A DNA stretch of 64,000 bases from Cellulosilyticum sp. (GTDB lineage: Bacteria > Bacillota > Clostridia > Lachnospirales > Cellulosilyticaceae), in contig SVDC01000001.1 of the NCBI GenBank assembly GCA_015058045.1, positions 62,001-126,000 of the forward strand. The letters are read 5' to 3'. Of this stretch, positions 1 through 64,000 are shown in pieces; the stretch's first letter is position 1; each line of letters begins with the position of its first letter. The notes below the pieces were generated by a model that was not told the DNA's origin, ran no database searches, and saw only the letters and a list, made by a program, of their open reading frames with translations. The position numbers were made by a program, and so were the translations under genes.

Positions 1-330
1 CGTTATAACGCTATAAGCTCAATACAGAAGCTAGAAAGTGAATGTATAACATGTGTTGAAATCAAACAACATTCAAGCGTACTTCACAGCCCTACTAAGC
101 TATTAAAAGAGCTGATATTACAGAAAGAGTTCAGATATGACTCTAACAGGCTATTAGAAATTAACTTCCAAAATGCTAGATGTACAGAAGATACGAACTT
201 AAATAAATACGTTAATAAGAAGAAATCAGAAGGCAAAGTTGATATGGTAGTCTCTTTGATTAATGCCATGTATTTATTAGAGCAAGAAAGACTGTATGGA
301 AATGGTGGTTTTGTATGCCAAGTTATTTAG
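1..330 (+). CDS. Terminase large subunit, C-terminal end (partial)
   Basis: The frame is open from base 1 to a TAG at 328-330, giving the last 109 residues of a protein that starts upstream of the window. It contains the VEIKQHSSVLHSPTKLLKEL and KVDMVVSLINAMYLLEQE type segments that match the nuclease-domain end of HK97-type large terminases (Terminase_1 family), where the conserved Asp of the KVD motif belongs to the metal-binding nuclease centre. The protein packages DNA into proheads by ATP-driven translocation and cuts the concatemer. It sits 17 bases ahead of the portal gene, the usual neighbour. The assignment rests on a short fragment plus position. Confidence 0.8.
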   Translation, partial: RYNAISSIQKLESECITCVEIKQHSSVLHSPTKLLKELILQKEFRYDSNRLLEINFQNARCTEDTNLNKYVNKKKSEGKVDMVVSLINAMYLLEQERLYGNGGFVCQVI

Positions 331-347
331 AAAGGGGGTGAGAATAG

Positions 348-1577
348 ATGGGATGGTTTAGAAAAAAGCAAGAAATAAGAGAAGCAGAAGTTGTGATTGA
401 TGATCCAGTACTTAAAGCACTACTCACGACAGATAATATTGATAGAGAGAAAGCTTTAAATATACCTAGTTTATATGGCTGCATTGAAATGATTAGTAAT
501 ACAGTGGCTAGTATACCTATAAAAATCTATAAAGAAAATGGTAAAGATACTGAAGAATTACAAGATTATAGATTGAAGTTGTTGAACGAAGAAACAGGAG
601 ACTTACTTAACTCGTACCAAGCTAAAAAGGCATTGATACGAGATTTTTTATTGGATGGAAACGGATATTTATATATCAATAAAAAAGGAAATATAGTGGA
701 AAGTTTACACTACGTTGAAAGCCGATATGTAACAGCAACGAAAAATGTGGATCCTATTTTTAAAAGCTTAGATGTTAGAGTTTTAGGCGAACAGAAAAGA
801 GAGTTTGACTTCGTTGCACTCACCAAAAATACAGTAGATGGCTTTACTGGTAGTGGTATATTGGCAGATAATCAGCAAATATTATCGGTAGCCTATAACT
901 CTATCAAGTATGAAAACAATCTTGTAAGAACAGGTGGCAACAGGAAAGGCTTCTTAAAAGCTAAAAATAAGCTAACACAGGAAATTATAGAAAAGTTAAA
1001 GCAATCATGGAGAAACCTATATAGCAACAATACAGAAAATGTTGTTGTTTTAAATGATGGCTTAGAATTTCAGGAAGCATCAAATACATGTGTTGAAATG
1101 CAGTTGAATGAGAATAAAAAAACTAATTCAGAAGAAATTTGCAAGCTTTTAAATATGTCAGTAAAGGTCCTAAATGGCACAGCAAATGATGCAGAGCAAG
1201 CAGATTATATCAAAAATTGCATAATGCCTATTCTAAAAGCATTTGAAACAGCATTAAACAAGTCACTATTACTGGAAACAGAAAAAGATAGTGGCTATTA
1301 TTTTGCCTTCGATTGTAAAGAACTTATTAAAGGTGACATTAAAAAACTATTTGAAGCCTATAAGGTTGCAGTTGATTCAAACATTATGCAAATTGATGAA
1401 GTCAGATACGAGCTAGATTTGAAACCTCTAGAATTTAACTATATCAAATTAGGTTTACAAGATGTATTGCTAGACCCAAAAACAGGTCAAGTATACACAC
1501 CTAATATGAATGCAACAGCTAATTTGAACAGTACGTCACAAACGAAAGAGGGTGAAGAAGATGAAAGTAGAGATTAG
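348..1577 (+). CDS. Phage portal protein, HK97 type
   Basis: This 409-residue protein forms the dodecameric ring at the unique head vertex through which terminase pumps DNA and to which the connector attaches. It has the Phage_portal (HK97 gp3-like) pattern: an N-terminal IPSLYGCIEMISNTVASIPI segment near residues 40-60, the LLLDGNGYLYI-like core region, and a C-terminal LLETEKDSGYYFAFDCKEL and LDLKPLE section that is typical of the stem and crown. Length is normal for the family. The start ATG has a GGGGGTGAG ribosome site 7 bases upstream. The 3' end overlaps the protease gene by 17 bases, suggesting translational coupling. Confidence 0.92.
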   Translation: MGWFRKKQEIREAEVVIDDPVLKALLTTDNIDREKALNIPSLYGCIEMISNTVASIPIKIYKENGKDTEELQDYRLKLLNEETGDLLNSYQAKKALIRDFLLDGNGYLYINKKGNIVESLHYVESRYVTATKNVDPIFKSLDVRVLGEQKREFDFVALTKNTVDGFTGSGILADNQQILSVAYNSIKYENNLVRTGGNRKGFLKAKNKLTQEIIEKLKQSWRNLYSNNTENVVVLNDGLEFQEASNTCVEMQLNENKKTNSEEICKLLNMSVKVLNGTANDAEQADYIKNCIMPILKAFETALNKSLLLETEKDSGYYFAFDCKELIKGDIKKLFEAYKVAVDSNIMQIDEVRYELDLKPLEFNYIKLGLQDVLLDPKTGQVYTPNMNATANLNSTSQTKEGEEDESRD

Positions 1578-2139
1578 AAGTGCTACAGAAGCAGTTATTG
1601 AAGGGTATGTGAATGCAGTAGAAAGGGAAAGTAGGCCTATTCCTTCTATCCAAGGTACATATACAGAAAAGGTTGCACAAGGTACATTTCAAAGGGCTTT
1701 AAATAGTGGTAAAGACGTAGAATTACGCTTTAACCATGAAAAAGTAATAGGAAGTATGAGCCAAGGGACTCTAGAACTTAGAGAGGATACTATTGGCTTA
1801 TATGCAAAGGCTACAGTAACAGATTCAGAAGTTATCGAAAAAGCGAAGCGTAATGAATTAAGGGGGTGGTCATTTGGGTTTAGGGATAACAACCCTAAAA
1901 TTGAGGACTCTAAGCGTATTTTGACAAACATTGAGCTTAGGGAAGTATCTATCCTCACTAAGACACCAGCATATATCGCAACCTCTATAGAAATGCGTGG
2001 TGAAGAAGAAGTCACACTTGAAACTAGAGGGGTTGAAGATGTAGCAGAAGTTACTGAAATTGGACAAGAAAAAGGACAAGTAGTAAATTACTCAAATTAT
2101 GAAAAAGAAATCGAACTATTAAAAATTGGGAGGGGTTAA
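1561..2139 (+). CDS. Prohead maturation protease, HK97 family
   Basis: A serine protease of the HK97 prohead (U35) family, about 192 residues, that removes the capsid delta domain during head maturation. Visible family landmarks are FNHEKVIG near residue 60 (catalytic His region), the RGWSFGFR segment near residue 110, and ELREVSILTKTPAYIATSIE near 135-155, which carries the nucleophile region. I prefer the ATG at 1561 over the GTG at 1552 because AGAGGGTG is spaced correctly for it. It overlaps the portal gene and ends 2 bases before the capsid gene, as in most HK97-type head modules. Confidence 0.9.
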   Translation: MKVEIRSATEAVIEGYVNAVERESRPIPSIQGTYTEKVAQGTFQRALNSGKDVELRFNHEKVIGSMSQGTLELREDTIGLYAKATVTDSEVIEKAKRNELRGWSFGFRDNNPKIEDSKRILTNIELREVSILTKTPAYIATSIEMRGEEEVTLETRGVEDVAEVTEIGQEKGQVVNYSNYEKEIELLKIGRG

Positions 2140-2141
2140 GT

Positions 2142-3293
2142 ATGAAACTTAAAGCAATGATTGAAAAAAGAAACGCTAAATTAGAGGAAATGCAAGCTAT
2201 TTTAACAGGTGCTCAAACAGAAACAAGAGCATTTACAGAAGAAGAAAACACAAAATATGCAGCACTAAAAGAAGAAATTAGAGCATTAGACGAAACAATG
2301 AAAGCTTTAGAAGAAGCAGAAGGCCTTGAAAAACGCAACTTACCTACTGAAAAAGCAAAAGAAACAGTAGAAGAAATGGAAACAAGATCATTTGAAGAAT
2401 ATATTCGTGGACAAGTTAGCGAAACAAGAGCAGGTGAGCAAAATGTGACAATGGGGAACAATGGAGCAGTTATTCCGGTTACTATTGCTAATCGTATTAT
2501 CAAAGAAATTAAAGATATTTGCCCTATTCTAGCACGATCTACAATGTACAGTGTAAAAGGTACTCTTAAAATTCCAGTTTGGGGAAAAGCTGCATCTACT
2601 CACGATATTACGGTAGGGTACCAAGAAGAATTTACAGAGCTTACAGCAGACACAGGTAAATTTACAAGCGTTGATCTTGGCGGATATTTAGCAGGTGCTT
2701 TATCTCTTATCGGTAAATCAGTAATTAATAATGCTCAAGTTGACGTTGTAGGGTTTATTGTAAATGAAATGGCTGAAAAAATTGCATTATTCATTGAAGC
2801 TCAGTTGTTAAATGGTACAGGTACTAGCGCAGCACAAGGTATCACAGCAACTACTAATGTATTAACAACAGCAGCAGCAACAGCTATCACTTCTGATGAA
2901 TTAGTTGATTTACAATCAAAAGTAAAACAAGCTTATCAACAAAATGCTTGTTGGATCATGAATAGCTCAACATTCGCAGCTATTAAAAAGCTCAAAGATG
3001 GCAATGAAAGATATTTATTACAAGATGATATCACAGGAGAGTTCCCTTACAGACTTTTAGGTAAACCAGTATTCTTATCTGATAACATGGCAGCTATTGG
3101 AGCAGGTGCAAAAACAGTAGTTTACGGTGATTTATCAGCTTTATCTGTAAACTTTAGAGAGAACATTGAAATTCAACTTTTACAAGAAAAATATGCTACT
3201 CAACATGCCGTAGGTGTATGTGCATGGTTTGAATTTGATTCTAAAGTAACAGACAATCAAAAAGTAGCTGTATTAGTACAAAAAACAGCTTAA
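2142..3293 (+). CDS. Major capsid protein, HK97 gp5 fold
   Basis: At 383 residues this is the shell subunit. The first roughly 95 residues are charged and predicted coiled coil (repeated E, K and A), corresponding to the delta scaffolding domain that the upstream protease should cleave. The remainder matches the Phage_capsid family, with the IKEIKDICPILARSTMYSVK region starting the mature subunit and a C-terminal VGVCAWFEFDSKVTD strand. Genes on both sides fit. The cleavage point should fall around residue 100, inferred from family behaviour and the change in composition; I cannot fix the exact bond. Confidence 0.93.
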   Translation: MKLKAMIEKRNAKLEEMQAILTGAQTETRAFTEEENTKYAALKEEIRALDETMKALEEAEGLEKRNLPTEKAKETVEEMETRSFEEYIRGQVSETRAGEQNVTMGNNGAVIPVTIANRIIKEIKDICPILARSTMYSVKGTLKIPVWGKAASTHDITVGYQEEFTELTADTGKFTSVDLGGYLAGALSLIGKSVINNAQVDVVGFIVNEMAEKIALFIEAQLLNGTGTSAAQGITATTNVLTTAAATAITSDELVDLQSKVKQAYQQNACWIMNSSTFAAIKKLKDGNERYLLQDDITGEFPYRLLGKPVFLSDNMAAIGAGAKTVVYGDLSALSVNFRENIEIQLLQEKYATQHAVGVCAWFEFDSKVTDNQKVAVLVQKTA

Positions 3294-3310
3294 TAGAAAG
3301 GGCGGCTTAG

Positions 3311-3490
3311 ATGAAAGTTAGAGCATTAATAGGATTTGCATGTATAGAAGCAACTCTAAGCCAAGGCCAAGAAACTAACCTGAGTGATGAGGTTGCAAAA
3401 GACCTCATCACTTGTGGTTATGTTGAAAGCTTAGAGGAAGTTAAAAAGACCACTAAGAAGAAGGTGGTGAAGAAAGATGAAAGTAAGTGA
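3311..3490 (+). CDS. Small basic phage head-module protein (59 aa)
   Basis: An ATG at 3311 preceded by AAAGGGCGG opens a 59-residue frame that ends at 3490, overlapping the next gene by 14 bases. The first 40 residues look like a small globular domain (KVRALIGFACIEATL then LSDEVAKDLITCGYVE), followed by a Lys-rich tail (KKTTKKKVVKKDE). Short proteins of exactly this style lie between capsid and connector genes in many Firmicute siphophages. Their function is not established. The gene fills an otherwise unexplained 183-base gap and keeps good spacing and coupling, so I regard it as real. Confidence 0.75.
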   Translation: MKVRALIGFACIEATLSQGQETNLSDEVAKDLITCGYVESLEEVKKTTKKKVVKKDESK

Positions 3491-3758
3491 TATTACAACG
3501 AGTGATTTAGCAGATTATCTTAAAATCGACCAAAGCGAAGCACCTAACTTACAAGTGTTTTTAGATAGTGCTAAGGCGTATATAAAAAGTTATACAGGTT
3601 TAGATGATGAAGCAGTTGACTCGCACCCTGATTTAGTGCCAGTTATATATGTGCTAGTAGTAGATGCCTATGATAATAGGGAATATACAGTAAAGAATGG
3701 TAATGTAAATAAGGTAGTGCAATCTACATTGAATATGTATAGCACTAACCTCTTATAG
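3477..3758 (+). CDS. Head-tail connector (gp6/gp15-like adaptor)
   Basis: The 93-residue product resembles the Phage_connect_1 family: a small all-helical adaptor that docks on the portal. Features are the N-terminal TSDLADYLKID helix, the central FLDSAKAYIKSYTGL helix that is the hallmark of these proteins, and PVIYVLVVDAYDNREYTV near the C-terminus. Position after capsid and before the head-closure gene supports this. Translation is coupled to the preceding small gene by overlap. Confidence 0.85.
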   Translation: MKVSDITTSDLADYLKIDQSEAPNLQVFLDSAKAYIKSYTGLDDEAVDSHPDLVPVIYVLVVDAYDNREYTVKNGNVNKVVQSTLNMYSTNLL

Positions 3759-3772
3759 GGGGGTGTTTATGT

Positions 3773-4090
3773 ATGCAATGTGGAGAAATGAAACATAAAA
3801 TAGACATTTGTATTAAGAGTGTAAACAGTGGGCCATTTGGTGGAAATGGTTATGATGATGTACTTACTAGCATATGGGCAAAGAAAGAGGAATTGATTGG
3901 AACACAGCTTTATCAAGCTATGGGTGAAAGTGATAAGATCCCTTGTAATTTCATTATTAGACGTAATGATAGTGTAACAAATGATATGTATGTAAGGTGT
4001 GGCAATAAAATGTATGACATTAAAAGTGCTGTACCACTACCTAAAAATGATAGCTACACAATCTTATCTTGCTATGAAATAGAGGGATAA
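3773..4090 (+). CDS. Head-tail joining / head closure protein
   Basis: A 105-residue protein of the SPP1 gp16-like or Phage_H_T_join group, which seals the portal channel and provides the tail docking surface. The beginning MKHKIDICIKS strand, the VLTSIWAKKEELIGTQLYQA segment and the C-terminal RCGNKMYDIKSAVPLP strands follow the family pattern. It is preceded by a strong GGGGGTG ribosome site and ends 2 bases before the next gene. Assignment is from pattern and order. Confidence 0.8.
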   Translation: MQCGEMKHKIDICIKSVNSGPFGGNGYDDVLTSIWAKKEELIGTQLYQAMGESDKIPCNFIIRRNDSVTNDMYVRCGNKMYDIKSAVPLPKNDSYTILSCYEIEG

Positions 4091-4092
4091 AT

Positions 4093-4479
4093 ATGGGATT
4101 TAAAATGCGTGTTATTGAGGATAGCATTAACTTACAAACATTGATAAAAGCTAGTGATGAAGCAGGTGACAGGATAATGAAGAAGTGTGCATCTGTAATA
4201 AGTGCTAGAGTTAAAGGTAACTTAAGTGCTATTAGGACAGCACAGACAAACCATCTACATATGGCAGACGATGTTGTCATTAAAATGGGTAAAGACAAGT
4301 ACGGTTATAGATATGCTAAGGTGGGTGGTGGCAAAAATACAGGTACATTATGGCATATAGTCAATGATGGAACCTATATAAATAAAGCTACTCACTTCAT
4401 GGATAGAGCCATATCAGATACCCAAAGTGAAGTACAAGCAGTTATAGATCAAGAATTAAGGAGGGCATTAAGTGATTAA
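4093..4479 (+). CDS. HK97 gp10-like tail/neck protein
   Basis: This 128-residue protein matches the HK97-gp10-like putative tail-component family. It has a helical N-terminus (LQTLIKASDEAGDRIMKKCA), a middle GKDKYGYRYAKVGGGKNTGTLWHIVNDGT stretch split by glycine turns, and the ATHFMDRAISDTQSE motif that is highly characteristic of gp10-like proteins. These sit at the neck and help join head and tail. It overlaps the following gene by 8 bases. Confidence 0.83.
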   Translation: MGFKMRVIEDSINLQTLIKASDEAGDRIMKKCASVISARVKGNLSAIRTAQTNHLHMADDVVIKMGKDKYGYRYAKVGGGKNTGTLWHIVNDGTYINKATHFMDRAISDTQSEVQAVIDQELRRALSD

Positions 4480-4810
4480 TAGAGTATTTAATATATTAAA
4501 GACTTTGAATATACCAGTTGAATATGATTTTAGACCTAGCTTTGGTAGCAATGGAATGGCTATAAGTTATCACTTGTTCAATGAAGGTGCCCTTCAATAT
4601 GGTGATGGAGCGCCAACGACAGATGGCGGTGGCTTACAAATAGATTTATTCGTAAAGCATAATGTAGATCATTCAAATGTTAAGAATCAGATTAAGCAAT
4701 TATTAATAAGTAATTCGTTCAAAGGTGTTGAAATAAACACATACGGAGAAGAAGTAGATGGGATAGGAAAGATTGACCACATTATTTTTAAAGCTAATTA
4801 TAAAGAATAG
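4472..4810 (+). CDS. Tail completion / tail terminator-like protein
   Basis: The 112-residue frame lies exactly where phages encode the tail-terminator or minor tail protein (gpU or DUF3168-like position). The sequence shows an alpha-beta pattern with a YGDGAPTTDGGGLQIDLFVK strand-turn-strand and a C-terminal GKIDHIIFKANY strand. I recognise it mainly by context. It would cap the tail tube and interact with the head. It overlaps the previous gene and is followed 16 bases later by the major tail gene. Confidence 0.7.
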   Translation: MINRVFNILKTLNIPVEYDFRPSFGSNGMAISYHLFNEGALQYGDGAPTTDGGGLQIDLFVKHNVDHSNVKNQIKQLLISNSFKGVEINTYGEEVDGIGKIDHIIFKANYKE

Positions 4811-4825
4811 GAGGAATTAAGACTT

Positions 4826-5422
4826 ATGGGAATGGTAATTAACGTACAAAATACGCATATTGCAAAAGGTACTAAAACAACTACTAATGGTGTAAGTGCA
4901 TATACATGGGATACACCACAGAAGGTGCAAGGACTTGAAAAAGTAACTATTACACCTATCACAGCAACAGGAGAGAAATACGGTGATGGTATTTTAAGAA
5001 AGAAAAAATCTAAGCGAACAGGTTATACGCTTGGAATTGATATTAACGAGATACCAGCAGAGCTTAAACGATATATTAATGGACTTACATATACAGAAGG
5101 TGTTGAAACAGATGATGGTGCTTGTAGTGGTGGTGCTTTTGCTATTGGTTTTGAACATGTAAAAGAAGATGATACAACAGAAAAAATTTGGTTTATTTGG
5201 TGCGAAGCAGAGCCTATTGAAGAAGAAAATGAACAAAGTACAGGTGATATTAATATTTCTTCTGATACAGTCAACATTACAGCTTACAAGCTATCTGAGT
5301 ATGATGATAGAGCTTATGTTAAAATTTGGACTGGTGACGAAAAGGTAACAGATGAAATGGCGACTGATTTCTTCACAAAGGTTCAAACAGGAACAACTAT
5401 CGAAGCAGCAACACAACCATAA
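4826..5422 (+). CDS. Major tail (tube) protein
   Basis: A 198-residue protein with the typical tube-protein layout: an N-terminal segment with TWDTPQKVQGLEKVTITP, a basic RKKKSKRTGYTLGIDINEI strand pair, and a C-terminal GDINISSDTVNITAYKL section before a Thr-rich end. This resembles phi13-type or Phage_tail_2-like major tail proteins of Firmicute siphophages. It has an AGGAGG site upstream and is followed by a terminator-like hairpin, as is common for genes needed in high copy. Confidence 0.85.
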   Translation: MGMVINVQNTHIAKGTKTTTNGVSAYTWDTPQKVQGLEKVTITPITATGEKYGDGILRKKKSKRTGYTLGIDINEIPAELKRYINGLTYTEGVETDDGACSGGAFAIGFEHVKEDDTTEKIWFIWCEAEPIEEENEQSTGDINISSDTVNITAYKLSEYDDRAYVKIWTGDEKVTDEMATDFFTKVQTGTTIEAATQP

Positions 5423-5450
5423 AAAAGGCTCTTTATAGGGGCCTTTTTAT
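5419..5450 (+). terminator. Terminator-like hairpin after the major tail gene
   Basis: An AAAAAGGC / GCCTTTTT inverted repeat follows the tail gene stop and ends in a T-rich stretch. It probably attenuates rather than ends transcription, since the tail chaperone gene begins 20 bases later with no visible promoter. Confidence 0.6.
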
Positions 5451-5470
5451 ATTGAAAGGAATGAGGTTAA

Positions 5471-5827
5471 ATGAAAAAACATAAAGTAACACCTTTAGAA
5501 AGCATGCAGCTAGAGTTTTTAGATAGAACACTTATATTTACTTTTGATATGCAAGCTATTACAAAAATGCAGAATGAGTTTGGAGCACTTGAAGATGTAG
5601 CAAGGAAATATACGGAATTTGAGTTAGCCGCTATGATGCTATGGGCCGGTGTTAAGCATGAAGATTTTACACTTGATGAAGCAAAAGTGATCATTACATC
5701 AAGTGCTGAGGTTCTTAGTGATACTTTAACATTAACAATGGATAGTATTATGCATCTGGCAGGAGAAAAGAATGAAAAAAAATTGCTAGAGGAAATAGAA
5801 AGAGCAGTAAAGAAAGTGAAAGTATAG
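5471..5827 (+). CDS. Tail assembly chaperone, short form (gpG-like)
   Basis: A 118-residue protein between the major tail and tape measure genes, the invariable site of tail assembly chaperones. These bind the tape measure protein while the tube assembles and are absent from the virion. The sequence is helical and charged (FDMQAITKMQNEFGALEDVARKY). Codons 101-104 read GAA-AAA-AAA after AAT, forming an eight-A run at 5775-5782 with the A AAA AAA slippery heptamer in the correct phase. A fraction of ribosomes probably shift to the -1 frame there and make the longer form described in the next entry. Confidence 0.87.
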   Translation: MKKHKVTPLESMQLEFLDRTLIFTFDMQAITKMQNEFGALEDVARKYTEFELAAMMLWAGVKHEDFTLDEAKVIITSSAEVLSDTLTLTMDSIMHLAGEKNEKKLLEEIERAVKKVKV

Positions 5828-6066
5828 ATATAGATTTTTTATTTTACGAATACTGCATTAGGTGTAATAGGCCAGAGTATGAATTTTGGACAAGTAGCCT
5901 TTCTAAAGTACTCTATGTAATAAATGAAAAAGCGAGTGAAGAAATTGAAGAAAGAAACTTTAATATAAGCTTATTTAGAGGGTTGGGTGCAAAGATACCT
6001 TTAATAAAACAACCAAAAAAGAAAGAAAAAGATGTTTATGTAGATAGCTTTGATGATATTTTGTAG
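5776..6066 (+). CDS. Tail assembly chaperone -1 frameshift extension (gpT-like)
   Basis: The -1 frame relative to the upstream chaperone has a TGA at 5773-5775 and is then open from 5776 to the TAG at 6064-6066, without a credible start codon or ribosome site. It opens exactly at the A AAA AAA heptamer (5776-5782). Shifting there gives a fusion of about 198 residues, ending in a Lys-rich KQPKKKEKDVYVDSFDD tail. This mirrors lambda gpG/gpGT and most siphophage chaperone pairs. The extension contains a Cys pair (YEYCIRCNRPEY). It ends 14 bases before the tape measure start. Expression by frameshift is inferred from sequence. Confidence 0.85.
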   Translation, partial: KKIARGNRKSSKESESIDIDFLFYEYCIRCNRPEYEFWTSSLSKVLYVINEKASEEIEERNFNISLFRGLGAKIPLIKQPKKKEKDVYVDSFDDIL

Positions 6067-6080
6067 AAAGGAGGTCAAGT

Positions 6081-8072
6081 ATGGCAGGTTATATAGGCTA
6101 TAAAAGAACGATTGTACTTGATTTTAACTATGACCAAGTTAAACAAGGGGTTCCAAAGGTTAATCAGCAAATGGCTTTACTAAATAGTGAGTTTAATAAA
6201 ACTTCAGCACAGGTTCAAGCTACTGGTAACGCTTTTGATAAGCTCAACATTAATAATCAAAAGTTAGCTAATCAGTTTCAACTACAAAAAGATAAAGTAG
6301 CAACATTACAAAAAGAACTTGAAAAGCTAACAACAGCAGAAACAAAAAATCAGCGTGCAATAGCATCAAAAAATATAGAATTAAACAATGCACAAGCACA
6401 GTTGGCACGTTTACAAACAGCATATGCAAGTTCAAATAAAGAGGTTGAAAAATCTAAAACATTATTTGGGCAAGCGAAACTAGAGTTAGAAAACTTTAGA
6501 CTTGGAGCAGAACGTGCTGGTGTTGATTTGGGAAAATTAAAAACTGATTTACTAGCAACAACAGCTGCTGTAGTGGCTTTTGTGGGTGGAACAACGAAAG
6601 CTTATATGAGTTATGAGCAAGAATTAGTACAAGCTAGGAACTTAATGGATGAAAATGTCATGAGCTATGAGCAATTGAATCAAGGTGTAAAAGAGCTTGC
6701 TAATTCATATGGGATTGCAGATGCAGCAATGGCAAAGGCGGCAGAGTCAGCATTATCTAGTAATGTTGCCACACAAGATTTATTTAGCTTTTTAAATGAA
6801 GCTTCAAGATTTAGTAAAGCAACTTTTACTGAGTTAAATACAGTAGTTGACTTATCTACATCTTTAATGAACTCTTACGGATATTCTATTGAGGAAATAC
6901 CTGGTATCTATGATCAACTTATTAATACTCAAAAATTGGCAAAAGTTTCATGGGAAGACTACAATACGGAAATTGGTGGTTTAACAGCATTAGGCAGTCA
7001 AGTTGGTGTTAGTTTAGAAGAGATTAACGCAGCGTTAGTATTACAAACAGCAAAAGGTATTGACTCAGCCACAGCTTTAACTAACTTAAAAGGTATTATA
7101 TCGGCACTAGCTAGTCCAAGTTCACAAGCAGCGACTAAGGCTGCTGAACTAGGGATTAAATTTAATGCAGCAGCAGTTGAAAGTAAAGGATTGGCCGGTG
7201 TAATGGATGATATTGTAAGGGCATGTGATGGTGATGCTGAAGCAATGGCTACTCTTTTTGGAAATGTAAGAGCATGGACAGGTGCTACAGTATTAGCAGC
7301 TAATGGTGGTAAAGATTTTAAAGATGTATTAGCTAGTTTAGATGAAAGTGCTGGTATGCTAGATAATTCATTACAAAACGTAGAAGAAACAACAAGCAAT
7401 AAATGGCGTGAGTCCATAGAAAGACTAAAAAACTCAGCGGTGGACTTAGGTGAATCTATGGCCCCTATTATAGAAGTGATAGCAAAAATAGTTGATTTTA
7501 TTGCAGCCATACCTGCGCCAGTTACATTAGCTGTAGTAGCTTTTGCAAGTATAACAAAAGTATTAACTCTTGTTTCTGGAGCAATGGCAGCATTAGGAGC
7601 AAGTGGTGGAATTGCAGCAGCAGGGCTTAGTGCTATAGGATTAGCAGGAGGTATTTCATTACCAATAATTCTAGCAATAGCTGGGGCTATCGCTTTAGTC
7701 GTTGCAATGGTGGCATTATTAAGTGGTAGTAATGCTGAAAGGGGAATATCTAATGCTACTGAAAGTTGTGAAAACGTTATGAAATCTGCAACTAAATCTG
7801 TAAATAGTGCTAAAAGCAAAAAAGGATATAAAAGTGGTACTAATTATGTTAAAGAGGATGGATGGTATGAAGTTAATGAAGGTAATGCAACAGAAACATT
7901 CTTGCAACGTGGTACAAGAGTAAAGGACGCATCTCGAACATCTAGAGATAGTAAAGGCACAGACATGAGTGAAATAAATAATCTTTTGAAAACGTTAATT
8001 TATGAGATTGGTGACGTTAAAAGTACAATAAGTAATTTGCCTGATAAGCAATTAAGATTATCTAGAATATAG
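6081..8072 (+). CDS. Tail tape measure protein
   Basis: At 663 residues it is the longest helical protein of the tail module and sets tail length; at the usual 0.15 nm per residue this predicts a tail near 100 nm. The N-terminal 150 residues are coiled coil (repeated Q, N, K and L). The TP901-type core begins near residue 170 with SYEQELVQARNLMDE. Hydrophobic segments lie around 475-555 (TLAVVAFASITKVLTL and GLAGGISLPIILAIAGAIAL), as expected for a protein that may contact the membrane during DNA ejection. The C-terminus (GTNYVKEDGWYEVNEG) is a short polar domain. Strong AAAGGAGG ribosome site. Confidence 0.9.
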   Translation: MAGYIGYKRTIVLDFNYDQVKQGVPKVNQQMALLNSEFNKTSAQVQATGNAFDKLNINNQKLANQFQLQKDKVATLQKELEKLTTAETKNQRAIASKNIELNNAQAQLARLQTAYASSNKEVEKSKTLFGQAKLELENFRLGAERAGVDLGKLKTDLLATTAAVVAFVGGTTKAYMSYEQELVQARNLMDENVMSYEQLNQGVKELANSYGIADAAMAKAAESALSSNVATQDLFSFLNEASRFSKATFTELNTVVDLSTSLMNSYGYSIEEIPGIYDQLINTQKLAKVSWEDYNTEIGGLTALGSQVGVSLEEINAALVLQTAKGIDSATALTNLKGIISALASPSSQAATKAAELGIKFNAAAVESKGLAGVMDDIVRACDGDAEAMATLFGNVRAWTGATVLAANGGKDFKDVLASLDESAGMLDNSLQNVEETTSNKWRESIERLKNSAVDLGESMAPIIEVIAKIVDFIAAIPAPVTLAVVAFASITKVLTLVSGAMAALGASGGIAAAGLSAIGLAGGISLPIILAIAGAIALVVAMVALLSGSNAERGISNATESCENVMKSATKSVNSAKSKKGYKSGTNYVKEDGWYEVNEGNATETFLQRGTRVKDASRTSRDSKGTDMSEINNLLKTLIYEIGDVKSTISNLPDKQLRLSRI

Positions 8073-8092
8073 AAAAGAGGTGAGTGAATAAT

Positions 8093-10351
8093 ATGTCTAG
8101 CAAGGTTGTAAAAATAGAACCTATACTTGCAGGCTGGGTAGATGCTGAAAAAAGTTATTTTAGTGGAGGATATCCATTAAAACTAGGTAGCTATCCACTA
8201 GATACTAGCATGAGTTTTATGGCGAATGGGTATGTAAAATTTGATAAAGACTACAGTGCTTCAGATTTAAAACTTGTCGTTGAAACAACATACGCAAGAT
8301 ATTCAGCACTTGGTCAAACGCTAGAAAGGTCTGAATTGTCTGTATATAATGTCCTTTCAGATTGGTCTACCGATATAAATTATAGCACGCAACCACAAAG
8401 TGTATATAAAACATATAGAACTATAGAAAATGGTAGTGTTACAAGTCGATTTAGTATGAATAGTGTTTCTAAGTATGGTCTTATGTTTGGTTGCGGAAAT
8501 TTATACCAAATTATAAATGTTTCAGATGTGTATCTTGAATACACAGAATATACTCCTGACGTTACTAATTTTACTGTTACAGGAACAAGTCTAGACTCGC
8601 CTACAACAGTAGAATGGGAGCAGGCAGATACTACATCTTGGATATTGCAAGCAATCAAAAATGGGAATGTTATAGCTATAAGACAAGGCACAACGGAAAC
8701 TAGTTGTACATTTAATGTAGGTGAATTACAAGAAGGCAGTATTACTTTCAAACTTGTTGCTACTAATAGTGTGTCTACAGAAGTTAAAAAAGAAATTACA
8801 ATGAATGCACCTGTTGCTAGTGTAAGTGATTTTACTGTAAGTGGAACAAGTATAGATAACACTATTACTTGTACAGCTAAACAAGAAAATGTATATAATT
8901 GGTCAATACAAGCCATACAAAATGGAGTTGTAAAAGCTACAAAAATAGGTACTGGTAATATATCAGCTACTTTCAATGTTGGAAAATTTAATGTTGGTGG
9001 CAATACAATTTTTAAACTTACTTATTCTAATACATGGAATGGTGGAAGTACAGAACAAACAGTAAATTTAAGCTATACACAAGCAAGTATAAGCTTATTA
9101 GAGTTACCAAACTCAACTATTAATGTTGATGAAGCGTTCACTATTTCTTGGGTATCTAGTAATCAAACTAGCTTTAGTCTTGAAGTGGATGGAAATATTT
9201 ATACAGGGACTACTCAAAAGAGTGTAACTATACCTAAAGGTACAATCGGAAAAGGATATAAGACAGTAAAATTAACAGTTACATTTTCTAATACTTATTA
9301 CAGTAATACAGCAACATCTAGTCAAGGCTTTACTGCGTATGGAACTCCAAGTACACCAATATTAAATATTAAAAGTGTTTATAATACGGCCACACCAACA
9401 CTGTCATGGCAAAGCAATGAACAAGTTACTTATAAAGTAACTATAAAAAGGCAATTAACAACTATAGAAGAAACTGAAGAAATAATAAGTACAAATAAGT
9501 ATTATCTAGTGACAACAGCACTTGAAAACAGTGGTAATTACACAATATCAGTAAAAGTTAAAAATAAGTATGGTTTATGGTCAGCAGAATCAACAGGAGA
9601 ATTTCAAGTAACATTTAATGTACCACCGCCACCGACTATACAGGCTATTTCAGATATCACAACAGGAAGTATCATTATAACTGTAATTACAGATATCACC
9701 AATAGTAGTGAATACAAAAATACTGAAATTTGGAAACGTGAATCTGGTGGAGTGTGGAAACGTATGGCTTATAAATTAAATGCTACTGATATATGGTCAG
9801 ATTTCTATGTAGCAGGTAATACAAATTATGAGTATAAAGCTAGAAACATAGGACAAAGCGGTGGCATTAGTGAAAGTGAAATTATTATAGGAACAACAAC
9901 AGTCACCGGTTTTAATTTCTATGATATACAAGATAATACTAACTTTTTAAGATTTACTACTGGTGAAAATCCTAAACCTAAAATTAATCAAAGTATTACT
10001 TCTAATTTATTTGCCGGATCAGATGCACCTACTAATTTTGGAGATGGTGTACTTTATTGGACTTGTACGCTAAGTTTTAAAACAGATAATCAAGAGGATA
10101 TAGCAAGACTTGTACAACTTATGAAAGCCAAATTATTGCTTTATAAAGATAATAAAGGGCATAAGTGGTTTGGCAATATTACTAATAGTCCGGATTTTAC
10201 TGAAGATGATGTAAATGATATTACAATTTTACTTGAATTTTCTCAAAGCCAATTCACTGAGGAAGATGTATATAGTGGTGATAATATTGAACTTATTTCT
10301 TGGAATGGTGGTTGGAAGTTTGTTGGAACTCATATTTACGGAGGTGAGTAA
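8093..10351 (+). CDS. Large tail protein with tandem Ig/Fn3-like repeats (Dit-region)
   Basis: About 752 residues from the ATG at 8093 (AGAGGTGAG ribosome site). The first 150 residues are a beta-rich domain of unknown family. Two clearly homologous repeats follow, beginning VTNFTVTGTSLDSPTT and VSDFTVSGTSIDNTIT, each ending with a FNVG-x-L/F strand and about 85 residues long. More Ser/Thr-rich beta domains (residues about 330-610) include one with the PPPPTIQAISDITTGSI start typical of Fn3 modules. The last 140 residues (LYWTCTLSFKTDNQED) resemble a distal-tail type end. It probably forms part of the tail tip and binds carbohydrate on the host. Exact family not recognised. Confidence 0.7.
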   Translation: MSSKVVKIEPILAGWVDAEKSYFSGGYPLKLGSYPLDTSMSFMANGYVKFDKDYSASDLKLVVETTYARYSALGQTLERSELSVYNVLSDWSTDINYSTQPQSVYKTYRTIENGSVTSRFSMNSVSKYGLMFGCGNLYQIINVSDVYLEYTEYTPDVTNFTVTGTSLDSPTTVEWEQADTTSWILQAIKNGNVIAIRQGTTETSCTFNVGELQEGSITFKLVATNSVSTEVKKEITMNAPVASVSDFTVSGTSIDNTITCTAKQENVYNWSIQAIQNGVVKATKIGTGNISATFNVGKFNVGGNTIFKLTYSNTWNGGSTEQTVNLSYTQASISLLELPNSTINVDEAFTISWVSSNQTSFSLEVDGNIYTGTTQKSVTIPKGTIGKGYKTVKLTVTFSNTYYSNTATSSQGFTAYGTPSTPILNIKSVYNTATPTLSWQSNEQVTYKVTIKRQLTTIEETEEIISTNKYYLVTTALENSGNYTISVKVKNKYGLWSAESTGEFQVTFNVPPPPTIQAISDITTGSIIITVITDITNSSEYKNTEIWKRESGGVWKRMAYKLNATDIWSDFYVAGNTNYEYKARNIGQSGGISESEIIIGTTTVTGFNFYDIQDNTNFLRFTTGENPKPKINQSITSNLFAGSDAPTNFGDGVLYWTCTLSFKTDNQEDIARLVQLMKAKLLLYKDNKGHKWFGNITNSPDFTEDDVNDITILLEFSQSQFTEEDVYSGDNIELISWNGGWKFVGTHIYGGE

Positions 10352-10353
10352 TA

Positions 10354-11430
10354 GTGATAATAGAAAAATTTCATTATTATTTATTAGATCAGTGCGACCA
10401 GCCAAAGGCAACAGGAATAGGTGAGACAAATGAGCTTTTCAATGTGATTAGTGGCGAACTCAATTATACGTCATTAGGAAGGTTAAAAAGCTCTCTTACA
10501 ATGAAGATTGTAGATAGTAAATACCTCAATATTGATTATCTTAATGATAGAATTAAGCTAGAAATCGAAATAGATGGAATTAAGTACAACAAGGGTATTT
10601 ATTTAATTAGTACTACTGGAAGTGAAACAAGAAAAGGAGTAAAAACTCGAACATTGACTTGCTATTCTAAGTTAAAAATATTAGATAAAGCGAAAGTACT
10701 TACACCTTATTATTTACCTGCAGGAGCTAATATTTATACAGCTATCGTTAATTTATTAGATACAAATCCATATAATATAGTTCAAACTGATAAAACACTT
10801 AATACATCATATACAGCTCAGAGGGGTACTGCAAAACTTGATATCATAAATGAACTATTCGATATACTTAACTACAATTCTTTAACAGTAGATGATTCAG
10901 GTGTATTTACTAGTACACCTTATGTTTTACCTGAAAATCGTGAAACAGAAATTTATTACATAGAAGGCGACCCGAAACGTACAGACGATAGTAGCGTATG
11001 CAGATTAATAAGTCCTGATGTAGAAGAAGATTTAGATGCTTTTGATATACCTAATATTTTCATGAAGCATACAAACGATGTTAATATAGACCCACCTATT
11101 GTAGCAGTATATCCACTTCAAGCAGATTTAAATAACCCAGTTACTATTGATGGAAGAGACCCTAACCCAAGCATTGAAGAAGTTAGTGATGTTGCTGATT
11201 ATGCTACTTTATATGCAAAATGTAAAAGAGATGCAGCAGACTCAAGAAGTATTTACAGCCATTTGCAAATAGAAACAGCTATAAACCCTAAACATGGCTA
11301 TTTAAATTGCATAGAGGTAAAAATGGGAGAAATAGATAATAAGTACACAGAAACGAGCTGGTCTATGAATCTTGTAGCAGGCGCATTAATGAAACACACG
11401 TTGAGGAGGGTGGTTAATTTAGATGAATAA
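10354..11430 (+). CDS. Tail/baseplate hub-like protein
   Basis: This 358-residue protein starts at GTG 10354 behind a GGAGGTGAG site, 2 bases after the previous stop. The region LTMKIVDSKYLNIDYLNDRIKLEIEIDG reads like the N-terminal beta domain of tail hub proteins (gpD / gp27 / ReqiPepy6 Gp37-like), followed by CYSKLKILDKAKVL, a TAQRGTAKLDIINELFDIL helix and a PENRETEIYYIEGDPKR segment. Position after the Dit-like gene fits the Tal/hub slot, but it lacks a visible peptidase or lysozyme domain. It overlaps the next gene by 8 bases. Confidence 0.7.
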   Translation: MIIEKFHYYLLDQCDQPKATGIGETNELFNVISGELNYTSLGRLKSSLTMKIVDSKYLNIDYLNDRIKLEIEIDGIKYNKGIYLISTTGSETRKGVKTRTLTCYSKLKILDKAKVLTPYYLPAGANIYTAIVNLLDTNPYNIVQTDKTLNTSYTAQRGTAKLDIINELFDILNYNSLTVDDSGVFTSTPYVLPENRETEIYYIEGDPKRTDDSSVCRLISPDVEEDLDAFDIPNIFMKHTNDVNIDPPIVAVYPLQADLNNPVTIDGRDPNPSIEEVSDVADYATLYAKCKRDAADSRSIYSHLQIETAINPKHGYLNCIEVKMGEIDNKYTETSWSMNLVAGALMKHTLRRVVNLDE

Positions 11431-11611
11431 TAAAGAAAACGGATTGTGGGCAAAAGTACTTACTGTTAACACTATAAACCAAACAATTACAGTACAATTC
11501 GATAGTGGAGACAGTACAGAAAAGCCTTATAAGTATCCGAAAACAGGATATACGCCACAAATAGGTGATAGAGCCTATTTTATTAATGATGTATGTATTG
11601 GAATCTATTAG
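11423..11611 (+). CDS. Small SH3/OB-like baseplate protein
   Basis: A 62-residue beta-rich protein (WAKVLTVNTINQTITVQFDSG then IGDRAYFINDVCIGIY). The pattern of a short barrel with a GDRAY turn is like the OB or SH3-like proteins that accompany hub proteins in phage tails. Coupled to the upstream hub gene by overlap. Function is inferred only from position and size. Confidence 0.65.
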   Translation: MNNKENGLWAKVLTVNTINQTITVQFDSGDSTEKPYKYPKTGYTPQIGDRAYFINDVCIGIY

Positions 11612-11626
11612 AAGGGACGTGATAAA

Positions 11627-12115
11627 ATGGTTTTTGAATTACCTTATAAAACACTTACGCCTATTTTGGGTAATGATGCTACATATGATGCTCACATTGA
11701 AACTACGCCAGACTTTATGAATGGTAAGTTTAAAGAATTACTAGAAAATGATAAGGCGACAGCAGAACAAATCAATGTTTTAAATAAAATAGAAGTAATT
11801 CCTATAACATATTTAAATGGGTTTAACAATATTTGGGGAGGAACTAGATGTGTTAGAGTCGGAAATGAAGTAAATGTATATTTAGAAATACTAAAGACTG
11901 GTGCAAGTGATTTAAGTTTACCTATAACGGTTTTTAAATATAAGCCAGTCACTGTAAAAAATATATTAGCTATTACCTATTTGGGTACATCAGATAATGC
12001 AAGTATAGTTTTGGATCTAGATGGTAGTGTTAAGATACATTCTTGGTCAACAGCTAATATAGGTGACTACACTATTGCTAGTTTTAAATATACTACGTTA
12101 GATGCATTTAGTTAG
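11627..12115 (+). CDS. Putative tail fibre / receptor-binding protein
   Basis: A 162-residue protein of unknown family. It starts with a short helical leader containing TTPDFMNGKFKELLENDKATAEQINVLNK, a pattern seen at the N-termini of Firmicute phage fibres that trimerise, and continues as a beta-rich domain (YLNGFNNIWGGTRCVRVGNEVNVYLEI). Its location between baseplate genes and the small C-terminal coiled-coil gene suits a host-binding role. This is inference; no catalytic motif is visible. Confidence 0.6.
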   Translation: MVFELPYKTLTPILGNDATYDAHIETTPDFMNGKFKELLENDKATAEQINVLNKIEVIPITYLNGFNNIWGGTRCVRVGNEVNVYLEILKTGASDLSLPITVFKYKPVTVKNILAITYLGTSDNASIVLDLDGSVKIHSWSTANIGDYTIASFKYTTLDAFS

Positions 12116-12127
12116 GAGGTGTTTTAA

Positions 12128-12454
12128 ATGGAAGGATTATTGCAGCAAGCAAACATACCAGAAGCGTGGTGGCCATATTGTACTATTAAAGATGGCGTTA
12201 TTTACACGCCAAACACAGAAGTGCTATATAAAAATGGTCTAGCTACAGAAGAACAATATAGATTTTGGCTTATCCAGCAAGAACAAATTGATATTTGTCC
12301 AGAGCCAACAGCAGAGGAACGTATCGTAAAGTTAGAAGAAGAAAAGGCTATTTTAGCAGAGAATGTATATGAATTAGCAAGTATTTTAGAATTTATGTTA
12401 GGAGGTACAGAAGATGGACAAAGCAGCACTACTACAGAAACTACAGCAGATTAA
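12128..12454 (+). CDS. Small tail-fibre-associated protein
   Basis: A 108-residue protein: an aromatic N-terminal half (IPEAWWPYCTIKDGVIYTP, EEQYRFWLIQQEQ) followed by a coiled coil (residues 65-92, KLEEEKAILAENVYELASI) and an acidic Thr-rich end. The Trp-Trp and YRFWL pattern recurs in short proteins after fibre genes of Clostridium phages. Function unknown. Its last 41 bases are overlapped by another small gene in a different frame. Confidence 0.65.
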   Translation: MEGLLQQANIPEAWWPYCTIKDGVIYTPNTEVLYKNGLATEEQYRFWLIQQEQIDICPEPTAEERIVKLEEEKAILAENVYELASILEFMLGGTEDGQSSTTTETTAD

Positions 12455-12542
12455 AGAAAGTACTAAGCAAATCATAGATAGGGGGAATAGCAATGATGGA
12501 GAAACTACTACAGATGCTACAACAGATAAAGAACAATCTTAG
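12414..12542 (+). CDS. XkdX-like small phage protein (42 aa)
   Basis: An ATG at 12414 follows a perfect AGGAGG with 8-base spacing and lies inside the end of the preceding gene. The peptide begins MDKAALLQKLQQIKESTKQI and ends with an acidic Thr-rich tail, very like the end of the preceding protein. Mini-proteins of 40-50 residues after fibre genes (XkdX class) are common in Firmicute phages. Function unknown. Confidence 0.55.
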   Translation: MDKAALLQKLQQIKESTKQIIDRGNSNDGETTTDATTDKEQS

Positions 12543-12558
12543 TAAACTATTTAAATAA
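12493..12558 (+). CDS. 21-residue amphipathic peptide overlapping the previous small gene
   Basis: ATG at 12493 behind AGGGGGAAT opens a 21-codon frame (MMEKLLQMLQQIKNNLSKLF plus K) almost wholly inside the 42-residue gene. It predicts a single amphipathic basic helix. Its KLLQMLQQIK core echoes the ALLQKLQQIK of the overlapping gene, suggesting local duplication. Real expression is uncertain, but the ribosome site is good. Confidence 0.4.
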   Translation: MMEKLLQMLQQIKNNLSKLFK

Positions 12559-12629
12559 AAATATAGGGCATGGAGAACAGCTTTAATAGGCTGTATTTTT
12601 TATGTCCTAATCTAAGGAAGGGGAAAGTG

Positions 12630-12863
12630 ATGCAAAATGCTTATTGGGTTATCAGTTTAGGAATAGCAATGCTTGGTTTTATTTTTGGACAGATGCAAGG
12701 ACAAAGAAAACGAGGGTATGAGGATGGTGTACTTAAGGCATCTCTAGACACGCTTTCTAACAAAGTTAATGAATTGTCTATTAAGATAGATGATATTAAC
12801 ATAGGTGAGTTGCGACAACGTGTAAAAGCTTTAGAAAAGTCGGTTTTTAAGGAGCGTGAGTAA
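12630..12863 (+). CDS. Small membrane-anchored coiled-coil protein of the lysis module
   Basis: From ATG 12630 (GTG 12627 is possible; site AAGGGGAAAG) this encodes 77 residues: one transmembrane helix at the N-terminus (YWVISLGIAMLGFIFG), a basic turn (QRKRGYED), then a coiled coil (LDTLSNKVNELSIKIDDI to the end). This is the reverse orientation of XhlA but the same ingredients. Likely a lysis accessory or antiholin-like protein. It abuts the next gene directly (stop TAA, ATG). Confidence 0.6.
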   Translation: MQNAYWVISLGIAMLGFIFGQMQGQRKRGYEDGVLKASLDTLSNKVNELSIKIDDINIGELRQRVKALEKSVFKERE

Positions 12864-13133
12864 ATGGCCCTAAAATGGGTAAGCAAACCTAAAAAGAAAA
12901 TAGAATACAGTAAAAGAGTAGTGGCTATAGTGCTTAGTTTTTGCATTATAGTCACTATTTTTGCAATGATTTTAATGTGGGTTACTAAGGATACTAGTCC
13001 ACTTGCTTACCTTATTCCAAGTGTATTTGCAGAGACTGGTATTGTTATAAGTTTTTATTTAGATAAAGCTAAGAAGGAAAATATTAGTAAGGGGGCAAGG
13101 GAAAATGAAAGTGAATTGGAAACAGAAACTTAG
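12864..13133 (+). CDS. Small two-helix membrane protein, lysis module
   Basis: 89 residues with a basic N-terminus (WVSKPKKKIEYSKR), two predicted transmembrane helices (VVAIVLSFCIIVTIFAMILM and LAYLIPSVFAETGIVISFYL) and a charged tail. Proteins of this pattern recur beside holins of Clostridium phages. It may be an alternative holin or antiholin. The last 29 bases overlap the holin gene. Confidence 0.6.
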   Translation: MALKWVSKPKKKIEYSKRVVAIVLSFCIIVTIFAMILMWVTKDTSPLAYLIPSVFAETGIVISFYLDKAKKENISKGARENESELETET

Positions 13134-13344
13134 TAGTAGAAAGTTTTGGGCAGCAGTAGTAGGGTTTGTTACACCTATTTTAATAGTCTTTAATGTACCT
13201 GATTTAACTATAGAGCAAGTTACAGCCATAATCACAAGTGGTGGTGCATTAATTGCTTATATGTTATCTGAGGGGTTTGTAGATGCTAAACGTGTGGAAG
13301 AAGGTGATAAAAATGCAGATACAACAAGCTCTATTAACGACTAA
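13105..13344 (+). CDS. Phage holin
   Basis: A 79-residue protein with the small-holin pattern: basic N-terminus (WKQKLSSRKFW), helix 1 (AAVVGFVTPILIVF), a turn, helix 2 (TAIITSGGALIAYMLSEGF), and a charged C-terminus (VDAKRVEEGDKN). The RKFW start and TSGGALIAYxxSEGFVDA segment are characteristic of Firmicute phage holins. It makes membrane lesions that release the amidase. Ribosome site GGGGG at 13091-13095. The amidase gene starts inside it. Confidence 0.85.
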   Translation: MKVNWKQKLSSRKFWAAVVGFVTPILIVFNVPDLTIEQVTAIITSGGALIAYMLSEGFVDAKRVEEGDKNADTTSSIND

Positions 13345-14056
13345 CCCATATTCAAGGCCAGGAACCAAAATAGGTAAGATAACTAATATTGTTATTCATT
13401 GGGTAGGTAATGCAAGCTCTACAGCTATTGCAAATCGTAACTATTTTGAAAGCCTTAAAGATAAAAAGACATACGCTAGCAGTCATTATATTGTAGGGCT
13501 TCAAGGTGAGATTATTCAATGTGTGCCTGAAAATGAGGTTGCTTATCATGCTAACCAGGCTAATAGCTACTCAATAGGTATTGAAAATTGCCATCCTGAC
13601 TGGAATGGAGAGTTTAACCAAATGACATACAATAGTCTTATTGAGTTGTGTGTAGATATTTGCAAAAGATATAATCTAGATCCAGAAGTAGCACTTATCA
13701 GACACTATGATGTAACTAAAAAGCAATGTCCTTTATATTATGTGCAGCATTTAGATGCGTGGAAGAAATTAAAGCTAGATGTAAAAGTTGCTATGAACCC
13801 ATCCAAAGAAGATACTGAGCTGTATGAAGCGTGTCGCAAGATTATCTTATCAGGCATTAATCTTAATATTAATCAGTGGAAACGCTTAGACCTAATCAAA
13901 TTAAACAATGTACAAGCTTTATTAACTAAGCTTGGTGGATTAGATAAACTTGTATCCTTACAAGTAATAGGTCAAAAAGAATTATGGCTTACAGGGAAAT
14001 ATAACGCAAATCATGTTAGATCACTTTTAATTAAATACAGCAAGACATTAGGGTAG
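13313..14056 (+). CDS. N-acetylmuramoyl-L-alanine amidase, phage endolysin
   Basis: 247 residues from ATG 13313, which has AAGGTGAT upstream (the ATG at 13283 has no site). The Amidase_2 (zinc, T7-lysozyme-like) domain spans about residues 20-160: NIVIHWVGN gives the first zinc His, the HYIVGLQGEIIQCVPENEVAYHA core follows in two pieces, SIGIENCHPDW carries the catalytic Glu region, and LIRHYDVTKKQCP holds the second His and Lys, with Cys as the third ligand. It cleaves the stem peptide from MurNAc. The C-terminal 80 residues, helical with a GLDKLVSLQVIGQKELW segment, probably bind the wall. The gene overlaps the holin and is followed by a terminator. Confidence 0.92.
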   Translation: MQIQQALLTTNPYSRPGTKIGKITNIVIHWVGNASSTAIANRNYFESLKDKKTYASSHYIVGLQGEIIQCVPENEVAYHANQANSYSIGIENCHPDWNGEFNQMTYNSLIELCVDICKRYNLDPEVALIRHYDVTKKQCPLYYVQHLDAWKKLKLDVKVAMNPSKEDTELYEACRKIILSGINLNINQWKRLDLIKLNNVQALLTKLGGLDKLVSLQVIGQKELWLTGKYNANHVRSLLIKYSKTLG

Positions 14057-14086
14057 GGCTTAGGCTCTACCTTTTATTTTTTTGCC
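14050..14086 (+). terminator. Terminator of the late phage operon
   Basis: GTAGGGC-TTAG-GCTCTAC hairpin immediately after the amidase stop, followed by CTTTTATTTTTTT. It marks the end of the virion and lysis operon; everything to the right is cargo with its own signals. Confidence 0.8.
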
Positions 14087-14156
14087 TAAAAGACGGATTT
14101 GTTTAATATAAATAAAGTAATAGTAGAAATATTTAGAATAAAATAGTAAAATAAAA

Positions 14157-14196
14157 AGAACCTGTAAGATTTGCCGTCTATTAAACAGGTTCTTTG
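14157..14196. terminator. Strong hairpin upstream of the HipA-like gene
   Basis: AAGAACCTGT and ACAGGTTCTT form a 10-base-pair stem with an 18-base loop. It ends in T-rich sequence and could insulate the cargo from read-through or end a minus-strand transcript. Confidence 0.6.
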
Positions 14197-14227
14197 CTAT
14201 AATATGTTATTGTACCTCTATTATAGC
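14196..14227 (+). promoter_or_regulatory. Palindromic promoter/operator candidate for the HipA-DUF3037 operon
   Basis: GCTATAATA and TATTATAGC form a 9-base inverted repeat spaced by 14 bases and contain TATAAT-like hexamers on both strands, 27 bases ahead of the kinase start. This fits an autoregulated promoter, as is usual for HipA-type modules. Assignment is inference from symmetry. Confidence 0.45.
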
Positions 14228-14253
14228 ATAAAACACGTAATGGGGGTATATAT

Positions 14254-15219
14254 ATGCGAGAGATAGAAGTAGAAACATTTTTAGATTCTATGGAAATGGG
14301 AGTTAGTAGACCAGTATTAATATTAGGTGATGATCAAGACGAATATATATTAAAGAATCAAAAAGTTACTGATAATGGTAAAACAGTTATTTTTGATTGT
14401 ATGTTTGTAAATGAATTATTGGCATATCAAATTGGTTGCTATCTTGATGTTCCAATGCCAGAAGCTGTAATTGCATTTGTTGATGAACTGCTAGTAGAGA
14501 ATGATCCTAAAGTGAGGTTTGCATATAAGTTTGAAAAAGGTAAATATTTTGCTACAGAAAGATTAAAATATGTAGAAAATAACTTAGAATCAAATTACCT
14601 AGAACTAGCAAGTATGAGAAAACCATATAGAAAAAATACATGGAAAGCCTTTTTTGAAGGGATAGCAAATAAAAGTGACATATCTAAGATACTTGCATTT
14701 GATATTTTTATAGCAAATTTCGACAGGTATAGAAATCAAGGTAATATACTTGTTAATAGAGAAGAACCAAGAATGATGTATGCAATAGACCACGGGCATG
14801 CTTTTTGGGGTCCAGTGTGGAATATGGATAAAATAAATTGTTTGAATTTAGTAAATGCCACATCTATGTATATAAACCAATATTCTATGGAAATACTTAA
14901 ATACATTCCTGGAGTAATGTTTAATGCACTTCAAGAATATGTGGATTTAACAGATATAAACAACAATCCATTTAATGAAATTGTACAAAAAATTACTTCT
15001 ATAGATGAAAGTATGATAGAATTATGGATGAATAACATACCAAATGAATGGTATATTAACAAAGATTTGCAAATAGCCTATTACACAAATTTCTTGCTAA
15101 AACATAAGCATGTAGTAAAGGATGTTATACAAAATCTTGTTGTAAGAGAAGTGTTTGTAAACTATAAGGGAGGAGTTTTGAAATGGAACAATCAAAATCA
15201 AAAGTCTCATACAGTATAA
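14254..15219 (+). CDS. HipA-like kinase domain protein
   Basis: A 321-residue protein with kinase landmarks of the HipA-like family (HipA_2 type): GDDQDEYILKNQK near residue 25 with a candidate ATP-binding Lys, AFDIFIANFDRYRNQGNIL near residues 150-168 with the catalytic Asp and Asn, and YAIDHGHAFWG near 178, equivalent to the DFG metal-binding Asp. It lacks the HipA N-terminal subdomain and no HipB-type HTH gene precedes it. Its 3' end overlaps a DUF3037-type gene by 37 bases, a pairing I recall in many bacteria. Probable role: protein or tRNA-synthetase kinase in a toxin or defence module carried by the prophage. Substrate unknown. Confidence 0.75.
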   Translation: MREIEVETFLDSMEMGVSRPVLILGDDQDEYILKNQKVTDNGKTVIFDCMFVNELLAYQIGCYLDVPMPEAVIAFVDELLVENDPKVRFAYKFEKGKYFATERLKYVENNLESNYLELASMRKPYRKNTWKAFFEGIANKSDISKILAFDIFIANFDRYRNQGNILVNREEPRMMYAIDHGHAFWGPVWNMDKINCLNLVNATSMYINQYSMEILKYIPGVMFNALQEYVDLTDINNNPFNEIVQKITSIDESMIELWMNNIPNEWYINKDLQIAYYTNFLLKHKHVVKDVIQNLVVREVFVNYKGGVLKWNNQNQKSHTV

Positions 15220-16058
15220 TAAGATACTCACCAGATGCTTTAAGGGGTGAGATTATTAATATTGGTTTGATTCTTTATAACCACTCAGATAATAGTACAA
15301 TAAGCTTCTTGCTAGATGAAAAATCACCTAAATTAAAAGCAGTATTAGATAACTCGGTTGAATATGATATATACAAAACAGACAAGGAAAGCATAGAGTA
15401 CTACCTAAAGAAGACAAAAGATGATATAAGTGGTGTAGTAGGGGAGGTATATATTGCATCATGTTATGATGAAAAGTTTATAGACATACTATATAAATAT
15501 TTTGAAGGTAAAAGATTAAGATTGTCTCAGCCAGCAATAGCATACACAAAAAGTCCTAAGAAAATATTTGATACAATACTAGCTAGATATATTGGAGAGA
15601 CAAATGTTCCCTTTGGAAAAACAAATGTTGCAACAGTTAAAAAATATATGAAACACATAATTGAATCTAATGAAAAATTAAAGAGTCGTATTATTACTGA
15701 TAAAATAATTAAGCCTATAGATGATCTAGAAGATATTCAAATAAAAGTAGATTTTACATTTAAAAATGGTAGATGGAACTATATGCAAGCCATACCTAAT
15801 GTTTCTCAACAAAGTAAAAATATTGAGTGGTTTTCTAAAATAGAATTAATGTTACAGAACGATGAAATTAAGAAATCACATATACACTTATTATATAAGA
15901 AGACTGATATTATCACTGATATTGCTACTTATAACTTATTGAAATATTTAAATAAGAAGTATGAAAATGTGGATATACTCGATATAGATAAAAAACATGA
16001 TATTGATAATTTGTGTAAGTTTATTGAAAATGAAGCACAAATACTAGATGTGGTATAA
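15183..16058 (+). CDS. DUF3037-type partner of the HipA-like kinase
   Basis: A 291-residue protein beginning YSIIRYSPDALRGEIINIGL near residue 10, which is the recognisable DUF3037 signature (Tyr-rich strand, then a R-G-E-x-x-N-x-G turn). The rest is alpha-beta with charged helices and no catalytic motif I can name. The start ATG at 15183 has GGGAGGAG with good spacing and lies inside the kinase gene, so the two are translationally coupled. DUF3037 next to HipA-like kinases suggests a two-gene module in which one partner controls or targets the other; which is the antitoxin cannot be read from sequence. Confidence 0.7.
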   Translation: MEQSKSKVSYSIIRYSPDALRGEIINIGLILYNHSDNSTISFLLDEKSPKLKAVLDNSVEYDIYKTDKESIEYYLKKTKDDISGVVGEVYIASCYDEKFIDILYKYFEGKRLRLSQPAIAYTKSPKKIFDTILARYIGETNVPFGKTNVATVKKYMKHIIESNEKLKSRIITDKIIKPIDDLEDIQIKVDFTFKNGRWNYMQAIPNVSQQSKNIEWFSKIELMLQNDEIKKSHIHLLYKKTDIITDIATYNLLKYLNKKYENVDILDIDKKHDIDNLCKFIENEAQILDVV

Positions 16059-16114
16059 AATAGTAGTTTGTAACATGATACAATAGTTGTTAGTATGGGA
16101 TGGAGAGAAAATGA

Positions 16115-17074
16115 ATGGAAAATAAAATAAATCCAGTAAAAGAGTATAATACATTATGTAATAATCAATCATTAACTGAGAGATTTAAATTGTGGGAGAA
16201 TTATAGAGCAGCTAATGCAAAATGGATTGAAGAAACTTGTGGGAAAGTGCCACAAAATAGTTGCGTTGCAGTTTTAGGCGCAGGAAACTGTGATGATATT
16301 GACTTAGAAAAATTATCAAATATATACTCTGAAATATATTTATTTGATATTGATAGTAAAGCTTTGGACCGAGGAACGCAAAAATATAATATTAATCAAA
16401 ACTGCAAGATTATAAAGGTAGGCGATATAAACTTTATAAATTTCGCACAAATAAATTTCTTTGAAGATATGATGGATATAGTAGGAAGCACTGACACATC
16501 TGATAGTACAAAATTTAAGCGTCTTAAGAAGTACTTTATCAAAAAAGGAAGTGAAATAAAACCTTGCTCAGATATGAGTGTATATTATAAAAAATTTGAC
16601 ACAGTTATTTCTTCAGCTGTCTATACTCAGATTGGAAGAGTAGTATTATCTTCATGTAAGTTGGATTCATATATTAAGAATGAAAAAATATTAAAAGATT
16701 TGATAAAAGAGTATATGTATATAGAAAACAAGATTTATGATGCATATAACAATTTACTCCTTGATTTGGTGAAAGATGGTGGAAACGTTATATTGTTCAC
16801 TGACTATGCTGAGTTTACAAGGGATAATCCTAACTCTACTACTGGGTTAGCCAATGTACACAAAGCTATGTGTAGTGGAGATTATTCCAAGGTAGAGGAA
16901 AGCTGTTTTGGATTTAAAATAGGAAATGCTACACAGGGAATATCTAATTTATTAAATAAAGTTAATGGTTATGTCAATATACCAACTACTTTAAGGATAA
17001 CCCATTTTCCATGGGGATTTTCTACAGATAAAGTTTACATTGTTAAATATATATACATAAAGAAAGTTTTTTAG
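16115..17074 (+). CDS. Methyltransferase-like Rossmann-fold protein
   Basis: A 319-residue cargo gene. Residues 48-80 contain CVAVLGAGNCDDIDLEKL followed by IYLFDIDSKALDRG, the pattern of class I SAM-dependent methyltransferase motif I (GxGxxxD variant) and the acidic residue after beta-2. A later VSAVYTQIGR and the GGNVILFTDY strand fit beta-4 and beta-5 positions. There is no NPPY/DPPY motif, so a DNA N-methyltransferase is unlikely. A 16073-16090 TTGTAACATGATACAA inverted repeat may be its promoter or operator. Substrate unknown; it may act on protein, RNA or a small molecule. It has its own gap to the HipA pair. Confidence 0.55.
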   Translation: MENKINPVKEYNTLCNNQSLTERFKLWENYRAANAKWIEETCGKVPQNSCVAVLGAGNCDDIDLEKLSNIYSEIYLFDIDSKALDRGTQKYNINQNCKIIKVGDINFINFAQINFFEDMMDIVGSTDTSDSTKFKRLKKYFIKKGSEIKPCSDMSVYYKKFDTVISSAVYTQIGRVVLSSCKLDSYIKNEKILKDLIKEYMYIENKIYDAYNNLLLDLVKDGGNVILFTDYAEFTRDNPNSTTGLANVHKAMCSGDYSKVEESCFGFKIGNATQGISNLLNKVNGYVNIPTTLRITHFPWGFSTDKVYIVKYIYIKKVF

Positions 17075-17201
17075 TAAGAAGATACTGTTAACATTACAGT
17101 TTATGTGACTCATATATGAATAAAAACATAGTTTTAGGCTGGAGCAATCCAGTCTATTTTGCTATTTAAAATTAACATTTGAATAAGATTAAAAATTATG
17201 T

Positions 17202-17234
17202 GACCATGCTCTAGATAAGGAGCGTGGTCTTTTA
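17202..17234 (+). terminator. Terminator after the methyltransferase-like gene
   Basis: GACCATGCTC / GAGCGTGGTC, a 10-base-pair stem with an 8-base loop followed by TTTTA. It lies in the 309-base gap between 17,074 and 17,384, where I otherwise see only a weak small frame. Confidence 0.7.
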
Positions 17235-17236
17235 AT

Positions 17237-17344
17237 ATGCGTATATTTAGGCTTATAAAGATAAAGTGGGAAATTAAACATAGAAATATGACTCAGAAAA
17301 ATATAGATAAGTTAATTGTTAGGTTGAATAAATTATTAGAATAG
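17237..17344 (+). CDS. Possible 35-residue basic peptide
   Basis: ATG at 17237 opens 35 codons (MRIFRLIKIKWEIKHRNMTQ and onward, ending LNKLLE), strongly basic and helical. Its only ribosome-site candidate, GGAG, lies 14 bases upstream inside the preceding hairpin. It may be chance; included because the gap holds nothing else that looks coding. Confidence 0.25.
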   Translation: MRIFRLIKIKWEIKHRNMTQKNIDKLIVRLNKLLE

Positions 17345-17383
17345 TCTAAAATATAAGACAAAAGATAAAAAGGTGGGGATATT

Positions 17384-17902
17384 GTGGAAGCTGTTATTTT
17401 ATTACTATTACTTATTGGAATAGCAATATTTTTAATTTGTGCATTAGTTAAAGGGGCTAAGACAGTTAGTAACCCAAATAATTCAGAACGCTTAATCATA
17501 TGTAAACATGAGGTGGGGTTGCCGATACCTGCAAAATCATTATGCAAAATTACATTTAAAGATTGTGATATTACAATTACAAGTGGTAATCATAAATTCA
17601 ACCTAAGCCACGATAAAATTACAGATATTTCTTCTACTACAGACAAAGAAATACAGGAGCATTATGTTAGTAGTGTAGGTGGAGCAGTAGGTGGAGCTAT
17701 ATTATTTGGGCCATTAGGAGCAATAGTTGGTGGTAGATCAAAGAAGAAGAAATCAAGCAAACTTATTAATTACTTTACTATTTCGTATAAAGATGAAGAT
17801 GAGCTAAAATATATTAGTTTTGAATATACTCCATCTTTTAATTCTATAAGTGTTATCAAGGAATTTAATAAAACTAAAGGTAGTGAGGTAGTTAACTTAT
17901 AA
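17384..17902 (+). CDS. Membrane protein with glycine-zipper segment
   Basis: 172 residues from GTG 17384 behind AGGTGGGG. A very hydrophobic N-terminal helix (ILLLLLIGIAIFLICALV) anchors it; a beta-rich domain follows; residues about 103-123 form GGAVGGAILFGPLGAIVGG, a glycine-zipper type membrane-inserting hairpin, then a KKKKSSK basic patch and a final beta segment. Similar proteins are frequent in phage accessory regions and beside superinfection genes. Function unknown; membrane-level exclusion is one possibility. Confidence 0.6.
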   Translation: MEAVILLLLLIGIAIFLICALVKGAKTVSNPNNSERLIICKHEVGLPIPAKSLCKITFKDCDITITSGNHKFNLSHDKITDISSTTDKEIQEHYVSSVGGAVGGAILFGPLGAIVGGRSKKKKSSKLINYFTISYKDEDELKYISFEYTPSFNSISVIKEFNKTKGSEVVNL

Positions 17903-17924
17903 AGTATTTTACTCGATAAAATAA

Positions 17925-17953
17925 ACCGGACAAATTATGTCCGGTCTTTTTTT
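17925..17953. terminator. Bidirectional terminator
   Basis: ACCGGAC-AAATTAT-GTCCGGT hairpin with T-rich runs on the plus side, between the convergent membrane-protein gene and the HTH gene. The stop codon of the minus-strand HTH gene lies within it. Confidence 0.8.
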
Positions 17954-18141
17954 ATTGTGCAAATATCAGTTAGTTGACAATCAAAGTGTAAGCAGATTCG
18001 TTCTAGTATCTCTAAACTAACATATTCATTTTTATTAATTTTAGCTATTACAGTGGGATGAATATGTAGTTCATCTTTTAGGAATTTAAACTTTAGTCCA
18101 TTTTTAGCTAGTAATATTCTTAAACCAGTATAATCAACCAT
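17935..18141 (-). CDS. Small XRE-family HTH regulator
   Basis: A 68-residue protein comprising little more than an HTH domain: LRILLAKNGLKFKFLKDELH (helices 1-2), HPTVIAKINKNEYVSLEILE (recognition helix and wing) and RICLHFDCQLTDICT, the last being the signature of the HTH_26 (Cro/C1-type, YozG-like) group. Start ATG has AGGGAGG seven bases upstream. It is divergent from the ParM-like gene, with an inverted repeat and direct repeats between, so it probably controls both itself and the partition cassette. Confidence 0.85.
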   Translation of the reverse strand: MVDYTGLRILLAKNGLKFKFLKDELHIHPTVIAKINKNEYVSLEILERICLHFDCQLTDICTIKKDRT

Positions 18142-18193
18142 GCTTAACCTCCCTATATAGAATTATATTAAAAGTTCTTAAAAAAGCAAAAAT

Positions 18194-18211
18194 AATTCGC
18201 ATATACGAATT
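18194..18211. promoter_or_regulatory. Inverted repeat, candidate operator for the HTH regulator
   Basis: AATTCG-CATATA-CGAATT, a perfect 6+6 inverted repeat about 50 bases upstream of the HTH start and 90 upstream of the ParM-like gene. Symmetry and size suit a dimeric Cro-type protein. Confidence 0.5.
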
Positions 18212-18231
18212 AAAAGTTACATATAGATGAA

Positions 18232-18293
18232 TTATATAAATCTTATATAAGTTTTCTAAAAAACTTTTTAAGGTTATATAAATCTTATATAAG
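18232..18293. repeat. Direct repeats, candidate parC centromere
   Basis: The 20-mer TTATATAAATCTTATATAAG occurs at 18232-18251 and again at 18274-18293, exactly 42 bases (four helical turns) apart, directly before the ParM-like gene. Each copy contains two TTATATAA palindromes. Between them lies an AAAAAACTTTTT tract. Iterons on the same face of DNA just upstream of parM are how plasmid R1-type parC sites are built. Confidence 0.65.
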
Positions 18294-18302
18294 GGTGATG
18301 TC

Positions 18303-19172
18303 ATGGAAGTAATAGCAGTTAATAGTGGTAATTACTCTACCAAAGCAAAGAGTAAATCTCGAGAGATAGTCTTTAGGACAAAAATACAAAAGAATATAGA
18401 TGCTACAAAGTATATATTTGCTAATGGTGTTAAGTATGAGGTAGGAGAAGGAGAAATAGATATAGACAATTTAAAGCATAATAGTATAGCTCATACGCTT
18501 TGCACTTTATATGCACTATCAATCTTGCATACTGAATATGATATATGCCTCGTAACTTGCCTACCAATTAACCAATTTAAAAATAAAAGCATTAGAGAGA
18601 AGTATGGGGAATCATTAAAAGGCAACTATGAAGTAGAAACGGAAAAAGGAAAAGACAGATTTAATATTAAAGAAGTAATAGTCTATATGGAAGGTGCAGC
18701 GGGTATATTGACTCATAGTGAAACATTTAAGAATAACATTGTAAGCGTTATCGATATAGGGGGCTATAACATAAATGCTTTGCAATTTGATAAATTACAT
18801 CTAGTAACAGGAAGTGAAGATGATTTTGATTTGGGAGTATACAGTATAAATGCAAAGATAGCGCATGATCTAAATAAAACTTTTAATTATCACTTAAAAG
18901 AATATGAATTAAATCACATTCTAAAGCATCCAACAGAAGAGCAAAATGAAATAATCACAAAGCATTACGTAAGCTTCATAAATCGTCTTAGGAATGAATT
19001 AAAGCAGAGAGGTTATAACTTATCACTAAATCAATTTCTTTTTACTGGTGGTGGTTCCATAGACGTAGAAATACAACTAAAAAGCGAATTTACTAATTGT
19101 TATATAGGTAGTGTGTTTGATACAGCTAGAGGATTGTATGAGGTAGGGGTGAGAAAATGCAATTCTGTATAA
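18303..19172 (+). CDS. ParM/StbA-like actin ATPase
   Basis: A 289-residue actin-like protein of plasmid-segregation type. Visible ATPase motifs are VNSGNYSTKAKS near residue 5 (phosphate 1 loop), SVIDIGGYNINALQF near residue 150 (phosphate 2) and FTGGGS near residue 240 (adenosine loop). The first motif has Asn where ParM and actin usually have Asp, a possible change in metal handling. It would polymerise into filaments that push apart DNA copies bound through an adaptor at parC. The following small gene overlaps by 16 bases. A partition actin implies an extrachromosomal, low-copy stage of the element. Confidence 0.8.
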   Translation: MEVIAVNSGNYSTKAKSKSREIVFRTKIQKNIDATKYIFANGVKYEVGEGEIDIDNLKHNSIAHTLCTLYALSILHTEYDICLVTCLPINQFKNKSIREKYGESLKGNYEVETEKGKDRFNIKEVIVYMEGAAGILTHSETFKNNIVSVIDIGGYNINALQFDKLHLVTGSEDDFDLGVYSINAKIAHDLNKTFNYHLKEYELNHILKHPTEEQNEIITKHYVSFINRLRNELKQRGYNLSLNQFLFTGGGSIDVEIQLKSEFTNCYIGSVFDTARGLYEVGVRKCNSV

Positions 19173-19387
19173 GTATTACGGATCCAGTAGCTTTGGAGAA
19201 ATGGTTAGATATACCAAAACAAAAAAGAAGTAGGTACGTGGAAGATATGCTTTTAAGAGAAGGGGCACAAAAAAGCAACATAGAGGAGTTAAAGTCTATG
19301 TTGCAGGAAATAGTAAGGAATTCATCTACTAATACGTTTAATGTAAATTTAGATAGTTCTGTAATAGATGAAATACTAAATTTGTAA
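19157..19387 (+). CDS. Candidate ParR-like adaptor
   Basis: 76 residues, start inside the ParM-like gene with AGGTAGGGGTG upstream. The N-terminal part (FCISITDPVALEKWLDIPKQ then KRSRYVEDMLLREGA) reads as a ribbon-helix-helix domain, and the C-terminal half is a helix with a short hydrophobic end (VIDEILNL) that could contact the filament. Size, order and overlap match parMR operons. No family hit can be asserted without a search. Confidence 0.6.
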   Translation: MQFCISITDPVALEKWLDIPKQKRSRYVEDMLLREGAQKSNIEELKSMLQEIVRNSSTNTFNVNLDSSVIDEILNL

Positions 19388-19405
19388 TCCAATATAGATA
19401 ATAGA

Positions 19406-19430
19406 CAAAAAAATAAGCCTAAATAGGCTT
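19406..19430 (-). terminator. Minus-strand terminator of the small membrane gene
   Basis: On the minus strand AAGCCTA-TT-TAGGCTT is followed by ATTTTTTTG. The stop codon of the minus-strand gene lies inside the hairpin. Confidence 0.75.
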
Positions 19431-19616
19431 TGATTGATGGGTATACTTACCCACGTTGCAGGTGTGTGCTTGCTCCGGTTCAGTGGCTTCCTCGCTCACT
19501 ACACTCCTAGCGTATGATTTTGATTTTTTAAATATGCGTGTTTTGCTTGTACAATGCGATATTTTATAAAAAAGTATAAGCAGCATAAAGAACAGCATAA
19601 CAAAAAACGTAACCAC
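19419..19616 (-). CDS. Small single-helix membrane protein, toxin-like
   Basis: 65 residues from GTG 19616: a hydrophobic helix (FFVMLFFMLLILFYK) followed by a polar basic tail (TRIFKKSKSYARS) and a SEEATEPEQAHTCNVGKY end encoded by DNA visibly richer in GC than its surroundings. A compact minus-strand transcript with a terminator overlapping the stop resembles type I toxin genes of Firmicute prophages. The best ribosome site (AGGAG at about 19,645) serves a 22-codon frame at 19564-19632 better than this GTG, so the two may be coupled or one may regulate the other. Toxicity is speculation. Confidence 0.5.
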   Translation of the reverse strand: MVTFFVMLFFMLLILFYKISHCTSKTRIFKKSKSYARSVVSEEATEPEQAHTCNVGKYTHQSKPI

Positions 19617-19632
19617 AAGTAAAAGTAAACAT
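19564..19632 (-). CDS. 22-residue leader peptide overlapping the toxin-like gene
   Basis: On the minus strand, AGGAG-CTGATATA-ATG gives ideal spacing for a 22-codon aromatic and hydrophobic peptide (MFTFTCGYVFCYAVLYAAYT and two more residues). It overlaps the start of the 65-residue gene in another frame. It could be the leader that couples translation of the downstream frame. Confidence 0.35.
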   Translation of the reverse strand: MFTFTCGYVFCYAVLYAAYTFL

Positions 19633-19687
19633 TATATCAGCTCCTAGTTTTAATTTTATTTTAGTATTACCTAAAGGGGGATTTATT

Positions 19688-20098
19688 ATGCAGATATGTT
19701 ACATTCCACCAAAAGAAAAATATTCAAGAAATAATTTTTTAAAGTCACAAATGAAAAGAGAGTTGGCTAAGTTTAAAGATGAAAAGGTTCAACTAAGAAT
19801 AGCAGCTTGCATGATCACGATTGCAGTATCACAAGTTAATCTCTATGCAAAAGACTTAAACTTGGAAAAATGGAAAGGCAATTTAGATAAAAAAGGTACT
19901 CAGATTTTAGACATTATACAGACAGTTGGTTATTGGATTGCAATTATAGCAGCAGCAGTTGATATTATTAAAAATTTCAAGAAACAAGACATAGCAGGGC
20001 TGTTTGCAGTAGCTTTTAAGTATGCAGCATTATTTGGTTTGTTAAATGGCTTACCTTGGTTTTTCGAGTTGGTTGGCGATTTATTTAATATGGAATAG
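19688..20098 (+). CDS. Small membrane protein with MQI-YIPP N-terminus
   Basis: 136 residues, ATG 19688 with AAAGGGGG upstream. It begins MQICYIPPKEKYSRNNFLKS. The C-terminal half has two hydrophobic helices (TVGYWIAIIAAAVDII and LFAVAFKYAALFGLL) separated by a basic KNFKKQD loop, an arrangement similar to VirB2/TrbC-like small T4SS proteins. It is not a recognised family to me. The next gene shares the first dozen residues in pattern. The cassette continues into a VirB4/HerA-like ATPase, so a role in a membrane DNA-transfer or packaging complex is the working inference. Confidence 0.6.
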   Translation: MQICYIPPKEKYSRNNFLKSQMKRELAKFKDEKVQLRIAACMITIAVSQVNLYAKDLNLEKWKGNLDKKGTQILDIIQTVGYWIAIIAAAVDIIKNFKKQDIAGLFAVAFKYAALFGLLNGLPWFFELVGDLFNME

Positions 20099-20108
20099 GG
20101 GGTTACTT

Positions 20109-20387
20109 ATGCAAATATCTTATATACCACCAGTTACAACTTCATCTAATAATTTTTTGCAGAGCACAATCGAAAAAGCAATAAATAATGCGATAGTTAA
20201 TCCTTTTAAATTATGGGTTTATGAAATTACATCAAAAACAATGATGCTTGCAGAATGGGGGTTAATATTTGGATGTGCAGTAGGTGTTATATTATGGATT
20301 TGTGGTGTTGAGAAGGGAAAGAAAACAACTATTGTATGTGCATTAATATTTGTAGGATTGCAAATTGTAAAGGTGGTGTTCATGTGA
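20109..20387 (+). CDS. Second small membrane protein with MQI-YIPP N-terminus
   Basis: 92 residues from ATG 20109 (AGGGGGTTACTT upstream), starting MQISYIPPVTTSSNNFLQS, clearly related to the start of the previous protein although the remainder differs. Two membrane helices follow (LAEWGLIFGCAVGVILWICG and TIVCALIFVGLQIVKVVF) with a basic EKGKKT loop between. Its stop TGA overlaps the start of the ATPase gene. The shared N-terminal tag suggests a common sorting or docking signal. Confidence 0.6.
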   Translation: MQISYIPPVTTSSNNFLQSTIEKAINNAIVNPFKLWVYEITSKTMMLAEWGLIFGCAVGVILWICGVEKGKKTTIVCALIFVGLQIVKVVFM

Positions 20388-22663
20388 TGAAATCAATGCC
20401 ATTAAGCAAGTATTATGAAGTTATCAATCCTACTTATGAATGTCTTAAAATCATTCCACATTCTAGTACTAGAAACTATAACAGTAGTGCATTGGCTAAA
20501 ATGGTAGCCAATATGTACATTAACATTAAGCAGTCTATAAAGTGGCATGAACGTAAGTTTGTAGTGAAGTCACCTTTAAAATGCAGTTACATGATAGACA
20601 TACGAAAAACAGATGTTAGCTTTTACTTTGTGGTTCCTAGCCAGTACATAACACTGGCTAAGGAGCGTATCATAAATACCTGGAATAAATGCAAGGTTGA
20701 ATTAATAGATATGCCAACCATACCAAAAGGATTAGTGTACTCATTAGGCTACGAAAACAAAGACCAGTTAAGTCTAGATGTAGATAAAAAGAGCAACTAC
20801 CCACTCAATAGTATTTTGAGTACGATAGACATTATGGAAGATGATGATCGTGTGCTTATTATGTATAATCTTATGCCATGCTCACAGTATGGATGGAAGT
20901 CTTCATGTGATAGAATTACTACTAAATTTATTAAAGGGGAACCGATTAAAAGGGAGTTAACAGGTTTCTCAGTAATATTTAAAGTTTTATTTGCAGTAGC
21001 AGATTTCGCAGACAAAGTTATGGATAGCATTTTTAAAGGTGAAGATAATGTATTTAAAGATTTTGTAAGTGCATTTAAAGAGAACATAAATACTATTAGC
21101 AGTGATACTAAAAGCAAGCGCAATGATGTTATAGTTAAGACTCAGATAGCAGTCATTAGCCACAGTATGAATGAGAATAGGGCAATGGCTAATATTAAAA
21201 ACATATGTGAAGGATTTGAAGAAATCAAGGGAGATAACAGACTTACTTATGAGCAGTGCTTTAGACCTAAAATAAATGCACTAGAGTACAAACTTAAAGG
21301 AATACCTACTAATAAATTTAGCACTAATGAATGTCAGAACTTATTGCAGTTGCCTGGGAGAGAACTATTAGAAGAACATCATATCAGCCATAATAATGTA
21401 ATTGAAACAGATGTACCTAAAGACTTACAGCAAGGGATAATGTGCATTGGCGAAAGTAAGTGTAAAGATACAATCACTAAAGCTTATATCAGTACAGATA
21501 AAAGTTATCAATATCTTACCTGGTGCTTAATAGGTCCTACTAGAGCAGGTAAAACAACATTAATCTCTAATACATGTTATGATAGCAGTAAGGAAAGAGA
21601 ATGTAATGTGGTTTTAGATTGGTGTGGAAAGTGTGAGTTAAGCGAAGATTTAAAGGCTTCACTTAAAGGCAAAGTTGATATTTTGGAAATTAATTGTGAC
21701 GATTTTAATAAGTTGCAAGGCTTAGGCTACAATGAACTATATACTACTGAAAATGATGAATTTAAGCACTATAAGAGCGCCAAACAACAAGGTATGCAGT
21801 TACTAACATTAATTAATAGCTTGCAAGGTGGTGATGAGGACTTAAGGGCAAGAATGGAGAGATACTTAGGTGCTGCTAGTTTGATTGTTGCTATCAATAA
21901 CGGACCTGTTAAAGATGTATTTGAGATATTACAGGATCACGAACTAAGAGAAAAGTATATTGGCATGGTACCAATTAATCAACAAACTAATCTTGCTAAA
22001 TACATAAGATACTTGAATGAGCTAAATGAGGTTAAAAACGGAGTAGTAATAGGTACTAAGCTTAATGCGGTTCAAGGGATATTAAATAGGGTTAATAAGT
22101 TAGAGCAAAATCCATACATGGAAATGATGTTGCAGAAGGATTGCAGTAATAACATTAACCTAGTTAATGAAATGCAAAAAGCTAGGTTGATACTAATTAA
22201 GATGCCAGAAGGTATGTTTGCTACAGAAGAAGAGAAAGACGTTTATGCTACTTATTGGCTTACTAAGATTTGGGGAGCGTTACAGCGTAGGAAGATGGAT
22301 ATATCAGAAGATGAAGCAGTTAAGGTTAATATTTACTTTGATGAACTCTACCAAGTAGAGAATTGCCAAGAGTTTCTTAGAAGTAAATTATCACAGATAG
22401 CTAAGTTTTGGGCAAAACCTATTATCAGTTGCCATTATCTAGGTCAAATAGGTGGGATAAGAAACGAGTTAAAGAGTGCTAATGCTAGTTATACAATAAT
22501 CTCAGGAAGTGATAAGGATAACTATAAAGAACTTAAAAGCGAATTGTACCCATATACAGAAGAAGATTTACTCAATCTTAAGAGGTGGCACGCAATCAAT
22601 CTTATTAAATGCAATGATGGATATGGCAAGTTTATAACTTCACTACCTAAACCTATAAAATAA
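20387..22663 (+). CDS. VirB4/HerA/TraD-like P-loop ATPase
   Basis: About 758 residues from ATG 20387; GTG 20384 is equally possible with AAAGGTGG upstream. Walker A is GPTRAGKTTLIS near residue 380 and Walker B is VNIYFDELYQ near 655, in the arrangement of the HerA/FtsK superfamily used in conjugation and DNA pumping. A long N-terminal region (residues 1-330) has no motif I know, and a hydrophobic patch FKVLFAVADFADK near 205 might touch membrane. An aromatic ISCHYLGQIGGIRNEL segment near 690 resembles the sensor region of VirB4-like proteins. With two small membrane partners and ParM/ParR upstream it looks plasmid- or ICE-derived. No relaxase is visible. Confidence 0.7.
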   Translation: MKSMPLSKYYEVINPTYECLKIIPHSSTRNYNSSALAKMVANMYINIKQSIKWHERKFVVKSPLKCSYMIDIRKTDVSFYFVVPSQYITLAKERIINTWNKCKVELIDMPTIPKGLVYSLGYENKDQLSLDVDKKSNYPLNSILSTIDIMEDDDRVLIMYNLMPCSQYGWKSSCDRITTKFIKGEPIKRELTGFSVIFKVLFAVADFADKVMDSIFKGEDNVFKDFVSAFKENINTISSDTKSKRNDVIVKTQIAVISHSMNENRAMANIKNICEGFEEIKGDNRLTYEQCFRPKINALEYKLKGIPTNKFSTNECQNLLQLPGRELLEEHHISHNNVIETDVPKDLQQGIMCIGESKCKDTITKAYISTDKSYQYLTWCLIGPTRAGKTTLISNTCYDSSKERECNVVLDWCGKCELSEDLKASLKGKVDILEINCDDFNKLQGLGYNELYTTENDEFKHYKSAKQQGMQLLTLINSLQGGDEDLRARMERYLGAASLIVAINNGPVKDVFEILQDHELREKYIGMVPINQQTNLAKYIRYLNELNEVKNGVVIGTKLNAVQGILNRVNKLEQNPYMEMMLQKDCSNNINLVNEMQKARLILIKMPEGMFATEEEKDVYATYWLTKIWGALQRRKMDISEDEAVKVNIYFDELYQVENCQEFLRSKLSQIAKFWAKPIISCHYLGQIGGIRNELKSANASYTIISGSDKDNYKELKSELYPYTEEDLLNLKRWHAINLIKCNDGYGKFITSLPKPIK

Positions 22664-22725
22664 GCTATATGTTACTCAGATAGATATGCAGCGTATGAAA
22701 GTGATTTAGAGATTAAATAAAAAAT

Positions 22726-22766
22726 AAGCGTGTAAGCTAATGAAATCAATAGCTACACGCTTTATT
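22726..22766 (+). terminator. Terminator of the cargo region, next to the right attachment site
   Basis: AGCGTGTAAGCTA and TAGCTACACGCT form a 12-base-pair stem with one bulge and a 10-base loop, followed by TTATTCTTA. It lies about 25 bases before the prophage border and would shield the cotJC remnant from phage transcription. Confidence 0.75.
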
Positions 22767-22787
22767 CTTACTTAATATCACACATTA

Positions 22788-22811
22788 CTATTTGGTGGTC
22801 CAGATGGAGAA
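22788..22811. other. Inferred right attachment site (attR) within cotJC
   Basis: In-frame reading leftwards from cotJC gives residues that match CotJC back to FGGPDGE (22791 onward); before that the frame reads YHTLL, unlike CotJC, and stops at 22773. The crossover therefore lies at or within TTTGGTGGTCCAGATGG. The exact core needs the left border, which is outside the window. Confidence 0.7.
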
Positions 22812-23321
22812 CTTGCTGCTTCACAACGCTATTTATCACAACGTTATTCTATGTATAACCGCAAGGTGGCTGGTGTACTAACTGATATTGGAACAGAAGA
22901 AATGGCACATATGGAGATGATTTGTGCTATCGTCCATCAATTAACGAGAGATTTAACGCCTGAACAAATTGAAAAGAGTGGATTTGCACCTTATTATATT
23001 GACCACACAACAGGATTATATCCAGTAGCAGCTGCTGGGACACCATTTACAGCAACTTATTTCCAATCTAAAGGAGATGCTATTACTGATTTACATGAAG
23101 ATATGGCAGCCGAACAAAAAGCAAGAACAACTTATGATAATCTACTAAGACTTATTAAGGATCCAGATGTATGTGACCCACTTAGATTTTTAAGAGAAAG
23201 AGAACTAGTTCATTATCAACGTTTTGGTGAAAGTTTACGTATGGTTCAAGATGATTTAGATTCTAGGAATTTCTACGCATTTAACCCAGAATTTGATATG
23301 AGTAAATTAAAAAATAAATAA
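22791..23321 (+). pseudogene. cotJC: cotJC remnant, 5' end removed by prophage insertion
   Basis: The frame encodes FGGPDGELAASQRYLSQRY and 157 further residues of CotJC, a manganese-catalase-family protein of the spore coat. Retained ligand positions are Glu of PDGEL, Glu and His of TEEMAH, Glu of MAAEQKA and His of RELVHYQRF. Missing are roughly the first 30 residues, promoter and ribosome site. An internal ATG at 22851 could be mistaken for a start but would omit the first Mn ligand and has no ribosome site. The reading frame itself is undamaged, so clean excision of the prophage should restore the gene. cotJA and cotJB would be expected left of the element. Confidence 0.88.
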
Positions 23322-23333
23322 GATGAATCTTTT

Positions 23334-23376
23334 AATACCCTCCTTGCTTGTTTTTCAAGTAAGAAGGGTATTTTAG
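23334..23376 (+). terminator. cotJC terminator
   Basis: AATACCCTCCTTGCTTG pairs with CAAGTAAGAAGGGTATT around a T-rich loop, then TTTTAG. The rest of the 300-base gap to the next gene has a promoter near 23,521 and no convincing frame. Confidence 0.8.
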
Positions 23377-23520
23377 TTTAAGTAGATTAAACTTTAGAAG
23401 AAAGAGGGAGAGAAAAGGGAGATAAAGAGATGAATAAAGGTTTAACTTTTAGAAAAAAAGGAAATGAATAGATAGTATAAGTTTTTTAAATAGGGAATTA
23501 GGATACTTAATGGTAGAACA

Positions 23521-23550
23521 TTTACATTGCCTTTCACTTTATGGTATAAT
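23521..23550 (+). promoter_or_regulatory. Sigma-A-type promoter of the YkpA/YbiT-like ABC-F gene
   Basis: TTTACA (23521-23526), 18-base spacer, TATAAT (23545-23550). A GGTGTC-GATAA-GGCGCC hairpin follows in the untranslated leader. Confidence 0.65.
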
Positions 23551-23622
23551 TTAAAACAGTTTGGTGTCGATAAGGCGCCTACATCTTGTCAAAACATTGA
23601 AAAATAAAGGATGATAACATTT

Positions 23623-25218
23623 ATGATTACAGTTAATAATATGAGTCTCCAATTTGGTGGACGTACATTATTTAAAGATGTTAACCTTAAATTTACTCCA
23701 GGAAATTGTTATGGGGTAATTGGGGCAAACGGTGCTGGAAAATCAACTTTCCTTAAAATTTTATCTGGTGAATTAGATAGCTCAACAGGTGAAATTGCAA
23801 TTCCAAAAAATATTCGTATGTCTGTTTTAAAACAAGATCACTATCAATATGATGATTGCCCTGTTCTTGAGACAGTTATTCGTGGAAATGCGCGTTTATT
23901 TGAAATTATGCAAGAGAAAGATGCACTTTATGCAAAAGAAGATTTCTCAGATGCTGATGGTGAAAGAGCAGCAGAACTTGAAGGTGAATTTGCAGAAATG
24001 AACGGTTGGGAAGCAGATTCTGAAGCAGCACAACTTCTTCAAGGTTTAGGGATTGGAACAGAGCTTCACTATGCTTTAATGAGAGACCTTCAAGGTGGCG
24101 AAAAAGTTAAAGTGCTTCTTGCACAAGCTTTATTTGGTCAACCAGGAATCTTACTTCTCGATGAGCCTACTAACCACTTAGATATCGATTCTATTGAATG
24201 GTTAGAAGATTTCTTATTAGATTTCCCAGGCACAGTAATCGTTGTATCCCATGACCGTCACTTCTTAAATACAGTATGTACACATACAGTAGATATTGAC
24301 TTTGGTCAAATTAAAATGTATGTAGGGAACTATGACTTCTGGTATGAATCAAGTCAAATGATGCAAGCATTAATGAAAGCACAAAACAAAAAACGTGAAG
24401 ATCAAGTAAAAGAACTTCAAAGCTTTATCCAACGTTTCTCTGCTAATAAATCTAAAGCAAAACAAGCAACTTCTCGTCGTAAATTATTAGATAAATTAAC
24501 ACTTGAAGAAATGCCAATTTCATCAAGAAAATATCCATTCGTTAGATTTACACCAGATCGTGAAGTAGGTAATGAAATCTTAACAGTTGAAGGATTAAGC
24601 AAAACAGTAGATGGTGTTAAAGTATTAAATAACGTAAGCTTCCGTGTGAATAAAGATGATAAAATCTGTTTCATTGGTGAAAATGAAATCGCGCAGACTA
24701 CATTATTTAAAATTTTAGCAGGTGAATTAGAACCAGATGAAGGTTCATTCAAATGGGGAATTACAACTTCTCAATCTTATTTCCCTAAAGATAATACAGA
24801 GTTCTTCGAAAACTGTGATTTAAATCTTATTGATTGGCTAAGACAATTCTCTGAAGACCAAACAGAAAGCTACTTAAGAGGTTTCTTGGGTCGTATGCTT
24901 TTCGCAGGAGAAGATTCATTAAAACCAGCCAAAGTATTATCAGGGGGAGAAAAAGTAAGATGTATGCTTTCTCGTATGATGCTTTCTGGTTCTAATGTTA
25001 TTATGTTAGATCAACCAACAAACCACTTAGACCTTGAGTCTATTACAGCAGTCAATGATGGTTTAATTGAGTTTAAAGGAAATGTACTCTTTACATCTCA
25101 TGACCACCAATTTATTCAAACAGTTGCAAACCGTATCATTGAAATTACTGAAGATGGTTTAATTGATCGTCTTGGTACTTATGATGAATTCTTAGCATTT
25201 AAAAAGAATAATAAATAA
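23623..25218 (+). CDS. ABC-F ATPase, YkpA/YbiT type
   Basis: 531 residues from the ATG at 23623, which has AAAGGATG at proper distance; an ATG at 23611 overlaps that site. Twin ATPase domains without membrane segments define ABC-F ribosome-associated proteins. Domain 1 has GANGAGKSTF (Walker A), LQGGEKVKVLLAQAL (signature) and LLLDEPTNHLD. The linker helix pair (residues 245-300) is Lys-rich. Domain 2 has a degenerate Walker A, FIGENEIAQTTLFK, lacking the GK pair, and a LDQPTNHLD Walker B with Gln for Glu. As I recall, YkpA-type proteins commonly show these departures. Expected role is in translation, by binding the ribosomal E site. Confidence 0.9.
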   Translation: MITVNNMSLQFGGRTLFKDVNLKFTPGNCYGVIGANGAGKSTFLKILSGELDSSTGEIAIPKNIRMSVLKQDHYQYDDCPVLETVIRGNARLFEIMQEKDALYAKEDFSDADGERAAELEGEFAEMNGWEADSEAAQLLQGLGIGTELHYALMRDLQGGEKVKVLLAQALFGQPGILLLDEPTNHLDIDSIEWLEDFLLDFPGTVIVVSHDRHFLNTVCTHTVDIDFGQIKMYVGNYDFWYESSQMMQALMKAQNKKREDQVKELQSFIQRFSANKSKAKQATSRRKLLDKLTLEEMPISSRKYPFVRFTPDREVGNEILTVEGLSKTVDGVKVLNNVSFRVNKDDKICFIGENEIAQTTLFKILAGELEPDEGSFKWGITTSQSYFPKDNTEFFENCDLNLIDWLRQFSEDQTESYLRGFLGRMLFAGEDSLKPAKVLSGGEKVRCMLSRMMLSGSNVIMLDQPTNHLDLESITAVNDGLIEFKGNVLFTSHDHQFIQTVANRIIEITEDGLIDRLGTYDEFLAFKKNNK

Positions 25219-25228
25219 GTAGTAACAT

Positions 25229-25267
25229 AAAAAAGGTAGATGCCAAATAGGCATCTACCTTTTTTAT
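25229..25267 (+). terminator. Terminator of the ABC-F gene
   Basis: AAAAAAGGTAGATGCC-AAATA-GGCATCTACCTTTTTT, a 16-base-pair stem with T tract. Confidence 0.92.
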
Positions 25268-25285
25268 GTTACAGTTTTATAGCAT

Positions 25286-25466
25286 AGCAAAAACGGCCTG
25301 GATGTAAGCCGTTTTTGCTCGGGTAAGACAATCATCTCATCCTGTAGATGGTTAAGAATGGATGAAAGGCTGATGGGTGATACAATTTCTTAAAAATGAT
25401 GGAAGTATGACGGGCATCTACATAAGGTGCCAGAACATCTATACACTAGATGTAGTCCTAGTATAT
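25286..25466. ncRNA. Unassigned structured segment, candidate non-coding RNA
   Basis: The gap 25,219-25,677 has no coding frame but contains consecutive perfect or near-perfect hairpins: AGCAAAAACGGC / GCCGTTTTTGCT (12 pairs, 25286-25319), TCATCC / GGATGA near 25,337-25,364, GGCATC / GGTGCC near 25,422-25,441 and ACATCTA / TAGATGT near 25,445-25,463. Read on the minus strand the first hairpin becomes a terminator, and TTGTAT-18-TATACT near 25,500-25,470 is a possible promoter, which would give a transcript of about 180 bases. I do not recognise a known family. Strand and function are open. Confidence 0.45.
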
Positions 25467-25677
25467 GTAAATGAAAATTTTTTATACAATTATCATTGAA
25501 AAAGGAGAAGATTAAAATTTAAGGGCGTTTATTTGAAATTTATAATTTTATGATAACCTTACTATACTATATAAAATAAGAGCTTGTTATAAAAAATACC
25601 TTAGATGAATAGAAGTAGAGTATTAAAAGTGTATACAGTAAAATGACAGCTTGAATGGGTAGAAAGGAATAAGTAGG

Positions 25678-26304
25678 ATGATGAAATATCAAAAAATCAT
25701 GATTAATGGCATAAGGATTCTTTTTGTAGCGTTTAGTATATTTGAACTCTTTAGATTAGAATGGACAAATGTAGCTGTTCTTTTAGCAGGATTTGTTTTA
25801 AGCTTTGTACCAGAACTTTATAAAAAAAGTACACAGGTCACTATTCCTTTAGGCGCCTGTCTGTTTTTAGATTTATTCTTATTTGGTTCACAATTTTTAG
25901 GCTCCTATTTAGGTGCATATACTTATTTTAGCTGGTGGGATGTGATGCTCCATTTAGTATCAGGTATTATGATAGGTTATGTAGGACTTATTTTACTTGT
26001 GACACTAGATAAAGAGCAGTTACTTTTTAAAAATAAAAAAATAGGGTTAATCATTTTATTTATTTTTGCTATAGGTGCAGCAGGTGCTGTCCTTTGGGAA
26101 ATTATTGAGTTTAGTGGAGATACCTTTTTAGGAATTAATGCACAACTTGGAAGTCTAAGAGATACCATGGAGGATCTCATTTGTGGTACAATAATAGGAG
26201 GTAGCTTTGCCGCTTATGTGGGGATTGTCTTACATAAGGGATGGAACTCTTGTGTAGCACATTTGTTACAGATTAATGAAGATAGGGCAAAGTACAAAAA
26301 ATAG
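25678..26304 (+). CDS. DUF2238/YjdF-like membrane protein
   Basis: A 208-residue integral membrane protein with about six hydrophobic helices. Conserved polar residues sit in helices: WWDVMLHLVSGIMIGY near residue 82 and WEIIEFSGDTFLG near 140 followed by RDTMEDLICGTIIGG, the pattern of the YjdF / DUF2238 group, in which His, Glu and Asp residues could form a buried metal or proton site. Function is not established. It stands alone between the structured gap and an ABC-F gene. AAAGGAATAAGTAGG precedes the ATG. Confidence 0.7.
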   Translation: MMKYQKIMINGIRILFVAFSIFELFRLEWTNVAVLLAGFVLSFVPELYKKSTQVTIPLGACLFLDLFLFGSQFLGSYLGAYTYFSWWDVMLHLVSGIMIGYVGLILLVTLDKEQLLFKNKKIGLIILFIFAIGAAGAVLWEIIEFSGDTFLGINAQLGSLRDTMEDLICGTIIGGSFAAYVGIVLHKGWNSCVAHLLQINEDRAKYKK

Positions 26305-26348
26305 TGTAGGTACAAGTAAGGTACCAAAAGTAGAAAGAGGAAAGCTTA

Positions 26349-28244
26349 ATGATTTTACTATCACTTAGTCAAATTAAAAAAGTGTACGGAGAAAAGGTAA
26401 TCTTTGATGACCTTTCTTTAACAGTAGATAGTTCCCAAAAAATAGGGATGATTGGGATTAATGGAACAGGAAAAAGTAGTTTACTTAAAATTATGGCGGG
26501 ATTAGAAACACCTGATCAGGGAGAAGTGATTACATCTAATGAACTTGTTATAGAGTATCTTCCACAGAATCCAAACTTTGATGAAAATTCTACGGTTTTA
26601 GAGCAAGTCTTTAAGGGAACTTCGCCTTTTATGAAGGTTTTGCGTGAGTACGAGCAAGTTATGGCAGACTTAGAGGAACGTGCAGAGGATGAAGCATTGC
26701 AAAGTAAGCTTTTAACCTTAAGTGAGCAAATGGATAGACAGGGGGCATGGCAATTAGAAAGTGAAGCCAAAGCGATTTTAACTAAGTTAGGTCTTTTAAA
26801 CTTTAATCAAAAAGTAGGGGAGTTATCTGGTGGACAGCGTAAGAAGATTGCGCTAGCAGGTGCTCTGATTAGACCATGTAACTTATTAATTTTAGATGAG
26901 CCAACAAACCACTTAGATAACGAAACAATTGCCTATTTAGAGGAACTTCTAAAAGTTAAGAAGTGTGGCCTGGTTATGGTCACTCATGATCGTTATTTCT
27001 TAGAACGTGTGGCGAATCAAATTGTAGAATTAGATCAAGGGAAAATTTATGAATATCCAGGTAATTATGAAGCATATTTAGAACAAAAGGCTTTACGTGA
27101 AAACATTGAGGAACGTATGCGTGAAAAGAAACAAAGCCTTTATAAGCAAGAATTAGAGTGGATGCGTAAGGGTGTTGAAGCACGTCGTACGAAACAAAAA
27201 GCAAGAAAAGAGCGTTTCTATGAATTAGAGGATAGTCTAGGAGGTGTGCAAAAACAAAATCTAGATTTAAATCTAGGAACAAGCCGTTTAGGAAAGAAAA
27301 TTATTGGTCTAGATCAAGTGAGCAAGTCATTTGAAGGTCAATGTGTAGTAAATGATTTTACTTATACCGTTTTAAGAGATGATCGTATTGGGATTATAGG
27401 AAATAATGGGATGGGTAAATCTACCTTGCTCAATATGATTGTAGGAAGAGTTCAGCCGGATTCAGGAACGATTGAAATGGGTGAGACCGTTAAGATTGGG
27501 TATTATACTCAGGAAAACCTTGAAATGGATTTGAAAATGCGTGTCATTGATTATGTTAAAGAACAAGGGGAATTTATCAAAACAGCAGACGGTAGCTTGA
27601 TTTCAGCTAGTAAAATGTTAGAGCGATTTTTATTCCCTCCAATTTTGCAATATACACCAATTGAAAAGCTTTCAGGCGGAGAACGTCGTAGATTGTATTT
27701 GTTGGGTGTGTTAATGCAAGATATAAATGTCCTCTTCTTAGATGAGCCGACTAATGATTTAGATATTTATACATTGCAGGTACTTGAAAACTTTATTGAT
27801 GAATTTAATGGACCTGTTATTACAGTATCTCATGACCGTTATTTCTTAGATCGCGTAGTAGATAAACTATTTGTATATAAAGGAAATGGGGTCATTCAAA
27901 ATATTCCTGGCAACTACTCTGATTATGCACTACGCCTCGAAAATGAAAAGCCAGTGGTTGAAACCGTTAAAAGAGAAAAAGAAATTACACCAAAAAAAGT
28001 ACAACAGCCAAAGCTTAAATTTAGCTATAAAGAGCAAAAAGAGTATGAGCAGATTGATACGGTCATTGAAAATCTAGAAAATGAGATTGCTACATTAGAG
28101 CAAGAAATGGTCAAATATGCAACTGACTTTGTGAAATTGCAAGAAGTGACAAAGGAAAAAGAGCAAAAAGAAGAAGAACTTATGTTCCAAATGGAAAGAT
28201 GGGAATATTTAAATGAATTAGCAGAACGTATTGCAAAGCAATAA
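26349..28244 (+). CDS. ABC-F ATPase, Uup/YfmR type
   Basis: 631 residues with two full ATPase domains. Walker A motifs are GINGTGKSSL and GNNGMGKSTL; signatures LSGGQRKKIALA and LSGGERRRLYLL; Walker B segments LLILDEPTNHLD and VLFLDEPTNDLD. The linker (residues 250-310) is highly basic and holds RRTKQKARKER. The C-terminal 90 residues form a coiled coil (VIENLENEIATLEQEM), the DNA-binding-type domain of Uup. It is expected to act on stalled or early-elongation ribosomes. It is the second ABC-F within 3 kb but belongs to a different subfamily from its neighbour. Confidence 0.92.
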   Translation: MILLSLSQIKKVYGEKVIFDDLSLTVDSSQKIGMIGINGTGKSSLLKIMAGLETPDQGEVITSNELVIEYLPQNPNFDENSTVLEQVFKGTSPFMKVLREYEQVMADLEERAEDEALQSKLLTLSEQMDRQGAWQLESEAKAILTKLGLLNFNQKVGELSGGQRKKIALAGALIRPCNLLILDEPTNHLDNETIAYLEELLKVKKCGLVMVTHDRYFLERVANQIVELDQGKIYEYPGNYEAYLEQKALRENIEERMREKKQSLYKQELEWMRKGVEARRTKQKARKERFYELEDSLGGVQKQNLDLNLGTSRLGKKIIGLDQVSKSFEGQCVVNDFTYTVLRDDRIGIIGNNGMGKSTLLNMIVGRVQPDSGTIEMGETVKIGYYTQENLEMDLKMRVIDYVKEQGEFIKTADGSLISASKMLERFLFPPILQYTPIEKLSGGERRRLYLLGVLMQDINVLFLDEPTNDLDIYTLQVLENFIDEFNGPVITVSHDRYFLDRVVDKLFVYKGNGVIQNIPGNYSDYALRLENEKPVVETVKREKEITPKKVQQPKLKFSYKEQKEYEQIDTVIENLENEIATLEQEMVKYATDFVKLQEVTKEKEQKEEELMFQMERWEYLNELAERIAKQ

Positions 28245-28249
28245 GAAGG

Positions 28250-28286
28250 AAACCTAATGTTTAAAGATTTAGACGTTAGGTTTTTT
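28250..28286 (+). terminator. Terminator of the Uup-like gene
   Basis: AAACCTAATGT / ACGTTAGGTTT stem of 11 pairs with a T run. Confidence 0.88.
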
Positions 28287-28470
28287 AGTGACTAAAAATA
28301 ATTTCTAGTATAAATAGCATTTAAGTACTAGTTTATATGGGATGAAAAAATCATAATGAGATGAAAATACTACAGGTTTATAAAGAAAACTTGTAAATAG
28401 ACTATATTTTTAAAGACGAAATGTGTATAATAAAAAAAACATATGTTGATAATTGAAGGAGGAAGTAGTA

Positions 28471-29616
28471 ATGGAAGAGAATCTTACGATGGCCGATTTA
28501 ATGGCAGAAGTCGATAAATCGATGACACGTATATATAGAGGACAAGTTTTACCAGCTACGGTAGCATTAGTTAATGAACAAGGGATTATTGTAAATATTG
28601 GTTATCAAGCAGATGGTATGATTCCTTGGAATGAAGTTTCTGCTGATGAAGTAGACCCTAATAGTATTAAAGAAGGTGATACTTTTGAAGTCACTGTTTT
28701 AAAAGTAGATGATGGTGAAGGAAATGTACTAGTTTCTAAAAAGAAAGCTGAAGAACAACAAGTTCTTAATGAAGTAGAAGCACTTTTTAATGAAAAGAAA
28801 ACTTTCACAGTACGTGTAAAAGAAGTGGTGAAAGGTGGTGTGGTGGCATCATTTAAAGGGTTAAGAGCATTTATCCCAGGTTCACAACTTACAAATACTT
28901 TTGTAGATAATTTAAGTGCATTTGTAGGTCAAGATATTCAAGTAGAAATTATTGAATTTGTACCTAAAAATAGAAAACTTGTTTTATCTGGTAAACGTTT
29001 AGCAGTTCAGGCAGCAAAAGCAGCAAAAGCAGCTAAAGTTGCAACACTTGAAGAAGGTCAAAAACTTCAGGGGACAGTTACAAAATTAATGCCATATGGT
29101 GCATTTGTAGACTTAGGTGGTGTTGAAGGTCTTGTACACAATAATGATTTATCATGGGTACGTATTAAACATCCTTCAGATGTAGTTAAAGAAGGCGATA
29201 AAGTGGATGTTGTGATTTTATCTGTAGATAAAGAAACAGGTAAAATTGCACTTAGCTTAAAAGATATGACAACAGATCCATGGCTTGTAGACGCTGCTAA
29301 TCTTGAAATGGGTCAAGTTGTAACAGTTGAAGTAACACGTTTTGCAGCTTATGGTGCTTTTGCAAGAATTACAGATAATGTAGAAGGGTTAATTCACATC
29401 TCTCAAATCTCAGAAAAAAGAGTGCATAAAGTAGAAGATGCATTAGAAATTGGTCAAAAAGTTCAAGCTAAAATCGTAACACTTGATAAGGAAGCTAAAA
29501 AAGTTGGTCTTTCTATTAAACAAGTGGCAGAAGAAGTAGATGATTCAATGAAAGCTTATATGTCAACAGGTGATGAAGCTGTAACACTTGGTGATGTAAT
29601 GGGTAATGAATTTTAA
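28471..29616 (+). CDS. S1-domain RNA-binding protein (ribosomal protein S1-like)
   Basis: 381 residues from ATG 28471, preceded by AAGGAGG; TTG 28453 overlaps that site. It carries four S1/OB-fold repeats, beginning near residues 15, 100, 190 and 275, each with the G-x-V-x3-x3-G-x-F/A-V/I pattern (for example GTVTKLMPYGAFVDLGGVEG and VTRFAAYGAFARITDNVEG). An Ala/Lys linker (QAAKAAKAAKVA) separates the second and third. Firmicute S1-like proteins of this size bind mRNA and may assist initiation, but are shorter than the six-domain E. coli S1. The -10 box TATAAT lies at about 28,427. Confidence 0.87.
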   Translation: MEENLTMADLMAEVDKSMTRIYRGQVLPATVALVNEQGIIVNIGYQADGMIPWNEVSADEVDPNSIKEGDTFEVTVLKVDDGEGNVLVSKKKAEEQQVLNEVEALFNEKKTFTVRVKEVVKGGVVASFKGLRAFIPGSQLTNTFVDNLSAFVGQDIQVEIIEFVPKNRKLVLSGKRLAVQAAKAAKAAKVATLEEGQKLQGTVTKLMPYGAFVDLGGVEGLVHNNDLSWVRIKHPSDVVKEGDKVDVVILSVDKETGKIALSLKDMTTDPWLVDAANLEMGQVVTVEVTRFAAYGAFARITDNVEGLIHISQISEKRVHKVEDALEIGQKVQAKIVTLDKEAKKVGLSIKQVAEEVDDSMKAYMSTGDEAVTLGDVMGNEF

Positions 29617-29633
29617 TTGATTATTATGGTGAT

Positions 29634-29670
29634 AAAAAGTCCCCTCTGATGTAGTAGGGGGCTTTTTATA
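29634..29670 (+). terminator. Terminator of the S1-like gene
   Basis: AAAAAGTCCCCT / AGGGGGCTTTTT hairpin with a 10-base loop. Confidence 0.88.
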
Positions 29671-29782
29671 TAGAATGTGATAAAAAGATGAAATTTGTAG
29701 GAAGTTTAAGAAAATAGGTTCTTATTTACAAAAAAATATGGTAGGATGATAAAAATAGAGTGAGAGAAGTAGAGGGGAAAAT

Positions 29783-30910
29783 GTGAGTAGGATAAAAGAG
29801 TTATTTAAAACACTATTTAAAAGAAAAAATGTGGAAACATTAGTACCTAGTAGTGTACAGGAGATTTTTTCAGAGTTAGAAGAAGTTGAAATAAAGAAGC
29901 AACGCATAGCTCATTACATAGAAGAACTGAATATAAAAGAAGAAGCACATAGACAATATGAAAACTTAGACCCGGAGGCAGTCACACAAATTAATGCACT
30001 GGCTCAAAAAGCAAAGGATATTGAAGAGAAAAAGCAAAATTTAAAGGGAAGGCTCATTAGTACCAATGCTGCCCTTTTACGCCTAAGTCAATATGAAGAA
30101 GAAATTCCAGATTTAATTAAGGAAATGCAAGATGCGGAAAAACGTCTTAGAGAAACGGAAAGTCATATTTTCTACTTGCAAGAAGAAAGAAGTGAATTAG
30201 AAGAAGAAAGGGAAGCGCTCATTGGTGGGTATAAAATCTTAAAAGGAATGAGTTATGCCTTTTGTGTGTTCTTAGGTGTATGTCTACTAGTTTCTTATGT
30301 TTTATTGCAAATTTTAAGAGAGAAAATATGGTTTGTTTTAAGTGGAATTGTAGGACTAATGCTTTTTTTCATTGTAATGATTGTTTTAATCAAAGAGAAA
30401 TTAGAAAAGGAAATCAAGGATAATGGTATTCTTCAACAAAAAGCGGTAAAATATTTGAATAAGTCTAAAATTCGCTTTTTCCATCAAACTCAGTACCTAG
30501 AATTTCAATATCATAAATTAGGTGTAGATAGCGTAGCTAAATTAGAGTTATATTATAATCGTTATTTAAAAAATAAGAATAATGAGCGTGTTTATTTACA
30601 GATGAATGATATGCTAAATGAGATTGAGGAAGATATTTTAAAGATTTTACATCAAAAAGATATTTTATTGGAAGATATTGGAGATTTAGCAGATTGGATT
30701 TTACAACCAAAGATGCTTAATGAAATGAAGCGTTTGGAAGAAGATCGTGAAAAAACACAGGAACAACTGGAGGCACTTAACCTTTATGAAGAAGAATTAT
30801 GGAAAGAACTTTCTGTTATGGCGTTAGATGATGCGTTTAAAATAGAAATTAATGAGTGGTTACAAACCTATCGTGGGGAGAATAGACTTGACAAAATTCT
30901 TGCGTCTTAA
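29783..30910 (+). CDS. Coiled-coil membrane protein of unknown function
   Basis: 375 residues from GTG 29783 (GAGGGGAAAAT upstream). Residues 25-150 form a long coiled coil rich in Glu, Lys and Gln; two adjacent membrane helices (YAFCVFLGVCLLVSYVLL and WFVLSGIVGLMLFFIVMIVL) span about 153-205; a second coiled coil fills the cytoplasmic C-terminal half. The topology, coiled coil / hairpin in membrane / coiled coil, recalls proteins that shape membranes or sense wall stress. I do not recognise a family. Its final codons contain the promoter for the downstream T-box unit. Confidence 0.8.
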   Translation: MSRIKELFKTLFKRKNVETLVPSSVQEIFSELEEVEIKKQRIAHYIEELNIKEEAHRQYENLDPEAVTQINALAQKAKDIEEKKQNLKGRLISTNAALLRLSQYEEEIPDLIKEMQDAEKRLRETESHIFYLQEERSELEEEREALIGGYKILKGMSYAFCVFLGVCLLVSYVLLQILREKIWFVLSGIVGLMLFFIVMIVLIKEKLEKEIKDNGILQQKAVKYLNKSKIRFFHQTQYLEFQYHKLGVDSVAKLELYYNRYLKNKNNERVYLQMNDMLNEIEEDILKILHQKDILLEDIGDLADWILQPKMLNEMKRLEEDREKTQEQLEALNLYEEELWKELSVMALDDAFKIEINEWLQTYRGENRLDKILAS

Positions 30911-30916
30911 TAAAAT
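30888..30916 (+). promoter_or_regulatory. Sigma-A promoter of the T-box/valS unit
   Basis: TTGACA (30888-30893), a 17-base spacer and TAAAAT (30911-30916). The -35 and spacer lie inside the preceding coding region. Confidence 0.85.
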
Positions 30917-30941
30917 GTAAAGTAATAAAATAAATAAGCGA

Positions 30942-31180
30942 TGATAAAGAGGAGTATAGTGTCACTTAAGTTTAGAGAGAGAAGATTATAAGCTGAAAGT
31001 CTTCTTACAAAAAGAGCACTAGAAGGTAGCTTTGGAGCACTTTTCTTGAACAATGAAGTAGAGAAGAGCGGGTAAGCCCGTTAAAGCTGTTAAGAGTGCT
31101 TTATAATAAAATTGATTATAGAGAATTAAGGTGGTACCGCGAGCTGTTTCGTCCTTAGATAAGGAAGAAACAGCTTTTTT
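30942..31180 (+). promoter_or_regulatory. T-box riboswitch, tRNA-Val (GUA specifier)
   Basis: The leader begins with GATAAAGAGGAGTA, has AGAGAGA loops in Stem I and the conserved CTTTGGAGC that follows the specifier; the codon placed by that motif is GTA at 31026-31028, valine. Stem III is GCGGG / CCCG near 31,069-31,080. The T-box bulge sequence AAGGTGGTACCGCG is at 31,129-31,142. The terminator AGCTGTTTC / GAAACAGCT with a T run ends at 31,180. Uncharged tRNA-Val should favour the antiterminator and turn on the downstream genes, which end in valS. Confidence 0.93.
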
Positions 31181-31250
31181 GATTTTCATAGCTTCTTATT
31201 GTAATGACAAATGAAACAATGTAGGTACATCCTGAGAAAAGGAGAAGACG

Positions 31251-31463
31251 ATGGAGCTAATCGGATTTGTATTATTATGTATTGGCCTAATGATTTTCTT
31301 TTTTGCAAAACGTATCGTCAGAGGGAAAACAAAATTAAGCCCAGAGGATGAAAAAGAAATGCGTCTGCTAACAAGCGGTGCAGTCATTGCCGTTAAATTA
31401 GCGGGAGGTGTAGTATTTGTTATAGGTCTTGCTTTTTTAGCAATGGGTAATGTACTAAGCTAA
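31251..31463 (+). CDS. Small membrane protein between T-box and valS
   Basis: 70 residues, ATG with AGGAG at good distance. Two membrane helices (LIGFVLLCIGLMIFFFA and VKLAGGVVFVIGLAFLAMG) flank a basic and acidic loop (RIVRGKTKLSPEDEKEMR). No known family. Because it lies inside the T-box-controlled transcript it should be induced by valine starvation like valS. The 101-base gap to valS has no promoter I can identify. Confidence 0.75.
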   Translation: MELIGFVLLCIGLMIFFFAKRIVRGKTKLSPEDEKEMRLLTSGAVIAVKLAGGVVFVIGLAFLAMGNVLS

Positions 31464-31564
31464 AGAGATTATTCTAAGGCGTATACAAAGAATTATATCG
31501 AGCATAGAGGCAATACCAATTTACAAATAGTAAAGGTGTTGTTTAATGATAAGGAGGAATAAAG

Positions 31565-34207
31565 TTGAGAGAATTAGAAAAAGTTTATGACCCAAGTACA
31601 GTTGAAGAACGACTGTATCATACATGGATGGAAAAAGGTTATTTTCATGCAGAAGTAGATAAAAGTAAAAAGCCATTTACAATCGTAATGCCACCACCAA
31701 ACATTACAGGACAGTTACACATGGGGCATGCACTTGATAACACACTTCAAGATATTTTAACACGTTATAAACGTATGCAAGGTTACAATGCCTTATGGAT
31801 CCCTGGTACAGACCATGCAAGTATTGCAACAGAAGTAAAAGTTGTTGAAAAAATTGCTAAAGAAGGTCTTACAAAAGAATCTTTAGGAAGAGAAAAATTC
31901 CTTGAACATGTATGGGATTGGAAAGAACAATATGGTGGACGTATTGTAGAACAACTTAAAAAACTTGGTTCATCTTGTGACTGGGACAGAGAACGTTTCA
32001 CAATGGATGAAGGATGTTCAGAAGCCGTACAAGAAGTATTTATTCGCCTTTATGAAAAAGGATACATCTACCGTGGTTCAAGAATCATCAACTGGTGTCC
32101 AGTTTGTGGTACATCTATTTCAGATGCAGAGGTAGAACATGAAGAAAAAGAAGGACACTTCTGGCATCTTCGTTATCCAGTGGTTGGATCAGATGAGTTT
32201 GTACAACTTGCAACAACACGTCCTGAAACAATGCTTGGAGATACTGCGATTGCTGTTAATCCAGAAGATGAACGTTATGCGCACCTTATTGGTAAAATGG
32301 TACGTATTCCACTTGTAGATAGAGAAATTCCAGTCGTAGCAGACAATTATGTAGATAAAGAATTTGGAACAGGGGTTGTAAAAATTACACCTGCTCATGA
32401 CCCTAACGACTTTGAAGTTGGTAAACGTCATGATCTTCCAGAAATCTGTGTCATGAACGATGATGGTACAATGAATGACCTTTGTGGTAAATATGCAGGT
32501 ATGGATCGTTATGAAGCAAGAAAATTACTTGTAGCAGATCTTGATGCAGCTGGATTCCTTGTAAAAGTAGAACCACATACACACAATGTAGGAACACATG
32601 ACCGTTGTAAAGCTGTTATTGAACCAATGATTAAAGCACAATGGTTTGTAAAAATGGAAGAAATGGCTAAACCTGCAATTGAAGCGGTTAAAAATGGTGA
32701 AATGAACTTAGTACCAAAACGCCTTGAAAAAACTTACTTCCACTGGTTAGAAAATATCCGTGATTGGTGTATTTCTCGTCAATTATGGTGGGGACACAGA
32801 ATTCCAGCATACTACTGCCAAGATTGTGGTGAAATCATCATTAGTAAAGAAAAACCATGCACATGTTCAAAATGTGGTAAAGGCAACTTTGTTCAAGACG
32901 AAGATACATTAGATACATGGTTCAGTTCTGCTTTATGGCCATTCTCAACACTTGGTTGGCCAAATAAAACAGAAGAACTTGCACACTTCTATCCAACAAG
33001 TGTACTTGTAACAGGATATGATATTTTATTCTTCTGGGTAATCCGTATGGTATTCTCAGGTATTGAACAAATGGGTGAAATTCCATTTAAAGATGTTCTA
33101 TTCCACGGACTTGTTCGTGCAGCAGATGGACGTAAAATGAGTAAATCTCTTGGTAATGGTGTAGATCCGCTTGAAGTAATCGAAAAATATGGTGCTGATG
33201 CACTTAGATTGACTCTTGTAACAGGTAATGCACCTGGTAATGATATGCGTTTCTACTATGAAAGAGTAGAAGCAAACCGTAACTTTGGAAACAAATTATG
33301 GAATGCAACACGTTTCATCATGATGAATTTTGAAGGTGAAGATATCAACTTAACAGTAGATATGAATGACCTTACACCAGCAGATAAATGGATTATCTCT
33401 AAAGTAAATACACTTGCTAAAGATGTAACAGAAAATATGGATAAATACGAGCTTGGTATTGCAGTTCAAAAACTTTATGACTTTGCTTGGGAAGAATTCT
33501 GTGACTGGTACATTGAAATGGTAAAACCACGTCTTTACAATAAAGAAGATGTAACAAGAAACGCAGCACTTTGGACACTTAAAACAGTGATGACAAACAT
33601 TCTTAAAATGCTTCACCCATATATGCCATTCATCACAGAAGAAATCTTCCTTGGACTTCAAGATAAAGAAGAAACAATCATGCTTTCACAGTGGCCAACA
33701 TTCAAAGAAGAGTGGAACTTCAAAGCTGAAGAAGAGGAAATTAGCTTAATTAAAGAAGCTGTTCGTAACATTCGTAACTTACGTAGCGAAATGAACGTAC
33801 CACCTTCAAGAAAAGCAAAAGTATTTGTTGTAACAGAAGATGAAAAAGTAGCTTCTACATTTGAAAATGGTAAAGTATTCTTTGCAGTACTTGGCTATGC
33901 TTCAGAAGTTGCAATTCAAAAAGATACAACAGGTATTGAATCTGATGCAGTTTCTGTAGTGATTCCAAATGCAACGGTATATATTCCATTTGCTGAACTA
34001 GTAGATATTGAAAAAGAAATCGAACGTTTAAATAAAGAAAAAGCAAAACTTGAAAGTGAAGTAGAGCGTGTTAACAAAAAACTTTCTAATGAAGGATTTG
34101 TTGCAAAAGCACCAGCTCACCTTCTTGAAGAAGAAAAAGCAAAAAAAGAAAAATATGAAACAATGCTACAAGGGGTTGTAGAACGTCTTACTGCATTAAA
34201 TAAATAA
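31565..34207 (+). CDS. valS: Valyl-tRNA synthetase
   Basis: 880 residues, normal bacterial length, starting at TTG with AAGGAGGAATAAAG upstream. Class I hallmarks: PPPNITGQLHMGHAL near residue 43 (HIGH motif as HMGH) and GRKMSKSLGNGVDP near 525 (KMSKS). The editing domain is in residues 190-350 with TTRPETMLGDTAIAV. Cys-x2-Cys pairs occur in residues 170-182 (CPVCG) and in a zinc-finger-like CQDCG ... CTCSKCG section near 420-440. The C-terminal coiled coil (LNKEKAKLESEVERVNKKL) is the tRNA-binding arm. It charges tRNA-Val and is regulated by the GUA T-box upstream. Confidence 0.97.
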   Translation: MRELEKVYDPSTVEERLYHTWMEKGYFHAEVDKSKKPFTIVMPPPNITGQLHMGHALDNTLQDILTRYKRMQGYNALWIPGTDHASIATEVKVVEKIAKEGLTKESLGREKFLEHVWDWKEQYGGRIVEQLKKLGSSCDWDRERFTMDEGCSEAVQEVFIRLYEKGYIYRGSRIINWCPVCGTSISDAEVEHEEKEGHFWHLRYPVVGSDEFVQLATTRPETMLGDTAIAVNPEDERYAHLIGKMVRIPLVDREIPVVADNYVDKEFGTGVVKITPAHDPNDFEVGKRHDLPEICVMNDDGTMNDLCGKYAGMDRYEARKLLVADLDAAGFLVKVEPHTHNVGTHDRCKAVIEPMIKAQWFVKMEEMAKPAIEAVKNGEMNLVPKRLEKTYFHWLENIRDWCISRQLWWGHRIPAYYCQDCGEIIISKEKPCTCSKCGKGNFVQDEDTLDTWFSSALWPFSTLGWPNKTEELAHFYPTSVLVTGYDILFFWVIRMVFSGIEQMGEIPFKDVLFHGLVRAADGRKMSKSLGNGVDPLEVIEKYGADALRLTLVTGNAPGNDMRFYYERVEANRNFGNKLWNATRFIMMNFEGEDINLTVDMNDLTPADKWIISKVNTLAKDVTENMDKYELGIAVQKLYDFAWEEFCDWYIEMVKPRLYNKEDVTRNAALWTLKTVMTNILKMLHPYMPFITEEIFLGLQDKEETIMLSQWPTFKEEWNFKAEEEEISLIKEAVRNIRNLRSEMNVPPSRKAKVFVVTEDEKVASTFENGKVFFAVLGYASEVAIQKDTTGIESDAVSVVIPNATVYIPFAELVDIEKEIERLNKEKAKLESEVERVNKKLSNEGFVAKAPAHLLEEEKAKKEKYETMLQGVVERLTALNK

Positions 34208-34258
34208 AAGTATTAAAGAAGGGAGTACCATTAGGTACTCCCTTCTTTAATACTTTTA
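34206..34258 (+). terminator. valS terminator
   Basis: A 23-base-pair perfect hairpin, AAAAGTATTAAAGAAGGG...CCCTTCTTTAATACTTTT, with ATTA loop, among the strongest in the window. Confidence 0.95.
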
Positions 34259-34346
34259 AATAAGTAAAACAAAATGCATAGGTTAGACTTAAATATTAAG
34301 AATTAGGAAATGTATAGGACCACTGTAATGTAAAAAATATAAAAAA

Positions 34347-34361
34347 TGATAATTATTATAC
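34347..34361. promoter_or_regulatory. Possible Fur-type box before the chemoreceptor
   Basis: TGATAATTATTATAC resembles the 7-1-7 Fur consensus except at the last two bases, and overlaps a TATACT -10. It may be chance in AT-rich DNA. Confidence 0.3.
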
Positions 34362-34421
34362 TGGGCAATAGAAATTTTGGTGTAGAATATGACTTATATT
34401 AGAGAAAACAGGAGAAGATAT

Positions 34422-36461
34422 ATGACTAAAATAATGACACTACATAAAAAAATGCGTTTAAAGAGCATTCTACTCATAAGCTTTTTAGTTATAGGAACAA
34501 TTCCGCTCATACTATTTAGCATTATTTCTTTGGGTAGAATAAGGGTATCTATACAAAGTAATCAAATTAATACGATGAAACAGATTTCAAGTATGGCGAC
34601 TGAAAGTATAGATCGATGGGCAGAAGAAAGAATTCTTTTAGTTGAAGAATTAGCTAGCTCTATTGATGTAAAAAATGCGGATTTAAGCATGATTCAAGAT
34701 GAAATAAAAAATAAATGTTTAACAGATAATACTATCTACAATATTATGATTACTGATGGGAAAGGAAATGTATTAGTAGATAGTTTAGGTTCTAGAGGAG
34801 AAAGTGTAAAAGAGGAGAAGTATTTTTTAGAAGCTTTAAAAGGCTATACATATATTAGTGAAGTTGTATTTGAAGATGAGCAAACACCGATGATTATATT
34901 TGCTGCACCAATTAAGCAGGATAATGTAACAATAGGAACAATAATTTGCAAAGTTAAGTCTAAAAATCTAGAAAACATTATTGGTGAGACTTTTTTCACA
35001 GAAGGAGGAAGTATTTTTGCTTTTAATGGACAAGGAAATATTACGCTACATACAGATGAATCAAAGATTATGAAAGATAATGTTTTAGATGAAGAAAGTA
35101 TGGTAAAAGAGGCTGTACAACAAGCACTTAGAGGAAATAGAAGTAGTATTATTGGTATGATAGATGGAAAATCACAAGCAATTGTATATAATTATGTACC
35201 GGTTCTAGATTGGGGAACAATGACTACCATGCCAGTATCAGAGTTCTATAAAGAGTATAATGCCATTTTACTTATATGTTTGCTCTTAATGTGTATTTTA
35301 TTTGCTATTATTTTAATTGCAGCATGGAAAATTCAAGCTTTAATTATTAAGCCGATTGCAAAAGTAGTAGAACTTGCAAAAGAGGTTGCTAGAGGTAATT
35401 TAAGTGTAACAGCTAACTATGTAGCAAATAGCTATGAAATAGAAGAAATTCGTCAGGCATTTAATGAAATGGTACTTTCTTTAAGACAGCTTGTTTTAGA
35501 GATTATTACTAAAAATGATTCTCTTGAAGATGCAGCGACTAATCTAAATAAAATGTCGGCTATTACAGAGGGCGCTACGCAAGAAGTTTTAGTGGCGATG
35601 GAACAGATTCAATATGATGTAACAAAACAAGCTATTCAAACAACGGAAGTATTTGAAAATGTTAAGGATTTAAATCAGCGTATAGAACAAGCAAAAGAAA
35701 GTATTATACAGATCAATACATTTCTTAAAGACTCTTCTAGTGCCCTAGTAGATGGTCAGCAAAATATGATGATATTATCTGATGGGGTTATTAAGCAAAG
35801 AGATATTATAGAAACAACGACTACAGAAGTAAATGAGTTAGATGTAGCAGTTAGTAATATTGACCATATTATTGGAACAATTAGTCAAATTGCAAGCCAG
35901 ACTAATTTATTAGCACTCAATGCCTCTATTGAAGCAGCAAGAGCTGGTGAGGTGGGAAAAGGCTTTGCTGTTGTTGCTACAGAGGTTGGTCATCTTGCAA
36001 TACAGTCTCATGAAGCAACACAAGAGATTTCTAATATTCTAGGTGATATTAGAAATAAGACGAAAAGCACAACCATTTCAATACAAAATGTGGCATCAGC
36101 CATGGCAGACCAAACACAATCTGTTACAGAAACACGAGAGATTTTTACTAGAATTTCAGATGTAGACCAAAAAATTATGTCTCAAATTCAATCTTTTAAT
36201 GAGACGGTGCAATATATTTATGGTTTTAGTCAGGATTTATTAGAAATTGCTCAGTCTTTAACAAGTATTGCAAAAAATAGTGCATCTGTTACAACTGAGG
36301 CAACTAAAACAACAGAAGAGCAAAAAACAATGGTTGATAAGCTTAAACAAGCAAGTGAAGACATTGAGAAGATTGTAGAGGCTTTAAAAATTGAAATTAA
36401 TCATTTTAGAGTAGAGCAGAATGGACAGCATGTTGAAGGAGGAAATAGATGCGAAAATTAG
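34422..36461 (+). CDS. Methyl-accepting chemotaxis protein
   Basis: 679 residues from ATG 34422 (AGGAGAAGATAT upstream; ATG 34389 has no site). Topology: basic start, membrane helix at about 20-40 ([20 protein letters not shown]), an extracellular dCache-like domain to about 285, second helix ([20 protein letters not shown]), HAMP domain 310-360, then the signalling domain. The hairpin tip [20 protein letters not shown] and [17 protein letters not shown] is canonical. It reports an extracellular ligand to CheA. The last 13 bases overlap a solute-binding lipoprotein gene, so the two are likely produced together and the lipoprotein may present its ligand to this receptor. Confidence 0.93.
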
Positions 36462-37732
36462 TAAAGGGAATTAGCACAATTTTATTAAGTATGGCATTAG
36501 TAGGATGTAATGCTTCTTCGATTGATAATGAGAATGTAGTTAATATCTCTATCTTAAACTCAAAACCAGAATTACAGGCAATTTTCGAAGAAGCAATTAA
36601 TAAATTTGAAGAGGCTCATCCCGATATTAATATTAAGATTATAAAATATAATCAATCACAGCCTTATCAAGATAAGTTAGTATCTATGCAAGAGTATGGA
36701 AATACACCTACAATGATTTTAATGGATCCAACCCATATGAATTATGTTGAAGAAGATAATGTTAGTTTGAACGAAGAGAAATGGATGGAACATGTTGCAG
36801 TAGATTTATCAGATATTGCAAGAAATGATGAGGGAGAATTGATTGCTTTTCCATTCGCTTTAGAGGGGATTGGATTAATCTATAATGAAGAAGTATTAAA
36901 TGAGGCTGGTGTAGATCCAAGCCAGATTAATACTTTATCTAGCTTAGAGGAAGCTTTTAAAAAAATAGAGGCAATTGGTAAAGGCGCCATTATTATTGCG
37001 AATGAAGATTGGTCTTTAGCAAATCACCTATTGCCAATTGCATATTCTGTTCAAGGGAATGCAGGAGATGGGAATTTATCTTTTATTGAGGCACTAAAAA
37101 ATGGAACAGCTGATATAAAGAATAATGTAGCAATTAATGGACTATTAGATACCTTTGATGTTATGAAGGCGTATAATTACTATAAAGATGCACCACTTAC
37201 ACATGTAAATGCTAAATGTGCAGAGTTAATAGGTAAGGGGGATGTTGGTTTTTATTATATGGGTAACTGGGCATCAAGTTATATCTCAGCATATTCACAA
37301 ACTGATAGTAAATATGGTTTTGTACCAGTGCCAATTAGTAATCAGGCAACAGATTATGGAAATCAACAAATAACAGCAGTTATTAAGTATTTAGTTGTAG
37401 AGGGAACAAATAGTTCACAGGAACAGCAAGAAGCTGCTAAAAAGTTTATTGACTGGCTTGTTTTTGAGCAAGACGGTCAAGATTTTATGGTGAATAAGGC
37501 AAAAGTTATACCAGGTGTAGATAATAATCAAATGCCCGTAACAGATGACTTAATGAATTCTATTATAGAATATCAAAAAGAAGGAAAGATTATTGAGCTT
37601 AATAATGCTGATCTTCCAGATAAGAATGCTGAAGTGATAGGAGGCTATTTAAGAAAATACTTAAATAATGAAATTCACCGATTAGAACTTCTAGAAAGCA
37701 TAGAAAAATATTGGAAAGATGCTTTTGCTTAG
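36449..37732 (+). CDS. Extracellular solute-binding lipoprotein (family 1)
   Basis: 427 residues. The signal peptide [20 protein letters not shown] ends with an LVGC lipobox (Cys 20). The mature part reads as an ABC sugar-binding protein: [15 protein letters not shown] near 47, [20 protein letters not shown] near 130 and [18 protein letters not shown] near 265 are typical family-1 segments. There are no permease or ATPase genes beside it; the partner is the overlapping chemoreceptor. Likely a chemosensory or orphan binding protein for a sugar or oligosaccharide. A GGAGGAAATAG site inside the receptor gene drives translation. Confidence 0.88.
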
Positions 37733-37793
37733 TTTTAAAAGTTAGATTATCATATTAGTTAATATATAGGTAGATAGAGAAGGCAGTTAATAT

Positions 37794-37841
37794 AAAAAAG
37801 GTTAAGGTGTTAGAAGAAATAAACACCTTAACCTTTTTTGT
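37794..37841 (+). terminator. Terminator of the MCP/lipoprotein operon
   Basis: AAAAAAGGTTAAGGTGTT / AACACCTTAACCTTTTTT, an 18-base-pair stem. Confidence 0.93.
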
Positions 37842-37971
37842 TTGGTTTATGTTAAGATTTGTTTTAAATTTAAAATAAAGTTTATCTATTCTGTGAAATT
37901 GTTATATAATATAAATTGATAACTTAAAATATGGAATAGAGAATGGTGGTAAAAATAAGAAGGAGTAAGCT

Positions 37972-40900
37972 ATGAGTAAAGGATTAAAACTAGGGATTGA
38001 TGTTGGTTCAACGACAATCAAACTCGTTTATTTAAATAGTGCATCTGAAATAATTTATTCTCGGTACGAAAGACATTATTCAGATGTAAAAACGACATTA
38101 GAGCGCTTACTAAGAGAAAGCTTAGAAGTAATCGGCGACGTAAAAGTTAAAATTGCCATTACGGGATCAGGTGCAATGGAAATTGCTTCTATATTAAATT
38201 TAAAGTTTATTCAAGAAGTTATTGCTTGTACAGAAGCAGTACAAACGTATATAGAGGATGTTAATGTTGCAATCGAATTGGGTGGCGAAGATGGTAAGAT
38301 TACATATTTTGAAAGTAGTTTAGAGCAACGTATGAATAGCTCCTGTGCGGGGGGGACAGGTGCTTTTATTGATCAAATGGCAACTTTATTAGAAACAGAT
38401 GCAATGGGATTAAATGAACTAGCTAAATCTTATCATGTGCTTTATCCAATTGCAGCACGTTGTGGGGTGTTTGCAAAAACAGATGTACAGCCACTTATAA
38501 ATGAAGGTGTTGCAAAAGAAGATATTGCAGCTTCTATTTTTCAAGCTGTAGTGAATCAAACCATTAGTGTACTGGCTTGTGGAAAGCCTATTAAAGGAAA
38601 AGTTGCTTTTTTAGGAGGTCCTCTTCATTTCTTATCTGAACTTAGAAAACGTTTTATAGAAACGCTGAAATTAAAAGAGCAAGAAATTGTGATTCCTGAG
38701 AAACCTGAGCTTTTTGTAGCATTAGGCGCTTCTTTATTATCAGAAAAAGAATCAGCTGTTTCCTTAAAAACTGTTATTGAAGAGTTACACCATATGAGTC
38801 GTGATTTTGGAGTAAAACAAACATTAAACCCTCTTTTTGAAGATGAAAATGAATTAGCTGCTTTTAGAGCAAGACATGCAGCCCATCAAGTTAAGAAAAA
38901 AGCATTACAGGATTACGAAGGAATAGCTTATCTGGGGATTGATGCAGGTTCTACAACAACTAAGATGGCGCTCATTAGTGACTTGGGCGAATTATTATAC
39001 GATTTTTATGGAAGTAATAAAGGGGATCCGCTTAAATTAGTATCAGAGCAATTAAGTATTTTATATGAAAAACTCCCAGAGAAGGTGCAGATTGTAAATT
39101 CATGTGTAACAGGTTATGGTGAAGCCTTAATTCAAAATACTTTTAAGGTGGCAAATGGTGAGGTGGAAACCATTGCACACTATACTGGTGCTAAAGCTTT
39201 TGCTGAAAAAGTAAGCTTTATTTTAGATATTGGTGGACAGGATATGAAGTGCATCAAAATTCGTGATGGTGTGGTTCAATCTGTTATTTTAAATGAAGCA
39301 TGTTCTTCTGGATGTGGTTCTTTTATTGAGATGCTAAGCGGTTCTTTAAGTATGGGCGTACAGGATTTTAGTAAGGAGGCTTTACTTGCTCAAAATCCAG
39401 TAGATTTAGGAACACGTTGTACGGTATTTATGAATTCAAAAGTAAAAGAAGCACAAAAAGAAGGGGCTGCTATTGGAGATATTTCTGCAGGGCTTTCTTA
39501 TTCTGTAATTAAAAATGCTTTATATAAAGTCATTAAGCTTCGTAGCACAGAAGATATTACAGGAGATGTGGTAGTACAGGGTGGAACATTCTATAATGAG
39601 GCAGTTCTTCGAGCTATGGAATTAGTATTAGGGCGAGAGGTTGTAAGACCGGATATTGCAGGACTTATGGGGGCTTATGGCGCAGCATTACTTGCTAAAG
39701 AGCGTTACACAGGTCAGAAACATGATTTACTGAATAAAGAAGAACTTATGGCTTTAGAAATTAAAAAGACGCCTACACGTTGTAAGGGCTGTGAAAATAG
39801 ATGTTTGTTAACGATTAATACGTTAAATGATGGCAGACGTTTTATTTATGGAAATCGTTGTGAAAAACCATTAGGTACAGCAGCAAAGAAAAATGATATT
39901 CCAAATCTTTATCAATATAAATATGACCGATTATTTAAATATGAATCTTTAGCTGAAGAAGAGGCACCTAGAGGCGTTATGGGAATACCAAGGGTACTAA
40001 ATTTATATGAAAATTATCCTTTTTGGCATACATTCTTTACGAAGTTAGGTTTTAGTGTACAACTTTCAGGACGTTCTAATAAGAAAATTTATGAAAAGGG
40101 TATTGCAACCATTCCTTCAGAATCTGTATGTTATCCTGGTAAATTAACACATGGCCATATAGCGGATTTGATTGAAAAGGGTGTAAAGTTTATTTTCTAT
40201 CCATGTATCCCTTATGAGCAGATTGAAGATCAAAATGGAGATAACCATTATAACTGTCCGATTGTTACATCTTATCCTGAAGTCATTGCAAAAAATATGG
40301 ATGAAATAAGGGAAAATAATGTGAAGTTTATTTATCCATTTTTAAACTTAGAGGCACCTAAAGGTGTTGTTAGAGAACTGGTAAAAGCTTTAGCACCATT
40401 TAATCTGACTAAATCAGAGATAAAAGGAGCAGTAGAGGCAGCATATAGCGAACAAAAGGCCTTTAAAGCAGATATTGCAAAGAAAGGTGAGGAAACATTA
40501 GCTTACCTTAAGGCTAATGATTTAGAAGGAATTGTAGTAAGTGGTAGACCTTATCATTTAGATCCTGAAATTAATCATGGATTAACAGAGATTATTACAG
40601 GAGAGGGCATGGCTGTTTTAACAGAGGATTCTGTAGCACACTTAGCCAAAATTGAGCGTCCAATTCGCGTTTTAGATCAATGGACATATCATAATCGATT
40701 ATATCGTGCAGCGCACTTTGTCAAAACACAACCTAATTTAGAACTTATGCAAATGACTTCATTTGGCTGTGGGTTAGATGCTGTAACAGCAGACCAAGTT
40801 CAAGAAATTCTTGAAGGTGGCGGAAAAATTTATACTTTGATTAAAATTGATGAGGGTGCTAATTTAGGAGCTATTAAAATCCGTATTCGTTCTTTAAAAG

Positions 40901-42264
40901 CAGCCATAGAAGAACGTCGTAAAGTAAGTCAAAAAATGGTGATTCCAGAAAATAAAGAACGTATTATCTTTACAAAGGAAATGCGTGAAAACTATACGAT
41001 TATTGCACCACAAATGGCACCTATTCAGTTTCAGTTTTTAGAGCCTGCATTTATTTCTAGTGGCTACCGTATAAAGATGTTAGAAGAGGTAACCCCTGAA
41101 GATGTAGAAGAAGGTTTGAAGTATGTGAATAATGATGCTTGTTATCCTGCGATTATTGTCATTGGACAAATGCTACGTGCCCTTAAGAGTCCAGATGTGG
41201 ACCCACATAAAGCAGCGCTTATTATTACACAAACAGGTGGAGGATGTCGTGCTTCAAACTATATTAGTTTCTTAAGAAAAGCATTAAACGATTGCGCAAT
41301 GAGCTATGTACCAGTTATCTCGCTTAGTGCTCAAGGCTTAGAAAACCATCCAGGTATTCAGATTACACCAGCACTAGTTAATAAAGCCATTATGGGGCTA
41401 TTATATGGAGATTTACTCATGCGTGTGCTTTATCGTGTACGTCCTTATGAAAAGGTACAGGGCTCAGTAAATACACTTTATGAAAAATGGTGCAAAATAG
41501 GGAAAGAGAATGTTGCATCAGGAGATTATAAAGTCTTTAAGAAAAATGTAGCACAGTTAGTTCAAGAATTTGATACACTTCCACTACTAGAGATTCAAAA
41601 GCCTAAAGTAGGTCTTGTAGGGGAAATTCTAGTTAAATTCCATCCTTATGCTAATAATGAAGTTGTAGAGACTATTGAGGCTGAGGGGGGAGAAGCAGTG
41701 ATGCCAGATTTGATGGATTTCTTCTTCTATTGTGCTTATAATTCCAAGTTTAAGTATCATGTACTCAATAAACCATTAAAAGGGGTATTAGGAGCAGATG
41801 CAGTGATTTGGTATCTAAATAAGAAACGTCAACCTATTTGTGAGGCGCTAGCAAAAAGTAAGCGTTTTACATCACCTCATGATATTGCTCATTTAGCAGA
41901 GCGTGCTAGTCATGTTTTATCTTTAGGTCATCAAATGGGTGAAGGATGGTTTTTAACAGCAGAAATTGTAAGTTTAATTGAAGATGAAGTCAACAATGTG
42001 GTCTGTATGCAACCATTTGGGTGTTTACCAAATCATGTAACAGGAAAGGGGATTGTTAAGGAATTGAGACGTATTTATCCCCTTTCTAATGTGGTAACCG
42101 TAGACTATGACCCAGGTTCATCTCATGTGAATCAATTGAATCGTATTAAGTTAATGATGGCAACTGCCTTTAAAAATTTACATAAGACTACGCATTTACC
42201 AGAAGATATAGTACAAGGATTAGAAGAAGTGGCAGTAACTATAGAAGATATGCCACATATGTAA
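37972..42264 (+). CDS. Giant 2-hydroxyacyl-CoA dehydratase activase-type protein
   Basis: 1430 residues. Two tandem ASKHA ATPase modules of BcrAD/BadFG type begin with [14 protein letters not shown] (residue 8) and [14 protein letters not shown] (near 323). Each has its Cys loop, [15 protein letters not shown] and [13 protein letters not shown], and the [12 protein letters not shown] or [14 protein letters not shown] partner, which in characterised activators hold a [4Fe-4S] cluster at a dimer interface. [10 protein letters not shown] near residue 604 adds four Cys. A DUF2229 section starts with [19 protein letters not shown] near 677. The end resembles HgdB-type dehydratase subunit. Proteins of this layout are widespread in Clostridia but the substrate is unproven. 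RBS AAGGAG. Confidence 0.88.
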
Positions 42265-42287
42265 ACAGTCAATAGAAGATTTAACAT

Positions 42288-42350
42288 AAAAATAGAGGAG
42301 TTATTAAGGTGTAATAGATCAGGAATACCTTGTAGCCTCTCTATTTTTTT
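42288..42350 (+). terminator. Terminator after the activase gene
   Basis: AAAATAGAGG / CCTCTCTATTTT outer stem and AAGGT / ACCTT inner stem, followed by TTTTT. Confidence 0.8.
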
Positions 42351-42472
42351 GACTGGAAAGGGAAAATATATTTTTAAGAAGTAAAAAACCCACCATGAGA
42401 ATAGTCATAATCTCCCTAGGGCTTGTATATATATATGATATAAGGACAAAGTGAAGAGGTAGGGAGGAGACT

Positions 42473-45271
42473 ATGGAAAACAAGTACTATAATAGAGAAC
42501 TTGGATCGATTTTAAAAGAACATAATGTTAAAGAAGAACAGGGTCTGTCCTCAAAAGAGGCAAAAAAGCGTCTTGAACTTTATGGACCTAATTTATTTAC
42601 AAAAATGAAAGAGAAAAATTTGTTACAAGAGATTAAGGAAACACTTTCAGAGCAGCTTATGGTGATTCTCTTAATTGCAGCAGGAATTAGTCTATTGATA
42701 AAAGAGTATCATGATGCAATTGGAATATGTATGGCTATTTTATTAAGTACCACAATTGGTATTTTAACAGAAAGCCGCTCTAAAAAAGCAGCAGAAGCAC
42801 TCAATCGTATGACAGAAGATATTCGCGTAAAGGTATTAAGAGATGGAGAGAAGGTTCTGCTTCATAAAAGTGAGATGGTTCCAGGAGATATTATTTTTTT
42901 AGAAGCAGGGGATCAAGTGCCTGCTGATGGGCGTATTATTAATTGCTTAGATTTAAAAGTAAGAGAAGATATGCTGACTGGAGAAAGTGATGATGTTAAA
43001 AAGCAATTAGGTGTTGTAAAAGAAGAGGAAATTATTGTTGAAGGTAAGAAGGTTCGTCAAGATCCTATTCCAGCCAAACAGTTTAATATGCTTTTTGGGG
43101 GGACACTCATTGCTTCTGGCCAAGCAAAGATGATAGTAACTTCTACTGGAGATCAAACAGAGATGGGCTATATTGCTAAAGCATTAGGTCCAGTAGAAGA
43201 GGCTACGCCTCTAGAACTTAAAATGGATCAATTGGCACAAACTGTTTCTAAAATCTCTACTGCTGTAGCAAGTATGCTTTTTATTTATATGTTGGCTCAA
43301 ATTATAAAAGATTGCCATATCCATTTAGACTTTTCTTCAACACATCGCTTTTTAGCTTCTATTAGCCCTTTGGTTAATGCGTTTCCAGATATTAAAACAG
43401 CATTTGTTGTATGTGTAGCACTTATTGTAGCAGCTGTTCCTGAAGGACTGCCAACGATGATTAATGTAACTTTAGCTATTACTATGAAACAGATGGCTAA
43501 AATTAATGTCTTAGTGCGTAAAAAAGAAGCTTGTGAGACAATAGGTTCTATTAGTGTCATTTGTAGTGATAAAACAGGAACCTTAACTCAAAATAAAATG
43601 AAGGTACAAAGAGCCTATGTAGAGGGGTGTTATATTACAGAAAAAGAACTGGATAGGTATGAGCACTTTACAAGAAACTGTATCTTAAATAGTACGGCAG
43701 ATTTAGAAAGACATCAGGGTGAAGTAAAATACATAGGCAGTGCTACAGAATGTGCCCTTTTGCTCATGTGTGAAAGGTTAAATTATCGCCATCTAAGAGG
43801 AGAAGGAGAAATCATAGGGCAATTGCCATTTAGTTCTCAAAATAAATATATGTTAACTGTTACGCGTTATCACAATGAACAGTTTATCTATTCTAAAGGT
43901 GCACCAGAGGTGATTTTAAAACAATGTGCTTATGAAAATGTAAATGGAAAGGTTCAAAAACTCACCTCGCAACGAATAGAAGAGATCTTAAGAGAAATAA
44001 GCAAGTTACAAAATGAGGCCATGCGTGTACTAGGCTTTGCTTATAAGAGTTTATCTTATAATATAAGTACTCAGTCTAAAGAAAATTTAGCACATGATCT
44101 AGTTTTTCAAGGATTTGTAGGCATATGCGATCCACTTCGTGAAGGAGTTAAGGAATCTATAGAGATTGCTTTGGATGCAGGAATAGAGACCAAAATGCTC
44201 ACAGGAGATAATCTTCAAACTGCTATGGCAATTGGAAAAGAAATTGGTTTAATAGGACATGGTAGAAGAGCTGTAGAAGCTAGTTATATAGACACCTTAA
44301 GCGATCAGCAACTTGAAAAAGAAATTAGGCAAATTTCTATTGTTGCCCGTTCAAAGCCCGATACTAAAATGCGTATTGTATCAGCACTTCAGAAAAATGG
44401 TGAGGTTGTAGCTGTTACTGGAGATGGCATTAATGATGCACCCGCTCTAAATAAGGCGGACGTCGGTATTGCTATGGGAATTGCAGGAACAGAAGTGAGT
44501 AAAAATGCAGCAGATATTATTTTAACAGATGATAGTTTTAGTACCATTGTAGAAGCTATTAAGTGGGGACGTGGTATTTATAATAACTTCCAACGTTTTA
44601 TACAATTTCAGTTAACTGTTAATATTATTGCTTTTATGATTGCGATTATTAGTCAAATTTTAGGATATGAAATGCCATTTACGACTATTCATCTTTTATG
44701 GATTAATATTATTATGGATGGTCCACCAGCTTTAGCACTTGGTTTAGAGCCTATTCGTGCAACGGTTATGAAACGTAAACCGATTCGAAAAGATGCACCG
44801 ATTATCAATCGCTATATGGTTAGAACAATTGTGATTAATAGTATATTTATAGCGACTTTATTATTTGCGCAAATTAAATGGAATTTCCTTGGAGCAGGAG
44901 AAAAGACCATTGGTAATGCTAATGAATTTCAAACGGTACTATTTAGTTTGTTTGCTTTTAGTGTTTTATTTAATGCTTTAAATTGTAGGGAATTTGGTAC
45001 AGGAAGTATTTTTCCAAACTTATTAAAGAACAGATTAGCCTTAGAGATTATTTTGCTCACTGCTATTTTGCAGGTTATTATGATTCAATATGTAGGAGGC
45101 TTCTTTAATGCTATGCCACTTGATATGCATATGTGGATTAAAATTATTGGATGTGGTTCTTTAGTTGTTGTATTAAATGAGTTTGTTAAAGAAGGGTTAA
45201 GAATCTTAAAACGTTCAGCACGAACAGCAGCTAGACAAGTTAGAAAAGTAGGGGTAAGAAATGAAAAGTAA
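42473..45271 (+). CDS. P-type calcium-transporting ATPase
   Basis: 932 residues. The PIIA Ca2+-ATPase layout is complete: N-terminal cation-ATPase segment (KRLELYGPNLFTK), actuator motif LTGESDDV near 170, transmembrane VAAVPEGLPT near 323 (ion-binding PEGL), phosphorylation motif CSDKTGTLTQNKMK near 364-377, TGDGINDAPALNKADVGIAM near 650, and five to six C-terminal helices with NIIMDGPPALALGLEP. It exports Ca2+ by ATP hydrolysis at the cell membrane. The C-terminal 20 residues are strongly basic (RILKRSARTAARQVRK), more than usual. GGGAGG ribosome site. Single-gene unit ending in a terminator. Confidence 0.93.
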   Translation: MENKYYNRELGSILKEHNVKEEQGLSSKEAKKRLELYGPNLFTKMKEKNLLQEIKETLSEQLMVILLIAAGISLLIKEYHDAIGICMAILLSTTIGILTESRSKKAAEALNRMTEDIRVKVLRDGEKVLLHKSEMVPGDIIFLEAGDQVPADGRIINCLDLKVREDMLTGESDDVKKQLGVVKEEEIIVEGKKVRQDPIPAKQFNMLFGGTLIASGQAKMIVTSTGDQTEMGYIAKALGPVEEATPLELKMDQLAQTVSKISTAVASMLFIYMLAQIIKDCHIHLDFSSTHRFLASISPLVNAFPDIKTAFVVCVALIVAAVPEGLPTMINVTLAITMKQMAKINVLVRKKEACETIGSISVICSDKTGTLTQNKMKVQRAYVEGCYITEKELDRYEHFTRNCILNSTADLERHQGEVKYIGSATECALLLMCERLNYRHLRGEGEIIGQLPFSSQNKYMLTVTRYHNEQFIYSKGAPEVILKQCAYENVNGKVQKLTSQRIEEILREISKLQNEAMRVLGFAYKSLSYNISTQSKENLAHDLVFQGFVGICDPLREGVKESIEIALDAGIETKMLTGDNLQTAMAIGKEIGLIGHGRRAVEASYIDTLSDQQLEKEIRQISIVARSKPDTKMRIVSALQKNGEVVAVTGDGINDAPALNKADVGIAMGIAGTEVSKNAADIILTDDSFSTIVEAIKWGRGIYNNFQRFIQFQLTVNIIAFMIAIISQILGYEMPFTTIHLLWINIIMDGPPALALGLEPIRATVMKRKPIRKDAPIINRYMVRTIVINSIFIATLLFAQIKWNFLGAGEKTIGNANEFQTVLFSLFAFSVLFNALNCREFGTGSIFPNLLKNRLALEIILLTAILQVIMIQYVGGFFNAMPLDMHMWIKIIGCGSLVVVLNEFVKEGLRILKRSARTAARQVRKVGVRNEK

Positions 45272-45338
45272 GTGAGCTATTTAAACAGCTTCTAAATAGC
45301 AATGATCAGGTAAGATGTAATGTACTAAATAGATGGTA

Positions 45339-45379
45339 TAAAAAATGATGCTACATAAAGACGTAGCATCATTTTTTAT
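45339..45379. terminator. Bidirectional terminator
   Basis: AAAAAATGATGCTAC / GTAGCATCATTTTTT between the convergent ATPase and minus-strand hypothetical genes. Confidence 0.93.
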
Positions 45380-45409
45380 CATTTAGAAATGAATGATTGA
45401 TTTAGGAAG

Positions 45410-46855
45410 CTAAAAATCCTCACCAAAGAAGTTATAGTCGTCTGTATCATCTTTAAATAGGTCTGCATGCTGTGCAATAAAGCGTGCGGCCTCGTCATCT
45501 TCTTCATAGTTTGTTTCCATAACAGGTGTATCAGCTGGTTCTGGATAGTAATGATTTTCTGATAAAATAGCAGTTAGCTGATTTGCCACTAGAAGATAAG
45601 GGGCAAAAACAGAAATATTTTTAAAAGCTTGATGGATATAAGCATCAAAGTTTTCTTTAGACATGACAAATGGTATTTGACTGATAAAGTATTGCATACG
45701 ATATTTACGTTCTAATCGAGGCATAGTATTTAGCTTTTCTCTTAAAGATTGTGTAAACTCATCAAATACAGTGAGTACTTCTTTTGAATAAGCGCTATGT
45801 TTTGCTGTAGAAAATCCAAAGATTTGTTGCATACTCATTTTTAGGTATGTTTGCATAAAGGCAAATAAGGAATCTGGAATAGTCTTTTGACAGGCTTTTT
45901 TATAGTCTTCAAAAATTTCTTTCTCAATAGCTTCTAGACGTTCTGGAAGAGAAGCAAGTAGCATTTCATGATCTTCAGTTTTTAATAAAATGTTTTTGAT
46001 AGAGTGGTAAAGGTCGAAGAAAGCAGCATGCATCTCTGTTAATTCATTAAATTCTAGTTGATCTACAATAAGTAGATTACTAAAGGTGCAAATCATACGG
46101 AACATTTTTTCTAACATATCCATACAGTTTTCTAATGTTTCATTAAGTAAATCTGCTTCTTCGAAGAGTTCCTCTGTATCTTCAATCATATATAGGTGTT
46201 CTAATGATTCCTTAAGGTCTACAAAGTGTTTTCCGTAACCTAAGTAGCTTTTTCCATCAAAGAGCTGTTCTAAGATAGAAATAAGATACTTGGCACTTTC
46301 TGCTTGATTGGTAATAGCAATATGGCCAATAGATTGACGGATATAGTGGATGTAGTTATCTTTTGTAATTTTAATTGGAATATAAGGTAAGAGGCTACTT
46401 GCTCTTTTTTGCTTGTCTTCACCAGATGTGTTTTCAAAAATATAGCGTACACAGTCATCTGCAAGTGCATTTAAATCAACAGAGTCTGGTGTTAAATCAT
46501 TAAGTCCGATAGACTCAAAGTAATTTGAAATAAAGGTGGTATCATTTTGCTTAATGGTAAGTAGTAAAGTTAATTCACGTTGATAAGCAATAAGGGTACG
46601 ATACTTTTCTTCAAGTCCCTCACGGATAGATAAGAGATGGGTTGCACAAGTCTCTTTGTTTGGATTTTTAGGAACAAGAAGTTCCGGTAAATTTAAAAAG
46701 TATTGTTTAAGTGTGTCTTGCATGGCAGCAGTTTCTTCATCTAAATAAGTTGTAGAAAAGAACATTGAATTGCCGATTAAATCAAGATAGGCACGTATAT
46801 ATTCACTATATGAATAAGCAATTCCTGCATATAATTGTTCAGTTTGTTGGTTCAT
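45410..46855 (-). CDS. Conserved-looking helical protein of unknown function
   Basis: 481 residues from ATG 46855, preceded by AGGAAGGAG; an upstream ATG at 46918 has no site. The protein starts MNQQTEQLYAGIAYSYSEYI and is helical, acidic and without a signal peptide or membrane segment. Aromatic residues recur in a pattern suggesting helical repeats (FISNYFESIGLNDL, FISQIPFVMSKENF). The C-terminus is very acidic (EEDDEAARFIA, FKDDTDDYNFFGEDF). I do not recognise the family with confidence. It is divergent from the glycogen branching enzyme gene. Confidence 0.8.
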   Translation of the reverse strand: MNQQTEQLYAGIAYSYSEYIRAYLDLIGNSMFFSTTYLDEETAAMQDTLKQYFLNLPELLVPKNPNKETCATHLLSIREGLEEKYRTLIAYQRELTLLLTIKQNDTTFISNYFESIGLNDLTPDSVDLNALADDCVRYIFENTSGEDKQKRASSLLPYIPIKITKDNYIHYIRQSIGHIAITNQAESAKYLISILEQLFDGKSYLGYGKHFVDLKESLEHLYMIEDTEELFEEADLLNETLENCMDMLEKMFRMICTFSNLLIVDQLEFNELTEMHAAFFDLYHSIKNILLKTEDHEMLLASLPERLEAIEKEIFEDYKKACQKTIPDSLFAFMQTYLKMSMQQIFGFSTAKHSAYSKEVLTVFDEFTQSLREKLNTMPRLERKYRMQYFISQIPFVMSKENFDAYIHQAFKNISVFAPYLLVANQLTAILSENHYYPEPADTPVMETNYEEDDEAARFIAQHADLFKDDTDDYNFFGEDF

Positions 46856-47003
46856 GTCAGTACTCCTTCCTAATTCTGTATAATAAGGATATACAATTTT
46901 TCTACATAAAACAAGCACCTTAAAGAAAAGAGGGGGAAAAAGGAGTTTTTAATATTGAAAAAATTTTGAAAATATATTAAACTACTGGTAAAGAGGTGAA
47001 AAC

Positions 47004-49442
47004 ATGGAAAAAGTCAGTGTATGGAACGAAGAGATTTTGAAGACATTAATGGAGGGTGAATATCGCTATCCACATAACTTACTTGGGATGCATAAATTAG
47101 ACGGAGAAAAGAGATTATTAATACGTGTTTTATGCCCTCAGGCAAAAAGAGTTGTAGCGATTGGGCTAGAAGATGAAACGAAGCGATATGCCATGGAAGG
47201 TAAAGCGCAAAATGGCTATTTTGAATATGTGATTAACGATGAAGAAGATATATTTCTATATAAATTAGAATGTGAAGATGAAAGTGGACATGCTTGGTCA
47301 TATATTGATCCTTATCAATTTGAATCTACAGTTCGTTCAGAAGATCTTTATTTATTTGGAATAGGAAAAGATTATGAAATTTATCGTAAGATGGGTGCAC
47401 ATTTTATGACTGTGCAAGGTGTAGAAGGTGTACGCTTCTTATTATGGGCACCTCATGCAGAGCGAGTGAGCATTATAGGTTCTTGTAATAATTGGGATGG
47501 TCGTAGACATATGATGCGTTATATTGAGAGTCATGGTGTATGGGAATTATTTATTCCTGGACTTGTCCAAGGTGATACATATAAGTATGAGATTTTAACA
47601 AGTAAAGGGGTTCTTTTGACCAAGACAGACCCTTATGCTAATTATTATGAGAAACGGCCACAAAATGCTTCCATTATTTTTAATGATGAAGATTATAACT
47701 GGGAAGATAACAGGTGGATGAATATAAGGAAGGAAAAACAACCTTGTAAAGAAGCTATGTCTATTTATGAGATTCATATCGGCTCATGGAAAAGACATTT
47801 AGATGGTACACAATACAGTTATGAGGAATCAGCTAAGGCGCTTGTAAGCTATATTAAAGAAATGGGCTATACCCATGTCGAGTTAATGGGCATTATTGAG
47901 CATCCTTTTGATGGCTCATGGGGATATCAAGTGACAGGATACTATGCACCAACGAGTAGATATGGTAATCCAGATGAATTTAAATATTTTGTAGATTTGC
48001 TTCATCAAAATGGAATAGGGGTTATTTTAGATTGGGTGCCAGCACATTTTCCGAAGGATGCCTTTGCACTGGAGAAGTTTGATGGGGAAGCTCTTTATGA
48101 GAAAAATGATGAGCGTCAAGCTTGTCATCCACATTGGGGGACTTTGATTTTTGATTATGGTAAACCACAGGTTTCTTTATTTTTAATTGGAAGTGCCTTA
48201 TCTTGGCTTGAAAAATATCATATTGATGGACTAAGAGTGGATGCGGTTGCATCTATGCTATATTTAGATTATGGACGTGGATGGGATTATGTACGTAATA
48301 AATTTGGTGGCAATGAAAATCTTGAAGCTATTGAATTTTTAAAACACTTAAATGAAGTGGCTTATGCAAGAGTGCCAGGCACAATGATGATCGCAGAAGA
48401 ATCTACAGCATGGCCTAAAGTATCATACCCTGTAGCAGGTGGTGGTTTAGGTTTTGGGTTTAAATGGAATATGGGATGGATGAATGACTTCCTTTCTTAC
48501 ATGAGCACACCTGCTGATTATAGAAAACAAGAGCATGGAAAAATAACCTTTAGTTTGATGTATGCTTTTAGTGAAAACTATGTTCAGGTTCTTTCTCATG
48601 ATGAAGTTGTTCATGAGAAGCAATGCATGCTTTATAAGATGCCAGGAACAATGGAGGAGAAGTATGCAAATCTTAAAGTGGCCTATGGCTATTTATTTGT
48701 GCATCCAGGTAAAAAGATGCTTTTTATGGGAAATGAACTGGCTGTTAAGAAGGAATGGAATGAAGAAAGTCAGTTGGAATGGGAACTACTAAAAGATCCT
48801 AATCATAGAGGGGTGCAGGCGTTTGTTAAAGCACTAAATCACCTATATACATCTGAAAAAGCTTTATGGGATATGAATGATGGATATGACAACTTTGAAT
48901 GGATTGATTGTGAAAATGCAGAGCAAAAGACGTTGGCTTTTGTAAGGAAAGGGACAAACTGCACCGAAGATTTAGTTGTAGCCATTAACTTTTCAGATGT
49001 AGCCTATGAGAAGTACCGTATTGGTGTACCTCATTCTGGAAGCTATATAGAACTTTTGAATAGTGATGCAAAAGCTTTTTCAGGATTAAACCGCACCAAT
49101 AGTAAAGTCATTAAGGCAGAGATGATGCCATGGCACGGTAGAGCGCAAAGTATGGAAATTAAGTTGCCGGCATTTAGTATATGTGTATTTAAAGTGAAAA
49201 AAATTATGACACCTGAAGAACTTGAAAAGGGTATAAAAAAAGAAAAGAAAAAGATGATTAAAGATACAAAAATAATGGTTAAAGAAACTGGGGAGAATCT
49301 GTTAGAGCAAATATCCTCTGTAAAAGCTATGGAAGTTAAAAAAGCGAAAACAAAGAAAGCAAAGAGTAGTGAGAAAGTAGTAGCGACAAGCAACAAGATA
49401 AGTAAGGATAAAATATGTAAAAAGAATGGCTCAAATTTATAA
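47004..49442 (+). CDS. glgB: 1,4-alpha-glucan branching enzyme
   Basis: 812 residues. Order: N-terminal carbohydrate-binding segments (PHNLLGMHKL, then a CBM48 with LLWAPHAERVSIIGSCNNWD near 145), GH13 barrel with WGYQVTGYYAPTSRYG near 305, nucleophile Asp in DGLRVDAVASMLYLDYGR near 412, acid Glu in IAEEST near 464, and VLSHDEVVHEKQ near 530. It forms alpha-1,6 branches in glycogen. The C-terminal 75 residues after the beta domain are an unusual Lys-rich tail (KGIKKEKKKMIKDTK, KAKTKKAKSSEKV), absent from ordinary GlgB. No other glycogen gene is adjacent. GAGGTG ribosome site. Confidence 0.95.
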   Translation: MEKVSVWNEEILKTLMEGEYRYPHNLLGMHKLDGEKRLLIRVLCPQAKRVVAIGLEDETKRYAMEGKAQNGYFEYVINDEEDIFLYKLECEDESGHAWSYIDPYQFESTVRSEDLYLFGIGKDYEIYRKMGAHFMTVQGVEGVRFLLWAPHAERVSIIGSCNNWDGRRHMMRYIESHGVWELFIPGLVQGDTYKYEILTSKGVLLTKTDPYANYYEKRPQNASIIFNDEDYNWEDNRWMNIRKEKQPCKEAMSIYEIHIGSWKRHLDGTQYSYEESAKALVSYIKEMGYTHVELMGIIEHPFDGSWGYQVTGYYAPTSRYGNPDEFKYFVDLLHQNGIGVILDWVPAHFPKDAFALEKFDGEALYEKNDERQACHPHWGTLIFDYGKPQVSLFLIGSALSWLEKYHIDGLRVDAVASMLYLDYGRGWDYVRNKFGGNENLEAIEFLKHLNEVAYARVPGTMMIAEESTAWPKVSYPVAGGGLGFGFKWNMGWMNDFLSYMSTPADYRKQEHGKITFSLMYAFSENYVQVLSHDEVVHEKQCMLYKMPGTMEEKYANLKVAYGYLFVHPGKKMLFMGNELAVKKEWNEESQLEWELLKDPNHRGVQAFVKALNHLYTSEKALWDMNDGYDNFEWIDCENAEQKTLAFVRKGTNCTEDLVVAINFSDVAYEKYRIGVPHSGSYIELLNSDAKAFSGLNRTNSKVIKAEMMPWHGRAQSMEIKLPAFSICVFKVKKIMTPEELEKGIKKEKKKMIKDTKIMVKETGENLLEQISSVKAMEVKKAKTKKAKSSEKVVATSNKISKDKICKKNGSNL

Positions 49443-49499
49443 AGTAATTAGGCTTAGTCAATCAAATCTATTATAAAACAATATGTTACGCATTAATAG

Positions 49500-49562
49500 G
49501 ATATGCCTCCTTAGTATACTATGTTATAGAAATAAAACATGGTTATAAGGAGGCATATCTTT
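49500..49562 (+). terminator. Long hairpin after glgB
   Basis: GATATGCCTCCTTA / TAAGGAGGCATATC (14 perfect pairs) with an inner ACTATGTT / AACATGGT pairing, 58 bases after the glgB stop. The outer arm carries a ribosome-site complement. Terminal T run is short, so it may be a structured element rather than a pure terminator. Confidence 0.65.
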
Positions 49563-49635
49563 GATTTGTGGAAGTATATAGATATGTTTAAGGTAGATAA
49601 AAAGGGGTTATACTTAGTAAAAAAAAGGAAAAACA

Positions 49636-50052
49636 ATGAAAACAGAGCCGTTATTTTGGGATAGAAATCAGTTTGTTATAGTTGCGCTTAATGACAATTT
49701 AATAGACTCTTTATATTCAACGAGACCGGAAGTGTGTATTGTTATTGCACCCTATAGTATTTACCGAGTCATAGCTTCTTGGAATAGGAATATTAAAGGG
49801 AATAGCCAATGGCAGGAAGAGATTGCCATTACAAGTTTTGAACAAATACATGATGAAAGGCAAAAAGAAAATTTGAATTTTCTTAAGACATTTTATCAGT
49901 CTGCTTCTATAGAAATGGCTTACAAAGTATATACAGTATGGCAAGTGAATCGTTCACTGAATAATAAGTTGGGTAATAAGATTATTGATTTATTTCAGAC
50001 TTATGAACGGGAGATTTTCAATTACTTTAGATATATTGAATGTTTTAAATGA
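49636..50052 (+). CDS. Hypothetical protein, 138 aa
   Basis: A soluble helical protein with an N-terminal beta-like segment (NQFVIVALNDNLIDSLY, PEVCIVIAPYSIYRVIAS) and helices such as ENLNFLKTFYQSASIEMAYK. There is one AAGGAAAAACA ribosome site. No family or motif recognised. It is alone between two inverted-repeat structures and convergent with argH. Confidence 0.65.
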   Translation: MKTEPLFWDRNQFVIVALNDNLIDSLYSTRPEVCIVIAPYSIYRVIASWNRNIKGNSQWQEEIAITSFEQIHDERQKENLNFLKTFYQSASIEMAYKVYTVWQVNRSLNNKLGNKIIDLFQTYEREIFNYFRYIECFK

Positions 50053-50062
50053 GTGTAAACGC

Positions 50063-50180
50063 AAAATGACTATCGCATTATAAGTATATATTTTATGCAC
50101 ATGCAATGAATTAGATGAAATGAGTGGAACTTCATTTCATAAGGCAAGCGTATAAAATACTTAGTGCGATAGCCATTTTA
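50063..50180. repeat. 118-base imperfect inverted repeat between convergent genes
   Basis: Arms AAAATGACTATCGCATTATA (from 50063) and its partner TGCGATAGCCATTTTA (ending 50180) pair over about 33 bases with a few mismatches. An inner ATGAAATGAG / TTCATTTCAT hairpin fills the centre. It may serve as a bidirectional terminator, but its length and nested form also suit a miniature mobile or REP-like element. Confidence 0.6.
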
Positions 50181-50230
50181 TAAAGTGATTTTCTCTATAT
50201 ACTATATCAGTTTAAAGAGGTATATGTATT

Positions 50231-51607
50231 TTAGAGAGTGGTTAAAAAAGTAGTTGCTTTTTCAAAGTGTTGCTCTAGAGCTTTAGCGCTTGGTCCACCT
50301 AACACTTGACGTTCTTTAACGCAAGTAGTTAATGCAATCGCTTCATAAACATCTGCTTCAAAAATAGGATGAATAGATTGATAGATGTCGAGTGGTAAAT
50401 CTTCTAAAGAAGTTTCATGAGTCACACAGTAAAGGACTAATTTACCAATGACCTCATGGGCATCCCTAAAAGCAAGCCCTTTTTTTACAAGATAGTCTGC
50501 GGCATCTGTTGCATTAGTAAATCCACCTGAAGCAGCTTTATACATATTTTTTTCACAAACTTTTAAGGTAGCAAGCATACGTGTAAAGATAGGAAGGCAC
50601 ATTTTTAAGGTATCAATACTGTCAAATAAACGTTCTTTATCTTCTTGCATATCTTTATTATAAGCAAGAGGAAGTCCTTTCATAGTGGTTAATAAGCTCA
50701 TTAAATTACCATAAACACGTCCAGTCTTACCGCGAACAAGTTCGGCGATATCCGGGTTTTTCTTTTGTGGCATAATAGAACTTCCTGTACTATATGCATC
50801 ATCTAATTCAACAAAATGGAATTCATGGGAACTCCAAAGAATAATTTCTTCGCTAAAGCGACTAAGGTGCATCATAAGTGCAGATAAGCCATAAAGTAAG
50901 TCTAAACAAAAATCACGATCGGATACGCCATCTATACTATTTTCACAAATTCCACTAAAGTCTAGTGCATCTGATACAGCTTGGCGATTTAATGGATAAG
51001 TGGTTGTTGCTAGGGCGCCACTGCCAAGTGGACAGTAGTTAGTATGATCATAAGCAAAATTAAGACGATGATAGTCTCTTTTAAGCATTTCAAAATAGGC
51101 CATTAAATGATGACCAAAGGTAATAGGTTGGGCACGTTGAAGATGTGTATAGCCTGGCATAATGGTATCACGATGTTTTTTGGCAAGATTTAAGACTGTT
51201 TCCATTAAGTCTTTTAATAAAGCTTTTAAAGTAATAATTTCATCCCTTGTATAAAGACGCACATCTAATGCGACTTGGTCATTACGACTACGTCCAGTGT
51301 GCATTTTTTTGGCTACAGCCCCAATACGTTCTGTAAGAAGGGCTTCAATATTCATATGAATATCTTCCATCTTTTCATTAAATTCAATTTTCCCTGCTTC
51401 AATATCTTGAAGGAGGGCTTTTAGTCCTTCTATAATAGATTGACTTTCTTCTAGTGTGATAATATTTTGTTGTCCCAGCATATCTACATGAGCTATGCTA
51501 CCTATAATATCATGTTTATAAAGACGCATATCAAATGAGATGGAAGAATTAAAGTGATCTGTTAATTGGTCTGTTTCTTTAGCGAAACGTCCGCCCCAAA
51601 GTTTCAT
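50231..51607 (-). CDS. argH: Argininosuccinate lyase
   Basis: 458 residues from ATG 51607 (TAGGAGG upstream); the in-frame ATG at 51658 has no site. It starts MKLWGGRFAKETDQLTDHFN, the standard ArgH opening. The fumarase/aspartase-superfamily signature GSSIMPQKKNPD lies near 280 with the catalytic Ser, and TGRSRNDQVALDVRLY near 110 and MPGYTHLQRAQPI near 155 complete the active site. It splits argininosuccinate to arginine and fumarate, the last step of arginine synthesis. It follows argG on the same strand after a hairpin. Confidence 0.96.
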   Translation of the reverse strand: MKLWGGRFAKETDQLTDHFNSSISFDMRLYKHDIIGSIAHVDMLGQQNIITLEESQSIIEGLKALLQDIEAGKIEFNEKMEDIHMNIEALLTERIGAVAKKMHTGRSRNDQVALDVRLYTRDEIITLKALLKDLMETVLNLAKKHRDTIMPGYTHLQRAQPITFGHHLMAYFEMLKRDYHRLNFAYDHTNYCPLGSGALATTTYPLNRQAVSDALDFSGICENSIDGVSDRDFCLDLLYGLSALMMHLSRFSEEIILWSSHEFHFVELDDAYSTGSSIMPQKKNPDIAELVRGKTGRVYGNLMSLLTTMKGLPLAYNKDMQEDKERLFDSIDTLKMCLPIFTRMLATLKVCEKNMYKAASGGFTNATDAADYLVKKGLAFRDAHEVIGKLVLYCVTHETSLEDLPLDIYQSIHPIFEADVYEAIALTTCVKERQVLGGPSAKALEQHFEKATTFLTTL

Positions 51608-51668
51608 AATTAAACCTCCTAAGTTAAATGAAATATAGTTGATTTTAAAGTGTTTCATGGTAATGGAT

Positions 51669-51708
51669 AAAAGAAAAAGATATCTTAAGAAAGATATCTT
51701 TTTCTTTT
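51669..51708 (-). terminator. Hairpin between argG and argH
   Basis: AAAAGAAAAAGATATCTT / AAGATATCTTTTTCTTTT, 17-18 pairs with a 4-5-base loop, 12 bases after the argG stop. It could lower argH expression relative to argG. Confidence 0.8.
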
Positions 51709-51720
51709 ATGGCTCATCCA

Positions 51721-52941
51721 CTAGTTATTTTGATTCTTTTTGTTTTCTGATTGCATTAAAGCACGAACACGAAGTGGTAAACCATATAAATTAATAAATC
51801 CAGTTGCATCTTTATGATCGTATAAATCACCTGTTGTAAAGCTTGCAAGAGACTCACTATAAAGTGAATAAGGAGACTTAGCGCCTTGAGGAATAATATT
51901 ACCTTTATAAAGTTTTAATTTGACTTCACCTGTTACAACTTTTTGTGTACTTGTTACGAAGGCTTGGAGTGCTTCACGAAGTGGTGTAAACCATTTACCG
52001 TTGTAAATAAGATCTGCATACTCAAGGGCAATTTCTTGTTTATAGCGATAAGTTTCACGATCTAATGTAAGATGTTCAAGTTCTTCGTGGGCAGCATAAA
52101 GAATCGTTCCACCTGGTGTTTCATAGACACCACGAGATTTCATACCTACTACACGATTTTCAACAATATCGGAAATACCAATACCATTTGCACCACCAAG
52201 TTTGTTTAATTTTTCAAGAAGTGCAGAAGGATCCATTGCTTTGCCGTCTAAATGAGTAGGAATTCCTTCATTGAAAGTCAAAGTAATCGTTGTTGCCATA
52301 TCTGGTGCTTGTTCTGGTGATACCCCTAATTTAAGAAGAGATTCATAGTTTGGTGCATTCCAAGGATCTTCTAATTCAAGACCTTCGTGTGAGATATGCC
52401 ACATATTACGGTCACGGCTGTAGCTATCTTCTTTTTTCATTGGAACAGGTAGACCACGTTTTTCAAGGAATTCAATTTCTTCTTCACGAGATGAAATATC
52501 CCAGATTCTCCATGGTGCAATTACTTTTAAGTGAGGGTTAAGTGCTGCAATACCTAGCTCAAAACGAATTTGGTCATTTCCTTTTCCAGTACAACCGTGA
52601 CAAATAGCAGTCGCACCTTCTTTTTCAGCAACACGTACAAGTGTTTTAGCAATAACAGCACGTGCAATAGAAGTACCAAGATAATATTTAGATTCATAAA
52701 CAGCACCAGATTGAATCATTGGGAAAACATATTCGCTCATAAATTCATCTTTTACATTTTCAACATAAACTTTGCTTACGCCCATTGCAAGTGCTCTTTC
52801 TTCGAGGCCAACAAGCTCTGCATCTTGCCCTACATTTATACAAACAGCAATGACATCATAGTCATAGTTTTCTTTAAGCCATGGGATTAAAACAGATGTA
52901 TCTAATCCGCCAGAATATGCCAATACAACTTTTTCTTTCAT
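51721..52941 (-). CDS. argG: Argininosuccinate synthase
   Basis: 406 residues, normal length. The ATP pyrophosphatase motif [16 protein letters not shown] begins at residue 7; [17 protein letters not shown] near 115 and [19 protein letters not shown] near 170 are conserved segments for citrulline and aspartate binding. It condenses citrulline with aspartate. The start has AAGGGGGAC upstream. Transcription is from a promoter overlapped by a large palindrome (see regulatory entry), which would explain arginine control. argH follows. Confidence 0.97.
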
Positions 52942-52974
52942 GATAAGTCCCCCTTAGACAAAATGTAATATATA

Positions 52975-53018
52975 TTGAATTATGCGTATAATTATACATT
53001 ATTCAAAAGTTATTTCAA
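52975..53018 (-). promoter_or_regulatory. argG promoter with candidate ArgR operator
   Basis: On the minus strand TTGAAA (53018-53013), 16 bases, TATAAT (52996-52991). The 32-base imperfect palindrome TTGAATTATGCG...CATTATTCAA at 52975-53006 straddles the -10 and its half sites resemble ARG boxes (TGAAT-type). The remaining 320 bases of this gap to the next gene hold no coding frame. Confidence 0.6.
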
Positions 53019-53336
53019 TACCTTTTGATAAAAAATAATAAAATATTAAAAATAAATAAATAAATAATTTGTTTGATAATAAATATGATGTAGATATTGA
53101 TGCACAAAAATAGAAGAGATATTAAGCTATGTTTTGAAAAGGGACTGAAATCATACCTTACAGCTATAATAGTAAATAGATGATTTAATGATTCAATTAT
53201 AAATGAGGATGATAGAAAAAGTTAGGATAATAGATAATTTTATAAAATACACATAACAGTGTTGTAATATAGAAAAGAAAAGCGAATTATAGTATACTTA
53301 AATTATCTTATTTATAGGTTTAAGGAGGGCAGAAAC

Positions 53337-54092
53337 ATGTCTAGTATTTTTAATTTAGATGCACCAATATGGGTGTTTATGAGTGAAGTGGCGGATATGA
53401 TCATTTTGGCATTATTATGGTGGATTTGCTGCTTAGGAATTATTACAATGGGAGCCTCTACAACAGCGTTATATTATGTATTAGGCAAAAAGATACGAAA
53501 AGAGCAAACATATGTTGCAAAAGATTTCTTTAAAAGTTTTACACAAAACTTTAAACAGTCTGTGCCATTATCTGTCGTTGTATCTATTGCTTTTGTGAGT
53601 CTAGCAATGTACATATCCTTTATTATAGGTAGCGTTCTTTCAGGAGAAGAGGGATCCTATTTAAAGTTCATTGTTCCAATTACAATTATATTTGCGTTTG
53701 AAGTTTTTAATTTTCATACTTATATTTGGGCATTGCTTTCACGTTTTGATATGCCTACAAAAGGCTTAATTAAAACAGCATTTATAATGACGCATAGACA
53801 TTTAATTGTAACTGTATGGAATCTCGTTGTTATTGGAATTGTTGTATATGGGATTATTAAGTTTCCAATTCTTATAGTAGTTGCACCAGCTCTTATTGTT
53901 TTTGGACAATCTTATATGATTCAACCGGTCTTTACAGGTTATATTGAAGCAGCTAATGCACCTGATGAGACGGAAGTTATAGAAGTTGAGGAAGATGATG
54001 ATTTAGAAGAGATAGATTCTGATGAATCAGTTATGGTGCTAAATATGAGTGAAGAAATAGTAAGTACAAAGTCCATAGATTTAGAAAAATAA
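53337..54092 (+). CDS. DUF624 / YesL-family membrane protein
   Basis: 251 residues with five or so membrane helices. The opening FNLDAPIWVFMSEVADMIIL and WWICCLGIITMGASTTALYYV segments are the recognisable DUF624 start, and KKIRKEQTYVAKDFFKSFTQ is the conserved first loop. These proteins often accompany carbohydrate ABC transporters but this one is alone. The last 50 residues are a highly acidic soluble tail (EVIEVEEDDDLEEIDSD). Role unknown. AAGGAGG ribosome site, terminator directly after the stop. Confidence 0.87.
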   Translation: MSSIFNLDAPIWVFMSEVADMIILALLWWICCLGIITMGASTTALYYVLGKKIRKEQTYVAKDFFKSFTQNFKQSVPLSVVVSIAFVSLAMYISFIIGSVLSGEEGSYLKFIVPITIIFAFEVFNFHTYIWALLSRFDMPTKGLIKTAFIMTHRHLIVTVWNLVVIGIVVYGIIKFPILIVVAPALIVFGQSYMIQPVFTGYIEAANAPDETEVIEVEEDDDLEEIDSDESVMVLNMSEEIVSTKSIDLEK

Positions 54093-54121
54093 GAAGGTGC
54101 CTTGAGCACCTTCTTATTTTG
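54091..54121 (+). terminator. Terminator of the DUF624 gene
   Basis: AAGAAGGTGC-CTTGA-GCACCTTCTT then ATTTT; the stop codon is at its foot. Confidence 0.92.
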
Positions 54122-54220
54122 GGTGGCATAGTAATACATAGAAATAAATGTTCTAAAAGGCGTTTAAATTTTATTCATATGCATTGGATATAATAAAAGA
54201 AAAAACAAAGAGGTGACGGA

Positions 54221-54568
54221 GTGGTACTAGATTTTATTATCAACATCTTATTGCTCATGGGGATTATTAGTCTATTTAATTTAGGAAGAGTATTGTTTAA
54301 GGTTAGAAAAATGATTAAAATGCATAAGGATAATCCAAATATACAAGGAATCTCTATTGTAAACGGTGAAGTGAAAGTGATTGAAAAGAAGCCTAGTGAA
54401 ATTCAGGTGATTCAAGAAGAACTTCCTAAAGTTATAGATGAGATGTGTGGCAAAGAAGTTAAAGAAGCAGACGCTTACCGCGTGGTAATAGATGGCAAAG
54501 AACATTGCTTTTGTTCTTGGGAATGTAGAGAAGCCTTTATAAATAAGGAGAAAAAAGAAGGAGTATAA
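54221..54568 (+). CDS. Membrane-anchored YHS/TRASH-like metal-binding protein
   Basis: 115 residues from GTG 54221 (GAGGTGACG upstream). An N-terminal membrane helix (IINILLLMGIISLFNLG) and a basic stretch (KVRKMIKMHK) precede a soluble part ending in a YHS/TRASH-like unit: MCGKEVKEADAYRVVI, then CFCSWECREAFI, with Cys residues at MCG, CFC and EC spaced as a metal site. Such domains bind heavy metals such as copper or zinc. Function in this organism is unknown. A hairpin follows the stop. Confidence 0.75.
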   Translation: MVLDFIINILLLMGIISLFNLGRVLFKVRKMIKMHKDNPNIQGISIVNGEVKVIEKKPSEIQVIQEELPKVIDEMCGKEVKEADAYRVVIDGKEHCFCSWECREAFINKEKKEGV

Positions 54569-54588
54569 AATTCCTTCTTTTTTTATGT
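54550..54588 (+). terminator. Terminator of the YHS-like gene
   Basis: AAAAAAGAAGGA / TCCTTCTTTTTT; the first arm overlaps the last codons. Confidence 0.88.
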
Positions 54589-54708
54589 TTAGATATAGGA
54601 TAAGAAAAAATGAATTTATTTTTTACTAATGGCAAAGATAATAGTATGGTATAATAATTAATTATATTAGGGACATTAAGATGCAGTTTGGAGGAAAGGG
54701 TTCAGAAA

Positions 54709-55938
54709 ATGAAAGTAGAGATTATTGCAATTGGAAATGAAGTAGTCTATGGACATACAGTGAATACAAATGCAAGTTATTTAGCAAAAGAAGTTCAAGC
54801 GCTTGGTATGCAACCTGTATATATGAGTGCATTATGTGATGATAGGCGTAGTATTAAAGAGGCAACTCAATTAGCCATGAAACGTTCAGACATTATTTTA
54901 TTTACAGGTGGATTAGGTCCAACACCGGATGATTTGACAAAAGAGGCTATTTGTGATGCCCTTGATTTAGCATTACAAGTTAGAGAAAAAGAGTTAGAAC
55001 AATTAAAATCTTACTTTAATAAACTAGGACGCAGAATGACAGTGAATAATGAAAAACAAGCTGCTTTTCCTAGTGAAGCAATTGTTTTACCTAATGACTG
55101 TGGTACGGCGCCAGGTATGGTAATAGAAAGAGAGGGACGAACACTGATTTTATTACCAGGTCCACCAAAGGAAATGAAAATGATGTTCTTTAAATATGTT
55201 AGACCTCTTTTACAAGAGAAATCTACATATAAGAGTGGTTCTTTAGATATTAAGTGTTTTGGAATAGGTGAAAGTGAACTAGCAGCGCGAATATCTCACC
55301 TCCTAGGTACACATGGCACAGTTACAGTAGCAACTTATATAGATGGAGGAGAGGTTGTTGTTCGTATTACAGCTTACGGTTATGATGAACAGGCATATCA
55401 AAAACCTATAGATGAGATGAAAAGTAAGGTGGAAAGCTGTTTAAGTGATTTTATTATAGGGTATAATGAGGATACACTAGAACAAAATGTTGTTAGTTTA
55501 CTACTAAAAAAACACTTAACAGTTTCAACGGTGGAATCTTGTACAGGTGGATTAATAGCAGCAACACTAGTGAATTGTAGTGGGGCATCAGGATGTTTAA
55601 ATGAAAGTATTGTGACTTATAGCAATGAGGCAAAGATGGCTTATGTAGGGGTTCAAAAAGAAACACTAGATAGTGTAGGAGCTGTAAGTGAAGAAACGGC
55701 TAGACAAATGGCAGAGGGCATTAGAAAAAGAGCAAATGTAGATATTGGACTGGCATCTACAGGGATTGCAGGACCAGGTGGGGGAACACCTACTAAGCCT
55801 GTTGGGCTTGTTTATATTGGGATTGCAATGAAAGAGCAAACAGAGGTTTTTAAGCTTCAATTAAATGGTTCAAGGCAAGAAGTACGTGAAAAGACCGTAA
55901 AGCATATTTTGTTTCAGCTTTATCAAAAATTGAAATAA
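54709..55938 (+). CDS. cinA: CinA, nicotinamide-nucleotide amidohydrolase / competence-damage protein
   Basis: 409 residues from ATG 54709; TTG 54688 is inside the ribosome-site region. The N-terminal MoCF_biosynth/COG1058 domain starts KVEIIAIGNEVVYGHT and has FTGGLGPTPDDLTKE near 65 and LLPGPPKEMKMMF near 150. The C-terminal amidohydrolase domain has STVESCTGGLIAA near 277 and STGIAGPGGGTPTKPVGLV near 350. It deaminates NMN and may hydrolyse ADP-ribose. It sits directly before recA, as in many Firmicutes, but recA has its own promoter here. Confidence 0.95.
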   Translation: MKVEIIAIGNEVVYGHTVNTNASYLAKEVQALGMQPVYMSALCDDRRSIKEATQLAMKRSDIILFTGGLGPTPDDLTKEAICDALDLALQVREKELEQLKSYFNKLGRRMTVNNEKQAAFPSEAIVLPNDCGTAPGMVIEREGRTLILLPGPPKEMKMMFFKYVRPLLQEKSTYKSGSLDIKCFGIGESELAARISHLLGTHGTVTVATYIDGGEVVVRITAYGYDEQAYQKPIDEMKSKVESCLSDFIIGYNEDTLEQNVVSLLLKKHLTVSTVESCTGGLIAATLVNCSGASGCLNESIVTYSNEAKMAYVGVQKETLDSVGAVSEETARQMAEGIRKRANVDIGLASTGIAGPGGGTPTKPVGLVYIGIAMKEQTEVFKLQLNGSRQEVREKTVKHILFQLYQKLK

Positions 55939-55945
55939 AATATAC

Positions 55946-55974
55946 TTGCCAGAATAAAAAAAGTTAGTTATAAT
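55946..55974 (+). promoter_or_regulatory. recA promoter
   Basis: TTGCCA (55946-55951), 17-base spacer, TATAAT (55969-55974), starting 8 bases after the cinA stop. Confidence 0.82.
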
Positions 55975-55981
55975 GAATTTA

Positions 55982-55993
55982 GAACAAATGTTC
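55982..55993. promoter_or_regulatory. SOS (LexA) box of recA
   Basis: GAACAAATGTTC matches the Gram-positive LexA consensus GAAC-N4-GTTC perfectly and sits at the expected transcription start, just downstream of the -10 box. Confidence 0.9.
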
Positions 55994-56014
55994 GATTAAA
56001 AATGAGGTGAGAAA

Positions 56015-57076
56015 ATGAACGATGAATCAAAAAAGGCATTAGATGCTGCCATTTCACAGATACAGAAACAATTTGGTAAAGGCTCTATTATGAAATTAGG
56101 GGAAGCTACAGATACAACAGTTCAAACTTTCCCAACAGGCTCATTAAGTTTAGATATTGCTTTAGGAGTAGGTGGTATTCCTAAAGGAAGAATTATTGAA
56201 ATTTATGGACCAGAATCATCAGGTAAAACAACTGTAACACTTCATATGATTGCTGAAGTACAAAAGCAAGGTGGCGTAGCAGCTTTTATTGATGCAGAGC
56301 ATGCACTAGATCCATCTTATGCAAGTAAATTAGGTGTAGATATTGACGAACTTTATATTTCACAACCTGATAATGGTGAACAGGCATTAGAAATTGCTGA
56401 GACAATGGTGCGTTCAGGTGCAATTGATATTATTGTTGTCGATTCAGTTGCAGCCTTAGTACCACGTGCAGAAATTGAAGGGGATATGGGAGATTCTCAT
56501 ATGGGACTTCAGGCAAGATTAATGTCACAAGCACTTAGAAAATTAACAGGTGTTATTAGTAAATCTAAGTGTGCGGTTATCTTTATTAACCAGTTACGTG
56601 ATAAAGTAGGGGTTATGTTTGGTAGTCCAGAAACAACAACAGGTGGTAAAGCACTTAAATTCTATGCTTCTGTTAGAATGGATGTACGTAAAATAGAAAC
56701 ACTTAAACAAAGTAATGAATTTATTGGAAGTCGTACACGTGTTAAAATTGTTAAAAATAAAGTAGCACCACCTTTCCAACAGGCAGAATTTGATATTATG
56801 TATGGAGAAGGGATTTCACAAGAAGGGGATGTATTAGATTTAGCAGCTAATATTGATATCGTCAATAAAAGTGGTGCATGGTACTCTTATGGAGATCTTC
56901 GTTTAGGACAAGGGCGTGAAAATGCTAAACAATATATTAAAGAAAATCCTGAATTATTATTTGAAATTGAAAATAAAGTTAGGGAGCATTATGGCATTAA
57001 AGCCCTAGAGGGTGATTTTGTAGCTGCACATCATGAAGCAGCATCAGATCAGTTTAAAGAAGAAAATGAAGAATAG
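56015..57076 (+). CDS. recA: RecA recombinase
   Basis: 353 residues. Walker [11 protein letters not shown] near residue 66, [12 protein letters not shown] near 94, [20 protein letters not shown] near 140 (Walker B and L1), [20 protein letters not shown] near 192 (L2) and [12 protein letters not shown] are all present. It forms ATP-dependent filaments on single-stranded DNA, catalyses strand exchange and triggers LexA self-cleavage. GAGGTGAG ribosome site. The SOS box just upstream shows damage control. Confidence 0.98.
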
Positions 57077-57083
57077 AGCTTAG

Positions 57084-57117
57084 TAAAAAAGATAGAAGAA
57101 ATTCTATCTTTTTTTGC
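57084..57117 (+). terminator. recA terminator
   Basis: AAAAAAGATAG / CTATCTTTTTTT hairpin. Confidence 0.88.
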
Positions 57118-57151
57118 GATTACTAACCAGAAAACGTAATAATCGCTAAGC

Positions 57152-57180
57152 TTGACAGCATTTTTAAAAAGTTATACAAT
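57152..57180 (+). promoter_or_regulatory. Promoter of the RNase Y gene
   Basis: TTGACA (57152-57157), 17-base spacer, TACAAT (57175-57180). Confidence 0.85.
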
Positions 57181-57205
57181 TATAATGTTATTTGCACATT
57201 AATAT

Positions 57206-58777
57206 TTGTGGGAGGTGGTAAAGATAGTAGATTTAACAATCATCATAGGATTAATTTTTGTTGTTGTAATTGTTGGAATAGTAGCCTTTTTTAGCGGCTT
57301 TTCTTATAGAAAACGTCAAGCTGAAGCCCAAATTGGATCGGCTGAAGAAAAGTCTAGAAAGATTATAGACGACGCTATTAAAGCCGGAGAAGCTAAGAAG
57401 AGAGAGATATTATTAGAAGCAAAAGAAGAGAATATTAAACTTAAAAATGAATTAGACAAAGAAGTACGTGAAAGAAGAAATGAGTTACAACAGTTAGAAA
57501 AGCGACTTGTTCATAAAGAAGAGAATCTTGATAAGAAAAATAGTGCCATAGAGCAAAAAGAAGAGCAACTTCAAAGAAAAATGGATAAAGTTGAAAAAAC
57601 AAAGGATGAAGTTGAAGCACTTAGGGAAAAACAACTTCAAGAGCTAGAACGTATTTCAGGTTTAACTTTAACAGAAGCTAAGCAGTACCTTCTAAGAACT
57701 ATTGAAGAAGAAGTAAAACATGAATCAGCTATCATGATTAAAGACATAGAAGCAAAAACAAAGTTAGAAGCAGAAAAGAAAGCAAGAGAAATTATTACCA
57801 ATGCGATTCAAAAATGTGCTGTAGATCATGTGGTAGATACAACTGTATCTGTTGTACCATTACCTAATGATGAAATGAAAGGTCGTATTATAGGACGTGA
57901 AGGTAGAAATATTCGTACACTTGAGACTTTAACAGGTATTGATTTAATTATTGATGATACACCTGAGGCAGTTATTTTATCAGGATTCGATCCAATACGT
58001 CGTGAAATTGCACGTATTGCATTAGAAAAACTTATTGTAGATGGACGTATTCATCCAGCGCGAATTGAGGAAATGGTCGAAAAAGCGAAAAAAGAAGTTG
58101 AAGTTATTATCCGTGAAGAAGGAGAGGCTGCAACATTTGAGACAGGTGTACATGGTTTACATCCAGAGATTATTCGCTTATTAGGTAAAATGAAGTTTAG
58201 AACAAGCTATGGTCAAAATGTTCTTCGCCATTCTATAGAAGTTTCTAATTTGGCAGGACTTATGGCAAGTGAGTTAGGTTTAGATGTACGTCTAGCAAAA
58301 CGTGCAGGTCTTCTACATGATATTGGTAAGTCTGTGGATTATGAAGTAGAAGGTTCACATGTTACAATTGGTGCAAATCTATGTAGAAAATATGGAGAAA
58401 ATGCCATTGTTATTAATGCAGTAGAAGCGCACCATGGAGATGTAGATCCTGAAACCGCTATTGCAGTTATTGTTCAAGCCGCAGATACTATTTCAGCTGC
58501 AAGACCAGGGGCAAGACGTGAAACATTAGAAACCTATATTAAACGTTTACAAAAACTAGAGGAAATTGCAACTTCCTTTAAGGGTGTAGATAAATCATAT
58601 GCTATACAAGCAGGCCGTGAAGTACGTATTATGGTTGTTCCAGATGAAGTTGACGATAACGGACTTGTACTTCTCGCAAGAGATGTAACAAAACGTATTG
58701 AAAGTGATTTAGAATATCCAGGACAGATTAAAGTAAGTATTATACGTGAAACGCGTGCAACAGAATATGCAAAATAA
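57206..58777 (+). CDS. rny: Ribonuclease Y
   Basis: About 517-523 residues. N-terminal membrane helix ([18 protein letters not shown]), long coiled coil to about residue 190, KH domain with [17 protein letters not shown] near 225, and HD domain with [17 protein letters not shown] near 370 and [11 protein letters not shown] near 408, the metal site. It initiates mRNA decay at the membrane. The start is unclear: TTG 57206 has no ribosome site, while GGGAGGTGG at 57210-57218 is best placed for an ATA at 57224 or, tightly, GTG 57215. I give the outermost frame limit. Confidence 0.93.
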
Positions 58778-58781
58778 TATA

Positions 58782-58816
58782 TAAAAAAGAAGTAGAGTTA
58801 TTCTGCTTCTTTTTTT
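58782..58816 (+). terminator. rny terminator
   Basis: AAAAAAGAAGTAGA / TTCTGCTTCTTTTTTT hairpin (one mismatch and wobble pairs). Confidence 0.82.
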
Positions 58817-58857
58817 GTATATTATTTAAAAAAAGAGGAAGAATAATAAAAGTACAG

Positions 58858-58900
58858 TATAATCGAACAAATATATGGAAATAAGATATAATGTTCGAAA
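58858..58900 (+). promoter_or_regulatory. PurR PurBox pair at the purB promoter
   Basis: CGAACA (58864-58869) and its inverted copy TGTTCG (58892-58897) lie 22 bases apart, each in the AWWWCCGAACWWT-type context; the second, read on the minus strand, is ATTTTCGAACATTAT. They overlap two TATAAT boxes (58858-58863 and 58887-58892). Inverted PurBoxes before a purine gene indicate PurR repression. Confidence 0.6.
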
Positions 58901-58970
58901 ATGGATTGCGTTTTTGGTGGATTAAAATTATAATAAGAGTAACAATACATAACAATGAAAGGAAATAGTT

Positions 58971-60401
58971 ATGAGAAATGCTTACAAAAGCCCTTTACAG
59001 GGAAGATATGCTAGTAAAGAAATGCTTTATTTATTTTCGGAAGATAAGAAGTTTAAGACATGGCGTAAGCTATGGGTTATTTTAGCTGAAACAGAACATG
59101 AGTTAGGGCTAAATGTAACAGCAGAGCAAGTAGAAGAATTAAAGAAATACAGTGAAGAAATAAACTATGAAGTAGCTGAAAATTGGGAAAGAAAAGTACG
59201 TCATGATGTTATGGCACATGTACATGCTTATGGTGAACAGGCAACAACTGCCATGCCAATTATTCATCTAGGAGCAACAAGTTGTTATGTTGGAGATAAT
59301 ACAGATCTTATCATTATGTATGAAGCCCTCGAAGTGATTAGAAAAAAACTCATTAATGTAATTGATAAATTAGCAAAGTTTGCTGATGAATATAAAGAGA
59401 TGCCAACATTAGGTTTTACCCATTTACAACCTGCACAGCTTACTACAGTTGGTAAACGTGCAACACTATGGATTCAAGATTTATGGTTAGATTTACAAGA
59501 GGTTGACCATATATTAGCACATAAACGATTAAGAGGTGCTAAAGGTACAACAGGAACACAAGCCACTTTCTTAAATTTATTTGAAGGTGATTATGAAAAA
59601 GTTAAAAAGTTAGATGAGACGATTGCTAAGAAGTTAGGATATGAAGAAGTCTACCCAGTAACAGGACAAACTTATTCTAGAAAGTTTGATTCTATTATGT
59701 TAAATGTACTTAGCAATGTAGCTCAATCAGCTTATAAGTTTAGTAATGATATTCGTATTTTGCAGCATTTAAAAGAAATTGAGGAACCTTTTGAAAAAAC
59801 ACAAATTGGATCATCCGCTATGGCATATAAACGTAATCCAATGAGAAGTGAGCGTATTTCTTCACTGGCTAGATATGTATTATGTGATGCATTAAATCCT
59901 GCGATCACAGCATCTACACAGTGGTTTGAAAGAACATTAGATGATAGTGCCAATAAACGTATTTCTATATCGGAGGCATTTTTAGCAGTAGATGCAATTT
60001 TAGAAATCTATATGAATGTAGCAGATGGATTAGTTGTTTATCCAAAAGTTATTCATAAGCATATTATGGCAGAGTTACCTTTTATGGCAACGGAAGTGAT
60101 TTTAATGGAAGGTGTAAAACGTGGTGGAGATAGACAAGAGCTTCATGAGCGTATTCGTGTACTTTCTATGGAAGCAGCTGCTCAGGTAAAACAAGAAGGT
60201 AAAGAAAATGATTTAATTGAACGTATTTTAAAAGATAACCATTTTAAGATGTCAGAAGAAGAAATCCATCATATCTTAAAGCCGGAAAACTTTATTGGTT
60301 GTGCCGCATTACAAGTGGATGATTTCCTTCAAAATGTTATTGCACCAGTTCTTAAAGAAAATGAAAATATATTAGGTGCAGATGGGGAAGTTCGCGTTTA
60401 A
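58971..60401 (+). CDS. purB: Adenylosuccinate lyase
   Basis: 476 residues with the longer Clostridia/eukaryote-type sequence. The superfamily signature GSSAMAYKRNPMRSER is near residue 280 with the catalytic Ser; HDVMAHVHAYGEQATT near 82 and GFTHLQPAQLTTVGKRA near 148 provide the acid/base His and substrate contacts. It splits SAICAR and adenylosuccinate, releasing fumarate, in purine synthesis. AAAGGAAATAG upstream. PurBox-like sites precede it. Confidence 0.96.
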   Translation: MRNAYKSPLQGRYASKEMLYLFSEDKKFKTWRKLWVILAETEHELGLNVTAEQVEELKKYSEEINYEVAENWERKVRHDVMAHVHAYGEQATTAMPIIHLGATSCYVGDNTDLIIMYEALEVIRKKLINVIDKLAKFADEYKEMPTLGFTHLQPAQLTTVGKRATLWIQDLWLDLQEVDHILAHKRLRGAKGTTGTQATFLNLFEGDYEKVKKLDETIAKKLGYEEVYPVTGQTYSRKFDSIMLNVLSNVAQSAYKFSNDIRILQHLKEIEEPFEKTQIGSSAMAYKRNPMRSERISSLARYVLCDALNPAITASTQWFERTLDDSANKRISISEAFLAVDAILEIYMNVADGLVVYPKVIHKHIMAELPFMATEVILMEGVKRGGDRQELHERIRVLSMEAAAQVKQEGKENDLIERILKDNHFKMSEEEIHHILKPENFIGCAALQVDDFLQNVIAPVLKENENILGADGEVRV

Positions 60402-60404
60402 TAA

Positions 60405-60437
60405 ATAAAAAAGATGACATTATGTCATCTTTTTTTG
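60405..60437. terminator. purB terminator
   Basis: AAAAAAGATGACA-TTA-TGTCATCTTTTTTT hairpin. Confidence 0.92.
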
Positions 60438-60485
60438 TGGAGTTTATTCCTTTATAGGAATGTATATGTAGAGAAGGTGCAGACT

Positions 60486-60911
60486 TTATAAAATAGGAAT
60501 AACTAAAAGGCGGACACCTTGTACACCTATAACTTTGACATGGGTGCCTACTTTAAGTTTATATGAAGAAATAGCGGACCAAGTTTCATTGTTAAGACAT
60601 ACCAAGCCGCTTTCGAAAGGCATGGAGCCATTTGTTTTTGTGACAATACCAATTTGATTAATAAGACTATCTGTATTTATAGATCTTGAAATGGACATGT
60701 GAGTCTTGGATGGAACAAGATGAGTCATGATAAGGTGTATTAGAAAAGTCAATAACAACAAACAAGTTGTTTCAAGCAAAAGATTATTTAGAAAAAATGA
60801 GATGAGCAGTATACAACTAGAGGCGCTTAAAAAGTAAAAAATAAGGGGACCGGGATAGCGATAAGTAGAAATTAGAAGTATAATGACAATAATAAGCCAT
60901 ACTTGCCACAT
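60486..60911 (-). CDS. Short NfeD-like membrane protein
   Basis: 141 residues from ATG 60911 (AAAGGAG upstream); a longer in-frame extension to 61064 runs into the divergent gene. Two or three membrane helices (VWLIIVIILLISTY, PLIFYFLSASSCILLISFFL, LLLLTFLIHLIM) precede a C-terminal OB-like domain in which GLVCLNNETWSAIS and GTHVKVIGVQGVRLLVIPI follow the NfeD consensus of Trp-Ala-Ser and a V-x-V-x2-V-x-G-x2-L-x-V strand. NfeD proteins usually sit next to a stomatin/flotillin gene, which is not here. Function: membrane organisation partner, inferred. Confidence 0.75.
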   Translation of the reverse strand: MWQVWLIIVIILLISTYRYPGPLIFYFLSASSCILLISFFLNNLLLETTCLLLLTFLIHLIMTHLVPSKTHMSISRSINTDSLINQIGIVTKTNGSMPFESGLVCLNNETWSAISSYKLKVGTHVKVIGVQGVRLLVIPIL

Positions 60912-61017
60912 GCTTTTCTCCTTTCTTAGTAGTGGTTTAATTACAAGTATAGCATAAATTGGAAGAAAAGCAAAAGAATCATATAGAATGGCTAAATATA
61001 AATGGAGGAATGAGTAA

Positions 61018-61818
61018 ATGAAGATAATTGGTTTTATTGGGGCAGGAAATATGGGAGGTGCCATGGCAAAGGCATGTGCTAAAGCTATGGAAGAGAATGT
61101 ATGGATTTTCGACGCTAATCCTAATGTCTATAAAATGTTTAAAGGAGAGGCTTCTATTTGTGTGGCTTCTAGTATAGAAGAGTTGATGGGAAAATGTGAT
61201 TATGTGGTGATGTCTGTAAAACCACAGTATTACCCAGAAGTAGGAGTAGAGGTGAAAAAAAATATAGCAAATCATCATATTGTTGTTACAGTAGCACCAA
61301 GCTATACACTAGGTGATATGAAAAACTTACTAGGAGAATCTGCTAAAGTTGTACGTACCATGCCAAATACACCGGCCTTGGTTGGAGAAGGAATTACAGC
61401 GTATTGTTATAATAAACAGGAGATTGATGGGATGGAGTTACAAGATTTCATAAGTTATTTCGAGAGTTTTGGGAAACTCGTTGAAATTAATGAAGGACTT
61501 ATGCCAGCTGTTGTTGCGGCAACAGGAAGTTCACCTGCATATGTTTATATGTTTATTGAAGCAATGGCAGATGCAGCTGTAAGTTTTGGGATGCCAAGAA
61601 GTGTAGCATATGAAATGGTAGCCCAAGCAGTAAAAGGTTCTGCTGATATGGTATTAAAAACAGGTGAACATCCTGGAGTATTAAAAGATGCAGTAACATC
61701 ACCAGGAGGTACAACAATAAAAGCTGTACTCGCAATGGAAGAGGCTGGATTTAGAAACAGTGTCATTAAAGGGATGGAAGCTTGCTATAAGCAAGTTATA
61801 GATATGTCTAAACATTAA
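61018..61818 (+). CDS. proC: Pyrroline-5-carboxylate reductase
   Basis: 266 residues. NAD(P)-binding GFIGAGNMGGAMAKAC at residue 5, VVMSVKPQYYPEV near 62, VVRTMPNTPALVGEG near 112, AATGSSPAYVYMFIEAMADA near 163 and the conserved TSPGGTTIKAV near 222. It makes proline from pyrroline-5-carboxylate. The ATG has GGAGG upstream. It is divergent from the NfeD-like gene and 70 bases ahead of spoIIM, without a clear terminator between. Confidence 0.96.
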   Translation: MKIIGFIGAGNMGGAMAKACAKAMEENVWIFDANPNVYKMFKGEASICVASSIEELMGKCDYVVMSVKPQYYPEVGVEVKKNIANHHIVVTVAPSYTLGDMKNLLGESAKVVRTMPNTPALVGEGITAYCYNKQEIDGMELQDFISYFESFGKLVEINEGLMPAVVAATGSSPAYVYMFIEAMADAAVSFGMPRSVAYEMVAQAVKGSADMVLKTGEHPGVLKDAVTSPGGTTIKAVLAMEEAGFRNSVIKGMEACYKQVIDMSKH

Positions 61819-61890
61819 AAGGCTAGAGGTATATTCATGCTTGGTTCATCATAATTTATATTAGGGAGCAAGGTTTATGAGAGGGTGAAT

Positions 61891-62445
61891 ATGATGAACA
61901 ATCAAAAAACATGGAAAGAGATATTAGAAAGTAAGAAAAGTGTACTCTTATTATTGGTTTTAGCCATAGTAAGTAGTACACTTTATGCTATTTATTTGAA
62001 GCAACATCAGCAAATGGATTTGACCTACTTGGAGCAATATTTAAAGGAAAGTGATCTGTATATAGCATTAGATTTAAAAAGTATATCTCAGGTATTTATA
62101 AGTTATTTTAAGAGATATGTTATAGTATGGTTAATGGGAGGGATTGTTTTTTTGGCGCCTGCAGCAATTGGAATAAGTTTTATGGAACTATTTGCATATG
62201 GTTTTTCTATGACAAGTTTGTACCTTGAATATGGTATAAAAGGTGTATGGATGGCGGGTGGCTTATTTTTGTTACAAGGAACTGTGTTTTGTGTCTTATT
62301 GTTAGAAATTGTTGAGGTTATATTGAAAAGAAAACAATTTTTTAGTACAGAAATAACTAAGAGTTATGGAGTATATCTTTTGAAAGGAGTAAGTGGTTGT
62401 GTGTTGGTTGTGCTACTTGAAATAATTGTAACAAATTTGGTATAA
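61891..62445 (+). CDS. spoIIM: Stage II sporulation protein M
   Basis: About 185 residues from ATG 61891 (GAGAGGGTGAAT upstream). Five membrane helices in SpoIIM order: KSVLLLLVLAIVSSTLYAI, the region after YFKRYVIVWLMGGIVFLAPA, the conserved IGISFMELFAYGFSMTSLYL and GIKGVWMAGGLFLLQGT segments, and a final VLVVLLEIIV. With SpoIID and SpoIIP it drives septal peptidoglycan remodelling during engulfment. Its presence shows that the organism sporulates. A flagellar operon starts downstream. Confidence 0.9.
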   Translation: MMNNQKTWKEILESKKSVLLLLVLAIVSSTLYAIYLKQHQQMDLTYLEQYLKESDLYIALDLKSISQVFISYFKRYVIVWLMGGIVFLAPAAIGISFMELFAYGFSMTSLYLEYGIKGVWMAGGLFLLQGTVFCVLLLEIVEVILKRKQFFSTEITKSYGVYLLKGVSGCVLVVLLEIIVTNLV

Positions 62446-62590
62446 TATAGCATATGTACTAGGAAGTCTTATTATATAGAAGTGAGAATGTAACAATTAA
62501 AAGGGAGAGGGTGGTACAAAAAATAGTAATTAATATAAAAGAAACTTTTGAAAATTCAGAAAATAAATACTGATGCTTTGACAATAATTA

Positions 62591-62619
62591 TTGCGGAAAT
62601 GTGAAGATGCAGATATAAT
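62591..62619 (+). promoter_or_regulatory. Promoter before the flagellar operon
   Basis: TTGCGG (62591-62596), 17 bases, TATAAT (62614-62619), 75 bases ahead of flgB. No sigma-D (TAAA / GCCGATAT) pattern is evident, consistent with an early flagellar operon. Confidence 0.6.
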
Positions 62620-62694
62620 GTCACTATATGTGAAAATATAAAATAGAATTTATAGTCAATATTAAGGAAAATGAGAGATTGAAGGAGGAAGGGT

Positions 62695-63063
62695 ATGGAT
62701 ATTTTTTCAGGTGTAGATCTTGTAAATAAAGCGATTGATGCGACATTACAAAGGAAAGAACTTATAAGTGAAAATATTAGTAACGTGGACACACCAAATT
62801 ATAAAAGAAAAGATATCGATTTTGAATCTGTTTTATTAAAGGAGATTCAAAATAAAGGGGTCAAGGGGATTGATTTGAATAATTTAAATGCAGAAGTTTG
62901 TACAGATTATCAGTCATCTTCCTATCGTATGGATGGCAATAATGTAGATATAGAAGTAGAGAGAAGCGAAGAAACGAAGGTGGAGCTGAGATATGATACG
63001 TTAGTTACACGAATAACAGCTCAGCTCAATCGTATGGAAACAATTTTACAAAATCTTAAATAG
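62695..63063 (+). CDS. flgB: Flagellar basal-body rod protein FlgB
   Basis: 122 residues with AAGGAGG at the start. VNKAIDATLQRKELISENIS and NVDTPNYKRKDIDFESVLL match the flg_bb_rod N-terminal motif (the NxDTPxYK signature), and the C-terminal end VTRITAQLNRMETILQNLK is the usual short helix. It is a proximal rod subunit. First gene of the basal-body operon. Confidence 0.95.
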   Translation: MDIFSGVDLVNKAIDATLQRKELISENISNVDTPNYKRKDIDFESVLLKEIQNKGVKGIDLNNLNAEVCTDYQSSSYRMDGNNVDIEVERSEETKVELRYDTLVTRITAQLNRMETILQNLK

Positions 63064-63078
63064 AGAGAAGGGGTTTAA

Positions 63079-63522
63079 ATGAGTTTTTTTGGGTCATTAG
63101 ATACTTCTGCTAGTGGTCTTACAGCGCAGAGGCTAAGGTTGGATGTGATTTCTCAAAATATGGCAAATGCTAGTACGACACGCACAGAAGATGGTGGACC
63201 ATATAAAAAGAAGAATGTTGTTTTTGAGCAGATTCAAAATGAGGTGGGGACAAGTTTTAGTTCTGTTTTAAATAAGAAAAGACAGAGTGGAAATAATGGT
63301 GTACGCGTTGCACAGATTGTAGAAGACCAAAGTGAGGGAACATTAGTATATGATCCAAGTCATCCAGATGCTAATGCAGAAGGCTATGTAGAAATGCCAA
63401 ATGTAAATATAATTGATGAAATGGTAGATATGATTTCTGCAAGTAGGTCTTATGAAGCGAATGTGAATTCATTTAACTCAATGAAATCTATGTTTACAAA
63501 AGCATTAGAGATTGGTAAATAG
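63079..63522 (+). CDS. flgC: Flagellar basal-body rod protein FlgC
   Basis: 147 residues. SFFGSLDTSASGLTAQRLRL and DVISQNMANASTTRTEDGGP at the N-terminus and MVDMISASRSYEANVNSFNS at the C-terminus match FlgC precisely. It is a proximal rod component partnering FlgB. Start 15 bases after flgB with AAGGGG. Confidence 0.96.
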   Translation: MSFFGSLDTSASGLTAQRLRLDVISQNMANASTTRTEDGGPYKKKNVVFEQIQNEVGTSFSSVLNKKRQSGNNGVRVAQIVEDQSEGTLVYDPSHPDANAEGYVEMPNVNIIDEMVDMISASRSYEANVNSFNSMKSMFTKALEIGK

Positions 63523-63545
63523 TAAAGAAGGGGGAGTTGATCATA

Positions 63546-63851
63546 ATGACAATTGAAGGGATAACTAGTAGTGCAATAAATTCACTAGCTGATACTGGAC
63601 AAGTGTCAAAATTGACAGGAAGTGAAAGTTTTACATATGCTTTAGAGGCAGCAAAAGGCTTGGTTGAAAGTAATAAACAATCAGAGGCAGAGGTTTCACA
63701 GAAAACATTAGATTTTATGACAGGTAAAAATGATAATGTGGTGGATTTAATGGTGGCTCAATCTAAATCAAGTATTTTATTACAATACACTTTGCAAGTG
63801 AGAAATGGGTTACTCAGTGCATATAAAGAAATCATTAACTTAACAGTATAG
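63546..63851 (+). CDS. fliE: Flagellar hook-basal body protein FliE
   Basis: 101 residues from ATG 63546 (AAGGGGGAG upstream; an in-frame TTG at 63537 is too near). The C-terminal VVDLMVAQSKSSILLQYTLQ and VRNGLLSAYKEIINL is the FliE family end. It links the MS ring to the rod. Order flgB-flgC-fliE-fliF is standard. Confidence 0.93.
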   Translation: MTIEGITSSAINSLADTGQVSKLTGSESFTYALEAAKGLVESNKQSEAEVSQKTLDFMTGKNDNVVDLMVAQSKSSILLQYTLQVRNGLLSAYKEIINLTV

Positions 63852-63881
63852 ACCTGATTTAAATAGAGAGAGGTGAATAAT

Positions 63882-64000
63882 TTGCAAGAAACAATTCAAC
63901 AAATGTCAAATCAGGTTACTGAAAAGTGGAATAACCTAACAAAAAAACAAAAGATATTGATTGGTGTTGGCGTTGCTACACTAATTATAGCGATGGTAGC
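63882..64000 (+). CDS. fliF: Flagellar MS-ring protein FliF (partial, 5' end)
   Basis: TTG at 63882 after GAGAGGTGAATAAT opens a frame that runs off the window end. It encodes MQETIQQMSNQVTEKWNNLT then KKQKILIGVGVATLIIAMV, the basic N-terminus and first transmembrane helix of FliF. Identity comes from operon position and this signature. Confidence 0.88.
   Translation, partial: MQETIQQMSNQVTEKWNNLTKKQKILIGVGVATLIIAMV

Follow-up and report, generated by a model that had tools for sequence, protein, structure and literature searches.

A prophage within cotJC in the genome of Cellulosilyticum sp. (G000) raises the question of whether a spore-coat gene divided in this way has been given up to a resident phage, or whether it is put together again when the host sporulates. 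The window, by which we mean the whole stretch of 64,000 nucleotides analyzed (contig C92, positions 62001-126000), holds the 3' part of the gene and the right-hand part of the phage. We favor reassembly, with a probability of roughly 0.72: a temperate siphophage with a large serine recombinase (LSR) resides in cotJC, and the gene would be rebuilt by developmental excision in the mother cell.

The proposed mechanism runs as follows. The spore-coat operon cotJABC ends with cotJC, and the LSR would have integrated the phage into this last gene, using an attB site that lies in its codons 28-31; during sporulation, the phage would supply a small recombination directionality factor (RDF), made from a mother-cell promoter (sigma-E and SpoIIID); helped by the RDF, the LSR would recombine attL with attR in the mother cell, the Mn-catalase from the rebuilt cotJC would enter the coat, and the intact lysogen would pass to the forespore. 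Several LSR lineages, each mostly with one att site in cotJC, would have placed phages or reduced elements there across Lachnospirales and other clostridia, and the arrangement would have arisen many times. The main rival, unlikely though to be taken seriously, is ordinary lysogeny: the target would be a conserved gene that the host can spare, SOS induction or sporadic curing would be the only events to restore it, developmental control would play no part, and LSR phages would have settled on cotJC for the conservation of its metal-ligand codons.

The divided gene and its prophage

A search with PF05067 returns two matches in the G000 genome and no others: one to the 3' part of cotJC (C92:84788-85258, window 22788-23258), in an ORF that runs to 23321 without stops, and one to a 5' piece (C92:44583-44681), both on the + strand of the contig. 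The original prediction, of a prophage inside cotJC with the 3' part left in frame, is thus confirmed by both ends, by the abutting LSR, by a shared core, and by a stop-free join; the 5' fragment that it sought to the left of the window, next to an integrase, is present, preceded by cotJA (L006:4062-4319) and cotJB (L006:4321-4581). After the first 30 codons of cotJC follows an LSR of 488 residues, transcribed towards cotJA, cotJB and cotJC. Neither a second cotJC, whose presence elsewhere the prediction had set against itself, nor an empty site was found in the G000 assembly; sigK is whole and present.

The break falls just before the GEL motif (the PDB relatives are manganese catalases), in keeping with its predicted place near residue 30, ahead of the first predicted Mn ligand, and is refined to codons 28-31; the end of homology, given as FGGPDGE, is corrected, the 5' part supplying QFGG and the 3' part GPDGEL. 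The two ATTTGGTGG cores lie 40,124 bp apart, and joining the parts at them in silico gives a stop-free frame of 204 codons. Its identity to the intact G005 gene is 85%; in that genome, as in G004, cotJC runs uninterrupted across the insertion point. The absence of other damage, already noted from the window, holds for both parts, which are intact and in frame, with a dN/dS against G005 of about 0.08 on each side of the break. Judged from these joined sequences, exact removal of the prophage would restore cotJC, whose role in sporulation we take from homology and general knowledge.

Table 1. Features of the divided cotJC and its prophage; plain coordinates refer to the window.
Feature	Position	Strand	Evidence or remark
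3' part of cotJC, residues 28-204	22791..23321	+	normal stop reached; internal stops none; 84% identity to intact G005 gene
attR core ATTTGGTGG	22790..22798	+	longest in-register identity of the two junctions
attL core ATTTGGTGG	L006:4666-4674 = C92:44666-44674		17.3 kb left of window; in register with attR
Prophage, right-hand 22.8 kb	1..22789		remainder outside window
Prophage, left 17.3 kb	L006:4675-20000 and L007:1-2000		includes LSR
LSR, 488 aa	L006:4700-6166	-	PF00239, PF07508, PF13408; phrog_95; about 25 bp from attL core
Candidate RDF	L006:7942-8100		ATA start codon; family A leave-one-out E 0.7
Portal protein	348..1577	+	PF04860 E 1.7e-56; phrog_12 E 6e-69
Head maturation protease	1552..2139	+	phrog_80 E 6e-29
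Major head protein	2142..3293	+	phrog_10 E 1.7e-81
Major tail protein	4826..5422	+	phrog_88 E 1e-21
Tail tape-measure protein	6081..8072	+	phrog_1533 E 3e-56
Endolysin (amidase)	13283..14056	+	phrog_9611 E 3e-37
775-aa protein, P-loop-like GPTRAGKT, last gene of element	20336..22663	+	phrog_5156 (function unknown) E 4.8e-89
Hairpin AAGCGTGTA...TACACGCTT, possible terminator	22726..22763	+	just inside right end; by eye

The insert, of 40,124 bp, is a complete-looking siphovirus prophage (Table 1), in which the genes for terminase, portal, protease, capsid, tail tube, tape measure, and endolysin are all open, and which also carries repressor, antirepressor, and replication genes; its LSR adjoins ImmA-like and repressor genes, the layout of an ordinary lysogen. 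So complete a gene set, in which neither repressor and antirepressor nor lysis genes are lacking, counts in favor of the main rival. An LSR 100% identical to that of the window phage is found on a 37.7-kb IMG/VR contig (L132), which is trimmed at the LSR stop; searches with the joined attP and the phage-side junctions found no excised form (attB or attP) in the G000 assembly or in IMG/VR. The terminator predicted at the phage edge has a counterpart in the hairpin listed, which is visible by eye and was not called by the terminator scan (loop limit 8).

The prophage further holds a HipA-like kinase and DUF3037 gene pair as possible cargo (window 14254-16058), a tyrosine recombinase (L006:17835-18797; PF00589, E 1.1e-13; phrog_1) and, at its right end (window 18303-22663), genes for an actin-like protein (PF17989), two small membrane-like proteins, and the large ATPase-like protein of phrog_5156.

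Recurrent division of cotJC in clostridia

The locus is not an isolated case. CotJC was found in 236 of the 392 genomes of the order, and the gene is divided in roughly 90 of these, a count made by hand from match boundaries, some of them at contig ends. The breaks cluster at residues ~30 (at which the prediction had proposed to look in related genomes), ~64, and ~135, with a rare fourth position at ~100 and up to three breaks per gene, and most have an LSR beside them. Within the same genus, the cotJC of G001 is cut at codon ~63, its parts 53 kb apart, with a different LSR of 525 residues; in other families of the class the same break points recur, with an LSR near the break in 16 of 20 stretches checked. 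Among 65 IMG/VR viral contigs with a CotJC match, 64 hold only a part of the gene, nearly always starting at a known break point; in 46 contigs, the flank that was retrieved includes an LSR. In G199 the gene lies in four pieces, with at least three LSRs. Species with intact and with divided genes are intermixed within genera, a mixture expected of ordinary lysogeny; that cotJC has been cut two or three times and is yet undamaged argues against it.

Several of these loci have features of their own. The G001 element has three subtilisin-like protease genes, recognized by eye, at its left end (L019:5325-11227). Genes in three or four pieces occur in G225, G199, G106, G371, G174, G208, and G146 (L092-L104, L097), with LSR clades that differ between breaks; G371 has an intact copy besides its divided one. 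Parts of the 3' end starting at residue ~98 occur in G097, G233 (L105-L107), and G186; G097 and G186 have several separate ones, possibly exchangeable C-terminal ends. LSR ORFs of about 270-400 residues, lacking the C-terminal half and ending at or near the break, were seen in L032, L034, L038, L061, and L107, and truncated LSRs of about 300 residues in G309, G350, and G100; the 1.6-kb element of G350 encodes a Spo0A DNA-binding domain that stands alone (PF08769, E 4.7e-31; L034:1987-2322) beside a cut LSR of 305 residues. In Niameybacter massiliensis (L016:9995-12000, L134), an LSR 49% identical to that of the window phage adjoins an apparent 3' end of spoVFA, and a spoVFB-like frame breaks off after VVLAANATMI and passes into phage-like DNA, so that both dipicolinate synthase genes look interrupted.

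When 34 divided genes were rejoined in silico, those in three and four pieces included, none contained an internal stop. Not counted as support for precise joining are G159, G207, and G109, for which the automatic junction was poor, and G379, which like G109 is not a clean two-piece split (residues 68-131 not found in G379, 68-85 in G109). Six genes that aligned badly were excluded from the rate comparison; for the other 28, pN/pS against the nearest relative is 0.02-0.32, with a median of about 0.11, as low as in intact genes; in within-genus pairs that share a division at site 1 it is 0.04-0.14, the LSRs being 71-81% identical in two genera. Where alignable, the divided genes thus look as constrained as intact ones, which suggests purifying selection, although the halves could also have stayed conserved through loss of an element and its later re-insertion, as intact and divided species are mixed within genera. 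It is very improbable that cotJC has died in this lineage, leaving fragments in decay: loss of the gene appears to be tolerated, as many genomes of the family have no CotJC match, and C. difficile has Mn catalases that are redundant (PMC11222575), but the low dN/dS on both sides of the G000 break and the lack of a stop in any rejoined gene speak against decay.

When insertion sites are mapped on a phylogeny of 45 LSRs, 5 changes are required, compared to 20.8 with shuffled labels; in these data, LSR clade is thus a predictor of the site in cotJC. Every att site falls within or next to invariant codons of CotJC, a position that may allow a wide host range; it also fits ordinary lysogeny, conserved genes often being targets of LSRs (PMC10083194). 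It is scarcely credible that the tyrosine recombinase rather than the LSR governs integration and excision, although it is a phage-integrase family protein: 13 kb separate the tyrosine recombinase from the nearer end of the prophage, the LSR sits directly at the junction, as LSRs do at most other breaks in cotJC, and the insertion site is tracked by LSR phylogeny.

Partner ORFs and a putative promoter box

Some elements in cotJC are reduced to 2-5 kb and carry no phage genes, and these have kept the LSR and a small ORF, which ordinary lysogeny would not lead one to expect. In profile searches the families of these partner ORFs, candidate RDFs, follow the LSR clade: family A goes with the LSRs of site 1, family B with one clade of site 2, and family D with the other. 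Leave-one-out E-values are strong for most members of A, B, and D; that of the G000 member is weak (Table 1).

Many ORFs of families A and B, and similar ORFs of other elements, are preceded by the box ATAGGACAA-N11-(C/A)ATAnnnT. Its exact spacing is found in 17 of 19 co-occurrences, with 0.15 expected, the box having been derived by reading the same sequences in which it was counted; in 16 of the 17, a ribosome-binding site and an ORF of 45-81 residues follow. The exact box is rare genome-wide, and family D ORFs lack it; scoring generic sigma-E and sigma-K consensus sequences upstream of the RDF candidates gave no excess. The G000 phage has the box with one mismatch (ATAGTACAA-N11-CATAAGTT, L006:7898), the CATA standing 24 nt before the ATA start of the candidate ORF. 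Similar boxes were seen elsewhere: in G121 before ORFs of 54 and 59 residues (L231:9484-11733, L227), one beside another LSR and one in a prophage-like region. In the Niameybacter massiliensis element, the partner ORF of 54 residues has the same box as those at cotJC (L016:7844).

In its spacing, ATA-N17-CATAnnnT, the box resembles sigma-E promoters, and its inner RRACAR is similar to the SpoIIID site of B. subtilis, so that the whole looks like a sigma-E promoter with a SpoIIID site. The sigma-E promoter of C. difficile spoIIID reads ATA-N16-CATATATA (PMC3789822), and CD1234 of the same organism is a proven RDF that depends on sigma-E and SpoIIID (PMC5025042). A fixed, mother-cell-like box before partner ORFs of unrelated families counts against ordinary lysogeny and is consistent with developmental control.

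Mother-cell excision of the window prophage we infer from this comparative pattern: independent, recurrent insertions at few codons, purifying selection, minimal elements of LSR and partner, and a promoter of sigma-E/SpoIIID type together point to a skin-like element. Such an architecture had been predicted from the window, and what stands directly is an LSR prophage in a mother-cell coat gene, restoration in frame, and no spare copy, with excision in the mother cell as the conditional part.

Proposed place among developmental elements

The closest parallels are two. The skin-Cd element of C. difficile (LSR CD1231, RDF CD1234) is likewise a prophage-like element with an LSR in a mother-cell gene, and its small RDF is under sigma-E and SpoIIID (PMC5025042), a control that the promoter-like box of the cotJC partner ORFs would match; its target, however, is sigma-K (sigK), whereas here it is a structural coat enzyme, the window element is a complete phage, and different LSR clades have inserted at different att sites of the one gene. 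SPbeta, in spsM of B. subtilis, is like the window element a whole prophage of active type, located in an envelope gene that the mother cell expresses late, with an LSR (SprA) and precise in-frame restoration (PMC4191935), obtained here in silico; to its small RDF (SprB) corresponds only a weak candidate in the window phage; target gene and host order differ, and excision is shown for SPbeta and predicted for the window prophage. The elements vfbin (spoVFB), vrin (spoVR), gin (gerE), and yin (yabG) are also serine-recombinase elements in mother-cell sporulation genes, known from one or a few cases per gene; genes with several elements, or a frequency such as that in cotJC, are unreported for them (PMC4191935, PMC5595907, PMC10747680). 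In C. difficile R20291, the phi027 prophage adjoins the Mn-catalase gene CDR20291_1465, a CotJC homolog; the available part of that source calls the gene adjacent and describes no divided or restored gene (PMC11222575), whereas cotJC here is divided. The open-access literature searched, which leaves subscription journals largely outside, contained no report of an interrupted cotJC or of cotJC as a target of such elements. By its features, the window element would belong with the skin, vfbin, SPbeta, gin, and yin type, with cotJC as a target unnamed in that literature.

More broadly, and with somewhat less assurance than for the window phage itself, we lean towards regarding cotJC as a widespread locus of developmental recombination in clostridia, at which several independent LSR lineages would use separate att sites at metal-ligand codons; one type of promoter, dependent on sigma-E and SpoIIID, would control all the RDFs, and in some species up to three mother-cell excisions would be needed to assemble the gene. 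Only a few genes, and few cases, of sporulation-controlled excision had been known before. In the large gut order surveyed, roughly one in three genomes with CotJC has the gene cut, by several recombinase families and at few fixed codons, and gene callers may score such a divided gene as missing. Directionality factors are difficult to recognize from sequence, and the survey offers a predicted promoter signature by which to search for them, besides many sets of LSR, att site, and candidate RDF. It also makes testable the idea that phages use the mother-cell program of their host, so that lysogens would still make complete spores.
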